A stretch of 64,000 nt of DNA from Oidiodendron maius Zn. Its lineage: Eukaryota > Ascomycota > Leotiomycetes > Myxotrichaceae. Numbering within the stretch: position 1 is the first letter of the stretch; the number at the start of each line of letters is the position of its first letter. The notes beneath the pieces were generated by a model. That model was given only the letters and a program-made list of their open reading frames with translations, had not been told where the DNA came from and ran no database searches. Positions 1 to 64,000 of the stretch are shown here, piece by piece. The stretch lies in NCBI GenBank assembly GCA_000827325.1, contig KN832881.1:22616-86615 (forward strand), read 5' to 3'. Both the position numbers and the translations under genes were made by a program.

Positions 1-79
1 TAAATCCTCTAAATCCTAGATTCTAAAGGATATCCTAAATCCTAAAGGATATATTATATAAGCTTAAGACTCTAATTAA
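1..79 (-). repeat. LTR end fragment of a second copia copy, inverted
   Basis: The reverse complement of these bases matches the first 75 to 80 bases of the left LTR at 220-497 almost base for base. The piece is therefore the outer LTR end of another copy in the opposite orientation, cut by the window edge. About 140 bp of very A+T-rich DNA lies between the two facing LTR ends. It is a fossil fragment; nothing more of this copy is visible. Confidence 0.7.
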
Positions 80-219
80 TATAGAATATTAATAATAATA
101 ATAATAGAATTAATTTAAAAAGATTTTTATAAAAGAAAGAGAGTAATTTTATAAAAAGTAGCTAGTTTATTATATTAACTAGTTTATTATATACTTATAT
201 TATTATATATAATTATTAT

Positions 220-497
220 TAATTAAAGCCTTAAGCTTATATAATATATCCTTTAGAATTTAGAATATTCTTTAGAATCTAGGATTTAGAGGATTTATAT
301 AAGTTAATAAGAGATTAAATAAGTCTATATAAAGGGGCCTTTACTCTAGTATAGCTATATTTAGTTAGTTGTCTCTATATTACTCTCTTTATCTATTGCT
401 TTTAGTATTCTATTATACTAAAAGCCTATAGTTAATATAACTAAGTTTTATCTTAATATCTAACTATAATCTATATATTAATCTAAATCTCTAATCA
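220..497 (+). repeat. Left LTR of the copia element
   Basis: Aligns without gaps to 4897-5174. By hand count about 57 of 278 positions differ. All are transitions, and the A or T is always in this left copy. Confidence 0.85.
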
Positions 498-3400
498 AGA
501 GGTTATAAGCTCTAGTATCTTAGATTAGTTGAAATTACTTAGATTTAATTTAAATTACTTGATTATAGCTAATTAAGGCTTTAGCTTAATGTTTCTCTTT
601 AAGCCTATATAGCTAAAGGAAGAAGATAACTATAAAGACTAGAAGGATAATATAACTCTATTTCTAGACTTAAAGAGACTAACTAAGTTTATTATAAAAG
701 GATTGATTATATCTAAATCAGATAAAGTTAACTACTAAAGAATAATATATATAATATTAATCAAAGAGTTAGTTTACTTTAAATCTACTATAGAGCTTAA
801 GAGGGTTATAGATCCAGCTGAAATAATCTATTTACTTGACTAGAGGTATACTTTAACTAGATAGAACCTTAAGTATAAGTATTTAACTAAATATAATACC
901 TTAAGAGTTAAATACTATAACTTAATTAGTATATTTATTAATTAATATAAGGCCCTTAAATCAAAGCTTAATATAATTAGACTATCTCTATTAGAGAAGG
1001 TTTATATAATTAACTTTATTATATTTCTAGATACTAAATACTCTATATAGATAGACTAGTAAAGGTCTAATATATATAAAATATCACTAATACTACTAGA
1101 TCTAATAGCTAATATTCTAGATAAATCCTAGAAAGCTAAAAAACTAATAACTACTCTATATAATAGAAAGCTAGCTATTAATAAAGGATATAAAGGATAT
1201 AAAGGATATAAGAGTAGTGAAAATAAGGAAGTAATTAAATATAGCTATTATAAAAAGGATAGCTATAATAATAATAGCTACTAAATAAAGTACTTTAAAC
1301 TAAGATCTTTTAAAGATAAAAGCTAGAAGAAGAAAAATAACAATAAGGATAATACTCTAGCACTTTTAGTAATAGCTCTTTTAACTAAGTTAAGGCTAGA
1401 CTAATACTTCTAATATTTTAATAATAGTATAGTATTATATATTATATATATATATACTAACTTTAAGTTATATACTTTAAATAATAGATCTCTACTAACT
1501 ATATTAATAGCTAATAGACTTACTATACTACTAGATAATAATATAATTAAAATAGAGATTAAGAGTATTAATAGTAAGCCTCTAAAGCTAGAGCTAAAGA
1601 ATATATTATACTTACCCTTTATACTAATTAATCTCTTCTTTAGATAGCTATTTAAAAAATATACTAGTAGAGGCTATCTTAAGAAGAGAGTCCTCTATAC
1701 TAGTAATAATAAACTAGTAGCTTTAATCAAGACTACTAAGTTAGAGCACTTCCTAAAGATAGTAAAGGAGTCTATATTTATATATATATTATTAAGCTTA
1801 ATAAGCTTAAAGCTAAAGCTCTTAGACCTATAGTATAGATATTTACTATATACCTTAATTAATAGAGTAAAAGAGATAGTATAGATAATAAAGGGAATAT
1901 CAATTAAAGCCAGCTAATTAGAGCTAGAGCTAAAGCTAGGCCTATACTATATATACTAGATAGCTAATTCAATTCGGAATATATTATATATACCTTAATT
2001 AAGGTAATAGAATATATTTAAGCTAGTATATATCAATATTAAGAAGATATTACTAGTTAGCTTTAATAGCTATATATAGACTAGCCTATTTATAGATAAT
2101 ATAATATATACTAGATAGACCTAGTCCTATAAGAATAAGGGTAATATATATTATTCAATTATATATTTTAACTAACTAGTTAAGATATAGTAGAATGCTA
2201 TTATAAAGGTATATCAGATTGATAGAGGTAAAGAGTATAGTAGATATAAGCTAGTCCAGTACCTAAAGAAGTATAGAATACTGTCTAAGATCACTACTCT
2301 CTATATACTAGAATAGAATAGTGTTATAGAGTGTATAAACTGTATAATATTTAGTAAGGTAAGGAGTACTATTAAGGACTCTAATCTGCTACCAGAATTA
2401 TAGCCTGAAATACTGCTAGAGGCAGTATATATTACAAATTATATAGCTATCTTATCACTTAATAAGATAACTCTAGCTGAAGTATTTAAACACTAGATTA
2501 AACTAGGACTACAAGATACTAATTACTTGCTGGATATCAGCTATCTATATATCCTAGGCTATAAGGTATATATAAATATCCCTAAGGAAAGATAGGTTAA
2601 GAGTGTAAAGCTAGCCCTTTATACTAAGGAAGGCTACCTAGTAGGGTTTAAGGGGAGTAAAATATACTGAATCTACCTTCTAGACAGGGCTTAAAAGATT
2701 GTATGATTATTATACTATATATTTGACAAATTAGAGCCTCTAGAAGACCTAGAGACCCTTGAAAATATAGATGATTTAATCTGGCTGCCAGGGGAAATCA
2801 GATATATCCCTAAAGCTACTAGCTAAGGAGAAGACAGTGGCCTTGATCAAGAGTATAACCCCCTCTCGACTATAGTAGTCGATATAGAGGTAGAACAGGA
2901 GGATAGTGACAGTAATCCTAATCTAGTGCCTATACTTAGAGGGAGAGGTTAACCAAAAGGATTAAAGAATAAGCCAAGAGCTTCAGAACTATCGACTATT
3001 CAACTAGGTTCAGAGATACCTAGTCAGACAGGACTACCTGATCAAATCGATCAAGAGGAGCCTAGTCAGGGGAGTAAGGAGGCACCTTAGGGTAGCCAGG
3101 ACCAGCCTCCCCTAGATCTCTCAAACTGACAGGTCACTTGATTATATACCTAGAGTAATCCAGCCCTATTTGTAACTGCCTTACTAGCCATATAGGTTAG
3201 TGGATATATAGCAGCTGTTATAGACCGTAAGGAACCAAAAACACTCCTGGAAGCTAAGGACTCACCTGACTGGCCAGAGTGGCTGGAAGCTATATATACA
3301 GAGCTAAGGTCCTTGATTAAAAATAAGACCTGGAGAGCTATATCAGTCAGCAAGGGCTGCCTTAAAGCCTAGGGCAAGAAGCCCCTAGGTACTAAGTGGG

Positions 3401-4896
3401 TATTCAAGATCAAGTGTGGTGCCGATAACCAGATTATCCAGTATAAGGCACGCTGGGTAGTCAAAGGATATGAACAACAATACGGCCTAGATTATGATCA
3501 AACCTTTGCTAGTGTTGTGCATGCAGCCACCTGGAGGATCGTCCTAGGGCTAGCAGCAGCAAACAACTGGGCAGTCTATCAGATAGACGTCAAATCAGCC
3601 TTTCTATATGGTGATATTGATAAAGAGGTTTACGTTGACCTACCTGATAGCTAGGAGCTGTTCCCTGATATATTCGAACCAGGGGAGACAGCCCTATTAC
3701 TCCAAAAGGCCTTATATAGTCTGAAACAGTCGCCTAGGCTCTAGCAACTTACCCTGAAAGCAGCACTCAAAAGGCTAGAATACCTGCCCTTAGTTATGGA
3801 TCAATATATATATCGATACACTAATACAGGCTTGATAATCATTATATATGTAGATGATTTCCTGCTAATTGGACCAGAAGGGAAGGAGCTTAAGAAGCTA
3901 AAGCAGCAGCTATCAGAAGTCTTTGATATGAAGGACCTAGGCTAGTGCCAATACTTCTTAGGGGTCAGGTTTATATAGGACAGACAGAGGCACCAGGTTA
4001 CCCTCTGTCAGGATACATACATATACAAGACCCTAGATCAGTATAGCATGCTAGAATGCAGAGCTATATCAACACCCCTTGATCCAGGAGCCAGCGAATC
4101 GCTAGTCCCTTACTAGGGAACAGCCTCCGAGGATCAAATCAAGCTCTATCAGTCTCTGATCGGGCGAATCAACTACCTAGCCACTCAAACAAGGTGTAAT
4201 ATTGCATTTACAGCCTCTATATTATCACGATTCCTGGTTAATCCAGTACCAGCTTACATTAAGTCAGCCAAGAGGGTTCTACAATACCTTAAGGGGACTA
4301 TAATATATAGGATTACCCTTGGAGGGCTGAAATACAGCCTGTACAACCTGGATATTCGACTGTATACGGACTCAGACTACACTGGGGACCGTGATACATA
4401 CAGGTCGACTAGTGGATACATGACCTTTATGGCAGGAGGACCAGTAACATAGCAATCGAAGCGACAGTCGGTAGTTGCTCAGTCTAGTACAGAGGCTGAG
4501 TATATAGCTATATCAGAAACAGCTAAAGAGGCAACCTGGATTCGTCACCTCCTAGAGGGACTGAATTATACAGGACAAGACCTTAAATGTATCACCTTAT
4601 TAGGTGATAATCAGGGAGCACTCTCACTAGCTGAGAACCCTACTTTTCATTGCGGAAGCAAGCATATAGCTGTCCGCTACCACTTAATACGCCAGGAGGT
4701 TGAAGAAGGCAGGCTACAGCTAGCTTATATACCTACAGATTGTATGCCAGCTGACGGACTAACAAAGGCTCTAAAGTCACTAGCGCATACGAGGTTTATA
4801 CAACTCCTGATGCTGGTAAAGGAGGTCAAATAAGGAGGGTATTCGAGGTGTTTTTTTTACTCAGAAGTGTATGCATGCTTACAGCCAGGGGAGTAT

Positions 4897-5174
4897 TGAT
4901 CAGGGCCTCAAGCTCGCATGATATATCCCTTAGGATTCAGGATATCCTTTAGGATCCAGGATTCAGAGGATTCATATGAGTCAATAAGAGGTTGAATAAG
5001 TCTATATAAAGGGGCCTTTACTCCAGTGTAGCTATGCTTAGTTAGTTGTCTCTGCATCACTCTCTTCACCTACTGCTTTCGGCATTCTGCTATGCCGAAA
5101 GCCTATAGTCAATATAACTGAGTTTCACCTTGATATCCAACTACAACCTGCGCATTAACCTGAACCTCCGATCA
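4897..5174 (+). repeat. Right LTR of the copia element
   Basis: Starts TG and ends CA, the usual LTR termini. It keeps a TATA-like stretch (tctatataaagg) and a short inverted repeat (ctttcggcattctgctatgccgaaag). It is far less A+T-drifted than its partner. Confidence 0.87.
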
Positions 5175-5312
5175 AGAATTATTATAGTATATTATTTCTA
5201 AAGGCTATAGCTTTATAATATAACTATTATTAAACTTAATATTAAAGCTTATACTAAATAATAGACTTATTAATATAAAAGGGAATTTTATTATACTCTA
5301 GTTTAAAGATAG

Positions 5313-5672
5313 CTAAATATATTCTATAGTATAAAAAGGAAAGCTTTTATCTTTAGATAGCTTAATAGAAGGTAAAGGTATATTCTTAATATCCTGGAAG
5401 AAGTCTGTAGCGAGGGTTACTTCCGACTCGATAGCGATATGATTACTTGGGTCAGAGAAGATACAGACTGTGTAGAATACGTACTTGTCTTTACCGATGT
5501 CTTTCATATACGCTTTCACTTCTTCCGTCGTTGGAAGAGCAGGGATCAATACTCGCTTTTCGAGGAATTTAGTGCTGGTAGATTCATCAGCGAGGGCATG
5601 AACGAAAAACAAGGCCTACAAGAGGAGGCAGACGACAAGTCTGCAGGTGTTCGTTGGGCGGTTAGTTGCCAT
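5313..5672 (-). pseudogene. Remnant of a small secreted-protein gene
   Basis: On the minus strand a signal-peptide-like start (MATNRPTN, then a hydrophobic stretch ending in HALA) leads into about 90 residues. The frame is not intact, so this is read as a fossil gene. The motif PTTEEVKAYM followed by YVFYT resembles PSVEELVQQI followed by SVFYN in the secreted protein at 12408-13242, so the two may belong to one family (inference from short similarity). The 3' end runs into A+T-rich DNA next to the copia element. I do not recognise the family. Confidence 0.4.
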
Positions 5673-5946
5673 TCTAACAAATATGAAGGGATATAAAACG
5701 GTATTCAGATTCAAAGGTCTGGGGCAAGATAAAGCAAACGTAGAATAAATTGGACACTGCCAGAAATATACAAAAGAGGGTATAATAGTAGCAGGAATCA
5801 AGTATAAAGAGTTCTTATAGCAACACGTATATACAATATGCCGTAAGTTAACCAGCTGAAGGTGCATACCTTCCACCCAAAATTAACTCTCATACTTGCT
5901 GGACTCTCATACTTGCTGGTTGTGGCTTAGTATCGGTTCTAGGAGC

Positions 5947-6615
5947 TTATTGTTGAGGGAGCTTGGCTTCCTTCAGACGATCCCTTACACTAATTCCATC
6001 CGCATCAACAATGTCAAGGTCTGGTCCTTGTTCTAACAGAAGTTGGATAGCACCTGTAGACGCTCCTGCAATTGCCCAGTGGACTGGGGTCCCTTTCTTT
6101 CTATAGCCAATCCGAGCCAAAATCTCCTTCTCTGGGATTTCATTAACTCCTGCCCCATACTGCAGGAGGAGTTTGATCCTCTCTAAGTCTCCCCTATAAG
6201 CGGCTATATGCAAGGCACCGCTTCCCTGCACTTCTGCGCCTACCTGTAACAGACGCTCAGTCCACTTTATATCTGCTTTACTTGCACACGATACACCAAG
6301 AGGTCATAGCATAAGGCCTATACGGTGTAAATTTGGGTCCACACCTCGAGCAAAGAGGAGCTCTAGTAGCGCTGTATGGTTATGGACAAGACTGATGATC
6401 AGGGGGCTGCCTGAATAGCCTAGCCCGTAATTTATGTCTCCCCCATGATCTAGTATAACTTGAAAGGTTTTAACATCGCCGTTCCCTACAGCATTTAAGT
6501 AGACGAAAGTGTCGAAAGCAGTGCCTTTACTGAGAATCTCCCGGAGTCGAGTTGCATCCCCGGCCTTTGCAGCAAGTTCTGCCTCCCTTTCGATGGGGGT
6601 TGGATTTTGTGGCAT
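5947..6615 (-). pseudogene. Ankyrin-repeat protein gene with one in-frame stop
   Basis: One reading frame runs from ATG at 6615 (MPQNPTPIERE) to TAA at 5947, broken only by a TGA just after residue 103. On both sides the frame codes ankyrin repeats: HGGDINYGLGYSGSPL, RGVDPNL, then GALHIAAYRGDLERIKLLL, GTPVHWAIAGAST and LDIVDADGISVRDR. CGA to TGA is the simplest cause (inference). Without the stop the protein would be about 222 residues, a small cytosolic ankyrin protein of the sort common in fungal accessory regions. No intron with consensus signals removes the stop. An intact ankyrin gene lies at 10536-11459 on the same strand, but the two are not close copies. Confidence 0.75.
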
Positions 6616-7397
6616 CTCCTAGAGAATCAACATGGCCTAAAATCCAGGACCAGAATGCAGGGAGGATAGAGATACTCGGTAGGCACTGCGAAGTTGTGCG
6701 GTATCACAGGATGTACGACATCCCACACGTCGCTATCGCCAACTGTCTTTACGTAAACGTGGCCTGTGCACGACAACATTTTCCTAGCCTTGTTGTAACT
6801 CCTACAGAAGTACGTTTAGCTAAGATACTTTGTCTAAAATTAGAGCAAACTAGTGGTTCCTGTATGTAGAAACAACTACTTGAGGATTCATCTAAGCCTT
6901 GTTGGTAAAGTAAAAGGACTGGTGGCTTGCGAAAACATGCGGGAAATTAAATATGCTTTCCTCAGCTGCTGTCTACCAACAATTGGTGTTGGTGATAGGA
7001 AGGCGCAGTTGTGGCGCACTCGCAATTTTTTGTGTCACCACGGGTTCTAAAGTATGAGTTGGCAGCAGGCCCGAATCCTCTCGTGGCAAGTATCGTGGCT
7101 AGTAACAGGAATGGTGGTTCAGACGACTGGAAAATACACCTGGATATTGGCACACTGATGATCCCTCTTCAAGATACATTCAACATGGAGCGAGAAGGAG
7201 TTAACTGCCAGATCCTGACGTTGGTTCATAGCCGCCATCCTCGACCCTGCCCGGGTACTTGTTGCTTTCGCAGAACTTTGTTATGGTGCTAACAAAAGTC
7301 TTTCATTAGCAGGCATATGTATATAAATTAGTAGGCCGAAAGTCATCAACCTTTAACTCTTTGTCTTCAGAGTATAGAGAGGAAAGCCGAGTTCAAT
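6616..7397. other. Intergenic, divergent spacer
   Basis: The spacer lies between the broken ankyrin gene (minus) and the secreted-protein gene (plus). It holds only short chance open frames. A TATA-like atatgtatataaatt at about 7315-7330 sits some 70-80 bp before the plus-strand start codon and is a plausible core promoter. Confidence 0.5.
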
Positions 7398-9740
7398 ATG
7401 CATTCTATCCTTCTTCTACAAGCTCTCCTGTCTTGTTTCCTCTTCCCTCTACTAGTGCTTACACAGGCAGGTAACTGAGCTCTATACAATTAAAGAAGTC
7501 AACAAATCAGACACTAACCTTCTGTAATAGGGCATAGTGGTCTAATAAACCCAGATATCTCACAAGTCGTCGAGACAAGACTGGTAACCCTTACGGAACT
7601 TGAGACCTTCGGACAAACAATCTACCCACAATATACAAATCTCAAATCAACTATCGAAGCCTCTACCCTTATCACTGTTACCCAAAGCTCATCTACGAGC
7701 GTCATAACCTACAGCTATGAAGTGGGGCCAGGTGGTATAGGTTGGACTTTACCAAGTCTCTCGAATGGCGAGCCGCTGCCTCCTCAGCCCACATATCTTC
7801 CCGGAGCACTGACTAGCCCAAGTTTCCCCGGAGCCTCAACTGGAGCCTCAACTGGAGCCTCAACTGGATCCTTAAAGGCAGCCTCAAATAGCATCGCTAG
7901 TTCCAAATCCAGCTTGACTACCAGGACAAGCTCTGCATATATCACTGGCACTATCACTTCTTTCCCCTCCGACTTCACCGCCGAGGAACTTCCTAGTACC
8001 ACATACACAACAAATGGTTGGATTACTACAACTGATAGTGGGCATCACACAACAATTATACCACTTATTGTAATCCCTGGCGGCGGCGGCGGTGGCGGTG
8101 GCCTTGGTGGTGGCCGTGGCATCATATTATGGAATCTCCCTGCCATTCCGAATGTGGAATTTATCTTCCCCAAATTCCCCAAATTACCTTCACTGCCGAA
8201 GATTCACTTTCCCTGCATTAAATTCTTTGGCATCAAAACAGGAGATTGCCCAGACCCACCCTCGTCAGATGGTCCTGACAATCAAGATGGTCCTGACAAT
8301 CAACCCACGAATAGCCAGCCTACCAACAACAAGCCTACCAATAGCCAGCCTACCAATAGCCAGCCTGCAAATAGTCAAAACGCAGAGAGCAAAAGTACCA
8401 CGTCACATTCCTCGTCAAAGTCAACAACAAGCTCAAACCCACGTTGCTCTATTACTAGTACTGCGTCTAACTGTATGGTACGCTGTGCAAATACTGCGTC
8501 TGGCTCCTCCTGTACGTCATATACTACCACATGCTCACAAACGGTCACTGGTTGCTCTGTTAGTGGTACGACAACAACAGCTAGTATACGTGCTTGTCCG
8601 GTCAAACCCACTCCGATAAGACCCTCGGATCGCTCAAGTCTAAGCTCTAAACTTTCATCTCGGTCATCTCAGCTTTCTGCAACAAAATGTACTGGGAGTT
8701 GTAACACTGCCCAACCGACAACTGTTCAAATCGGCTCTCAAACCCAACCAACAACAATTAAAAACACTGCTTGTTCTATATCCGCTACAGCATCTAACTG
8801 TATGGTACACTGTGCAAATACTGCGTCTGGCTCTTGTACGTCGTATACCACCACGTGCTCACAAACGGTCACTGGTTGCTCTGTTACTGGTACAACAACA
8901 ACAGCTAGTATACGTGCTTGTCCGGTCAAACCCACTCCGATAAGACCCTCGGATCGCTCAAGTCTAAGCTCTAAACTTTCATCTCGGTCATCTCAGCTTT
9001 CTGCAACAAAATGTACTGGGAGTTGTAACACTGCCCAACCAACAATTGTTCAAATCGACTCTCAAACTCTACCAACGACTTTTAACACCGTGACTACGAC
9101 AATAAATTCTGACCGGTCTGGTAGCTCGATGTCGCCCGCACCAACTACACTATCATTCTCCATTGCTTCTTCTCCACCTATCACCTCATGCTCGATGGTA
9201 AAAGTCGGCGCTTTCACGATTGATTCATACAGCTACGCTCCAACATCAAAATGTACCTGCAATGATGGCTGGGGAGCAGGTATTGGAACTACAGTTGGCC
9301 TTGATAAATCTACGACCTATACTTGCCAGATTGGTACGTCATTAACCATCGCCGTAAGTACTGCACCCCCTCCATCTACAACAACAACGGTCCTTCCACC
9401 AAGCCTTCCACCTACCCCCACCACGCCAGCTCCAACCCCGCTGGCGAGCTGCCATACACAATGGAAGGCCGTCTTGGATAGCTTCGATATCTACGGTTAT
9501 GACTGGGATGAGAGCAAGCTTGATGCAGGTGGCGGTTACTTCGATGGTATGGGCCTCTTAACCCAGCTTCGCGGGTGCTCAGCTGTCACTAGGTGGAAGT
9601 TTGAAAACCTCACCATTAGCGACACTCAGCCATATCAGTGGCATGCTTCGGGCCAGACGACGGTTTTTCAGAAGAGTTGTATTGAACATGCTATGCTCTC
9701 TGCGGGGGCGCCATCAGATTCATGTAGTGGTTCTTCTTAA
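7398..9740 (+). CDS. Large secreted Ser/Thr/Cys-rich protein with duplicated Cys module
   Basis: Exons 7398-7470 and 7531-9740, with a 60-bp intron (branch site CACTAAC), code about 760 residues. The start gives a clear signal peptide: MHSILLLQALLS, a hydrophobic core, then TQAG. After it come a Ser/Thr-rich stalk with triple GAS-T repeats, a nine-glycine tract, a Phe/Pro/Lys-rich segment, PTNSQ repeats, and two copies of a module of about 108 residues with spaced cysteines (SNCMV, SCTSYTTTC, TVTGCSV, RACP, KCTGSCN). A unique Cys-containing C-terminal domain follows (about residues 660-760, CHTQWKAVLDSFDIYGYDW). It has no transmembrane segment or obvious GPI tail, so it is probably secreted or wall-bound and O-glycosylated. 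Similar Cys modules occur in secreted fungal proteins encoded near class V chitinases and LysM proteins (recalled, unchecked). No enzymatic domain is recognised. Confidence 0.85.
8461..9076 (+). repeat. Internal direct duplication of about 325 bp
   Basis: Bases about 8461-8750 recur at about 8788-9076 at near identity. The spacing is 327 bp at the start and 324 bp after one codon is lost from the second copy (GSSC versus GSC). It encodes the two tandem Cys modules of the secreted protein. The low divergence at both DNA and protein level points to a recent duplication or gene conversion. Confidence 0.85.
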
Positions 9741-9789
9741 GCTTTGCATAAGTAGCAAATGTTTTTTTTAAATTTTTTTTAAAAAAAGG

Positions 9790-10092
9790 TTCTTGAATAT
9801 CTTTCGGTCATAGATCATATACAGATTTGTCTGATATCGCTCCTGAATTTTCTCTCCTAATTCCCCGTTGAATTGCACCCTGCAGCGACGGCTTTGTACT
9901 GATTTATGTGGGTTCAAATCATCCTTGCAGTAGGGTTGTAGGTAGTATTGTACTTTCGTGCCGTTAGACCGGACTTGAAAATTTGCTTTACAAGCCTCGG
10001 TGGCTGCTAGTGCAACAGGTAGTTCGATATCGAAATCTGGACATGAGCACTTTCCATTTCCGCCCTTGGACCTGAGCAGTTGCTGCTATAAC
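9790..10092 (-). other. Open Cys-containing stretch, possible gene remnant
   Basis: On the minus strand the frame is open for about 100 codons but has no ATG of its own. It reads KCSCPDFDIELPVALAATEA, then CKANFQVRSNGTKVQYY and PYCKDD with spaced cysteines. Codon composition and the Cys pattern look like coding sequence from a secreted protein. The rest of 9741-10535 shows no gene; it has an A/T homopolymer patch at 9762-9788 and a short GTGAGCAGT repeat near 10105-10132. The family is not recognised, and this could be a terminal exon or a relic. Confidence 0.3.
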
Positions 10093-10535
10093 TTGAGTTG
10101 TGGGTGAGCAGTGTGGGTGAGCAGTGGGGTGAGCCGAAGGCGATGGTTTGGGCCTGCCTAGGGATCTTTATATATAGCTCAGGTTAAAGCTGCTACTACT
10201 CAGGTCCAGAGACGAGAATGGGAAATGCTGTAAGAACATTCCCACGCCGATCGATATCCTGCTTTATACTTTTCAAGATGTCGTGGTCAACTGTTTATTT
10301 CCTAATTTCCTCAGAGGTGAAGGTCTAGCTGCTCATTATAGACTTCTGATATATATTCTGTAAGCCCAGTACGAAGATCTGGAAGTTGGGGCTGTTTTCG
10401 TTGTCTCTATATTCTTCCGTTGCAATTCGCAACTAACATGGCTCTCTTAGTATCCACGATAAAACATTGAACAAGGGAATAAATCAAGTACACTTGAGTT
10501 TATTTTACCATCAGGGATAGGCCGATTGCGTTATA

Positions 10536-11459
10536 TTACTTATTCTTCTGCTCTTCTAAAAATTCAACGATTTTTAAGTGCCCCGCCTCTCGAGCCCTCA
10601 TTATCGCGGTATGACCATTTGTGTCTAAAGCCTCTAGGTCCGCACCATGCCCTATTAGCAACTTCACAACTTCAAGCGAGCCTCCTGTTACACCTAGATG
10701 TAAGGCAGTGCCTTCTACACGATGAAAGTCGACGCCTACATCCCTCTTCGTTCCATCTCGCGAATGAAATGTCCTGAAGGCAGTCTCTGGAAGTCCGTCC
10801 ACGTTCGCGCCGGCCTCGAGAAGGACGCGTATGGCCTCCAATTTTCCAAATCGAGCTGCGAGCTGCAACGCATAAGTGCCTTTCACAAGTGCGCCATTTT
10901 CAATCAAAAGCTGCAGAGCAGATGGCGGTTCGGAGCATGAGCCATATGAAGCGAATTCTACTGGCAGGAAAATATAGGCCCAGCGGATCGAGTCTAACGA
11001 TCTTCCTGGGTCAGCTCCAATGCTGAGTACGTATCGCAAGAGGTCGATATTACCCCTCGCGAGACAGAGACAGACGACATCTCCTAGACCCTGCCATTGA
11101 TAGTCGATGATAGTGGGGCTATTAGAATAATAAATCTTGTACATATCCACACCAGCGCCAATAGCCAAACGGACCAGCTCCTCGGGGGTGTCTTTCGCGG
11201 AGAGTTTAGGGAGTAGATAGGAGACTAGATTATAATCCTGTAATTCAGTCGCCGATGCGATAGAAGGTAGTAGTATCGAGTCACGATGTGGGCTGGGGGA
11301 TTGCATGTCCTCTTCAGCGCTCATTAGCTGCTGGAAGCTCGTAAGATCGCTCATGGTAGGCAGGTCTCTATTCACACGCACACGTCGAAGCTTATAAGCA
11401 GAATTGTCGGGTAATGTTAAAGAGGACGTCGCTGAAAAGGGATCCATAGATGCCGACAT
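10536..11459 (-). CDS. Ankyrin-repeat protein, 307 residues
   Basis: A single uninterrupted frame runs from ATG at 11459 (context CAAAATG) to TAA at 10536. The first 70 residues are low in complexity and look disordered. Ankyrin-type helices follow: DVVCLCLARGNIDLLRYVLS, ALQLLIENGALVKG, YALQLAARFGKLEAIRVLLE, TALHLGVTGGSLEVVKLL and GHTAIMRAREAGHLKIVEFL, the last four being clear repeats. There is no signal peptide, so it is probably an intracellular protein-binding scaffold. No F-box, kinase or NACHT part is present. Its partner is unknown. It lies in an accessory block beside secreted proteins and a broken ankyrin gene. Confidence 0.82.
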   Translation of the reverse strand: MSASMDPFSATSSLTLPDNSAYKLRRVRVNRDLPTMSDLTSFQQLMSAEEDMQSPSPHRDSILLPSIASATELQDYNLVSYLLPKLSAKDTPEELVRLAIGAGVDMYKIYYSNSPTIIDYQWQGLGDVVCLCLARGNIDLLRYVLSIGADPGRSLDSIRWAYIFLPVEFASYGSCSEPPSALQLLIENGALVKGTYALQLAARFGKLEAIRVLLEAGANVDGLPETAFRTFHSRDGTKRDVGVDFHRVEGTALHLGVTGGSLEVVKLLIGHGADLEALDTNGHTAIMRAREAGHLKIVEFLEEQKNK

Positions 11460-11684
11460 TTTGATTGTTAGCTATTCGTGTTATTTAGGATCTGCCTAGT
11501 TGGCTGTTGCTGATAGATGAAGATATTGTGCGGTACTGTACGTTTTCCTCTTCAGGCTTGTGCTTTGCACGAGATGGTCTTTAATATAATGGATTTTGGG
11601 CTAGATCCGGAAGGTGTCCAAAATGGAACCCAACACTGGTTACGAATATTATTGTACTTCTGAATTCCTCTTAGACGGGCATGG

Positions 11685-11919
11685 TGTGATGGAATCAGTT
11701 GGTTTGAGGAAGCCAACAGAGTGATGGGATTGAATCAGTTGGTTTGAGGAAATCAATAGAGTGATGGGATTGAATCAGTTGGTTCGAGGAAGCCAACAGA
11801 GTGATGGGATTGAATCAGTTGGTTCGAGGAAGCCAACAGAGTGATGGGATTGAATCAGTTGGTTTGAGGGAGTCAACAAAGTGATGGGATTGAATCAGTT
11901 GGTTCGAGGAAGCCAACAG
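11685..11919. repeat. Minisatellite, 40-bp unit, six copies
   Basis: The core aatcagttggtt recurs exactly every 40 bp (first bases near 11693, 11733, 11773, 11813, 11853 and 11893). Units differ at a few sites, mostly C/T or G/A transitions. There are no spacers between units, so it is a plain tandem array and not CRISPR-like. It sits 0.2 kb upstream of the ankyrin gene. Confidence 0.92.
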
Positions 11920-12407
11920 TGCAAATATTTCCCACAGCCTTCCTTCATTTAAGTTGTGTACGATTGGCCAGCGCCCGCCCACGTCACGGTTCTTGAGTGC
12001 TGCGCCCCCGCCTTTCGACGTTTTTCGTCATGCCACAAGGCAAGCCTCCGATCAGCCATTCTAACGGGATTAGGCGGATTCTGTTAACCCCTGGTGGTAC
12101 TTTGGTGGTACTTTGCCCCCTACCCAGGATGAAAAATACCTACATCGATAAGACTCCTGAAGAGCAAAAGCTGCCTGCGAGAATCCTTCCAACACATATC
12201 CTAGCTTCCTGAAAATAGATTGATATTCTATGCTCAAAAGACTTTGAGGAGTTTGTCAGAGGCGATGACAGAAATTTATATAAACAATCAAGTCCTCAAA
12301 CATGAGTACAATGCTCAGCATGTGGCACAACCAATCATATTTAAAGTCTTACTTTTCCAAACTACCGTATACAATCTCTCAACCAAATTTGTTTTCTATT
12401 CATTGCA
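11920..12407. other. Intergenic upstream of the secreted orphan
   Basis: A 71-codon open frame at 11997-12212 has no recognisable content. A TATA-like tttatataaac at about 12276 lies some 130 bp before the next start codon. No other structure was seen. Confidence 0.4.
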
Positions 12408-13242
12408 ATGCATCTTCAAACTTTTCTCTTGCTGCTCCTAGGCCGGCTTGCTCTCGGAGGGCTCGTTCCGCAAAACCGCAGTCTTGAATATCCTAGGTAT
12501 GTGTTAATGTTCTCGCACGGGAGGTAATCTTACAACTTCTCTCGTTGGGACGACCTATAGCCTGGCCATTAATCCTACCGGGATAAATGTAAAGAGAAAA
12601 AGCCTTGGCAGAAGACAAGCTGATATTGTTTGTAGAAAACTCGATGCGGAAGCAAATCCCGAGGCTAATCCAGACGTCCACATCTTAGAAGTGAACAATA
12701 TTCAGGCCAGAGCTTGGTCAACGCCATCAGTAGAGGAACTTGTTCAACAGATCCGATCCACAGGGAGTACCAGTAAGTACCACTCAGTTTTTTACAACGG
12801 ATTCTGTGATATTCGCGAAGGGTACCATGCTGCCGATAAATTTGCCAAACAGATCGGCGGCATTGTTTACGATCAAAGCCTTCCAAACAACTTCTATATG
12901 CAATGGGCATCGCCGGGTTTCGAAACCGAAGAGCAAACAGATATGAGGATTGCTGCCTTATCGGCTGCTTTTGCTCGCGCCTCTACCGACGGGACGTACA
13001 TCGTGATCCCGGCAGGTACCACACTTTACACTGGCGATTCAGTATGGACGAATTTTGAACTGCCTAATCTAACCGATTCAACACTTAATCCGTACGTGCA
13101 CCAGATTACCGTTGTTGAATATGACTCATCGAAGCCGGCGTCGCAGATGAAAACGACAATACTCTGGAAGATAGGAGACCCAAAGATGGGTGGCCCTTGG
13201 CCACCACGAGTGAAGAGCGAATATAAGTATCTATTTAACTAA
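12408..13242 (+). CDS. Small secreted protein of unknown family, 256 residues
   Basis: Exons are 12408-12496 and 12561-13242. The 64-bp intron (GTATGT to CTATAG) joins phase 2 to phase 1 and gives 257 codons including stop. The N-terminus MHLQTFLLLLLGRLALGG is a signal peptide, followed by a basic KRKSLGRR stretch that could be a propeptide cleavage site. The mature part has few cysteines (VCRKL, GFCDIREG), a conserved-looking core (PSVEELVQQI, SVFYNGFCDIREG, FAKQIGGIVYD, AAFARASTDGTYIVIPAG) and a Pro-rich tail. No known catalytic motif was identified. It lies near another secreted protein, ankyrin genes and a decayed possible relative at 5313. An effector or interference role is only a guess. 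Confidence 0.72.
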
Positions 13243-13423
13243 GAAACTATCGAGAGTAGTTGCGTTCACTAGCAAGGAAGAGAATAAACCGATGTATAAT
13301 AGCTGTATAGCTGTCTATGCTCAAAATATGTGGATAGGATAGAGAATTGGGATTTACGTATGTAAGGTTGCCTACACGGGGCTGGCATAAAGGCAGGGAA
13401 TACAGGCGCAATACTGGAGATGG

Positions 13424-14016
13424 TCATCGCTGAATATGATTAAAGATTTCTTCACGTACCCTATATCGAATCAGAAGAGTCGAAGATTGAGACCGAAGCC
13501 TGCAAGATTCTAGGAGGTCTAAATCCTGAAAAGAACCAGTTTGTGCCACAGCAAATGCGAGAATCAGCAGCCTGTAATCGGTAAGCACAACTACCTCCTC
13601 TATCCTATTACAATCCCATTCGATTTCCACCTAGCTACTACCCCTTCTATCTAGCGTCCCCGTCCTCGACGGCCACACTGCCTGCGTCTCCCTCCGCTTC
13701 GCCACCCGCCCTCCCTCCTCCTACTGCTTTAGCTGTTAAAGCTGCCCTGCAATCCTATGTCAGTGAAGCCCAGACCCTCGGATGCTACTCTGCGCCCGCG
13801 CAGGCTATCATTGTACATGAAGATCCGACGCGGCCACAGCCCCGGCTGGACCGCAATGTGGAGCGCGGGTATGCTGTTAGTGTGGGGCGCGTGCGAGAAG
13901 ACGAGTCTGGAATCTTTGATATTAAGTTTGTGGCGCTAAGCCATAATATTATTATTGGAGCGGCAGGGAGCAGTGTTATAGACTGTGAAGTAGCAATTTT
14001 GAAGGGATATATTTAA
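13424..14016 (+). pseudogene. Aspartate-semialdehyde dehydrogenase, 3' fragment
   Basis: The frame codes the C-terminal half of the homoserine-pathway enzyme: [100 protein letters not shown], ending at TAA 14014-14016. An intron (13581-13654, GTAAGC to CTAG) still sits between CNR and VPV, so this is a DNA-level copy and not a processed one. A one-base shift in the Pro-rich stretch near 13700-13725 separates the two coding frames. The N-terminal NADP-binding part and the active-site Cys are absent. The full gene should exist elsewhere (inference). Confidence 0.82.
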
Positions 14017-14616
14017 ATATAGAAATGTCACGGCTCTGCCTGTGTTCACACGACCTCGAATATATATCAAACATCAAGCTATATCTGAGTCTAACTCCCT
14101 AGACTATTATTTGGTTGGATCATTCTACTTCTTAGCGTTTAATAATATTGGCAAGTAATCGAGCTCTAAAGGTAGTGGCAGTATTATAGTTGGAAGCTAG
14201 TGTGCAAATAGAGTCTGGCTTTCTAAACCTCGTGCAAATATGTAATGTATTCTACAAGCAATTTAGCCACTTAAGTGACCCGGCTACCTTAAAACTATTA
14301 AAAATCCAGAAAGAGTTAGGAGGTAAAGAAGCACAAGTAGGGCAAGACCGCAGTATGTCAGACCTAGTGCAAGGTAGGTGTATTGTAGTAGAAAAGCAAG
14401 AAGAGGGAAGATCAACTGGGGTAAGAGTAACAGAAGAGAGAGAAAATTGCGAGCGAGGTGATGGTGGAGAGGTTCTAATAGATTATGTCGAAAAGCAACG
14501 CTTGGATGAAGCAAGGACGCCTTGCCTGAACGAGTGCTGCGATAGCTGAACGGGCTAAGCCTGGGCGAGTCTGACCCCAGAACGGGCAGACATTCCCATG
14601 GGATAACAGTAGTGCT
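14017..14616. other. Low-content stretch, probably repeat-derived
   Basis: It holds overlapping short frames on both strands. The plus-strand one (14190-14549) is rich in E, K, R and Q, much like the frame in the repeat at 31939-32585, but I could not align the two. No family was recognised. Confidence 0.3.
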
Positions 14617-14846
14617 ACCAGAGGCTGATACTTTGAGACTAGCAAATTCCTCTTGTATTACAACTAGCACAGAAGAAGGGCCTAGCGGCGAAGCCTCACC
14701 TCTATTAGTGTCAGCCTTTCGAGTCCCTATTGATTCTGTAGACGAAACGGAGGAACTAAATTTAGCGACGCCTCCGTCAGCAGAGAATAATTTGAATGAG
14801 GCGGTGCAGTCCCAAATATTCAGAGAAGCAGATACTTATATAAGCT
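14617..14846 (+). repeat. Dispersed repeat, copy 1
   Basis: About 230 bp matches 31944-32156 with roughly a dozen substitutions. The shared blocks include agcaaattcctct, gaagaagggcctagcggcgaagcc, and the stretch coding SAFRVPIDSVDETEELN. Homology stops abruptly at about 14846, where the Tc1-like transposase sequence begins. The family is unknown; it could be the tail of a transposon-encoded protein. Confidence 0.75.
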
Positions 14847-15780
14847 GAATCGGTATTATAGCAAAGAGTAAGACCTTGATCTAGAAGCTTATTACGGATT
14901 GATAGGAGGATAGCCTTGATATAGACCTCTATTATCATTTTTCTGACTGAATTAGGTACCATATATAGAATAACCTTCCTCCAATTATAGCCTATAACTA
15001 TACCAACATTCAGAAGTTTAAGGTAGTCTTCTTATCGAGCCTTTGCTTTAGTATCCTTAGTTATAACCTTCTTCCGGTAGACATTTAAGGGCTTATATCG
15101 ATACTCCTTCCTATACTTTCTTTTGATCCGCTTTATAGTTTAAGGGCCGATACTGAAGTGAAACTCATTATAATAAGCTATATCTTGCTAATCTTTAGAG
15201 TATAATCGAATAGAAAGTTGCTTGTTAATCCAATCTAGATAGCAATTAGCCTATACCTTTATCAAGAGCTTCTCCTCCTTATAGACTATATTTATGATTT
15301 TCTTATCGTCTCGGTATACTAGTTAGATAGCCTCTGGTTCAATTATACGGTATTCTAGTGCCTTAAAGTAGTAGGTTTAAGGTAAGACTATACTAGCAGC
15401 TTCTACAATATCTGTCTAAGGCTTCCCCTTATCGTTAAGTGGGATAGAATCATCATTAAGGTAGTCGGTAATAGTAGAAGTATCTGACTGCTTAAGAGCT
15501 CGCTTTCTCCCTTATAGATCTGGCCCTTTATTAACCTGATTATAGAGTGTTCTGACTTGCTTTAAGGCCAATATCCGGGACTGATTGCGTAGTGGTATAC
15601 CAGTAAGGCTATATAAGAGAGGTTGAGGGATCTGGATATTTAGCTCTTGTATAAGGAGCTTTACTATAAGGATTATACAGCACTATAGGGTCTTGATCTG
15701 GCTATCTGAAGAAGATAGCTTAAGAGGAGGCATAAAATAGCGTATACAAGACTTGCAGGTCCTAATTGGCGCCATTAGTG
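14846..15780 (-). mobile_element. Truncated Tc1/mariner-like DNA transposon, RIP-mutated
   Basis: Read on the minus strand from about 15772 (MAPIRTCKS), the sequence shows a decayed IS630/Tc1-type transposase: the N-terminal DNA-binding half (QSRILALKQVRTLYNQVNKG), a middle part (YNEFHFSIGP, IKRIKRKYRKEYRYKPLNVY) and the start of the catalytic core up to LCYNTDSAY near 14860. Many TAG/TAA codons replace expected Gln/Trp codons, as RIP would cause. The remaining catalytic part is missing; the frame runs straight into the dispersed repeat at 14846. Terminal repeats were not established, although 15800-15875 may be the 5' non-coding end. Confidence 0.75.
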
Positions 15781-15945
15781 GTAAGAATTGGTCAAAAAGT
15801 GGGTTTGTTTACCTGTAAATAAGACGATTTTTGGTGGTTGCGTATGTGCTAATTTCGGCCACTTATTTCCCGGACGTAGAGGTGAGGTCCCCTCCCCTGT
15901 GACAACAGAAGGGGATAAACCATCGCCGTGGGGCACTCACAAAGG

Positions 15946-16021
15946 TAGAGGTGGGCAGAGGGGCGAGAGTTGGTCCGCCGTGAGCTCGCCGAGGAGAAAC
16001 TCTCCCCTCTGCCCACCTCTA
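15946..16021. repeat. Long inverted repeat (hairpin)
   Basis: The left arm 15946-15971 and the right arm 15998-16021 are complementary over about 24 pairs with a single unpaired base, around a 26-base loop (tagaggtgggcagagggg pairs with cccctctgcccacctcta). It is G+C-rich, unlike the flanking RIP-affected DNA on its left. Confidence 0.85.
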
Positions 16022-16840
16022 GGCGAGACCTCCAGTGACAATGCTAGAGCTGGCCCTCTTTAGCTGCAGAGTCTCATAGAACCACATTCTTAAGAATATC
16101 CCCTTAAGAATTTTGTAGTCTGGTCCACGCACGACCGAGTGGTCCAAGCCAAGTAGTACGCCTGAGCGACTGCATCCGGGCCGCTTGAGAGGCCAGCTGT
16201 CCCTAGCGGTCCCGCGAAAGCTTAGTCACTACCTAAGACGACCATCTGCAGCTGCCGGGCCTCGTCAGCCTAGATTCTTAAGAAGATCCTCTTAAGAGTC
16301 AAATGGTCTCACGCGTCTCTGCATGCGCTGCGAACCATCTCCGGCGGCCACGTTTACGCTTCCCTACCTCTAGAGAGGAGCCTCTTATGCTCCACCACCT
16401 CTCCAACGCTTCATGGGCTGAAGAGCCTCCCATTAGCTGCTGCATCCTCAGAGCGGCCTCTTCAGCTTAGAAAAGACCACTCTCAGCTACATCAGACGTC
16501 TGTCGTAATATCTCGGCACGAAACCCCTGCTCCAACGCCCCAGAGGTGCCCTATCGAACGTCGTAAGCCACGATTCTGCAATCTCAAGCTGTAGGACTTG
16601 AGAGACCTTGGTTTCGACACAAGTCGGGTAGTTTTGATACCCATTTTGCTGGTAGTCCTCTGTTCGCTGAGGCTATGCTATCCTGTCGCCCGACGCTCAC
16701 TAGCGTGACAACAACCACAACGCGCCAACAACGCTCCAGCTGTCCTCTCCTGGCTCTATTCAATCCTGCGATCACGATGAACAGGTTCCCAGACTGCGCC
16801 ACGTGGAGGCGCAGGACGTTGCGGTCCGTGTGGGCTATAA
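16022..16840. other. G+C-richer non-coding stretch, probably repeat DNA
   Basis: No convincing gene was found. Several ttaagaa(t/g)at(c)c-like motifs recur near 16090-16110 and 16275-16290, and short open frames on both strands are unrecognised. Composition differs sharply from the A+T-rich transposon before it. Confidence 0.35.
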
Positions 16841-17118
16841 CGAAGGAAGCGAATTATGTAACTAGCCTATTGCCCTTTTAAGGCGCTTCGCTGGGTTATA
16901 ACGAGACTATTGGCTGAATCGAAGGAAGCGAATTGTGTAACAGCCTAGTGCCCTTTTAAGGCGCTTAGCTGGGCGTTATAAACTTCATTCTTCATTCATT
17001 CATCTCTCCCTTCTCCTCTTAGCTTTGCTAATAAGTACGAAGGCAAAATCACGCGAAGTTTATACTGGAGCTGATATGTACGAAGGCAAAATCACGCAGA
17101 GTTTATACCGGAGCTGAT
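16841..17118 (+). repeat. Two nested tandem duplications, possible LTR or promoter
   Basis: A unit of about 55 bp (cgaaggaagcgaatt to cttttaaggcgctt) occurs at 16841-16895 and 16920-16973. A unit of about 40 bp (gtacgaaggcaaaatcacgc to gagctgat) occurs at 17035-17076 and 17078-17118. A TATA-like gttataaac lies between the pairs at about 16975. This may be the upstream region of the glycosyltransferase at 17244 or part of an LTR; the sequence alone does not decide. Confidence 0.6.
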
Positions 17119-17243
17119 TTCGAAAGTTACTGCAAAAGAATATCATTATCATCATCACCAACGTGTTGGCTTGTTGGTTTTACAATCCTACTTGCAATTT
17201 TCAGCAATCCCCCTCCTTCAGCCCTCCGGACCTGACGCTGACT

Positions 17244-18645
17244 ATGGTGAAGCTGGGTGGTTCCATCCCGCGACTCGCATTAGTGGCCGCCGCCCTCGTG
17301 CTTATCCTGCTGAATTTTTACATATACCTGCCCCAGCCGGTTCTGGGGAATGGGAATTCCCGGATTAGTAACGATGGCTGTGAATGGCTTACCGGCCTTG
17401 AGAGGGTCGTCATAACGGTCAAGACTGGCGCTACCGAGGCCTCCCAAAAGATTCCCGTTCAAATGAGGACCTCTTTACGATGCGCACCTCATGTGCTTGT
17501 CTTCTCCGACATGGCACAGAGGATTGGGGATATCGAGCTGCATGATGTGCTCGGTGACACTGCAGACGAAGTTAAGGATGGAAACCCGGCTTTTGAAATC
17601 TATCGCAAGCAGCAAGAGCTGAAAGACCCAGAAGAAATTCACAGGCAGCTCAAGAGCTTCAAAACCCCTGGTACCAACGAGGCGGCCGCCTGGACTCTTG
17701 ACAAATACAAGAACATGCATTTGGTCGAGAAAGCATGGGCCCTTAGGCCAGACATGGACTGGTACTTGCATGTCGATGCTGATACTTATGTGATGTTACC
17801 AAGCCTTGCCGCATGGTTGAAGAGGCTAGATAAGAAGAAACACTTGTACCTTGGCAGAAGTATTCCTGTCGATGGCATAACATTTGGTCATGGTGGGAGC
17901 GGAATCCTTCTGTCTGGCGAGGCCATGCGGATGTTTGCTGTTGATAACGTCGGTACTGCAGCTCGATGGGATCCAATAGTTAACAGCTCATGTTGTGGCG
18001 ATCTCCTACTGTCCAGAGCACTGTGGGAGATTGGGATACCTCGAGTGTTGCACGCCTGGCCTTCGATAAATGGCGAGTCTCCAACCACAATGCCATTTGG
18101 GGAGCAGCAGTGGTGCGAGCCTATTGTGACTATGCACCACGTGACTGCTGAAGAGATGTCAGCGGCCGCAAAATTTGAAAAGGGTCGACCGGATATGAGT
18201 GTATGCCTATCGTAGCTCATATTTTTAACTACTCACCCGAACCCTCACTAACGATTTGCAGAAACCCGTGCTCTTCGAGGAATTTTTCAAGGGTGTCTCA
18301 ATACAAGATTACCCTGAGCACAAGAAGCACTGGGATAACCTAGGCTTGGACCACTGGGACAACATGGCCTATGGCTATACATCTCCCGGCACAATATTAA
18401 AAGACATCAAGTCTGCCGACGCCTGCAATTCTCTCTGTGCCAAGGACGAGCGCTGCTTCCAGTCAAGGTTCGACGGCTCGGAGTGCACGGTTTTAGATAC
18501 CGGCTTCGTGGTAGGCAAGGAGCGCAACCCCACTGGCAACAGCATATGGGACAGTTACTGGAACGCCACTCGTATTGACAAGTGGGTGGCCAGACAACAG
18601 CTCTGCGCTTCAACGGTGAAATTCCCCCACGAGCTCCATAGCTAG
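17244..18645 (+). CDS. GT31-like (fringe-type) type II membrane glycosyltransferase
   Basis: Exons 17244-18200 and 18262-18645; the 61-bp intron has branch CACTAAC and joins in phase 0, giving 446 residues. The start at MVKLGGSIPRLALVAAALVL puts a single N-terminal membrane anchor in place, typical of Golgi type II transferases. The catalytic part has a DxD-type metal/nucleotide-sugar motif (WYLHVDADTYVML, about residues 170-182), GHGGSGILLSGEAM and NSSCCGDLLLSRAL, as in fringe-like family 31 enzymes. The C-terminal exon carries a Cys-rich SADACNSLCAKDERCFQS segment resembling a PAN/apple fold. The acceptor sugar is unknown. The gene looks intact. The earlier in-frame ATG at 17163 would bury the anchor, so 17244 is preferred. 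Confidence 0.85.
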
Positions 18646-19163
18646 ACGGAGGTATGATGAGGCAACTTAGTGCAACCTTCGCAATTACCGGGTCTTACGA
18701 GTGGTCAAGCTCTTTGGTTTTCTATCGATTACTGGCGGTGGTACTTAGACTTAGGCGATAGTTCGCAAGGACGACCAGACCGGGATCTACGATCGGGCAC
18801 CGTGGCGAGAGAGGTCCGAATGGAGGTTGGATTGCCGGATCGGGCGATGTTGGAATATAGTAAAACCTCTATATAAGGAGGCGCTCGGGACCATGATATG
18901 CATCCTTATGAAGAGGTGGATATCCCTATAAAAACAAATCTCGTGTTCATATAGATAACTTAGTGAAGAAGCTCGAAGTTCGTAGAATCCTAGCCTTATT
19001 CCTACTGTTATTTAGCCTGAAGAAGAATAAAATCGACGATTGCCTACTCTCTTAAACTCTCCTCTGTGTAACAAACTAATCTAGTTGATCTAGAGAAGGT
19101 AAAATTGAACTCTCAATAATCCCCTGTTGAATTGTATATATGAATTACAGGGGGGGCTCATCC
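18646..19163. other. Intergenic with a possible transposon-end relic
   Basis: At about 18857-18885 the sequence tatagtaaaacctctatata followed by aggaggcg resembles the terminal repeat of fungal Fot1/pogo-type elements. No matching second end was found. No gene was seen. Confidence 0.35.
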
Positions 19164-19940
19164 CTAATCAATAACAATGTCTGCCAGTAAATTGCAAGGC
19201 CGCAATAGAGTACAAGGACCTCTTTGGCAACTAGAACCTCTTGGCAGATCTAACCGCGTTTTCCACCATGGATTGTCGAATATGGGGCTAAACAATTCAC
19301 AACTCGTCGAGAAGAATACTTCATCCATCTCGATGAAGGCCCCGTCCAATACATTTTCATACTCATATGACCCGCCAGCAAAGGCTGTGGCCTGTTTGCT
19401 ACCAAGGTCTCGATCTCCACCCAAACAAGCTAGGGCGATATCTGCGCTGTTATATATGCTGTGCATAAAACCAACCTGGTGTGGCCTCTCGGACAGTCTG
19501 ACTGATTGATACATATTTGGTCTGCTTTTATAAGTTCGGGGATACCGCGCCGCTTGTTTGCTTGAGAGACCTGCCTCAGGGCGCGAGCCAGATTGGCAAA
19601 CGCGTTGAAGCGAATTCCGTTCACAAACACCTCTTCCGTCTCTTTATGGTTGCCGGCAGAGTATGAGGTGGCGCCATATCTTGGTAGTTGCGAGGATTGG
19701 AGGTAATGAGAGGTCATTTTTCATCTGAAGTGGCGTATCATCTTCAACCAAGATAAGCTGTAAGAGCCGTATTTCTTGTGCTGTGCGATCAAGATCTGAG
19801 TGCGGGTTTAATCGATAAACCTCATGGTTCGCTGGGGTGCAGAAGTTGTCTTGTGAGCGATGCTCAGAGTCACCTTTTGTGGGATGGCCGAGAAGTGCGA
19901 GCTCCATGTTGGTATAGCCCAGAAGAGGTGGAGCTGATAT
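19164..19940 (-). pseudogene. HET-domain gene remnant
   Basis: Read on the minus strand, the pieces line up as a heterokaryon-incompatibility (HET) domain: AQEIRLLQLILVEDDTPLQ, then YGATSYSAGN, VFVNGIRFNAFANLARALRQ, IKADQICINQSD, then HQVGFMHSIYNSADIALACL, then EVLVAKEVLVLYCGLAIYWQ. They fall in different frames, so at least three frameshifts separate them. A HET domain in full-length proteins triggers cell death after fusion of unlike individuals. Here only a dead relic remains. Its 5' end is cut by the Tc1-like transposon that starts at about 19941. Confidence 0.78.
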
Positions 19941-21267
19941 ACTTGGTACTATGTTTTGGATAAACAAACGCACCGCTGGTCGAGGGTGGTTCTGGCAGGT
20001 TTCCAGGGTATCACCAACCACATAAATACTCCACTCATGCCGCTTTACCTGCATTTCCTCACTTTTTCAGTGTAATCGCAAGTCACTCAGCATGTCGCAG
20101 TCATCGGACTATTCAGCCTCTCAATCCTCGGAGTATTCAACCCCTACACCTAAGACTCCACACAAGAATTCTACATGAGACGATCATGTTAGAATTCAAA
20201 CCCTCTTCCTTCATGCAGGTTCTACTAGAGATAAGATTTCCCTACCGCTTAATCTCACTCTTAATTAAGTCAAATATACCTTATGTCATCAATTTATACC
20301 TCAAAAATCATATACGGGTCAACGTTCACTCTTAGGTCCTATTGAAAGAAAGCAGTTAATCGACTGGGTCAGTTCTAACGGCAAAAATCGATGTACACCT
20401 TGGTCTAATATCCCAGTAATCCTTGGCTAGGACTACAAGGTATATGCTATTGAAACTGCATTTAAAAAGGAAGGGTTTACATGTTGTATAGCCCTTAAAA
20501 AACCAAAGCTGACTCCTGAACATGTACAGATACGGCTAGTATAGGCTCGAGATCACATTAATTGGACTGAAGAGCAGTGGTCTCAAATCCTTTGGACTAA
20601 CGAGACATGGATTCAACCTGGGAGACATAAAAAGGTTAAAGTTATACATCGGAGAGGAGAGGCTTTATATAGAGACTATATAGAGCCAAAGGTGTAGAGG
20701 AAAATTGGCTGGATGTTTTAGGGTTCAATTTCAGGGCTTTATGGTAAAGGGCCTGGCTTATTCTGGGACAAGGACTGGGGCAGCATTAGGTCTGAAAGTT
20801 ATTGTCAATATATTGTCCCTATTTTGGCACAATATTGCAACAGAACTAGGCTTATTCTTATACAAGATAATGCTAAAGGCCATACAGTAAAGGCCACTTT
20901 ATAGTATATGAGGGAGTATAATTTAATCCCTATTTTTGGCCTGCTAACTCTCCTGATTTGAATCCAATCGAGACTTTATGGGACAAGGTTAAGGACTATA
21001 TTCAGGAGAAATATCCTGATATTTATAGGTCTTACTTACGGCTAAGGGCAGCTGCTTATAAAGCCTGGAACTCGATTACAGAGGAGGATATTCAGGACTT
21101 AATAAAATCGATGCATAATCGATGCTAGGCTGTTATTGATGCTGAGGGTTGGCATATAAAATACTAGATAGAATGCAGAATTGAGTAGTTTTGAGTATAA
21201 AGCGGCATTAGTATGTCCTAGATCCACACCTGACCAGGGGTGCGTTTTTTTATCCAAAATACCAAGT
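19941..21267 (+). mobile_element. Tc1/mariner-like DNA transposon, decayed
   Basis: The transposase starts at ATG 20091 (MSQSSDYSASQSSEYST) and reaches about 21170, interrupted by RIP-type TAG/TAA codons. The DDE core is readable: WTNETWIQPG (first Asp now Asn), LILIQDNAKGHTVKA, WPANSPDLNPIETLWDKVK (Asp/Glu spaced as in Tc1-type DD34E). Inverted ends are visible: an arm at about 19941-20048 pairs with about 21196-21267. Matching blocks are aaagcggcat(t/g)agt and ggtgcgttt(g/t)tttatccaaaa, then accaagtata outermost, with an indel between. TA-rich flanks fit TA target duplication. The element is not active, and it sits in the HET remnant. Confidence 0.85.
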
Positions 21268-21722
21268 ATATAGTTGAGCGTGCTGCATTGAGTCTTCTTC
21301 TCCTTAGTTTAATTATCTTTATTAATACAGCACCTTTACTGGCCACTGCCTCCCTTTGTGTGGCTTATAGCAGCCAGGCTGTCACAGTAAATAGATAATA
21401 ATAGGATATTAGAGGGTTAAAGGGCCTTGCCAGTAGGTCACCTGAGGTTTAAAGTAGCAAAGTCTATTTGGCCTGTAAAATAAGAAGAGAACTGAACTAC
21501 CCTCTATAAAAGGGGGGCCCGACTATTTTTATACATGGATAGTTATAGTCGTTGATTTAAGCTATATGCGAACCAGTTCCTACCTGTAACCCTCCATTCA
21601 GTCACTTAACAATTATAAATTTTAATAAGCTACTTGAATTATAAGAATAGCTACAGAGGCCGTAGGCAAGCCTGATAATGGACGCTTTCGAATGGAGCTA
21701 TTCAACCGGTGCGTGCTGCTGA
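21268..21722. other. Intergenic, possible solo LTR
   Basis: From about 21378 (tgtcacagtaaat) to about 21610 the stretch has LTR-like properties: a TG start and a TATA-like ctataaaag at 21505. No duplicate copy in the window supports this. No gene was seen. Confidence 0.25.
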
Positions 21723-22045
21723 TTAGACGAAGGCATGGACGAGGTCTCCGAGCCAGATCCGCGACTTGGTGCCTTCTCGCGGAATGTCTTGAGCATCGAG
21801 ATTGAAGGTCCATGTCGATCCCAGCTGACTCTGGTCGATACCCACTATCTTATTGCCAATGCTATAGAAGGCATCACTGATGCGGACGTGGAAATGATGG
21901 CCGAGATCGCGGACCGTTATATCCCGCTTCCACGAACCATCTCCCTGGCTGTTATCTCCGTAACGAATGATCACGCGAATCAGCCCCGTCCTTACAAAAG
22001 TTCGAAACTACGACCCCGACGGCGATCGCACACTCGGAGTCATCA
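21723..22045 (-). pseudogene. Unrecognised coding remnant
   Basis: A minus-strand frame of about 100 codons reads VIIRYGDNSQGDGSW, RDLGHHFHVRISDAFYSIG, GSTWTFNLDAQDIPREG and SRIWLGDLVHAFV. It looks like real coding sequence (balanced composition, no low-complexity runs) but has no clear start, and a stop cuts it upstream at about 22030. I cannot name the family. Confidence 0.35.
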
Positions 22046-22671
22046 CTTCTGCTAGATCCCGCCGAAGGAATCTATAGTCAGGATTTCTTCGACCCTTATG
22101 CCATGTTGTTAGAAGGGTGGAATCTTCGTTCAGCCTGCAGAATATTTCAAGGAGCATTTCTCCGAAAGAAATGGCCTTGTACGCATATCAAACTGAGGAA
22201 AGAGAGGTGGATGTCTTCAAACGGGGAGCTTAGGGCCATTTGATTATTGAAAAACAGACAGTTAGCCAGTTCCTGGCACCATGTCTTGTATATAGCCTTC
22301 CTAGCCGTTGGGAAACAACTTTGCAATGAGATCTCTCATTTCTCTTTTGACGCTGGATATTCGCTGCTTAACATATGAATAGCACTGATTTTCTATGGCG
22401 ACTTACTTTTCTCTGGCGCTATGATTCCTGGATTGAAGCGCAGACAAATATAGCCCAAACCGTCTGTAAGCCACGTTAGGGTCAACTTATCAATCGTGGC
22501 TAAATAAATCATTCAAGAACTTACATGGAATATAATTGATTCCGAGAGTCGAATTCATCTCTAGGTTTCGATTCTGGGATTATATCCGTGTATTTCTTGC
22601 GGTATGTGTGATTCAGCCTGCCTTGTTCAGATCGCCAAGGTGCTAGCTCATCTGGAATTGAGAACCCTTCG
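22046..22671. other. Intergenic, nothing recognised
   Basis: No open frame of note, repeat or RNA gene was seen on either strand. Confidence 0.4.
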
Positions 22672-23766
22672 TTAGCACACAACTTCTAGGCTAGTTTGAC
22701 GATCAATCTCACACTCATTATGGGCATATAAGCAACTAGCGCCGAAGATAATAGGCAGATCTGTGGCAAAATAAGCAGATACATTTCCATCACACAAGTT
22801 TCCGTGGACCAACGTAGGAACAATCTCCCTTTCAATAGGTCTTAGAAGCCTTGGAATTACCCTCTCTACAATGACCTGTCTCAATCTTGCCATCTCCTCG
22901 TCCGGACTCTGACCCTGTGATGTCTCCTCGTCTGAACTCTGACCCTGTGATATCTCCTCGAGATCAAAAAAGTGTTGTATGTCCGCAGAGAAATACTCTT
23001 CCCAGGTATCATACACACCGTCATGCTGGGGAAACGGCCCTTGGTATGTCGTGACAGGGTTGTCGAATTCTCTTTCAAGCCTCTCAAATTTTTCTTTTAG
23101 TGGGTTGTCGAATTTGAAGGGGTTGCCGAATTTCCCGTTAATCAATCTTCCACTATTGTGCATGTCGGCAATCGAAGGCACGAAATCCGACAGATTGGGA
23201 ATATCACCTGTCATCTTGTGAAAGCTACTGAGAAAGAAGTGAACATCCGGTTTCTTTTCATATGTTCCCCAACCAAGTGGCTCAGGAACTAGATCAGGCT
23301 TCTCCTCGTGCAGGGCCAACATAGAGTAAAATTGCCCGCGCACTATCCCTTTGCCATTGTCGCCTTTACAAACCTGACAATCCGTTTAGAAGTCATTCTA
23401 CGCTTGAAATATCGTTAGGATAGTATCTTGAACTTGCCTTCAAAAAGTATGAAACTGTAGAGCCTTCCTGGTTAGTTGTTTGGATTTGAGCCAGTCTGTG
23501 GGCCAGACTGTGGGGCAGACTGGCCCAAAGGGATTTGCCCGTTGGCGAGATGCTGATAGGGGTGGAGCCGGAAGGGAGTTCTGAGGAATTAGGTCAGTCT
23601 CTAATGATTCCTGAGCGGTAGCAGAATCGCTAGGAAGAGAAATATGATCGTTCAGATCCAGTTAAGAATCGAACTGCTTACTGTTATATACATTATTGTC
23701 AACGTATGAGATATCGTCTTCCAGAAGGGCGGTTTCCGGATCCCAGGTTGATGCATCGGCCATTGT
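22672..23766 (-). pseudogene. Fructosamine/ketosamine-3-kinase-like gene, decayed
   Basis: The frame from about 23372 down to 22672 codes the C-terminal part of the fructosamine-kinase family (phosphotransferase fold, deglycation of proteins): KPDLVPEPLGWGTYEKKPD, VHFFLSSFHKMTGD, WEEYFSADIQHF, VIPRLLRPIEREI, LVHGNLCDGN, IIFGASCLYAHNE. The catalytic Asp of the HGD motif is Asn, and the metal-binding Asp after IIF is Gly, so it should be inactive. A short in-frame duplication (SQGQSSDEE / SQGQSPDEE) adds nine residues. A plausible original start, MADASTWDPETALLEDD, is at 23766, but stops and poor splice signals separate it from the body. Loss by G-to-A change fits RIP or neutral decay. Confidence 0.68.
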
Positions 23767-24102
23767 GTTTCTAAATAGTGTCAAGCCTCAATAGTAACAA
23801 ATCTTGGAGGTCAATTAAGGCACGCCGGTTTTAGTCCTATGTCCAAGCAAAATTCTATATTTGCTTGAGTATAACTGATATAGAAGGGGGATACTCCCCT
23901 CATCCATATACCGGCCGCCTACAATCTAGAACGTCGGATATATCTCACATTACACCTATTTTACATCATCTTTCTATGTGTACCCGAGGCCCTAGTATGC
24001 TTAGAGATCTAGAGAGTTGGAAATGTGCAAACACACTAAAGGCGATGTGGGGTTTTCTCATCCGCATGGTGTCATCTTGTAGTCCAACCCGAATACTGTT
24101 GA
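23767..24102. other. Intergenic, nothing recognised
   Basis: A 116-codon plus-strand frame overlaps the region (23865-24215), but its composition shows no recognisable protein features. Confidence 0.35.
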
Positions 24103-24609
24103 CTAACAAGGCTCATGAAAGAATACCATCCGCACAGCATTGCAATACCTCCAGGATAAGCTCCAGGGTTTCAAGCAGTTTAGGAAAGGCTGTGCCCTCT
24201 TTAAATGGGTTCTGAAGTTATGTTTGGAACTTAGGAGCCCAGTCTGGTGCACAAAGGTAGAGATTGCAGCAGTCACTCCTTTGTCGCCGATCACCGTTTG
24301 AAAAACAATCATATGAAGGTCATATTGATCTAATGGCGTAACGGCCTCTTCCCAACAGACTCCATGACGCACATTTCTGAAAGCAGGAAGCCTAGGTAGC
24401 CGTTTGAGAAGAGCAGTCCCGTGTGGCACATCATTTGGACTACATACTAATATCATTCTCGGACTAGCTCCACGGGAGATCTGCACAGGATGATGGTACA
24501 TAATCGAGAGAGGCAATGCAGCGAAAATCATGTCACCGTCGCCCCAGGCCCAGGCCCCAGGTTTCTGATGGCTGAGGAGCGGGCACACTCTAGCCACATT
24601 TTTGTTTGG
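24103..24609 (-). other. Unrecognised open frame, possible gene fragment
   Basis: An open minus-strand stretch of about 165 codons reads NVARVCPLLSHQKPGAWAWG, DMIFAALPLSIMYHHP, PRMILVCSPNDVPHG, DLHMIVFQTVIGDKG. The pattern of short hydrophobic strands followed by charged turns suggests a piece of a larger nucleotide-binding protein, but no Walker or helicase motif is complete. It lacks a convincing start codon. Confidence 0.3.
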
Positions 24610-25612
24610 GGGTCTCGGCTCAAAAAAGGAGGGAATTAAAGGTATTCCGCCTCTGGGTGCCGCGGGGCATTACGTGTTCGGCAATGGTATTCAGGGTAAT
24701 ATCAAGTGCTCTGCTCTCTAAGATGGCTGGCCCCAACGCACCCTTATACAACCCTAATTGAACCTTCTGATTCCAAGTACTCTAATATTAAAGGTTCCTA
24801 CCACCTTAAGCTTTGATATTTGTATCGCATCCTGTTTTAAGGGAGATATGTGTTTATGCGTTGAGGTTTGAGAAGTTCTGGTCGTTACGTTGGGGTGGTT
24901 ACATTCACGTGGTTACATTCACGTGGTTAGTCAGCAGCTCAAACAGGATCTGGAGGGATCGGTGGATTGACTTTATGTCCAGACCCCGTCATAAAAGATT
25001 TCAACCTCGTCAAAGCCTTAGGCATTAATTCTTGGTAGTTTGTTTCACGTGACTTAACCCAGACCCGCGGAGACGGAGGTCAGGAAGAAGTAAGGACCTC
25101 CTTTCCATCGTGAAAAGCATAGAAACACGTCTTGCAGCCCCCCTCTAGTATATATCCCCTACATCAGAGCGTGATATTCTCTAATTGAGCAGTCAAGAAG
25201 CTATCACAGAAGCACTCTTTCAGCTGTCTTGTGCGCCCTTTACTTCGTATAGTCTATTCGTCTGTGTGATATCAAGTGTAGTTTAGCAGTACTGCTCGTA
25301 AACTTTGAGAAGGTATGTTGTTACAGTGAGAAGGTTCGGGGAACGGGAATTCATTAATGTTTGATTAGTAACCCGAGATCATATATCTCGGAGAAGTTAC
25401 CCTTTGTAGAATACAACAACTATTTCCCGCCCGCTGCATTTATTTGCTTTTTCTCCTATCGGCCAATTTTGATGCCTGATTTTCAGTATATGGTGGGAAC
25501 CTTTTAATGCACCCCAAGTTCCTACCCTTATTAGAAGACCAAACTCCTTGCCAAAATGGTTTAAGACCGAATCAATACTACCAGGCGGTGTGAATCCAGA
25601 TCGATTCTTGAC
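24610..25612. other. Intergenic, 1 kb
   Basis: It contains a 15-bp direct repeat (ggttacattcacgt twice at about 24898-24927). A stretch at about 25140-25330 has LTR-like features (TATA-like tagtatatatcc, pyrimidine-rich end). No gene was seen. Confidence 0.35.
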
Positions 25613-25930
25613 ATGTCGCAGTCACTGTGGCCTTCAGACAATTTGCAGCCGCTTGGGATGAACAACTCGCAGGACGACGATCGGATCTTGATGGGCGGCT
25701 ATCGTGCCGTCCCGATTGGCGCTGCGGCCAGGAGCCCAGCTAAAGGATTAGGTACGCGGCATGTGGCTTACCTGGCCCACGTTCGCTCTGAACTGTTTCT
25801 TTTCATCCAACTTCTTTAGCACCACACTTAGCTCTAGCTGGTTTTGAACGATTGGGTGAAGAGGAAACTGAGCCATCGGTTCAGTCAATATCCATTCCAA
25901 ACCGAGACGTCCGGGCAGTGCGTCTCGATC
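25613..25930 (+). other. Possible upstream exons of the NLR gene
   Basis: An ATG at 25613 (MSQSLWPSDNLQPLGMNNSQ) opens a frame that splices in phase: exon 25613-25751, intron 25752-25819 (GTACGC to TTTAG), then GFERLGEEETEPSVQSISIP and NRDVRAVRLDPLG. The next junction to the NLR frame at 26002 is unclear; a donor after NRDVRA joined to an acceptor inside the first NLR codons is possible. It could be the true N-terminus of the NLR or a separate remnant. Confidence 0.35.
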
Positions 25931-26001
25931 CTCTTGGATGACTCGGCCTGTCTGTGCCCTCCCAGCCTTGTCTTCGGGCTTGAATTTGCTCTTCATGCGA
26001 A

Positions 26002-29000
26002 ATGGAGTCAGAATCTTATATGGAAGGGCGCAAGTTGAATAGGTCCTTCCTTCGAAGCATTATAAAGAAAGACAATCGTGATCAAGACAAGCTGGAAGAT
26101 GCGATTGGTCTTACCACTCTTCACACTCCGGATGAGGTCGTCGTCGATTTGATATTCGTACACGGCCTGAGGGGTGGCTCGCATAGCACCTGGACCAAGA
26201 ATAAGGACGTGTCCCTTTTCTGGCCCCAAAAATGGCTTCCCAAAGACGACGCTTTTCGAGATGTCCGTATTCACACGTTCGGATACGCCGCTGGTGTTGG
26301 TCACGAGTCGGTCGTCAATATACCGCATTTCGCAGGGTCACTCCTCTCCTCTATCTATGACTCTCCAAGCATTAAACTCGGAGAAAATGTAAGTGTTCTT
26401 CGAAAGTCTATATGGTTACTCAGTCTGAAAGCATACAGGTGCCATTGATCTTCATTGGTCACAGCATGGGCGGGCTTGTCATCAAAAAGGCCTTTATTAT
26501 TGGCCAGGATAATCTAGTATTTAAACCGCTCGTTGATAGGATCCGTGGCATTTTCTTTCTTGCAACCCCTCATCACGGGGCCCATCTTGCGCAAAGTCTC
26601 AGTCGAATTTTTGCCGTGGCACCACGTCCATTTGTCGGGGACATCTCTCCGGACTCCCCGGTCCTTGAATCCATAAACGAAGATTTTCCTCGATACTGCA
26701 GTCGCCTCGACCTCTTCTCCTTCTTCGAAAACAAACCAATGAACTTCTTTTTTCGGCAAGTTTTCATTGTTGAGAGACAGAACGCGGTAATGAACTATAT
26801 AAACGAACGGAAGACGTACCTGGAAGCAAATCATCGGGATGTTGCCCGCTTTTCCTCTCCAAAAGACTCCTCTTATAGAGCCATTCGAGATTCCCTGGCT
26901 AAATACATTGAAAAAGTACGAAGCTCCCAAAAATCAGCAAGACAGCTGGTGGGACATAATCAATTAGAAGCATTGAATAAGTTCCTTGAAATTTCAGACA
27001 CGTCAGAAGATCTCATGACCTTGGAATCTATCCGACTGCCAGGATCGTGTGAATGGCTTCCACAAAGGGACTATTTCCAACGATGGCAAGATGCAGCATG
27101 CTCCCAAGTGCTCTGGCTCCGAGGCCGACCAGGTGCGGGAAAGAGCGTTTTGTGCAGCTATGTTGTAAATTATCTACAGGACAGCGAACGAGATTGCTGC
27201 TTCTTCTTTTTCACTAATAGAGACAAACCAAAAGCTACCATCAACTCCTTTTTAAGGTCGATGGCATGGCAAATGGCAATGATGCATCCTGAGATTCTTT
27301 TAAGAGTATTAGAAATCTCAGTGACTTTACAGGATAGAACCATCAACAAGGTCGACCACATCCCAATTTGGAAGGAACTCTACCTGTCTGGTATATTAAA
27401 AGTCCAACTGAACAGGCCTCAATATTGGGTGATTGACTCACTAGATGAATGCAAAGGATGTACTGAGCTTGTGAACTTTCTGACTATAGCGCAGAAGTCT
27501 TGGCCTCTATATCTCCTTGTAACTTCAAGAAATCCTGTTAGCAAGTACATTATCAGCAATAACCCGAAGGTTGAAATTGTTTCCGAGACTATTTTGGAAG
27601 AGGAAACAAGCAAGGATATTTCATTATTTCTGAAAGCGAATATTGATTCGCTACCAGTACTAGGCTTCTCTAGGCGTGAAGCTATTGCAAACCAGATCCT
27701 CCAGACTTCTAGCGGATGCTTCCTGTGGGTTAATCTGATCTTAAATGAACTTCGGCAAGTCAGTACGTCAGCGGAGATGAAAAAAGTCCTTGGTAGCAGC
27801 TCGGAGAACATGGATAGCCTTTATCTCAAGATTCTTACTGATATGACAACTGCTAAATTTAGCAAAGATCTTACAAAGACTATCCTAACCTGGACCACAT
27901 GTTCGTTTCGACCACTATCTACTAAAGAACTTCATACAGCCATTGAGCTTGATATAAAAGACACAATTAATGATATTGAAAGATCTATCAGTACTTGCTG
28001 CGGAAATCTTGTCCATGTCGATAGCAGTAAAAAGGTGCAACTAATCCACTTGACATTGCGAGACTTCCTGACTCGTCAAGATATTGCATCAGAATTCATT
28101 ATTGAGAGAGCAAGTGGGCACAAGCGGTTGGCGCTCGCTTGTCTCCAGTACCTTTCAAGCAACGAGATGAGAGCACCCCGACCTAAGAAGCTTAGTGGCC
28201 CTTTGGAAGGTCAGGTGAAATCCGCATTCGCTGACTACTCGTGCAAGTTCCTGTTTCAGCATTTGGTCTATGTTAAGTCTTACGATGATGAGGTGTTTAT
28301 TGAATTATCAAAATTCTTGACGTCTACAAATGCATTGAGCTGGATTGAGCATCTTGCCACCATTTCGGAACTTCAACAAGTATTCCACGCTGGGAAGACC
28401 ATTAACAATTTGTTGAATAGGCGATCTCAACACACACCGCCTCTGGGACTTCGCAAAGAACTATCCCTCCTAGAGCGGTGGGGAAATGACCTGATTCATC
28501 TCGTCACTAAATTCGGTAAACAGCTCTCGTTCTCTCCTTCATCTATCCACCACCTGATAGCGCCTTTTTGTCCACTTGATTCGGCTCTCAAACAGCAGTT
28601 TTCATCATCTTATCGTGGATTAAGCGTTTACGGACTGTCTGCAACTGTTTGGAATGACTGCTTGTCTATTATCAACTATTCGAAACCAACAAGGCCGACG
28701 GCTGTAGCAACTTCGGCTGGGATCTTTGTATTGGGTATGTCCACTGGCAACATCATCGTCTACAATGACATTACATGCCAAGAATCTTATACCTTAGATA
28801 ACGGAGAACCAGTGCAATGCCTGGTCTTTGGAGAAACCGGAAAATATCTTGCGTCTTCCGGCGATAAGTTGGTCCGCGTATGGGATACCACTTCTTGGTC
28901 AGAACTGTTCAAGGTTTCGATCGCAGACGAATGCATAGCTCTTACTTTCACAGAGGAAGATAGGCTCCTGCTTGGAGCCATCAAAAGTAATCAGCTCATG

Positions 29001-30713
29001 TATTGGGATATTGCTAATAACGGCATCCTTCATGATGTTCCTACCGACTGGATGAGTGATTTGGGAAGAGAACTATCTTGGCTACGCTTGCGGCCAACAA
29101 TGGCTTCATTCAATCCCTATCAAAACCTCCTTGCTGTTATTTATCCCGGCAAAGATATTCTTTTATGGGACTACGAAAGAGAGTGTATTTACGACATCTA
29201 TGAGAAAAATTCTGGATCTCGCTTCCGCACTTCAACACCGATTTTAGGTGGAATGACATCAGTTTGCAGTCTAGCTTTTAATACGACCTTATTGGCTGCG
29301 GCTTATATTGATGGAGATGTCGTTATTTATGATACTATTTCCGGCGAGGTCAGCGGATTTCTGACTGGCATAAATGCCCTGGCTCTATCCCTCTCTCTCG
29401 ATGGACGTACACTAGCCAGCGCCGATGCAGAAGGAACCATTCAGCTATTTGATTTGGATGCACTCAAAGTTATCTATCGACTTCAGTCTGACGATGAAGG
29501 GGTTGGGGCTAGATTTCTGGCCTTCACCTCAGACAGCTATCGAGTTATTGACGTCCGCAAATACCAGTGCCTAATATGGGAGCCGGTTGTCCTGTTGAGG
29601 CAGGATCTTGATGACGAGAACAGTGATACTGTGTCTGTATCAACCGCGCCCCAAGAAATTGACTATAAGGTACTGGGTTGCATTTGCATTACTGCGATAG
29701 CATGTGTCCAGTCTGCACCAATAGTCTTTTGCGGCAAAGAGGACGGCTCTGTGCATGCGTATGACATTTCTTCTGAGCCGCAAAATCAACAGCTCTTTGT
29801 TCAAACCCCTGGTGCTTCCATTTTGCTTATTCATTTTGATGTAGAGAAAGGGATTCTTACTTGTAGTGATTCCTCAGGTCGAGTCGTCAGCAGAGAGCTC
29901 GTTAGGAAGCAGCCTACTGGATGGGAAACTCGCGATCCGCTGGTTGATATCCGAGCTGGGACAAGAGTCACTAATATTCTGGCGTCTGGAAAGCATTCAC
30001 GGCTCCTAGTGTCCACCGATGGCCATGATACCCTTTGGCAGATTCCGAAGAACGCTGGGGAAGCCCACTTTGTTCGGTTTGAAATCAAGGAGAAGAGACA
30101 GTGGGTTCAACATGCAACAAATCCTGATCAATTAATTCTTGTTACCGCATCGGAAGCAAAAATCTACCATTGGACTACTCTAGAGTATATCAGCTTGGTA
30201 CTATTGTCAAACTTGACTCTGCATTCCGCTGTAGTTGATAGATTCATTGCACTGCACCATACACGATTCTTTGCGACCGTCACAAAAGATCTGTCACAAA
30301 TAAGATCTTCTCAATTAGTGATACAAATATGGGATAAGGATATCAACTTAAATTCAGGCTCGGTGTCTTCCGCTTATAATTTTGGAACTTTATCCTCGAC
30401 CGTTGAAGCAGTAATTGGAGTTGTCGGTGACCGATTAATCTTCTTAAACAATAACTACTGGATCTGTTCCATCGATCTAGACTCCGTGGAGAAGACTACA
30501 GTGCGCCACTTCTTCATTCCGAACGACTGGGTGAGCTCGGTAAATCAATTGATACTAGATATAGGGCAAAATGGAGAGATTGCTTTTGTTAAAAGGGCTG
30601 AGTTAGCAGTTATAAAACGAGGCCTCGAGATCACAGAGAAAGGTACTTTCAAACCGCCAAGGAAAGGGAGCACAATCCCAAAGCCGACACGACTAGTTAG
30701 GTTACAGTATTAG
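26002..30713 (+). CDS. NLR-type protein: SesB-like hydrolase, NACHT, WD40 propellers
   Basis: Exons 26002-26388 and 26439-30713 (50-bp intron, phase 0) code 1,553 residues. Domains in order: an alpha/beta-hydrolase of the SesB type (VDLIFVHGLRGGS near residue 50; GHSMGG with the nucleophile Ser near 137; ATPHHGAHL); a NACHT nucleotide-binding domain (Walker A GRPGAGKS near 357-364, Walker B YWVIDSLDEC near 460); a helical linker; and about 700 residues of degenerate WD40 repeats (GKYLASSGDKLVRVWDT, LASADAEGTIQLFDLD). This matches fungal STAND/NLR receptors of the HET-E/NWD type, which sense non-self and trigger cell death. The WD repeats are diverged from one another, unlike the near-identical fast-evolving repeats of HET-E. 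The frame is intact. The start at 26002 is uncertain because possible 5' exons lie upstream. Confidence 0.88.
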
Positions 30714-30984
30714 TTGCTTAAGAGATAAAAGAATAGGATTACCCTTCTTGCTCATGCCATCGTCTCATAGAGCATATGCGTTCTTTTACGGCCATGCATG
30801 TATTCTTACCTTGTTGGTTAGAGGTATAAGTAAGAGATAAAGCAACTGGAAATAAATTCTTAAAACAGGGAGACTAAAACGCTCTGTGATTGTACACCTT
30901 ATAAAGTGTTCATTTCCTAGATTAATTGCTAGAAACCAGAGAGATCCTTATCCCCTGCTTCCTCATCACATGCTATCCCTTGCT

Positions 30985-31810
30985 TTATGGTACTTTGATT
31001 ATATCCTCGGCCGCCACATCTACACCCTTACTCTCGACAGAGAAGCTCACGCGCCATTTTCGGTCGTCTCTAGGGATAATATGCACCTTCAATTCATCCT
31101 TGGGTGTTGGCATAGACGAGTCATAGGGGTGACCTTCCGCGGCTCCTCCCACTTGCCGTCCTTTTGCAAAGTGACGCCCGGGACAAAGTACTGTTCCCCC
31201 GCCGAAAGATCGAAATGCAACAGGATTCGTACGCTTTTTGCCAGGCTCCCGCAGAAACCGGGGGTGGTTGAGAATGTACCGACTGTCGGACCCCATACTG
31301 AGGCATCGGTGTGCTGAACTGGGGCGACTGTCATGACGGTGGCGCCCTTCTTTAGCAGGTATTTGTTGTTGAGCATGGTGTTCTTTATCACGACTCTGGC
31401 AGAAACCCTGACGTGCACATAGCACAGAGTTTCCTGCCATGTCGAGAGCAAAACAGGGCACGACGAGTTGACATTGGCCAGATCGGCATTGTGGAAACCA
31501 TCACTCTCGACATGCACGAGCTGCTCAACCTCTTCTAGACACTCTTCAAGGACCACGGGGTCAGAGAAGACGTGGTAAACCATCCGGAACGCGGCCGCTA
31601 TGCTGTTGGTCAGACTTGCAACCATCTGAACGATCTCGGTGGCTGCTACGTCTCTGCCCCGCAGACCATGGCCTGTATTGTGATTGTAGTGACACTGGAC
31701 GAGAGTCGAGCCCTGAAGATGGCCGTTTTTAGCGAAATATTTCTCGAAGGTGGGGATGAGGAGATGCTCCTGCGCGTGGAGGGCTTTGCGTGCCAGGACA
31801 CTTGGTCATG
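30985..31810 (-). pseudogene. Cytochrome P450, 3' fragment
   Basis: Minus-strand frames give the C-terminal half of a microsomal P450: GSTLVQCHYNHNTGHGLRG, VAATEIVQMVASLTNSIAAA, a helix K-type WQETLCYVHVRVSARV, TVAPVQHTDASVWG, and a perfect haem-binding loop FRSFGGGTVLCPGRHFA. One frameshift separates the helix K part (frame of 31089-31625) from the haem loop (frame of 30985-31461), and part of the C-terminus is missing. The first 250 or so residues are absent: coding homology ends near 31810, shortly before the dispersed repeat at 31939. The haem-loop form is seen in CYP7/CYP8-like fungal P450s (from memory). It is non-functional. Confidence 0.8.
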
Positions 31811-31938
31811 CCTTGAGTATGTGTACTATGATAGTTGGTTTAAACACACTGTTCAAGGTGGTATTAGTTGGGTTCAATAGTCAAGCAGTATATTGGAACA
31901 GGCAGGGGTATGACATACTACCATGCTTGCTCGAGAGT

Positions 31939-32585
31939 CAGAGGCTAATACTTCGAGACTAGCAAATTCCTCTCGTATTACAACTAGCACAGAAGAAGGG
32001 CCTAGCGGCGAAGCCTCACCTCTATAAGTGTCAGCCTTTCGAGTCCCTATTGACTCCGTAGACGAAACGGAGGAACTAAATTTAGCGACGCCTCCGCCAG
32101 CAGAGAATAATTTGAATGAGGCAGTGCAGTCCCAAGTATTCAGAGAAGCAGATACTTCTGTCGGCATAAGCGCTTCTTCTAGGGAGCTTAGCACCAGTCA
32201 CGCTGAAGAGGAGTCTAACAAGGTCTTAAGGAAGCAGAAACATATGGCATTTGTGGATTTTGGTTCGGAGGATCGGCCGAGAAAAAACGGCTCCACACAT
32301 GAGGACGTTATCGATATACGGGAACGAACGGATGAGGAGAGGGACACTAAAAGACCGAGAAGGGAGGCAATCTTAAAAAGGCCACTGCCGAGTGAGGACG
32401 CCGTCCATATAAGGAGCCAGGCGGAGAAGGAGTCAGAGCAGAAACGAGTGAGGAGAGAGGAGGTAAGCATGGAGGACGCTCAAAGAGGAACGCAGGCGAA
32501 GGTTGTTGAAGTAGAGCAGGAGAAAGTTGTAAAGCGACGAAGCAGGAGAGCAGGGATTAGGGAGAAGTGGGAACAGCGAAAGTAA
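31939..32585 (+). repeat. Dispersed repeat, copy 2, with an acidic/basic open frame
   Basis: Bases 31944-32156 match 14622-14846. Here the sequence continues into an open frame to TAA 32583-32585 coding highly charged, low-complexity protein (ESNKVLRKQKHMAFVDFG, RTDEERDTKRPRREAILKRP, RRSRRAGIREKWEQRK). Such Lys/Arg/Glu-rich tails occur at the ends of transposon-encoded proteins and nuclear proteins. I cannot assign it. The upstream part is broken by a TAA in this copy. Confidence 0.5.
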
Positions 32586-33547
32586 AGCCAATTTAACATC
32601 TGAGGAGATAGCGCAGAGACGAAGGGGGATGTATAAAGTCGAATTAGATTTTGTAGAGGAGCTATGGGGTTGCAATTCTAAATGCATTAGGTCCTGTAAT
32701 TGATAGATATTAGCAAAAGGAAGTTGATCGAGCATCCCGTATCGAAGCAGCAAAACGTTGATACAGACCTAGAGTATATCGTCGGGTTGGCCGATGCGCT
32801 CGGTATCTCATTCCTCTCTGAGCCTTGATATAACCGCGGAGGCAATCATACCATACCTACTTATAACGCTTCTTGGCCTTGAGGCATGGTTTGTAAGCAC
32901 GGTTGCTGGAGTTCAAGCGTGACATGCTCCTGTTACGTTGCTTATCTTGCCACACTTCTTAGATGAATCGTCCTTATGCATCAATATATTTCATGGGCAA
33001 GAATCCACTTCGTTGTTCGGTTTGTGCACTGTATTTTAGACCTTACTGGAACGTGGAGGTACTTTGGACCAATTAATTCAGGGTCAGATTCCAAGCCCCC
33101 TGCACCCCTTTCTAAATGTGGAACGAAGACGGTTCGTGGGATTACATCTTTGCTGCCCTCCCTAGCCGAAGTAAACGGACCATCCGAGTGCACTGTTCAA
33201 CAAATTAAAAAAAGCGATCCTATATAGATGCCAATGGTGGTTGAACTAGAGAAGCTGTTATTGCTTCATTGACGTTGGGGCTCCTGTATCAGAGAGGGTC
33301 GAACCATCAAGCAGCGGTGAGGATAACGATTCGAGTAATGACGATCCCCAGTCTAGCAGCGGCGATGATGGATGTTGGAGTAAGGCCGGGGAGGGCCGTT
33401 TGAGCACGAGCAGGCAGAGCCGATAGATGCACTATATCTTAGATACCAAAGTGTTTCCTAATGTATCTACTAATACAGCCCAGTACTTTTGCCGTCATAT
33501 TTCAGTCCAGTGGAACTGGTTGTCAACAACGCACCTCACGTGGAGAC
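32586..33547. other. Intergenic, nothing firm
   Basis: A short acidic Ser-rich frame at about 33283-33425 (SERVEPSSSGEDNDSSNDDP) could be the tail of a lost gene. No repeat or RNA gene was recognised. Confidence 0.3.
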
Positions 33548-34015
33548 ATGGCGCGCCCTGTTCGACCTGGTCGCACTCACCAGCCCGAAACAATTAACGC
33601 CACCGAACGCTTTCGATCCAACTTGACTTCCCGGAGAGGGATTGAGCAGACACACGATGAGGTTGACCAGCGGATACTTGAGGAACTCACAAGCCGCGTC
33701 TACTATGATGTTGGAGGTCTCTAAAAGCGATACTTCGAAGAAAAGTCTTGGATAAACAACGCGAGGGATATCTACGAAGAGTTGAGAGCCTATTATACAG
33801 AAGGTCGCTGGAGCGGGTGGCCAGAACCTTCAATTCAAAGTCCTATTTTGGAGTGGCTCATGAAGATCCAGGACACTGTTCTCAGCGGACTTTGCCGCAG
33901 ATACTACACATCAGCGAACAAAGTACTGAGGGGCTCGGGGGTTGCTGGCCCAATTACTTGTCATTGGAGAACACAAACAGAATCCAGTTGCTCCGAATTC
34001 CGAATACCGTAAGTT
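33548..34015 (+). pseudogene. FunK1-type protein kinase, N-terminal fragment
   Basis: From ATG 33548 (MARPVRPGRTHQPE) the frame codes the N-terminal part typical of the fungal FunK1 kinase family: INNARDIYEELRAYYTEGRW, SGWPEPSIQSPILEWLM, RRYYTSANKVLRGS. One in-frame TAA at 33722-33724 splits it, and after about residue 130 the family pattern is lost. The kinase core itself (P-loop, HRD, DFG) is absent from the window. It is a truncated, dead copy of a family that is commonly amplified in accessory fungal DNA. Confidence 0.72.
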
Positions 34016-34328
34016 TGTTGTAAATTGCTGTATTTCGAATGGAGATTTGTTCTGATCTCGATCTCACATTACTTACGAAAGAATAGTAAGTGACACGAGA
34101 CGACCCTTCTCTTTAAAGTCTGCCGAGTCAGGATTCAAGCAAGCATTCTGTCCTCAGCACATCTTCCTGATCTCTGCAGAATACCGAACTCAAAAGTTTG
34201 AGCTTTCATTCGAATGTTCATTCTATTTCTCCTAGCAGTACAGTTATTGTTTTACATAGATACTCACACCACTTGCTCTCCCTCTTTGATCTCCAAATAG
34301 TCTCTCGATCAACCTGAACTTGGTTACG

Positions 34329-36755
34329 TCAATGAGACCTCGCTTTCTTCTCATGCACCGGAGCTAGATTCCCGTCGTCTTCGAGTTCTAGTGGTCGCTT
34401 GGAGCTGCCAGGCCATGCGTTGAGTAAATACGGGGAAGTATAGGGCGCAGCCACGCTCAATGGTGACGTTGTAACTTCGCTATCAACTGGCGAGGGGGCG
34501 CCATACCTCCAAGATAGAGAGCTGGAGGGTGACGGTAATGTTCTTGATGCCTGATCCTGTTCGTCAACTTTCGCTTGTGGGTCGGTTTTGGCAGCAGTCA
34601 AGACGTGTTCAGGCTCTGTGTGCGGATTTTGTTCTGGTTGTGTCTTCCCGGAAATCGCAAGTGCCAGTTGGCCAACGTTAGATGAAACATTTTCTTGTAT
34701 TCCCTGGACCGTTGGTTCTTCAGAAGCATTGTGCGAATTCTCGGCACCTTTCTCCGCGAAGTATGTGAGAACCGACTTGTGGAGTGTAGCTGTCAACTCT
34801 GCATCGTCACCCTCCTCAAGTCCTGAGCTAGGTGTCTGCGAAACTGCAGAATCTGGTAAAGCAATGTTTGTTTGTTTTACAGCATCGCCAGAGGTGCTAA
34901 TTGCAGGGAATGCCTGAAATGATGAACTGGAGGTTTTGGGGTTTACTGGGTTGGAGCTGTGACGGTCCCCACCCTCAAGCGTATCCTCGGGCCTAATTGC
35001 TGGACCTGAAGCCTCGATATTGTCTGTTTCCCGAAGAAGTGGTTGTAGTTCCTCCAGCCATTTTCCTGCAATATTCCATACTTTTTGAGGCTCTCCAAGC
35101 GTTGCTGGTTTGAGTTTCTGCTGTGCTTTCCAGTTATTATAGCCTCCCAGGGAATGCACAATATTGTCTTTGCATGCTCTCCACAGAGCTTTCGCAAGCT
35201 CTTTCTTACTCGGTGGCGCTTCCGTAGGTTTGATTTGGTACAAACAAAGACAATTGCTAATCCACCTCCTATCTCCCCTGTTTTGATGTACTAAAATGTA
35301 TGTCTCGTTCTTTGAAGGCGTAGAATCCAAGAAATAAGATGAGACAGTCAGAGTCGCGGTTGTATCTTCTAGAGAATTGGAGTGTCATGAAAAGCGAAGG
35401 TATGAGTCTTCCGGCTCTTTAGGACTGCTGGCATTCTTCCTCCACTCATATATCGGAAATATCAATTCACGCTCAGTAAGAACCGCTGGCTGACATGTAT
35501 CAACGGAATGTGTATCAACGAATTCAAAGGTTGGACATTGTTTCGAGGAAGGAGTGCCCGCTATTTCGCGAAGGTGCTGTCTTCTGCAAGCAATCGCTGC
35601 TGCTAGACTGGCTTCGATATTCAAGCGCTGTAGGCCATGCAGCAAATTCACCGCATTCTGTCTGCTGAATTCTTTTGCATTAAGAAGTCTGCGGCCCATC
35701 CGTTTTGTGAAAGACTGAAGCTCATCGAGAGCCTCTCTGTCAAATACAGCACAGCTTATACATCTTCGCGGCTCCCAGGTGCTAGAAATCTCGGTATGGT
35801 ATATGATTGTGGCGAAAAGCTTCTCTGCTTCTGAGATGCCGTGGGTTTCCTGCCATCTAGTTTTGTGAGTCCAAATCTCTTCCATAGTACTGAGTACATC
35901 TTCGGAGACAAGAACATGGTTTTGGGACAAAGAGCTCTCGGCTTTGGTCACCAATACCTTCGGCGTCCTTCCCTTTGGAATAGAGTTCAGGAAGCCTTTG
36001 ACGTTGTGTTTAGTCACATAAGACATTGGAAGACCGATTCAATGATCCATGCAGGTCGGAAAACCCTGAGTCCGGGCCCGAGTTTAGAATCAAGTAAACC
36101 CCATGCTTCAATATTACAGTCGTCCTCTGTGTTGGTTTGAACAGGGTATTGAATAGAGCCTCTCCACTTCTCCATCTCTTCCGTCCTCCACTCGTCTCCT
36201 GCTAGTGAGCCAATGTCGTTGTCGGCCAGTGCACTCAAGGTATCCTCTTGATGACCCGAAAGAGTTCTTAACTGGCTGATGATCGTGGGTCTGTAAACAT
36301 CACGAGCCCAATCAAAGATGAAATCAATTATCAGGAGGTTTTGCAGATCCCAGTTATCTTCATTCACGTGACCCTGCAGATCGCCCAGCGCTGGGGTTCT
36401 CATGGCGGTTCCGGATTCCGTGGCATCAGGCTAGGATCTGCGTTCGTTCCCGTTGGTCTACCTGCTGCAAAGGAGGGATCTGTAAGGCGAGAGGGTCTGA
36501 GGTCACAGTCCCTGGGGTTACCAGTTCGTGTGTAGAGGGCTCGGGAGGGAATCGTCGTGGTGATGTCCGAAGGCCAGAAGATCGGAGATCCTTTTTAGAG
36601 TGGGAGGAAGTTTCTAAATGGGAAGGACTGGAGGGAGAAACTAGGGTCTCCGAATTTCGATGAAACTCTTTGATCATAGTATGAGTGCGAATCTTTAGTA
36701 TGCAAAATATCCAGCTTTCGAACGACATTGCCAGAATAAAAGTTACCTGGGCCAA
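34329..36755 (-). pseudogene. Broken gene of unknown family, large acidic/disordered protein
   Basis: Three long minus-strand frames line up as one gene. The piece 36403 to 36014 (MRTPALGDLQGHVNEDNWDL, IDFIFDWARDVYRPTI) overlaps the next by a few bases in another frame. The second (35385-36026, HKTRWQETHGISEAEKLFAT) and third (34329-35330, NETYILVHQNRGDRRW, LAKALWRACKDNIVH) share one frame and are split by a single TGA at about 35385. The C-terminal 200 residues are Ser/Pro/Glu-rich and end in RPLELEDDGNLAPVHEKKA. A further 5' disordered piece (36426-36755) is in yet another frame. The simplest reading is a recently broken single gene of about 750 residues or more. The product is unrecognised; it might be nuclear. 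Confidence 0.55.
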
Positions 36756-36955
36756 TTGAGAGTGTACCTGTTTTATTATTAAGCAGAAATCCCGGGTCGT
36801 GGGCCACTAAGGCAGCAACTTAAATGCCCGGCTTTTCACCCGGATAAATGTCGGTCCGTGATAGTCGCTATTGGTTCCCCTATATCTCCCTTTCTTTTAT
36901 TGTCTGAACTTCAATGTGTATGCCATATATGTCTTTCTCTTAATTCCCTCCCGCA

Positions 36956-38408
36956 ATGCTCCGTACAGGCATCCGGTTCCGGCGTCTCGGCATTGTGACT
37001 ATTATTTCGCTCCTCGCCCAGCTCGCCTTGATTGCGTGTCTCATCTGGGCTATCATTCTCTCTACGAACAGCGACGAGCACTTTCCCGAGTTGCTGAGGA
37101 AATTGCGACCTGCTGGCAATTGCCTATGTGAATCGAGCACGGTTTTCGATTGTAAATGGTCTCAGAGCCTACGACCAAGCAACAATGCACTTGTAACAGG
37201 AGCTACGGATACGACAGAGGAAGCATGGCAATTCAAACACGGGAGGGACGATGATGATCTCGGCATGAGCGAAGACAGGTGTAATGCAGCTTTCCCAGGT
37301 CTCTTTGAGGAAGTACACCGCGCGGTTCGGTGGAGGATCGAGCAAGGGAGAAATATAACGCGGGCAGACTTGGACGCTGTAACGATTGAGCGAGGGAGAA
37401 TTCGAGCCATGATAATCGACGGGAAGATTCGCGTCCTGGAAGCCAGCCACTCGTTTGACGACCACCGAAAGAGAGCCCTCGCGACCCTCTACTCTATTCA
37501 CCGTGCCATCTCTGCCGACCCGAAGGCGATTCCAAATATTGAATTCATCATCAGCCTAGATGACATGGTGGACACTCCCAGCCAATCCGTTTGGGCGCTC
37601 ACACGAAGAAGTCAAGATCATAATCTCTGGATTGTGCCGGATTTCGGGTTCTGGAGCTGGGATTTAGATGATATTGGGACGATTGACGATGTCGCTGAGC
37701 AGATTATAAGAGACGAAGGTGCAACCGGCTGGGATGCGAAGATACCGAAACTAGTCTGGCGGGGGACAACTAAAATGCTGCCCAAGTTACGAGGTGCATT
37801 GCTGGATGCTTCGAGGGGAAAGACGTGGGGGGACGTAGCAGCGTTAACCCCGGGTAGTCCCCCTAAGAATTATCTTGGCGCTGCGGATCAGTGCAGATAT
37901 ATGTTCCTGGCTCACGCAGAAGGTGTGTACATCGTCCGATTCCCTTGAATGCTGGATATGTCAGCTAAAACCTCCCCTAGGTCGCAGCTACTCCGGATCC
38001 TTGAAATATCGACAACTCTGTCGATCGGTAATAGTCATTCACAAGCTACAGTGGATCCAGCATTACCACTACCTCCTTGTCGCAAACGGGACAGAGCAGA
38101 ACTATGTCGAAGTAGAGCGGGATTTCTCAGACCTCACCGCGAAGATGGAATACCTAGTATCACATCCAGAAGAAGCGAAACGCATTGCGGACAACAATGT
38201 CAAGACGTTTCGAGAGCGCTATTTTTCCCCGGCGGCTGGAGCGTGCTACTGGCGCGCATTAATCCATGGCTGGGCCGCGTCTTCTTTTCAACCAGAGACG
38301 TTCGAATCTACACCCGAAGGAGATGTGCGGCCGCGAGGTATGCGATTCGAGAATTTTGCGTATGTCTATCCGGCCGTCCTCAATTGGCAAGATCGATTAA
38401 TTTACTGA
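36956..38408 (+). CDS. CAP10-family glycosyltransferase (type II membrane protein)
   Basis: Exons 36956-37922 and 37981-38408 (58-bp intron, phase 1) give 464 residues. After a short basic N-terminus, LGIVTIISLLAQLALIACLI forms the single membrane anchor. The lumenal part carries CAP10/KDEL-motif glycosyltransferase signatures: NIEFIISLDDM, DHNLWIVPDFGFWSWD, IPKLVWRGTTKM, CRYMFLAHAEG, then, across the intron, RSYSGSLKYRQLCRSVIVIH and a C-terminal Arg/Tyr-rich end (NNVKTFRERYFSPAAGACYW). Fungal CAP10 proteins transfer xylose or glucose to wall or capsule polysaccharide or protein; the acceptor here is unknown. The WRG motif and the HAEG-SYSG junction support the intron model. The gene is intact. 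Confidence 0.88.
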
Positions 38409-39090
38409 TATGATGTAGAGTTATTAATACCGCTGATCAGATGGAATTCAAGTGGAACAAAAGCAGGAAATGAACGATAACGATAATGATAAACAGCGCC
38501 ATACAAGTGGATAAGTCTAGGACTTCTTTGCCTCGGGTAACCTTAGAGTCACAAAGACCAGCACGCCTGGAGTACGAATGAATAGAATGTGGTGCGGGAC
38601 ACCGCTCTAACCATTCGCGTCAAGTACGAGGAAGAGCAATATTAAGAGTGTGCTTGTACAACTGTTCTCGCAGAGAATTACAGGTACAATACCGGTACAT
38701 CGACCCAGGCAATATTAGATTGCTCCTTGAAGCCATTACATTATAGCCAGCAAGAATTATTGCTTGAAGAAGAATGAGAAGAGAGACAGAAGAAAGAAAG
38801 GGATCCGTACGGGCACTATGTTAGTGCACGCCCTACACTAGCTAGATACTAGATCTATATATACTGCATCACATAGCTTTGGCCAAATATATGTAATTCC
38901 GACATACTTCCTTAAGACTTGTATCGTAGAGGGTTACATTACAAGATTTCATCTCCGTTGGCCCAAATTTGAGCCAAAGTTACGGCGTTTAAATTGTCTT
39001 TTTTTATTATTTTATAGTGTACATGAATTGGCTTTGCCCCACATTACCATATTACCACATATTTTTATATATATTATAATCCAGGGTTCA
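38409..39090. other. Intergenic between convergent genes
   Basis: Convergent 3' ends. The minus strand at about 38600-38630 shows a tRNA-like A-box (tggttagagcgg) without a matching B-box, so no tRNA is called. A+T-rich at 38990-39075. Confidence 0.4.
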
Positions 39091-41687
39091 CTAGTTCACA
39101 TTTATTACATGTGCTCCGCTCTGAACTGGGACAGTCACGTATCCGTCGGCGAATGATGCCCCTGAACCTTGTTCTGCCTTCCCGTTCCACACTTGGTTCC
39201 CATCCACGGTCACTTCACTACTTATGTTACTCACGGGTACACTCACATCTCCTTGTGTACCTGCAGGAACCTGAACCTGCAAGATAAACAGTGATGATGA
39301 ATTTTCCGCTGTCCAGTAGATGCTCAGTGGTCCGTTTGGAGTCGGGACTACTCCTTGCGCCCACGTTACATCACCCGGAATTGGCTTGATTGTCCATGTC
39401 TGGAAGCCAGGACCGGTGGGAATAGCTCCGAGCACGAAATTTGTCAAAGCAGGCAGTACCCCTGTACTCCAGCCATGTGCGGCGCTAGTGTATGCTCCTT
39501 CATACATAGATCCATCAGTGCCTATGCCTTCCCAGAACGTTACTGTCGGGTCATGACTTGTCATCCAGCCATACATGCGTCGAATCTGATCTAATGCAGT
39601 TGCCGCAGAGCCTGATAGAAATCGGGCTTGAATCTCAAAGTAGGAGATGAAAGCGTATACACGCTCAGAAAAGCCAGCACCCAGGCTGTCATTGTCATAG
39701 AACGGATTGCCATATGGCAAAGCATGTGAGTCTAGATAGGATAGCAGAGCCGTGGTTTGCGAAGGAGAACTGACTGCAGCGAGAACAGAGATGGAATTAC
39801 CATCTTGTGCGTGGCTCACAATTCCTGATAACGAGTCAAGGTAGGCCCCAGATGAATTATCCCAGAGGTACTTGTTTATCGCTGCAGACACTGTTTCGGC
39901 TCGTTGGGTCCAGTCAGCGGCGTCGGATTCGTGGCCACCCAAGAAGGTGGCGATACTAGCGGCATTCTTTAGAGCCAAGACATAGAGTGCGTTGTAATAA
40001 GTTATTGTGCCAGAACGAGGGAGAAAAGCATAGTCGCCATAGCCAGAGGCACCGCCATCATCTTTGTCGAGGAGTGACGTGGTTGAATTTGTGACAGAAG
40101 GATACCAGTCGTTCAGCACCCTCTGGAGCGTAGAATAATACTTCTGCATGTAGGCAGAGTCACCGGTATATACAAAGAGATCATAGCTACAGACAACCCA
40201 GTAGAGTGGGTAGTCAAAGAGAGGTAGAGTATAATTGTTGATGCTCGCTGGAGGGATCCAACCGTCAGCACGTTGATGGTCCGCAAGATCCGCGATGACA
40301 TTGACAGACGCTTCAGGAACGTTGTGAGTAAGGTAGAGCGTTCTTGCAGAAACAGCAAGATCCCCAACATATGGATCGCGGTCCCGCTTAGCACCGTCAA
40401 AGATGACAAGCTTTCCAATAAGGCTGGGACTTGCAGCACCCCGGGGATCCGTGTCGTTAACTCGGAAGGTATCGATAACCATGTCATTTGTGTAAGCTGC
40501 ATCGAACCACATTTGGCTCAGTTCGGCATCCGAACACTCAAACCACCCAGTGAAGGTATCTGGGGTGCCAAGGAATGCCGTGTAGTTCAGAGAAACGGAG
40601 TCAATGACTACCTCGCCATAGGCTTCTGTATACGGAGAATCACTTGCTAAAGCATCCAGGGAGATCCTCATATACCGGAAACCATGCAGGCCATCGGCAC
40701 AGACTTGATCTCCGTAGAGGCATCCGTGCGTGTCGGTCCAGAGATATGGCTCAGCAGGAACTGCAAATTGGTCCGAGCCCGGTGTGATGGTATCACCCTG
40801 GAATATATCAGCAGCCATCAACTTAAGACACGATTTGGAACAAGTACATTATCAGAACGAGTAAAATCACTGGTCTCTGTAAGGTATGTGGTGGTCTCAG
40901 AGAAGGCAAGTCGAACTCCCGGAGAGTTACTGGACGCCCCCCCAAAAGATATGCGCGGAAAACCAACAACATTAATACCGAAGTCAAGGACGATGGTGGG
41001 CACCGCCGGGGGCTCTGGCACAAGTGCTGGGTAAACCTCATTAATCCTCGTGTATTCGCCGGAAGCAAGCGCCTGGTCCTGAGTCACCGTGATCCGGATA
41101 CCGTTGACGGCGACTGCCGGCTCATCGAAAGGTACTTGGATTAGAACTGCGCTGTTGCCAGTGACTGTTCCAGCGAGAGACCAGGTCCCGCTCTCGAGCG
41201 TTTCCACAGTGAAGTCCACTGGGACACCATCAGAATTCGACAGCACCGTGACACCCGCCAGATCTAGACTGGAAGGGGTTATGATGGTAAGTATATCTGG
41301 ATACGCCGCAAGCGTGTCATCATTCCAAAACGTCGCGGTATTGCCATCGATGGCATTCGAAGGGTCATAAGTGCGAGCTTGCCCATCTCCGGAATTAGGG
41401 GCGTGGAAGCTGGACGCGTTTGCCACCGTTCCAGTCGGCCATGAGGGAGGCGTAGAAGGTTGGGCTCGCGAGAGGATTGTTGAGCCATCTTGCTGCAGCA
41501 AACCTTCGGGGTTGGTGACATTTCCCGTGGTGTAATTGGAAAGTATCTGCACGGGATACACGATGTTTGTGCTTGGCCCTCGAATATACTGTTGCCAGGA
41601 ATCTGATCCTGAGTCTGCTGTTGCAGCGGGAGAAGCCAGAAGAGGCAGCCAGAAGAGTGAGAGGCAGACAAACAGGAGCAACGCCAT
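39091..41687 (-). CDS. Secreted GH78 alpha-L-rhamnosidase
   Basis: Exons 41687-40848 and 40797-39091 (minus); the 50-bp intron 40798-40847 (GTACTT to TTCCAG) joins RSDN to GDTITPGSDQ in phase 0, giving 848 residues. The chosen start gives the signal peptide MALLLFVCLSLFWLPLLASP; an upstream in-frame ATG at 41738 would add 17 hydrophilic residues and is less likely. About residues 95-220 form a discoidin-like carbohydrate-binding fold (FHAPNSGDGQARTYDPSNAI, NGIRITVTQ). The (alpha/alpha)6 catalytic part has DGAKRDRDPYVGDLAVSART, ADGWIPPASINNY, VTFWEGIGTDGSMYEG and AAHGWSTGVLPALTNFVLG, typical of fungal family 78 enzymes that release terminal rhamnose from plant glycosides. A C-terminal beta-sandwich completes it. 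The gene looks functional. Confidence 0.92.
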
Positions 41688-42563
41688 CCTTAAAGTCAGA
41701 CTGAGGTGAGTTGGATCGGTCTCTCTCCCAAGAACCATCTAACAGATAAATACCCTCTAGAGGAGCTAGAACCAGCCCATGGTTTATATCGAGATCTGAT
41801 ACAGAGTCAGACCGCTAGTAGCCTCTCCCACGGCCATGGTACCCTGCTATGGTTGCATGAGTTCGGGGGGTTGATTGCCCGAGAAAACAGAATCGGGTGG
41901 CGACCTTTGCGAGGATCTGCGTAGTCCATGATGCGTTGGATGGCCTTCCTTCCACCAGGATGCTATTCCGGCGGTCCTTGTCGGCGTGATCTGGCAGGCA
42001 CGTTCACGAGCCGGACTGTTCGGGATGGATAACCGGAGCCGAGTGCGGGCCATATCAATAGACCATGGACCCCGTTGCAGTACTGGAGAATAGAGGATCT
42101 TGTTACTTATTGTCGACTGCTGTAGCGCATAATAAAACCCTTTACTGTAGATCCATCCAGCCACGAAGCCAGCGGATTAAGATCGCCCGAGATTAAAGGG
42201 GATTGCATGTGTTCCTGCAGGATTTAAATCCCAGGAGCAACGTTACTAGGGAAACACCCCACGGCTCCTTTTCCCCGCTTCCATCTCCTCCGTAAGGAAC
42301 AGTAGAAGCCGAGTATGGGACGCCGAATATACGCTAATTTATGAAGGCTATAATTTATATTATAAAGTTAAATGCCCTTAATAAGTAAGCTAAATAAAGA
42401 AGGATGCGAGATACCTTCCTGCATTTACGTAGTCCCTACTCTAAATAACTTGCCTCTCTGCTACAGTAACATCTGCGGAAATGTATTAATAAGAGGCACA
42501 GTTATTGCTAGCCCTCTAAGCTATCACCGTAAAACAGTCTCAAATGGAGCGTTTGCACTCCTA
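41688..42563. other. Upstream region of the rhamnosidase gene
   Basis: It is 0.9 kb long with no gene. ATAAATA-type TATA sequence lies near 41744. The part beyond 42300 becomes A+T-rich. Confidence 0.4.
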
Positions 42564-42753
42564 TCCCCCCTTGAATAAATGTCACCTCGCCACTTTAGAT
42601 CCTTTGAACCGCTTAACTCAGACGAGTATGAAATGAAGGAGTTTTGCCCTATGCATCCGACCAAAACTTACAGAATCCTTCGAGATATACTCGTACCAGT
42701 CAAGCAGCTTTAAGGCGAAAAAGTGGGGAGGTGACATTTATTCAAGGGGGGAG
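42564..42753. mobile_element. MITE (Tc1/mariner type), 190 bp
   Basis: The ends are inverted repeats of about 30 bp: ccccccttgaataaatgtca at the left and its complement at the right (tgacatttattcaagggggg), continuing through cctc(g/c)ccactt. TA dinucleotides flank both sides (42562-42563 and 42754-42755), as expected for TA target duplication. Inside, a 45-codon frame (MSPRHFRSFEPLNSDEYEM) starts within the left repeat and stops in the right half. It is too short to supply its own transposase. Confidence 0.85.
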
Positions 42754-43196
42754 TAGTATAATAACGTATAATAATAGCCTTGTTTAATAATAATCATACG
42801 GCTCTATAGCTAACTATGATATTGTAGTTCTAAAGTTCGATAACTTGGCGATTTAAAGAAATCTGTAATTCTTTGGCGGATAATTCTTAATTATATAGTA
42901 AGAGTAGAGCTCCGAGCCGGTCGCGCCAAGAAGCTCACGGAACTAACTAGTCGTTTAAACCCGTCCTTGTACCACCGTCTTAATCAATTCTTGTCCTTAA
43001 AGTCCACTAGTCTTCGTCCTGCAAACCCAATAAGCTTCTTCTCATCTTCTACGATAGGTGATCGGACTTTCACCGGCGATCTTAGCATATTTCACGGACA
43101 CCTTGATCTGAACCAGCTTGGACGCTGCCTCTCTTCTTCCCTACTGATGGCATGGTGCAGAGTAACTTCGGGAAGATTATACATCTTCTTGATAAA
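42754..43196. other. Intergenic, A+T-rich
   Basis: An A+T-rich stretch to about 42900, then mixed sequence with a 77-codon plus frame of no recognisable kind. Confidence 0.3.
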
Positions 43197-43508
43197 TTAA
43201 TAGGGATTTGACTTCCCTTTCCATACTGGCTCTATGTGGGCGGAGATGCACCTTGTGCCACTGAAGTGGAGGAGGAAGCTCGTGGTCATCCTCTTGGAGA
43301 GCTCGGAGAGGATGGTGGCCCATCGTGCCTCCATCGTCTCTATTTCCATGTTAGCATTGTCCGCTGTCCTCTTGAGCCTCCTTCGGGCATCTGCTGTCAT
43401 ATCTTGATCGCTTCCAGATGCGATGGGGCAGGCTGTGATGAGAAGCACGAGGGCGCATTTGACCGCCGGAAACAGCAGGTTATGGAGCTCACACAGCCGA
43501 TGATACAA
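43197..43508 (-). pseudogene. Truncated paralogue of the orphan gene at 49277-50029
   Basis: The segment coding IASGSDQDMTADARRRLKRT then ADNANMEIE matches the 5' end of the gene at 50029 (MTADARRRLKRTADDDNIEIE) at DNA level: 43345-43440 against 49970-50065, about 90% by eye. Downstream the match stops and the frame ends soon after (HIEPVWKGKSNPY). Only the first 30 or so residues of the family are left. Confidence 0.6.
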
Positions 43509-44102
43509 AGCGAGACCGGAGTCGACTGGAGAAGAGGGGGGTTGTGTAGATGAGGTGGGCAGAGAAGTCCAGCACTTCGCTCTTCTTAGTTTGGCTCGCG
43601 GTCATCACATATTGATCTGAGTTATACGGCAAGCACGACGAAGAAGGACCTTCGAGCTGTGTACATGCCTCGAGTGTAGTCAAAGGACAGAAGAAGAAAA
43701 AGAAAAGGACAATGAATTCTGGGAAGGAGTCATTGTTGAGATGCCGTTTCAAACCCAGGACCTTGGCAATTAGGGAGCGGGTATGTCGGGCTTCGGGATT
43801 CAAGTCACGCAGGGAGTTCTGGTGCATTTAATAGCAGAGGAGTGGGAAAGTGCATGTGGATGCTTAATGGTGAGACGAGCAAGCGATACGCCGTAAACTT
43901 TCGTGAGGAGGGAGAAACAGGAGGGCATAGCAACTTGTATAATTTGCGACAGGCAACAATCTTGATGCTTTTGTTCAACCGAAACTGCATCCTTTGTTTT
44001 TCCCATTTCCTTCACCGGGAATCAACATGATAATCCTCCCTCTAACAGGCCATGATGAGGCGTTGCCCTTCTCCCATTCTCCCTACTTGTAGCTCCTGCA
44101 TC
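43509..44102. other. Intergenic, 0.6 kb
   Basis: Short frames on both strands only. Downstream side of the S28 gene. Confidence 0.4.
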
Positions 44103-44418
44103 TTATCTGAGGCGTCGAGCTTCTCGCTCGGATTCCAAGAGGCACAAAATGTCATCCTCGCGCACTATTGATAAGTTAGCCGCCGCTCACTTCATAGAGG
44201 AGCGTAAACTCTACCGGGGCCTTTGACATTGCGAATGATAGACCGAGTTGTATCATCCATAAACTCGACGCGAACCTGCGTAACGCCTCCACGGGAACCT
44301 ATTTTTGATTATTAGTTTGACATATACGAAGAGTAGGTCCTGTGCAAGATTGCATACCGGTTCGGCCGAGGACTCGGGTCACCTTGACGAGCTTCACGGG
44401 GACTTTGGAGGAATCCAT
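44103..44418 (-). CDS. RPS28: 40S ribosomal protein S28
   Basis: Three small exons on the minus strand: 44418-44358, 44298-44215 and 44164-44103, with introns of 59 bp (44299-44357) and 50 bp (44165-44214). They total 207 bp and 68 residues, the normal length of eukaryotic S28e. The sequence is the conserved S28e protein: [67 protein letters not shown]. It binds the small-subunit head near the mRNA exit channel. Both introns have GCTAAC-like or related branch sites and split codons in matching phase. It is intact and is a housekeeping gene set among accessory DNA. Confidence 0.95.
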
Positions 44419-45646
44419 TGGTGCGACTGATCGGATTGAGGGAAGGTGTGTAGAAAGTCAGTCGTAGGAAGTAGATTTGTGCGATTTTCTTCGCTTATGG
44501 TCTCGGTGGTTAAAAATTCCCTTGCGCTTACCAAAAAGCACGTGATCAATAGGGCCTGGTCTTTAAGTTAAGTAACTTACCTAGGGATAGCCTACTTAAC
44601 TGGCACTTAACTCTGGAGATTGAAGCCCAAGCTCTAACATATATATATATTCCTTAGATAAGAAGGTGTTATTCTAAAGAGTCACTCACCAAAGCACTAT
44701 TATACAACTATATTACGTGCCTTTCACATTTTATTATTCTGCCTGTGATACCTGTACGATTACTAATCTTACAGAAGTTTGTAGCCATATTGAGTTTAGC
44801 GCATCTTCCGTACATCGCCCCTTGAAATCTGGAGAGTTTAGTCACGTGACGGGTTATAATTTGTGTTTCAAGAACTCTCTTGATTTTCAACTATCTGGCT
44901 AATCTAGGAGTTTATGTAGACTGCAATGATCGATATATTGCGTAATACAGGCTAAGGAGTGTACAAGTGCAAGTAAAGGAGTAAGGCTTCTGTTTTAAGG
45001 GGATTTAAGCAACGCGTTCTTTGTTCCTTTGGTAGTTCAGATCAATACCTAGCCATCACTAAAACTAACCTTTGCCCTACGTGACGCCTTGGCATGGGCC
45101 GACTGAACATCAGAACAATCATACCAATGACCTAGACTTCGCGCCAGCAAAAGGTGAGGTCCAAATATTTGGCTTCTCAAGCACATCTCCGCTTTAGGCT
45201 GCTTAGCAAGACGCTGGACATCCAGAATTGATAAGTTATACAGCATGTTTAATGCCTATAAAGGACTACTATTATAAAATAAAGTTATAGAGGTTAGATA
45301 AAAGAGACAGGATAGGATAATAACGCCTTTATAGGGATTTATACTAATAAATAGGAAAATGTGGGTCAGTTAAGCTTTCTGTCGGTCATTAATCCGTCAG
45401 CCGTGAATCGGTCGGTGTGAACATAATGGCTTGTGTAGAACGATTCGGACCTCCCGATGTTCCAATGGGCATTAAGAGAAATTGGCAAATGTCATTGGGA
45501 AACAACGAGGCCTAGCAGCGTTAACTCATTGGGTGGGATGCAATCTCATGGTGATTTTTATATGTCAGTAAGTAAAAGCTCCAAATCAATCCCCAAAATT
45601 ATTTCTTCCTCACTCGAAGGAATTGAACTCTCCACTTAGTTCACAT
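44419..45646. other. Intergenic, 1.2 kb
   Basis: This is the S28 upstream region and the S53 protease downstream region. An atatatatat run lies at about 44640-44650. No gene or repeat was recognised. Confidence 0.4.
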
Positions 45647-48175
45647 TTATGGCAAGGACAAAAATAGCTCCAACATCTTGGGGTAGTTTGCAGTACCCAG
45701 ACCGGTGACAGGGTCCCATCTTATGATAGTCAGTTAGAGCTGGGTTACTAGACGGTGTATTTTCGGAGACAAAGATTGGGATGTGACGTACCCAGGAACA
45801 GCTTGGAAGCCGTGGCTACCACATCCAAGGTTGGTTCCATTGACGATATCGTTCAACACTTCTGGGTGGGCATAGAGAACAGGGTTTACAAAACCAACTG
45901 GGCCCTTACCGCGGACGGTGCGCTCTTCGTTAATCTGCAAAGAAAATTGGTCAGCCGTGTCCAACGGTGCCGTTTATGGAATTACTTACGAGAGTCAAGA
46001 TAGAGCCAAAAGTAGGAGCAGCAAGACTGGCTCCAAACCACTGGCCAAGCTCTCCATTGACGAAAGCGGGCATAAAAGCTCCATTTGAGGCAACATCAGG
46101 ATAACCTCTTCCAATTCGGTTGTACAGGCCTTTTGTAGTATTTAAATCGACTTGGAACTCAGAATAGTATGGATAAGAAGGACTGTGGGTTGCGAAATAC
46201 TTTGCGACGGCCGATATCTGATAATCTGGCTGAGGAAAATAGTTCGAGAATCCTCCTGAGGAACTGAAGTTTGCAAATGATCCACCTAGATTCCATTGCA
46301 TAACGCTTTCCTTGTCGCGAACAGTCTGGTCGGCATAGAGCATAGTACCTCCAACCGATGTAACATATGGGCAGTTGGATGGATACTGAGGATTAAAGAT
46401 AGTGCCTTCCGGGCCTAGACAGCCGTTTGCGCCTCCGTCTCCTGGGTAGGAAGCGACACCAAGATCTCCAGAGGCGAAAAGTATTGACACTCCTTGGAGA
46501 CCAAGTTTCATGAATTCATTACACTGGCGGTGGGTATAATCGTAAGGAAGATCTTGCTCAGCTTCCCCATAGGAGGCGCTAATGACCTTTGTAGGCTTGT
46601 AGACTCCACACATAAGTTTCCCTGATTTAAAGTTAGTTCTCAGGTTTTCTCTTGTATGTTTCCTGCCTACCTTTATACCCGCCAGCTGCAGGGTCGGGGT
46701 AGATAGGGTCAATGGATGGATCGTCTCCAGTCTCGCCGTAGGCGCTGTAAGTGCAGTATGACTAAAAGTGGTCAGCGATGCTTCTCATGCCGAGAATTCA
46801 AGACTAACACCATCAAGCGCATCCAGGAACGTGTTAAATGTGTTCACTAGAGCAACTTCGGCTGGGGAGTATACTTGGTCGTCGGTTTGGTAAAGAGTGA
46901 CGGTCTGGGGGTAAATCAAGGCAGTTCTAGATTTCAGTTAGTGCATGGGAGGAATTGATCCGAATCATGACCGTACGCAATGTCTATATCAATATTTGCC
47001 TCTCCGCCAACAAGTACGGTATTATTCGCAGGAGCCGAGTATTCTGCTCCATCGATCAGGGCAGGAATAGGTAAATGATTAATAGGTATATGTGGTGCAA
47101 ATAACTTGAGGTAGGATTGGACATCCGATATTGCAAAGTAATCGCCTTGCTCAAAAAGACCGAGGGAATTAGCACTCGTTACCGGGGGCGAAACTTGCGG
47201 AAGTTGATATAGCGCCTTCCAACATGGCGGGGTAATATTTACTCCGCATCCTTGGACATCTTCCGGTAGACTACCACTTCCCGGAGGCATATGATGCCAG
47301 TTTGCTGGGGGAGGAAGCATATGGTGAGATTTCTTGATTGATGGCCGGGTTCGGCGCTCGACCTTGACATCTCGTTTGACGACTGGGGTAAGCTGCGGAA
47401 GATTGAAAGTTAGAATAATATTTTAATGAAAAGATTTCGGGAAGATCCAAGAAACAATTCAAAAGCAAAAATGGTCTGTTATAGTCCCGAGCAGGAAATA
47501 AGCATCATTGGCGACCTACCTTAACACCTGGAGTAATGTAGTCTATGTGTGGCTGGAGGTATTCTGGGACATGATATCTGTACATTAATTAGCTGATTTC
47601 GAATATCGACATCAAAATGTCATACTCATCACATCCCACTCTGATATTGGGACTATGACGGTGCTCGTGCTCGTAGTATTCGGCCAAGAGAAGCGTCTCA
47701 GCCTCCTCGACAGTAGCATCGAATGCTAACCAGCCCTTGTTGTCCGAGTGCACAATGCGTGATTCGTCAATACCAGACATTGTAAGCCAGTTTCTGACAG
47801 CTTGGACAGCTTCTGCAGTGGGCGCGAACATGTCCTGGATTTCTTCCTCAGTCCAGTACTGCCCGTACTTTGGAGAATCCGGATGCGACCTAGACAGCCG
47901 ATTAGCATAGCCTAGATGTCTTGGCTTCTCGCCTTCAATTGAGACGAGAGACAGGCCACCTACACTTCCATGAGAAAGTCACGGCCCTTCTCAAGATTGC
48001 TTTGGGTCAGCCCGATGCGTATTGGCAAGATTGCAGTACTCTCGATCCGAGCTACTTTGACCCAATCCGAAGACAGAGCCTGTCGTTTTTCGTGCAGTGC
48101 ATGTTTAATTGATGCAGGCGCGGCATTGCAGAGAGCTACAGCAACAGCAAAGATACCGAGCTTGAGGACAAACAT
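45647..48175 (-). CDS. Secreted sedolisin (S53) serine-carboxyl protease, aorsin-like
   Basis: Nine exons on the minus strand: 48175-47964, 47889-47626, 47577-47520, 47392-46977, 46926-46809, 46761-46671, 46621-45990, 45934-45792, 45719-45647. They total 2,007 bp and 668 residues. Signal peptide MFVLKLGIFAVAVALCNAAP. The pro-domain (SNLEKGRDFLMEVSHPDSPK, YGQYWTEEEIQDMFAPTAEA) is the kumamolisin-activation type. Catalytic region: GGEANIDIDIA holds the Glu and Asp (near 309 and 313), VISASYGEAE, LFASGDLGVAS holds the oxyanion Asp, and FGASLAAPTFGSILTL holds the nucleophile Ser (near 585) in a GAS context where most members have GTS. WDPVTGLGTANYPKM is the calcium site. It acts in acidic medium outside the cell, cutting as an endo- or tripeptidyl-peptidase. 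All splice junctions agree in phase. Confidence 0.92.
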
Positions 48176-49276
48176 CTTGAGAGTAATTTGCGTTTTCTGG
48201 TATATCTACCGTAAAGTTAGGTAGAGATCCCGCTGGAAAGGAAAGTGGGTGCAGAGCTATTTTCAACCGAGAGGTATTAAATTCAGCATGCATGCGACGC
48301 TCCTGTCATGGGGATAGAGCCAAACATCCATGGCCAATGGATAGTCGGAGGGACTACCTGATGGGTACCTCCGTATGCAAACCTAGTTCGTCCAATATCG
48401 ACCTGGGAAATACCCCGGACACGAGCAGGAGTCCATGCGGCAAGATAAGCTTTGTTGTTGGTGCAACACACGCCACTATGCGGGAAGCCGACTACCCCGC
48501 TACGAAAGATAGGGTCTCCTTCGCACTGTAATTGGGCCTCCTCTAGATTACCCGCTGTGCCTCATTCATGCCGCGCAGGCCAGCGTTCAGGGCGCGTTCA
48601 TCAATGATTCTCAACTGGCTACGGTTCGACTCCGGGGATACCGGCAACAGCCGCTACCCTAGCGGACGCAGCGCGACGGCCACGCTCGAGAACGCGATAA
48701 GGGTTTGGTTTCCTTGCAGTATTGTTCATCGGTTGCTTCCTAGAGGTGCTCAAGCTAGATGATGCTGCCAAGTTGTGGTGTATTGATCGAATACAAGCTA
48801 GAGAGAGGGAGGAAACTAGCAAATACAACATAACACGCGAAATAATAGGCAATATGGGCTATCGTTGCCCTGTCCTCCATTTCTAGCATACCCGCTCTCA
48901 CAACTGAAAACATAACAAATATAGATAGGTAGAGACTGATATGATAAATTTAGAATCGCGTATGAGCTTATTAGTTGGCTTCAAGTCGTGGTGGCAGTGG
49001 ATCATGGAGAGACCATGGTAGAGGTTCAGGTAATTATGAACCTTCCTCAAACCAGCACACAAATTACACAAAGATACAACTCACAAGATGCATTCACCTA
49101 ACGGCACAAAAGTTGTAGGAAGGGAAGAATTGACCTATGAATTCTTAGGGATATAAATATTAGTTGTATTCCCTATGGGAGTATTGCGCAAGACTCAAGG
49201 TCTTGGCGTACTAATGTCTGATTAATTACTCCCTCGTAACAGGAAGCTTAACAAGAAACGGGTTGTATCTAAGGTC
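48176..49276. other. Intergenic, 1.1 kb
   Basis: The upstream side of the protease gene. A gly/arg-rich minus frame at 48540-48850 has no recognisable family. A lone B-box-like ggttcgactcc at about 48630 has no A-box partner, so no tRNA is called. Confidence 0.4.
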
Positions 49277-50029
49277 TCAAGCTGCCCGTACCTCATCTTT
49301 TTCGCAGCCCATGAACGCCCAGTATGCAGTAGTGACCTTAAGCAATACTCCATCTGCCAAATAACCAGAGGCAAACTCGGACTCTTCTAACGCTGTAATA
49401 AATTCTGTAAAGAGTGTGTAGAAGCGAGGGGACCCAGACAGATGAGATGATGCACGCACGGTTGCATGCTTATTTAAAACAGACAGGGTTGGCTGATACT
49501 CTATTTAAGTTAGCTTATGCTATTTTGCTTCAAATATTAACTTACCAATTTCTCTTACCATCGCAGGGTACAATCCATACAATGCTTTGTATGTCGACAA
49601 ATCCGTCCTCCTGCCAAGCGACTGGTAGAGATCTGCGTCGCGAGACGCATTTCCCTCATGTGCCCATACATTTCCATCAGCAATGAGATGTAAATCGGCT
49701 GGTGTAGCGTTCTGGAGCTTGTCTCGTTTGAATGTCGAGAGAAATCTATTACGGAGAATTCCATAGTATCCAATCGACTCTTCTAAACTGATTATACGTG
49801 CCAGGCTGCCATTATATTTTCCCGTAATGTCGGTCAATTTTTCCGTAACGTCAGTCAACTTGTTCTCAACATTGATTAGCCGTGCTTCAAGTGAATCCGA
49901 TTCTTTCGCTCGTCTTGCATATGAGAGTCCCGCCATGTTTCCAACAAATGCCATATCGTGTACCATCTCTATCTCTATGTTATCATCGTCCGCTGTGCGC
50001 TTGAGCCTCCTTCGGGCATCAGCCGTCAT
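49277..50029 (-). CDS. Hypothetical coiled-coil protein, 235 residues
   Basis: Exon 50029-49546, intron 49501-49545 (45 bp, GTAAGT, branch GCTAAC, end ATAG), exon 49500-49277. Together 708 bp in phase. The N-terminus MTADARRRLKRTADDDN is basic and acidic. Residues about 45-85 form a heptad-like coiled coil (SLEARLINVENKLTDVTEKL). The C-terminal part (SGSPRFYTLFTEFITALEES, GYLADGVLLKVTTAYWAFMG) looks folded and helical. There is no signal peptide or transmembrane segment. In-frame codons upstream (CHIASGSDQD) also occur in the truncated copy at 43197, so the true start may be further 5'. The family is not recognised; the partial second copy shows that it duplicates. Confidence 0.68.
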
Positions 50030-50999
50030 ATCTTGATCGCTTCCAGATGCGATGTGGCAGGAAATGATTCCAAGGCAGTCCTCGTCTGTGGATAGGCTCG
50101 GAGAGCCTAATTTGGGTTCCTATAGACCAACTCATTAGGGCTGCTTGGATTGGCATATATATACTGATTATTTGTGGGTAGTGTATGACTCACGTGAAAG
50201 CCGGGGAGTGGACGACTTGGGGAGACTTGAAGTCATTTGTAAAAAATAAGGGCATCTATTACCAGTGGATTCTATAAGGACGCACTAACCTATTTTGGGA
50301 CGCTATCGATGGCTGCGAGGGGTGCGAGATTTCCCACTCCCAGGATTGTTGCTTCTTGGTGGCATTCTTCGCAGACGAGGAAAAGTACTTCTGGATGAGA
50401 GATAGGAAGATGAACAGAACGAGGAACAGACACTGGCTAGATGATAGACTTGGCCTTCCTTCTCCTACAGGCCGATGCCTCCAGGGGAGAGAGTCCATAT
50501 GGAGATGAGGAAGGGGCGAGGGATTGCCCCTCGCCCCGAAGCTTTCGAACGTATCATTAATCTTAGAGCCCTACGCATGAAGCACGGGCACCCGGGGCAA
50601 AACAGGGAAACAGGTAAGAACGAACTATAACGAGTGACACTTGATGCGAGGTGAATGGAATACTGAAGACGTAGCCCTGGGACAGGTACGCGAAAGTATG
50701 TTGTTACAAGACTCTTTGAGGGGACTGGGGTGCGAAGAGGAGAGGGGAATGTAGTGGTTTTCTCTGATGTATTTTGCTCTGATGTATTTTTCTCTGATGT
50801 ATTACTGAGCCGAAACTGAAAAGTAATAAGGTCGCCATTGCCAGTCAACCAAGAGCCAGAGGGGGCCGGGGTGCGAAGAGGAATGAAGGGATATTTGAGC
50901 CATATTCATTCTCACTGCGTTCTAGCAGAGCGTTAGAGGTGATCATATACGCGAACCAGTTATGGAACGTGTCGCATCAAGTTGGATTGGGGTTCCTAT
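50030..50999. other. Intergenic, with a short triplicated motif
   Basis: ctctgatgtattt occurs three times in a row at 50762-50804. The rest has only short frames. Confidence 0.45.
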
Positions 51000-52330
51000 G
51001 TCGTATCCGCGTGGCCCAGCCATTTCACTTTATACCAAACTTCTCGTTGCTCTCGCCGGGTTGTATGTTCCTCGTGATCGATAATCTGGTTCAAGATGTT
51101 GCATAGATATGACCGGATGGGTATCACGCATCCAATCTGGGAGATCGAGTTTGCAGCTAAGAGGGTTGACTTCTAGGATTGGGAAGGGTCCCATCTTATT
51201 GCTCAAGAGCCTCGTCTGGTTCTGCAAGTGATATCCTCGAGATCCTGGCTTCGCTAATTGGAGATAGGCCCATCCTGCGTCAATTTGGGGTCTGCGATGC
51301 TGCTCATCATAGCTGAGCTTTATCTTAGCTTGGGCTAGCTTGACAGCGTCCATGGCTTCGGGGCGAACGCGCTTACGGCGCTCGAGATATTCTGACGATT
51401 CGCTGTAGCGTCTAGAAAAATAGGTTTAGGGTCATGTCTATACAATAGAGCGTACGGGGCAGCTTGGGTGCCCGCTTGATTAAGGTGTTCATCGCATGTT
51501 GAACGTAAGGCAGGTAGTCTTCCCATCCTTCTCGACTATCCTTCTCCCCGATGATACAGCGCAGGGCGTGATCTGCCGTCTGATCAGTACGTTCCACTTG
51601 GCTATTAGCAGATGGGTGATGAGCTGTCGTAAATGCTAAACGGGTTTTGGCTCGTTCAAAGAGCTGTGTTTAGAATCCGGATAGGAATTTAGGATCCCTG
51701 TCTGATATCACGACGTCCAGATGGCTCCAATCTCCTCAAACATGGTGAAATACGCATTAGACCAGTCTTCCGCTGTCCAGGTGCCCATCCCAGGAAGTAT
51801 CTGAACGTATTTGGTGGGTTTACAAGTGACCGTAAGGCACGCATTATAACCCGACCCGTAATGAAGTCAAAGGATAGCGTAGATAAGGGAGCTTCTAAAT
51901 GCGGAATCAGGTGTAGATCGCCCAATAGTCGAAGCCGACTCAGTTTTGCGGCCTCGCAGCAGGGACATGCGACAATATACTCCGTAAGCGCTTTCTTTAG
52001 TTTCCGACTGAAGATCTAGGATCGTAAGGTATCGTATGTACGATGAATGCCATGATATGCGCGGTTGTCGTGGGCGATTTCGAAGATCTTCTGGCGCAAT
52101 AGAAAAGGGAATACAAGACCGGTCGTTACCTATAATAGGGTCATATTAGTACAGCAGTCGGGATCGTCGATCAAGGCGGAACTATTCAAAAGCGGTAGTC
52201 GGGCCACCATGACCATGGATCGTTTCACGAATGCGATGCCGCATCTTACGATACACTTTGCCAAAGTATCAATTCGATTGGAGAAGCTTAAAGATCGCGT
52301 CTGTGATATCCTTATGAAGATGTAGGGAGA
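51000..52330 (-). mobile_element. Ty3/gypsy retrotransposon remnant (integrase part of pol)
   Basis: Read on the minus strand, degraded pol sequence runs from about 52330 to about 51000: the end of the RNase H/linker region, an integrase zinc-binding HHCC part (HDNRAYHGIHRTYDTLR with CPCCEAAKL), the integrase core and the C-terminal chromo-like stretch (LLSNKMGPFPILEVNPL, LDLPDWMRDTHPVI). No LTRs were found and the 5' part is missing. The element is broken in many places. It is a fossil fragment of an old insertion. Confidence 0.8.
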
Positions 52331-52444
52331 CAACCGTGAGTGGCGAAGCGAAATGATTCCAAAGCATATTCAGTAGACCGTGGACGCCTACTCAACAGCA
52401 CTGTCTGTCGCTTTGCTAGCTTAGCCCTAGACTAATCACACCAC

Positions 52445-53215
52445 TCAATTCCGAACGTCTCGTCCCAATGGCAGTAGGTATAGCATCGTCATCGGATTCG
52501 AGACGCTATTCACCTGGTACTGTATCTTGAGAGCAGTAGTGCTGCGAATGGAGGCAATTCTGTCACTTAGCATATAGGACGAAATCTCACGAATCTGTAC
52601 ATGCGTACATTGATGCGTACGGCAGAGAATGTATGCACGATTGTTGCCTCTAGCAGTAAGTACCGTCTGATGAACCATGAGCTGCTGTCGACCGAGCAGC
52701 TTCATTCCTCCCGCCATGAAGTCAGTGGCGGCTCTCGGTGCGATCGGCACCGCCTCCACCAACCACCATCCCGCGACATACAACCGTCTCTGATCCAGCC
52801 AGGGCACCGGTCGCCATATCATTCCAGGTCGCGCACCGACGCTAACCCGGAGCCGTAAATAATACTCTGGCTGTTCGAGTGCTTGGCGGGCACGTGCGGT
52901 TGCTTGCTTCCTAGTGCTCACCGCCCACGCGCCAACGAGGTTCATGGTACCCATGTTTGGGAGGCCCAAGCTCCGTGGAGCTGGGATCCTTAATTGGACT
53001 CGAACGACCTGCCTCGGTCCTGAAAGGGTCGAGGAGGATGGTACTGGACAGAGTAAGAGAAGTATAATCTTTTCAGGACAACGCTCATGTCCCGGCGGAT
53101 ACGTCCTGTGCAGTACATACGATCCAGCGTGCGTCATCTTACTTGTAATTGTCCTGGATTTTTCGTCTGTAAGCCCTACTTCCAGGCATTGCCAACGGAT
53201 GAGTAGTGGAGCCAA
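52445..53215 (-). other. Long open frame of doubtful coding status
   Basis: A 256-codon frame is open on the minus strand (MAPLLIRWQCLEVGLTDEKS to LPLGRDVRN). It is rich in Arg, Leu and Trp with no recognised domain, signal peptide or membrane helices, and parts overlap a plus-strand frame of similar quality. Length alone supports it. It may be a spurious frame in repeat-derived DNA next to the gypsy relic. Confidence 0.22.
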
Positions 53216-53851
53216 TTTCCGAAACCATCTCAGAGAGCCGCGGCTTCAGGTCTGCCTCTCTGAAGTGTTTCGAGAAGTCTGGGTGGAAGGAACAGCCAGA
53301 CGCAATATATTAAATGCGGAAGATTCTATAACTCGAACAGCCGGGGAGGAATGCAACTACATCTCACCCTGAAACTGCCTTTTCTAACTACTCCTCCTCT
53401 CTTTGCGCGTTTGGCCAGAGATTAGAGAAGTAAAACGGTACACAGCCTCCTAATAGTACACGGGTAAAGCGTTGGTTTCCCGCTGGATACGTCACATCCC
53501 GATCACATCTCAACAACTTTGTCGCAAGCGGTATCAATAACCCAATCAAAACCGACAGCTAAAGCCCTTACGGGCGCCTCACCCATAGCATCCTCTCTGA
53601 GGTAGTTGTACCCTCCAAGGGTCTTGCCGGGATCCAAGCGTCTAGCGGTGATCATACACAGGCCTTCCTACCCACTGACTACCCTCCATAGCTTCTATCT
53701 GCACAGCCCCTTTGTGACATGATAGCTTATTACTCTTTTGCCTTCACTCACAGCATATGGAGGTATATATTGTCGGCACCGGCCTCCTCTCCCTCTGCCC
53801 ATCCCAGAAGCTCATCTTCATACCTGAACTCTAGGAACCCAGAAATCCAAA
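53216..53851. other. Intergenic, promoter side of the cupredoxin gene
   Basis: A TATA-like ggtatatattg at about 53761 lies some 90 bp before the start codon, followed by a C/T-rich leader typical of well-expressed fungal genes. No gene was seen. Confidence 0.45.
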
Positions 53852-54697
53852 ATGATTCTCTCCCCTACCGTCCTGCTGCTTTCTCTCCCTCTGGCTCTGG
53901 CCCAGTATGGGGGGGGCTCGCCGGCTGCTTCGCCAACAACAAGCTCAACCTCCGCACCAGCATCCACTACAGCCCCGTCTGTTAGTATCCAGACCGTCAC
54001 AGTAGGCGAAAACAACCAACTTGTCTTTAATCCTGACACCATCACTGCTGCCGTGGGCAGTGAGGTGGAGTTTATCTTCTTCCCGCCATCCCACTCGGTG
54101 GTGCAGGCTGCTTTTGACGCGCCATGTCAACCAATTGGCAACAATGGATTCTACAGTGGCGCCTTTACCACTTCTTCTGGATCCAACGTGAGCTCTCTCT
54201 GTCCTCATGCGCACCAACGTTGCGTGACTGATGAATGTCCACGCAATAGGCGAATAGCTTCACCATCACCATAAACGACACGAATCCGATTTGGATCTTT
54301 TGTGGCTTCCCTGGGCATTGTGAGGCTGGCTTGGTTGGAGTTATCAATCCGAATGCGTATGTGACGGCCAATCATCCCCATCCCTACCTACACTTTTTTT
54401 CTCCATCCGCTCGTCAAGTCGGCGTGACTAATTTTCTGCTACAGCTCCAATAGCTCCCAGACTCTCAGCCTGTTTAAGGCAGCTGCGGCCAAGGTCAGCA
54501 GCACTACTGACCCTACATTCGCACCCCAAGGTGGCGTTATTGGTCCGGTACAGGCAGCTGTTAGCGCCTCTCCCTCTTCCTCTGTCAGTGCGACACCGAA
54601 GCCGGGAAGTGCAAGTGAGATTAAGGGTTCAACGCTGTGGGCTGGTCTCTTGGCTACAGTGGTGACTGCATGGGGGATTGCAGAGCTGATGGCATAA
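53852..54697 (+). CDS. Extracellular cupredoxin-domain Ser-rich protein, GPI-anchored
   Basis: Exons 53852-54187, 54250-54356 and 54445-54697; introns of 62 and 88 bp; 696 bp and 231 residues. Signal peptide MILSPTVLLLSLPLALAQYG. A Ser/Thr/Ala-rich linker leads to one cupredoxin fold (VSIQTVTVGENNQLVFNPDT, FFPPSHSVVQAAFDAPCQPI, then, across the intron, PIWIFCGFPGHCEAGLVGVI). The His, Cys and His positions of a blue-copper-like site are present (SHSV; CGFPGHC), but copper binding is only inferred. The tail is a Ser/Pro stretch followed by STLWAGLLATVVTAWGIAEL, a GPI-addition signal. This family of wall- or membrane-attached fungal proteins has no firmly known reaction. The gene is intact. Confidence 0.9.
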
Positions 54698-55167
54698 AAG
54701 TTTTACGAGTAGTTAGTGTTGGACTGAGTGTGGACTTCCGCAGGCACCTTATGAGCCTTCCTAGTGACTGCCGCAATTAATAAGGTTATATGGAGTTGGA
54801 ATTAATATACTACCCATATATAGTCATTTATTGAACGAACTTTACTTATCGCTCCATTATCTTATATGACGTTAAAAACTCTGTAAGATTAAAATCTCGA
54901 GTTTGTTGAATGGCTGTGATATTAATCAGCACATCGTTTCCACAGTATGCTACCGGGGATGTTTATGGTTCACGTTATTTCTGCCCATGAGAGGAACGAA
55001 GGATTATTTTTGTATTTGGAAGAGCATTCAGAGTGGATTTAATGCTTATGTAACAATTAAAGAAACACCAGTGCACTAAGCTCTCGTGTGACACTAACTC
55101 TGAGATAGAAATTGCAAGGCTTGCTAAGCTGCTAGCTGTTTGAGCGGTTACAACGCTTGAAGACAAC
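54698..55167. other. Intergenic between convergent genes
   Basis: A+T-rich 3' ends of the cupredoxin and MFS genes. Nothing else was seen. Confidence 0.5.
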
Positions 55168-56937
55168 TTAAAGAATGTATCTGAAATCAGGATGAAAATC
55201 ATACAGTTCTTCCTGCTTTGTCTCGTCAAACTCCGTGGTGCCATGATCTTGCTGGGTCAGGGCCCCTCGAGCATCTCTCTTATGATTCTCTCTTCTCATC
55301 CAGAGGTAGTTGCAAGTTATCGAACAAAGAGCCAGAACGAAAAAGCCCAACAAGGTTCCATGTCCGGCTAGATATCTCGGCGGATGCCGGTAGATTTGAG
55401 TTCCCATTATGCTCAGCCCTTGCCCCGTAATTTGAGCCATGGCAAATGCTGTGCTACGTTTGGTGTACCCGCCATGGTTGATAGTTATCCACGAGACAGT
55501 GAGAATTATACTTGGATACAGTCCAGACGCAACAAAGCAAGTGCCAGCAATGAGAGCAACCTTATTAGTAGTCGTGATGAGAATTATAAATCCGACAGCC
55601 GAGGTGGACATGGCAAGAAACAAGACGGGCCCTTTACTGTTGAGGCGGTCAGAGAGGAAGCAAACCGAGAGAAGGGTGACGGTGGCAAAGGCATAGGGAA
55701 TCATTGTGAAAAGTTGTGTATGTACTGCTAGAAATTAGCCTGTGAGCAACATTAAAACAAAAGAATATCTCACATGGATCGAATCCGAACTGAAGAATAA
55801 ACGTTGGGAGAAAGGAAGTGATTGAAGCGATTCCAAGGCAGAGAGCGCCGTATATTACAGCAGTGAAATATGACTTCGGGTCTCTGAATGCTACCAAGAT
55901 CTCGGACCAATTGATCTTCTCATGATATAGGCTTCGCTCTGTAAAAGAGTCAGCAATGTTTGGGATTCCGTCCGTAACAGAGCTGGTCTCTTGCCTTCTG
56001 TCATCCGATGTAGAGCCAAATCAATCTCAGTGCTGGTAAAGTATCTGCTACCCTTTTTGGCAATAATATCAGGAAAGGAGGGTAATAGGAACAGAACAAT
56101 AATTCCTAAACCAATAGCGGGAATCCCTTCAATAATGTACAACCACTGCCAAGCATGGAATCCTCGGACACCTTCAAGATTCTTCTCTACACCATAGGCA
56201 ATAAGCCCACTAAAGCATCCTGAGATAGTTGATGAGGTATAGTAAAATGCTGTGGTACGATGTTAGAATTTAGTAGGCGTACGAAAATTTTGTGTCCTAC
56301 CAGCTCTTGTGGCCACTTCGTCCCTCTTGTACCAGAAGCTGAAGTAGAGCAGACCAACTTGCACAAATGCCTCTCCAAGGCCGATCAGTAGGCGGAGACC
56401 CAGAACCGAGCTGTAGTTATGTACGGTAGAAAGACAGGTGCCGCAAACGCCGAAGAAGATGACTGCGAAGCCTAGTTGTTGAGGGGGTCCAATGATCCTC
56501 ATGCCAATATTTGCTGGGAGGATGAAGACCATATATCCGACAACTGGGCTATATCAGCACTGTGCCGAGAATAGATGAATCTGGAATTATTTATCAATAA
56601 GTATGACATACAGAACATCATTAAACAGTTGAAGAACTGCCCGTCGGTCAGGTGGAGGTCAGCCTGCATGCCCATTACACGAGCGTTGCCCAAGTTGTTT
56701 CGGTCCTTGTGGTTGCAGCATCAGCATCAATGTGAGATGTTCATAAGACGAGGGCAATACCAAATAAGCAATAAAGAATGTAAGGGTCAAGAGTGGTACG
56801 ATGGCAAAATCCATCTTGCGTAGCAGTCGCTTTTCCTCCTTTGACTTTGTCCTCTTTCGCTCTGTTGCGGCCGTGATGTTATGTTCTTCAACCCATAACT
56901 CGCCAGTCTTCCCTGCCGTGTCTAATCCTTCTGCCAT
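55168..56937 (-). CDS. MFS anion:cation symporter (Dal5/Tna1-like), one apparent frameshift
   Basis: Minus-strand exons: 56937-56761, 56705-56612, 56543-56301, 56249-55774, 55727-55168, about 516 residues. The N-terminus is acidic/basic (RKRTKSKEEKRLLRKMD), then transmembrane helices and the family motif DRNNLGNARVMGMQADLHLT, GVCGTCLSTVHNYSSVLGLR, GEAFVQVGLLYFSFWYKRDE, SGCFSGLIAYGVEKNLEGVR, GFHAWQWLYIIEGIPAIGLG, then the C-terminal six helices. This matches plasma-membrane carriers of allantoate, nicotinate or organic acids. Every splice junction fits, except that between RMTEG (near 56000) and ETSSVTDGIPNIADSFTERS the frame shifts by one base with no usable intron. It is either a sequencing error or a recent loss of function. 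It is divergent from the regulator gene at 57611. Confidence 0.82.
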
Positions 56938-57610
56938 TGTGTTGAAAAGGTCAAAGGGCTAAAATAAAGCCGAAAGACTAGATGGGAGTATTGTAGAGTT
57001 GTGGAGTTGTGGGGTTAAATAGGGAGAATCTGGGGTTGCGGGGAGACTCCATGACGGTTTTATACACTTCCCAGAAGCTCAATTTCGCGTCTCATCTTGA
57101 TCGATTTGAGTGAGCCATGGCTCTGTCCGGTACTGGTGGTCACTAGACGAATCAGAGCATCGCAATCACTCCGATATTTGGATTCGCATCGCACCGATGT
57201 CATCGGAGTCAGCTCCGATCCTGAGCGTCGTGGCAAATGGTACCGGGCGGGCGGAGCTGCCCCAGAAGAAGGACCGCATAGACATAATGTCGGCCAGCTG
57301 TCTCATATAATGTGAAGGCTAGGAGAAGAATTGCGTATTCCGGTTCCAAACCCGGAAAGAAGGATGGGAATTCGAGAAACGGTTGAGAGCTGTCACGTGA
57401 GCAATCAATAACGATACCCCTTGCGGGAGTGCCTTACTCATCTCTGTCCTCTATCTCGACGACCGGATTCTTGAATCTCAGCTCAGCAGCTTCTTGCAAT
57501 CTCAACGAGCTCGATGTGCGGGCCAACAATGCTGAGGATTCAGAGTAGATGGCACCAGGCCGCAGTGGAGTTGAAACTCATTGGGAGCACACAGGCACGC
57601 TTGATGCACA
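56938..57610. promoter_or_regulatory. Shared divergent promoter, MFS carrier and Zn2Cys6 regulator
   Basis: The 673-bp spacer separates two start codons facing away from each other. CGG/CCG triplets, the half-sites for Zn2Cys6 proteins, occur several times (for example atccggattc near 57466 and gtccggtac near 57127). Which are bound cannot be told. A bidirectional, co-regulated arrangement is inferred from layout. Confidence 0.45.
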
Positions 57611-60055
57611 ATGGAAGTCAATGCCAGTGGCCAGAATGCAATGGTCTCGAGACCACGGCAGCAGAAGCAACATGGCATCAGGAGGGCTTGCAATGAGTGT
57701 CGCCAGCAGAAACTTCGATGTGATGTCGTAAGCGATCCTTTTCAGGCCTGCTGGAGGTGTCGGCGGCTTCGCCTTGTGTGCAAGATAGAAGCTGGTTTTA
57801 AACGGGTGGAGAAAAGAAGGTACTCTATGTCTCCTGATCGAAGACATCGATCGTTACTAATAGTCTTGTTAGGGCAAAACATGCTCGCCAGCTACAGGAA
57901 GCAAGGCAGCTGGAACAGGCTCAGCTCGGAGACGTAGGGTCCGTTGCGCCTCCGTCAGCGATCGTAACTCAATCTGTGAGCATGGCCGAGGAGGGGGCGG
58001 AGCATTCTACGTCTGTGCTTGATCTTCCAACTGTGCCTACCCTTCGCAGAGTCTCGCCAGCAACGTCAAAATCGGTACTAGATCAACTTTCCACTTATCC
58101 AACACAGCAAGACCGCGCGGAGCAAGAAATATCCGCGCCCAACCAGCGACTTGGCTCCACTGGAGCCAGTATTGATTCAGCTACGCTCTCAGTGGTTGAC
58201 TCTTCTCGATCATTAGATGGGGTGGAACTAAATGCTCTTGATGTGGATGCCCTATTTGAGATGTAAGCCTTCTGTCCCTTCAATCTGCCAAGGTCTCATT
58301 TGTCCCACCTTCAGATTCTTTAAATATTATCACCCTTTCTTGCCTTTTCTCGACTCATCACAGGGAGGTGACTCGTACTACCGCTCATCGCGCCTTCTAT
58401 TCTGGGCCATAATTTCCGTGGCTTCTCGCCGGTACTCTGCAGACTTGACTCTGCTCCCAGCTCTTGTTGTCAGCGTGCCTAAGCTGTTGTGGTCGACCTT
58501 ACAGCGCGTAACCCATAACTACCATGACGTGAAAGCGTTGTGTTTGCTGTGTGTCTGGCCATTCCCAAGGAGTAGCTCATCCAGCGACCCAACATTCAGT
58601 AAGTGTTGATTCTCCTTTACCTCACCCCTGAACGTAGCAGGACGCGGAGAAGAAAGTTATTTAAGGGGGATGTTCTCACATTGTCTATTTGAAATGTTGT
58701 ATAAGCTGATATACTATAGTGCTGAGCGGAACTTTAATGTCCCTAGCAATGCAGATCGGTCTCCATAGACCGTATCAAGCTCAAGACTTCTCTCAATTCG
58801 CTATGCGGCTCCCACCAGATGAAATCCGAGATCGCATCACGACCTGGCTCACTTGTAAGATCGTTGCACAATGGTACGTTTACCAACAATGCTATATTAC
58901 ATTGCCTGGCTCATCTTGATTGCTAATCTAATTGACAGGGTTGCCACTGGGTACGGCCAATCATTGGCAGTAATTTGGGATGAGAGCTCTGTATCGATGG
59001 CCGAGTCCAGTGCACCTTTTAAAGATATAGAGAACCAGATGAAAATAGAGAAGCTTTGCGCCACGATATCAGGCACTTTATCCATCGCGGATGAAGTCCC
59101 GAATGTTGAAAATGACTATCCTCATTCACTGCCAATTGACCGGTTAATACAAGACCTCTCTTGCCTTGAGCTAGAATTTGCAGATCAGGACTGCCAACGT
59201 AAGCCTTTGTTCCCTTTATCTATTTCACTAACCAAGTGTAGATGCGTTATTTCTCTATCTCCACTGTGCTCGACTTCACCTGCGTTTACAAATCTTACAC
59301 CAACTCCCTACATCTCCGAACTACATTGAATCTGTCTTGTCTCTATATGACGCATGCAACGCTCTAGTCATGTTTGTGCACAATTCCGACATGGATGTAC
59401 TGAATTACTGTCCGAACTATGTTTTCCAGATGATCCTTGCAGCCGGATTTTCAGTTTTGAGGCTATCTACAAGTCCCCTTGTTGAGTACATTGATGCCCT
59501 GACAGCCAAAAGGCTCTTCAATTCTTCAATAGCTGCTCTTCGGAAGATTAGCATCACTAATAATGATCTCCCTGGTCGACTGGCTGAGGTTCTAGCCCAG
59601 CTGAAAGCGCGCCGAAATCGATTATCTAGGGAGCTAAGAGCTAACTGGAATAGCCTGCAGCTAAAGGTCCGTAGCAGACTGAGTATGAGTATCACTTTTG
59701 ATTCGCTTTGGGAATGGCGCAGGGGCTTTGTAGAAGATGAGAATGGGACTGTCGCAAGTATGTATCAGTTTATACCTGCAGCTATTTGACCAATATCGCA
59801 GCTTGGAAAGTTTTATTACTGGACTAATCACACATCTTGCTAGATAAGGATGCTCCCAGTGGTACCGCAGGGCAGTTCTTTGGATTGTCACAAACATCAC
59901 CCTCAATACAAGACGGCGAGATAATTTCCTCGCTGGCGACGAACCAGAACTTCGACCTCAACAGTATGGCCCTTGATCATTTTTATCCGTGGATGCTGGA
60001 AAACGCAACAGAGATACCCACTTTTTCAAGTAACCTAAATGAATTCACGACATGA
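57611..60055 (+). CDS. Zn2Cys6 fungal transcription factor, 674 residues
   Basis: Seven exons: 57611-57819, 57873-58262, 58315-58598, 58720-58873, 58939-59198, 59242-59757, 59844-60055; 2,025 bp. The zinc cluster uses Cys 27, 30, 37, 47, 50 and 57 (CX2CX6CX9CX2CX6C: ACNECRQQKLRCD, ACWRCRRLRLVC), followed by a basic linker. A Ser/Thr/Gln-rich region leads to the fungal-specific middle homology domain (FFKYYHPFLPFLD, RSSRLLFWAIISVASRRYSA, MLSGTLMSLAMQIGLHRPYQ). The C-terminus is acidic with aromatic residues (DHFYPWMLENATEIPTF), a likely activation region. All six introns are in phase. It probably controls its divergent carrier and convergent lyase, by position. The gene is intact. Confidence 0.92.
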
Positions 60056-60151
60056 AAGTTTGAATTGATGTTCAACATATGTCTAGACACACGCGAAAAG
60101 CTACGTTTTGTTACATGACACATGTGAGTCAATGAGAGGCCAGCTTCCAAC

Positions 60152-61214
60152 TCACACTCCGCCAACAAAAGCAGTTCCTCCAGCCCTAGCGTCTATCTCC
60201 AAATCATCACTTAATCCGCTCACCTCAAACAGCTGTTTTGGTGTCATATAGGCCTCCGCTCCTGTTATACCCTCCTTCATAAGCCTTGTGTACACTTCCT
60301 TCATCGCCTTATATGCTGGTGCTATCCCCGCAAACGGGAAAAGAATGATTCGGAAACCCATCTCGTCGGCTTCGCTCACGCTTATCGACGGAGTCGCGCC
60401 ATGTTCAACCATGTTCAATAACACCGGCCAAGGAGCTAGGTCCTTCACCGTCTGCCGGGCTTGCTCTTTGCTTGTAATACCCTCAAGAAATCCTACATCA
60501 GCACCTGCTTCACGCGCGAGTTTTAGACGGCGGATGGATTCATTGTAACCCAAGGATTGAAGCGCGTCGGTACGGGCAATGATCACTATGTCAGAGTCTA
60601 TTGCCTTGCGGGCAGCTGTCGCTGCCCGGATGCGAACGAGAAAGTCCTCAGCCGAAACGAGTAGCTTTCCATTCAAGTGGCCACAGCGTTTTGTTTGGAC
60701 TTGGTCTTCGATATGCAGAGCTGCAACACCACTGCGTGTGTATTGCTCGATGGTACGGGTGATCATTATTGGCCCTATGGACACAACGTTACACTTAGTG
60801 TCTTGTCTCTTCTTGATCAAGGGGGCGGTAAGCTCCGTTCATGTAACACGTATTCATACCTCCATATCCCGTATCAGCGTCTGCAATGAGTGGCACGCTT
60901 GAATTCAGATTCGCAATCATCTCCGCATGCTCACGCATATCATGCAAGTTGGCGATACCTAAGTCTGCATGCCCAATTTTCGACGCACTCGTACCAGCAC
61001 CTGTCTAGAGTTCGTGCTTGTCAGGTCCAGGCTCATTTTATCTTAAGGGTCTTTTTCGCACCATATATATCGCGTCAAATCCAACCTCCAGCGCAATTCG
61101 AGCAGAGAAGCCATCATATACACCTGGTGCAAGAATAATAGGTCCTGGCGATGCAATACAGTTTCGAAGCTTTGTGGCGGCGTTGATACGTCTGGGGGGA
61201 GAAATGGAGCCCAT
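60152..61214 (-). CDS. Isocitrate lyase/PEP mutase family enzyme
   Basis: Exons 61214-61062, 61004-60860 and 60774-60152 (minus), with introns of 57 and 85 bp; 921 bp and 306 residues, normal for the family. It forms a TIM barrel: GPIILAPGVYDGFSARIALE, AIYMTGAGTSASKIGHADLG, DADTGYGG (about 92-99, Mg/substrate loop), HIEDQVQTKRCGHLNGK (KRCGH near 128-132, the isocitrate-lyase-type active loop with Cys 130), IIARTDALQSLGY, GADVGFLEGITSKEQA, LLNMVEHGATPSIS. Members cleave or rearrange C-C or C-P bonds (methylisocitrate, oxaloacetate, phosphoenolpyruvate-type substrates); the substrate here is unknown. It lacks the insert of classical glyoxylate isocitrate lyase. It is convergent with the regulator, with 96 bp between stops. 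The gene is intact. Confidence 0.92.
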
Positions 61215-62108
61215 ACTTTTAAAAAGGGAGGGGTATACGTGTATTTAGAAGCAATCAAATTTGATGAGTTATAGTTCAGGGAAGAAAGATTTGTGCAGCA
61301 TTCGGGGTATATATACTCTACTCAAGGCATGTTGGATTGGTGCAGGTTATGAAAGCCGTTGCGATACCGCAACAGATGACATATGAAAATAATCTATTGC
61401 CAGCGGCTCATATTCCCGGGATAAAACCCTGAATTCCGATTTCCGCCATACCTGCTGTAGTGGTGGGTGTATCGGAGCCGGGACAATGTTGAGATCGGGC
61501 CGGTCATGAGAACCGGAGAGGAAAGGGATGCAGCTGCGTAGAGAACTAACACAAATCTGAATAATACTTTTGGCATAGAAACATGAATACCCCGTGAAGC
61601 ATGACTGAAGGCTGATTTTATGTCTTCAGATTAATTTTCATGTAGTTGTCTTATCAAGCAGCAAAAGGGTTCAATATATCAGATCAAGCTGGTGAAGTGG
61701 CGAAGCACCTGGTGAAGCACGTGAAGTAAGTATGTTGCTTACATAATCCCAACATGCAAAGGCAAGATTTGTTGTTGTATTGCTTTGGTTCATTCCTGTA
61801 AAACGAGTACACACAACGTTTTGGGCAACTAGGAGTGGTGTGTGCCTTTGTTCGTCGTTGTATAGACGCTATGGCAGGGATAAATAGCCTGGCATTTCTT
61901 TTGAGTTGACACTGAGGAGGGAATGACAGATGGTACAACTTGAAATGCCTTTCATTGCTTATACGATAATTGCAATATCTGCCCTCCAGTGATCCGTTGG
62001 CATATAATATGCGCACAGATGCAAATACAACGCCGGTATGCAATTTCCCACCACCCAATCCATATATGCCATGTATGCAGAAGTCCAGTACGAGGTAGGG
62101 TGGATGAT
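61215..62108. other. Intergenic, 0.9 kb
   Basis: The upstream region of the lyase gene and the 3' side of TFIIF beta. Short frames only; nothing recognised. Confidence 0.45.
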
Positions 62109-63355
62109 CTATGAAGGAACGACGTCCTCAAATTTAATATCCTCTTCTTCTTCGTCGTCATCCATACCTGTATCCGATTCTTCCTCATTAATCGGAGCAG
62201 CTGCGTCTACACCTCCTTCATAGTTGGCAAGTTTATTTTCGGGTTTCAACGACCATTGCGTCGCAAATCGCCCGCTTTTTGCTAGTACCGCAACTTTCTC
62301 CAGTGTCTCTCGGAGATATACCTCGGGTTGCTGGAGTTCAGCACGTAAAGCCTTCATGGACCAGTAGTTATATCTTCTGAAGCACTCAAATATCCGGTCC
62401 AGAAGCTCATTTTGAGGCATACGAGCAGCCTTGCTAAGTTGCGGTCTGCTGGCAGCTGTAGTCCCTTTGGTTTTCTGCGCAGGTTGATTAGTACGCGAGA
62501 GAGGTAGAAGGATATGGCAACTTACAATGAACCCTCCGAAGGCATTCATTCCAGCAACTGTGCCAGGTTGAATAAAGCCTGCACGATTACCGGACAGGTC
62601 ATCCTCAACGAATTTGGTGAAGAACTTAGGCTTCATCGCCTCCATCGTCATCATCGCGAGGAGTCGACGAGCCTCTTCATTCTCCACCGGGACACTGTTC
62701 ACCTCATGTGCTACCCTTCCTGCAAGTGTGGTCCGTTCTGTTGGGCAAGTATTAGCGATGCTCAGCCACTTCAAGAATCAAACTCACTCGGTATAGCTTT
62801 TCTAAAGTATGGAGTAAACCGCTTGTTAGGATCCCAAGGCTGCTTCGTCTTCTCGTTGCTTGGTCGAGTAAGCCTGGCGGGCATGTTCGCATTGCTTGGG
62901 TCAAACTTCTGTCTGGACTTAGACTTGAAGCCTGGCAGATCCTGCTCTGTGAAAACAAATGTGTTGTTCACCGACTCGGAAGTAACATCCAGCAAATACT
63001 CTTTGGGAATTGTTTGGTGTACCCCTAGATCAGAGGACAGTAGCATTGAAAGCGACGTCTGCTATTGTCAGTGATGAAGGCTTATGGAAATTCTGGTGAG
63101 AAATACCTGAGGCTGGCCATCGGCACCAATTTCCTGGCTCTGTCTTATGGTTCCGATACGAATCTCTGCATCATCATCGAGCGATGACCATGCTTCCCAG
63201 ACGTATCGCGGAACGCGAGCAAGGTAGAGCTTCTGAAAAGTTGGGTCAGGGTTGAATTCGAGGTCCCCCGCGTCTTCATAGATGTCGTCGTCGGTGAAGA
63301 CCCCAGGTGAGGCGCCCGGAGCATCGGGGTCAGGCTTAATTAAACTGTCCGCCAT
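62109..63355 (-). CDS. TFG2: Transcription initiation factor IIF subunit beta
   Basis: Exons on the minus strand: 63355-63107, 63061-62788, 62737-62526 and 62474-62109 (introns 45, 50 and 51 bp); 1,101 bp and 366 residues. The family pattern is clear: an N-terminal acidic lead, the dimerisation part (LYLARVPRYVWEAWSSLDDD, EIRIGTIR; DLPGFKSKSRQKFDPSNANM), AIPKRTTLAGRVAHEVNSVP, and a C-terminal winged helix that contacts promoter DNA (RMPQNELLDRIFECFRRYNY, WSMKALRAELQQPEVYL), ending in an acidic tail. It joins RNA polymerase II to the promoter complex in the nucleus. At exon 2 the acceptor is a tandem TAGCAG, so proteins with or without one Gln are possible. Single-copy housekeeping gene, intact. 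Confidence 0.94.
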
Positions 63356-63715
63356 GATCCAGAGAACTTGTATTATGAGTGATGGTCCATGAAGAAGAAG
63401 GGAAATGTAGAGGCTGGCCCAGGGTGCAGTAGATCGGCACTTTTCTTTGTGCTTAAGGTGGGTTATTGTCGATGATGATGGGCGTCGCCGTCATGGGGCA
63501 ACAGTGCGGCTCTGACAGGGCGACGGAGAAGCGCGCGCTAGAAAGGATAATCTATTACCCGACTGCCGATGAACATCGTCACTTCTGTTTCTTGTGTACC
63601 TACTATCGATACGCTGGTGCTACAACGTCTTCTAACCCTCTGACTCTACAACCATTCTCGCAACGCTTTGTTAACGTTAAAACTAAAACGTTGCCGACGC
63701 ACGACTATACTAACC
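63356..63715. promoter_or_regulatory. Shared divergent promoter, TFIIF beta and the 63716 gene
   Basis: A 360-bp spacer between two opposite start codons. Pyrimidine-rich tracts and no strong TATA fit housekeeping promoters. A 100-codon plus frame inside it (63466-63768) is read as a shadow. Confidence 0.5.
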
Positions 63716-64000
63716 ATGTCCACGGAGGATCAGGAAATCCTCGCCAAGATCAGTCAACTCGCAGGTGAGTTTGTCGCCACCCACTCTGTTTGCGATAAAC
63801 CAACACTGACTCTGGCATTTGTTTGTTCTTTGACACAGGGCAAATAAATCGACACAAGAATGGACAGTCTTCAGGCCAACACACACAGCCAGCTCCAACA
63901 TCCAGCGCAAGGTCTTGCGCAGGTATGGAGCTCTCTGCTCTCCACAGCAGGCACTCTGCTAACACTTCTGGAGACACCCCTCAGTCATCCGCAGAATGGA
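63716..64000 (+). CDS. 5' part of a gene running off the window
   Basis: Exon 1 63716-63764 (MSTEDQEILAKISQLA) is followed by a 74-bp intron (63765-63838, GTGAGT to CACAG) and a second exon starting GQINRHKNGQSSGQHTQPAP. The start context is good (aaccATG). The N-terminus resembles that of fungal CCCH zinc-finger RNA-binding proteins as I remember them, but no zinc finger is inside the window. A further intron after about 63910 is possible, as two reading frames stay open to the edge. Truncated by the window. Confidence 0.6.

Follow-up and report, generated by a model that had tools for sequence, protein, structure and literature searches.

Do an MFS carrier, a Zn2Cys6 regulator and a lyase of the ICL/PEPM superfamily, encoded side by side in the 64,000-base stretch of DNA analysed here (the window), work as one unit, and on which compound would that unit act? 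Hand splicing yields three complete reading frames with intact products of these families (Table 1). The spliced models agree with the layout of the original prediction, with carrier and regulator divergent and their start codons 673 bp apart, and regulator and lyase convergent with 96 bp between stops. For the carrier, a complete frame requires that the intron 55994-55939 be read as GC-AG. To the right of the trio lies a TFIIF beta gene (Pfam), and to the left a small secreted protein and retroelement-like frames. In the lists of longer open frames, no synthase or tailoring gene was recognised adjoining the trio; because these lists show only longer frames, genes of short exons may have been missed at the flanks.

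Table 1 Features of the trio in window coordinates
Feature	Position	Strand	Details
MFS carrier, putative anion:cation symporter type	56937-55168	-	6 exons, 497 aa
Carrier exons	56937-56761, 56705-56612, 56543-56301, 56249-55995, 55938-55774, 55727-55168	-	
Divergent promoter, carrier/regulator	56938..57610	.	673 bp between start codons
Perfect palindrome ATCGGAG-TCAG-CTCCGAT	57202..57219	.	candidate regulator site
Zn2Cys6 regulator, Leu3-like	57611-60055	+	7 exons, 674 aa
Regulator exons	57611-57819, 57873-58262, 58315-58598, 58720-58873, 58939-59198, 59242-59757, 59844-60055	+	
ICL/PEPM-superfamily C-C lyase, 2,3-dimethylmalate lyase type	61214-60152	-	3 exons, 306 aa
Lyase exons	61214-61062, 61004-60860, 60774-60152	-	
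Region upstream of lyase	61215..61700	-	one ATCGGAG half site, 61471

Family assignment of the lyase and the carrier

The best match of the lyase among solved structures is 2,3-dimethylmalate lyase (DML; 3fa3, 1.2e-128), an A. niger enzyme (3fa3/3fa4) that acts on 2,3-dimethylmalate. The structure of oxaloacetate acetylhydrolase (OAH; 3lye) scores 8.3e-113, and solved bacterial methylisocitrate lyases are the next matches, from 2.1e-46. In the KRCGH loop and at the Asp, Glu, Arg and Asn positions compared, taken here as metal and substrate positions, the trio lyase is identical to DML. It most likely splits an organic acid as 2,3-dimethylmalate lyase does, in line with the predicted C-C lyase acting on organic acids. 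The earlier claim that the substrate is unknown is not supported in its strong sense, given this nearest solved relative and the agreement at most of the compared specificity positions.

Two other identities of the lyase would give the locus a different meaning. If the enzyme were an OAH, the locus would make and export oxalate, a reading that we consider improbable. The lyase is only 6 points nearer DML than OAH in the alignment (65.3% identity over 297 residues against 59.3%), and its catalytic loop is identical in OAH as well. However, at DML 239, in the alignment column that presumably holds the OAH marker serine, the residue is Pro in the trio enzyme and Ser in OAH, and the trio enzyme agrees with DML at G60, A87 and M214, at all three of which OAH differs. 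The lyase also departs from DML at DML 242 and 244 (G and A; OAH: T and A). A conserved active-site serine is tied to OAH activity (PMC8224569), and tables for A. niger include an 'OahA class family' with three members (PMC6320622). With the marker serine replaced by Pro, an oxalate-forming OAH was rejected.

Alternatively, a methylisocitrate lyase or a phosphonate enzyme would have the trio handle propionate-derived methylisocitrate or phosphonopyruvate. The best NCBIfam model is indeed prpB and the best Pfam family PEP_mutase (6.1e-42; ICL, 2e-19), but the prpB score of 238.5 bits is far under the cut-off of 354.4, as are those of the phosphonopyruvate hydrolase model (95 bits; cut-off 374.4) and the PEP mutase model (82.4 bits; cut-off 319.55). 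On these scores both PrpB and phosphonate metabolism were rejected, the latter having been among the substrates originally envisaged. The gap between the solved bacterial enzymes and DML likewise argues against a methylisocitrate lyase, and the 34 prokaryotic relatives fetched reach at most 42% identity, so we hold this reading to be improbable. A recent transfer of the lyase gene from the prokaryotes searched was rejected on the same best-segment identities.

The carrier matches MFS_1 above cut-off (1.1e-25, Pfam) and has no match at 0.01 among solved structures. Its best family models are TIGR00893, the D-galactonate transporter (6.9e-39, 133.9 bits), and HpaX (7.7e-27, 94.5 bits), both of NCBIfam and both below their cut-offs of 395 and 615.4. 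TIGR00893 belongs to the anion:cation symporter (ACS) family, and at this level the carrier is probably of the predicted organic-anion type.

The regulator, its paralogues and their neighbours

The regulator contains a Zn_clus domain (2.2e-4, 21.7 bits, cut-off 21) and a Fungal_trans match just below cut-off (9.6e-5, 22.0 bits, cut-off 23; both Pfam). Its best solved match is the LEU3 DNA-binding domain, at 8e-4 with the whole protein and at 5e-5 with the domain as query, for which the next solved match stands at 0.031. A tree built from eight regulator domains, with full support for one of its five inner branches, pairs the regulator with the paralogue C12:720k at modest support (83/91). At equal query length, the domain of C12:720k matches LEU3 better (1e-7; 35.1 vs 27.1 bits), a comparison confined to these two of the paralogue domains. 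Because of this stronger match, the trio regulator is more likely a paralogue of LeuB than its orthologue. The known ligand of Leu3, alpha-isopropylmalate, is itself an alkylmalate. It activates Leu3 (PMC6221358).

Linkage was tested within this one genome, by way of paralogous loci. A single further DML-type lyase gene was found, at C10; it is 53% identical to the trio lyase, has its two introns at the same positions and is equally close to DML and OAH (55.6 and 56.2%). A regulator paralogue lies less than 3 kb away, and the gene adjoins a PrpD gene and a LeuC/LeuD (DmdB family)-type hydratase gene. The small-subunit part of this hydratase scores best with the LeuD/DmdB family (96.1 bits, cut-off 108.95), and the protein could as well be a relative of homoaconitase or isopropylmalate isomerase. 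A weak relative of the lyase is found at C16. The best carrier paralogue by summed score, at C18 (segments of 45, 43 and 41% identity), is ~2 kb from another regulator paralogue, in a locus that also has PrpD, cyclase and class II aldolase genes.

Neighbourhoods were fetched for seven of the eight other regulator paralogues, leaving out C3:1714011. Three of the eight have a PrpD gene within 12 kb (chance about 2.7e-6) and three a carrier within 8 kb (chance about 7e-4), both distances having been set after the data were seen. Nearby PrpD genes and carriers are both absent at four of the eight loci (C8, C6, C3 and C12:720k). None of the paralogous loci has all three genes, C10 being without a nearby carrier and C18 without a DML-type lyase. 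The regulator-lyase and regulator-carrier pairs nevertheless recur, which supports the small regulon-like unit originally proposed and, together with the Leu3 kinship, makes it probable that the regulator senses the imported acid.

Neither trio promoter contains a LeuB-type CCG-N4-CGG site. The motif occurs 8 times in the window, where 6.65 are expected and 37 of 100 shuffles have at least as many, and 9 times in the 116,807 bases of 13 fetched paralogue stretches, and is therefore not enriched overall at the paralogue loci. Upstream of C17 and C10 genes lie four of these nine sites; the other five are at C12:714674, C6:1454251 and, three of them, C2. The divergent promoter contains a perfect palindrome, a candidate site for the regulator (Table 1), and a third copy of its ATCGGAG half site at 57169. 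This half site was picked post hoc from 37 shared 7-mers; three copies in the divergent promoter are reached by 0 of 1000 shuffles, and the single copy upstream of the lyase by 41 of 1000. It is infrequent at the paralogue loci (8 per 116,807 bases; 11 in the window). Genome-wide, the 12-base palindrome core TCGGAG-N4-CTCCGA has 4 sites, against 6 for a reversed control pattern, and the palindrome is thus not shown to mark a regulon.

Proposed function and closest known systems

The gene structures, families, intact active-site positions, mostly DML-type specificity residues and recurrent pairs are direct readings of the DNA. We propose, at a probability of roughly 0.55, that the three genes form a catabolic unit complete in itself, acting on an alkyl-substituted malate or a closely related C5-C7 compound, in which a Leu3-like sensor reads the imported acid. 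The carrier would bring the acid in with protons or another cation, and the lyase would cleave it like 2,3-dimethylmalate lyase; from (2R,3S)-2,3-dimethylmalate, if that is the substrate, pyruvate and propionate would result. The cleavage products would then feed the methylcitrate cycle and central metabolism. The alkylmalate sensor, which in Leu3 reads alpha-isopropylmalate, would here read the imported acid and turn on both the carrier and the lyase gene. The parts belong to known families, and their combination may be an undescribed use of them.

The same genes could serve biosynthesis or detoxification, with the carrier exporting and the lyase removing or trimming a self-made alkylmalate or alkylcitrate of secondary metabolism. 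We regard this as doubtful. PrpD genes near three of the eight regulator paralogues would fit it, as would two A. niger CadA-like (PrpD family) genes that their authors place in a secondary metabolite gene cluster (PMC6320622). Against it, the longer open frames beside the trio include no recognised synthase or tailoring gene, and the best NCBIfam models of the carrier, though below cut-off, describe uptake proteins. The three genes might also be adjacent by chance and form no functional unit. Genes of the carrier family abound, with 70 further gene loci once 88 matches are merged, regulator and lyase converge rather than run in the same direction, and the trio promoters are without the LeuB-type site; yet the nearest paralogues of lyase and carrier each adjoin a paralogue of the trio regulator, and these like pairings make a chance neighbourhood improbable.

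A wider reading of the paralogous loci is tentative. Duplicates of LeuB may have become a family of alkylmalate or alkylcitrate sensors beside their own uptake and breakdown genes at four loci, namely C10, C17, C18 and the trio on C12, which is the smallest. The genes beside these sensors would be the DML-type lyase, LeuC/LeuD-type hydratase, PrpD, class II aldolase and ACS carrier genes, and fungi would thereby have an aerobic equivalent of the final, dimethylmaleate-dimethylmalate part of bacterial nicotinate fermentation. A sensor of a biosynthetic intermediate would in this way have become a catabolic switch for chemical look-alikes.

To our knowledge, no natural role has been assigned to fungal dimethylmalate lyase, and none was found in the portions available of the literature searched. 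Tying a DML-type lyase to a carrier and a Leu3-type regulator provides a testable role, an inducer class and a route to the substrate. If true, the proposal would show the re-use of a metabolite-sensing regulator for chemically similar acids, and would be useful toward fungal biosensors of branched dicarboxylic acids.

The window lyase is like 2,3-dimethylmalate lyase in overall identity (65%), in the compared catalytic positions and in the Pro at the OAH-serine position, and differs, as known from sequence, at two compared pocket positions, DML 242 and 244. With OAH it has superfamily, catalytic loop and 59% identity in common, but not the marker serine. Among solved Zn2Cys6 domains that of the trio regulator is nearest LEU3; unlike Leu3/LeuB of leucine biosynthesis, it adjoins a carrier and a lyase, and the promoters are without CCG-N4-CGG. 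Bacterial nicotinate fermentation pairs dimethylmaleate hydratase (DmdAB) with dimethylmalate lyase. The hydratase reaction is described in PMC8651744. C10 likewise pairs a LeuC/LeuD-type hydratase with a DML-type lyase, whereas the window trio is without a hydratase. The A. niger citramalate and itaconate groups (PMC6862759, PMC6320622) are likewise small and combine a transporter gene with genes for enzymes that act on branched dicarboxylic acids, and a transcription-factor gene, An07g00750, is numbered next to ictA (An07g00760). They differ from the trio in their enzymes, which are CimA, or a CoA transferase, a hydratase and a citramalyl-CoA lyase.

Gene structures of the trio and its neighbours

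The three genes of the original prediction, a carrier, a regulator and a lyase proposed as a small catabolic regulon, are real and intact, with complete frames by hand splicing. The spliced models confirm both predicted gaps, 673 bp between the divergent carrier and regulator and 96 bp from stop to stop between regulator and lyase. The carrier (Pfam MFS_1) requires a GC-AG reading of the intron at 55994–55939, and MFS family matches from two profile searches span this join (residues 50–420 and 52–419). The regulator matches Zn_clus and Fungal_trans, the latter slightly below its Pfam cut-off, and the lyase matches PEP_mutase and ICL.

No further organic-acid gene was recognised near the trio in ORF lists of ≥100 aa for positions 50000–64000, ≥190 aa for 1–50000 and ≥120 aa for 6.3 kb past the right end, lists in which short-exon genes could be missed. 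ORFs past the right end resemble zinc-finger and bZIP proteins by eye.

Coordinates of the trio, its neighbours and related loci (window positions unless a contig of the same genome, G000:Cn, is named; L-numbers are stretches taken from that genome)
Feature	Coordinates	Strand	Description
Carrier	56937-55168	-	six exons, 497 aa, hand splicing
Regulator	57611-60055	+	seven exons, 674 aa, hand splicing
Lyase	61214-60152	-	three exons, 306 aa, hand splicing
TFIIF beta	62112-62777, 63071-63490		right neighbour of trio (Pfam)
Small secreted protein	~53.85-54.7 kb		left of trio, by eye; without Pfam match
Retroelement-like frames	49520-52500		directly left of trio, broken by eye; one with sub-threshold Tf2-1 SH3 match
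Open frame	26376-30713		1445 aa; NTPase and WD-type repeat appearance (NLR-like), by eye
C10 locus	G000:C10:544500-554400 (L014), L049:6215-7800		PrpD, Leu3-like regulator, DML-type lyase, adjoining LeuC/LeuD(DmdB family)-type hydratase
C18 locus	G000:C18:803000-821900 (L039, L040)		PrpD, cyclase-family, class II aldolase, Leu3-like regulator, carrier's best paralogue
C17 locus	G000:C17:193050-211600 (L041, L042)		three PrpD, MFS carrier (28%), PrpF fragment, Leu3-like regulator; ~18 kb stretch
C2 locus	G000:C2:2612000-2621900 (L047)		regulator paralogue
C6 locus	G000:C6:1449000-1458900 (L046)		regulator paralogue

Leu3 kinship of the regulator and promoter motifs

Among solved structures, the regulator matches the DNA-binding domain of LEU3 best (8e-4 for the full-length query); its 71-aa domain as query matches LEU3 at 5e-5, with the runner-up solved structure at 0.031. 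In an equal-length query, the gene at C12:720k gives a stronger LEU3 match (1e-7, then GAL4 at 0.004). The trio regulator matches this gene at 40% in a genome search and pairs with it, with modest support (83/91), in a tree of eight regulator domains. Because C12:720k matches LEU3 better when these two domains are compared, it is the likelier LeuB, and the trio regulator would be a paralogue. According to PMC6221358 and PMC12941744, alpha-isopropylmalate serves as the activator of Leu3, and the DNA site of LeuB is CCG-N4-CGG. Like dimethylmalate, alpha-isopropylmalate is an alkylmalate, and from the Leu3 kinship we infer that the trio regulator may sense an acid of this type.

CCG-N4-CGG is absent from the 673-bp divergent promoter and from the 894 bases that precede the lyase, from the C18 stretches, and from the interval that separates the C10 lyase from its neighbouring hydratase gene. 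Sites lie upstream of a C17 PrpD gene (200616 and 200642), the C17 carrier (205461) and the C10 PrpD gene (542560), where the start codons were judged by eye in ORF lists. Across 13 paralogue stretches there are 9 sites in 116,807 bases, which is no enrichment, and the C17 and C10 sites are therefore a hint from position only. Another motif, ATCGGAG, occurs three times in the divergent promoter, where two copies form a perfect 18-base palindrome (57202–57219), and once in the lyase promoter (61471). As a candidate motif shared by the trio it is suggestive at most, since it was chosen after looking and the palindrome core is not over-represented genome-wide.

Paralogous loci in the same genome

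We assessed linkage from the positions of paralogues of all three trio genes within this one genome. A search with the lyase found one DML-type gene outside the window, at C10, all other matches being ≤39% identical. The C10 lyase (302 aa) has 53.4% identity with the window's enzyme and keeps both of that enzyme's intron positions, the second of which needs GC-AG at C10 and is GT-AG in the window. It is nearly equidistant from 2,3-dimethylmalate lyase (DML, 55.6%) and oxaloacetate acetylhydrolase (OAH, 56.2%). One of eight regulator paralogues outside the window (C10:544757-546119) is separated from the lyase match at C10 by 2.8 kb, and on its opposite side lies a PrpD gene whose closest solved relatives are IRG1/cis-aconitate decarboxylases. 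A LeuC+LeuD-type gene, seen as unspliced pieces (PF00330, PF00694), adjoins the lyase divergently. The C10 locus is perhaps more interesting than the trio itself.

Of 93 carrier matches, 88 lie outside the window. The best by summed score, at C18 (three segments at 45, 43 and 41%), is ~2 kb from a regulator paralogue; the remaining long matches are mostly at 23–33%, and one at C15 reaches 51% over 71 residues. In these searches, the regulator loci at C8, C6, C3 and C12:720k had no PrpD or carrier nearby; C8 has an old-yellow-enzyme-type gene. Flanking sequence was read at regulator loci other than C3. Since the more distant paralogues at C6 and C2 adjoin an AtuA/DUF4387 gene and a hydantoinase/oxoprolinase A-type gene, respectively, members of the broader regulator family may be used for other acids.

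Genome-wide there are at least 9 PrpD genes at 7 sites and, after merging, at least 70 carrier loci. PrpD genes lie ≤12 kb from three of the eight regulator paralogues, and carriers ≤8 kb from three and ≤5 kb from two. With the counts as lower bounds and distance limits chosen post hoc, the binomial chance is 2.7e-6 for PrpD, and the chance for a carrier is 7e-4 (three within 8 kb) or 0.006 (two within 5 kb). Of the three carriers within 8 kb, the one at C2 matches at 29% and contains two stops.

Separately, G000:C36:28599-66638 holds adjoining PrpD and PrpF genes (47043–49088) and an aconitase-family gene (31100–32364) within 40 kb, as well as two carrier-family matches (28599 and 65490), and is possibly another methylcitrate-type cluster.

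Proposed pathway and comparison with known lyases

The top solved relative of the window's lyase is DML (3fa3/3fa4, 1.2e-128), against 8.3e-113 for OAH (3lye) and 2.1e-46 for the third-ranked, a methylisocitrate lyase. The window's lyase scores well under the cut-offs of three equivalog models, those of PrpB, phosphonopyruvate hydrolase and PEP mutase. DML converts (2R,3S)-2,3-dimethylmalate to pyruvate and propionate. In the most likely scheme (probability roughly 0.55), the carrier would import an alkylmalate, the Leu3-like regulator would sense it and induce carrier and lyase, and the lyase would split it into pyruvate as the 2-oxo acid and propionate as the short acid, to be consumed by central metabolism and the methylcitrate cycle. 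That the natural substrate is 2,3-dimethylmalate itself is a tentative and rather doubtful proposal.

The C10 hydratase and DML-type lyase fit the same chemistry begun one step earlier, with dimethylmaleate hydration, a reaction given in PMC8651744. The small-subunit part of this hydratase matches the LeuD/DmdB family best, below the cut-off (96.1 of 108.95 bits), and the matches of its large-subunit pieces to isopropylmalate dehydratase/homoaconitase models likewise all stay under the cut-off; a homoaconitase-like role is a possible alternative to dimethylmaleate hydration.

All protein families of the trio are already known. Among the open-access papers listed, which leave out most of the subscription literature, we found no account of a gene group around a fungal dimethylmalate lyase, nor of a LeuB-like regulator beside such genes, and this silence is weak evidence for the absence of a prior description. 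The DML structure 3fa3 is from A. niger. Its source paper, Narayanan 2009, is cited in the reference list of PMC7609661.

In alignment, the window's lyase is 65.3% identical to DML versus 59.3% to OAH. It retains the KRCGH loop, D86, D88, E115, R160, E190 and N213 (alignment numbering), all likewise kept in OAH. At column 239, presumably the OAH marker position, OAH has serine, whereas the lyases of the window and C10 have proline. DML shares G60, A87 and M214 with the window's lyase, where OAH differs, but its positions 242 and 244 are not matched by the window's lyase.
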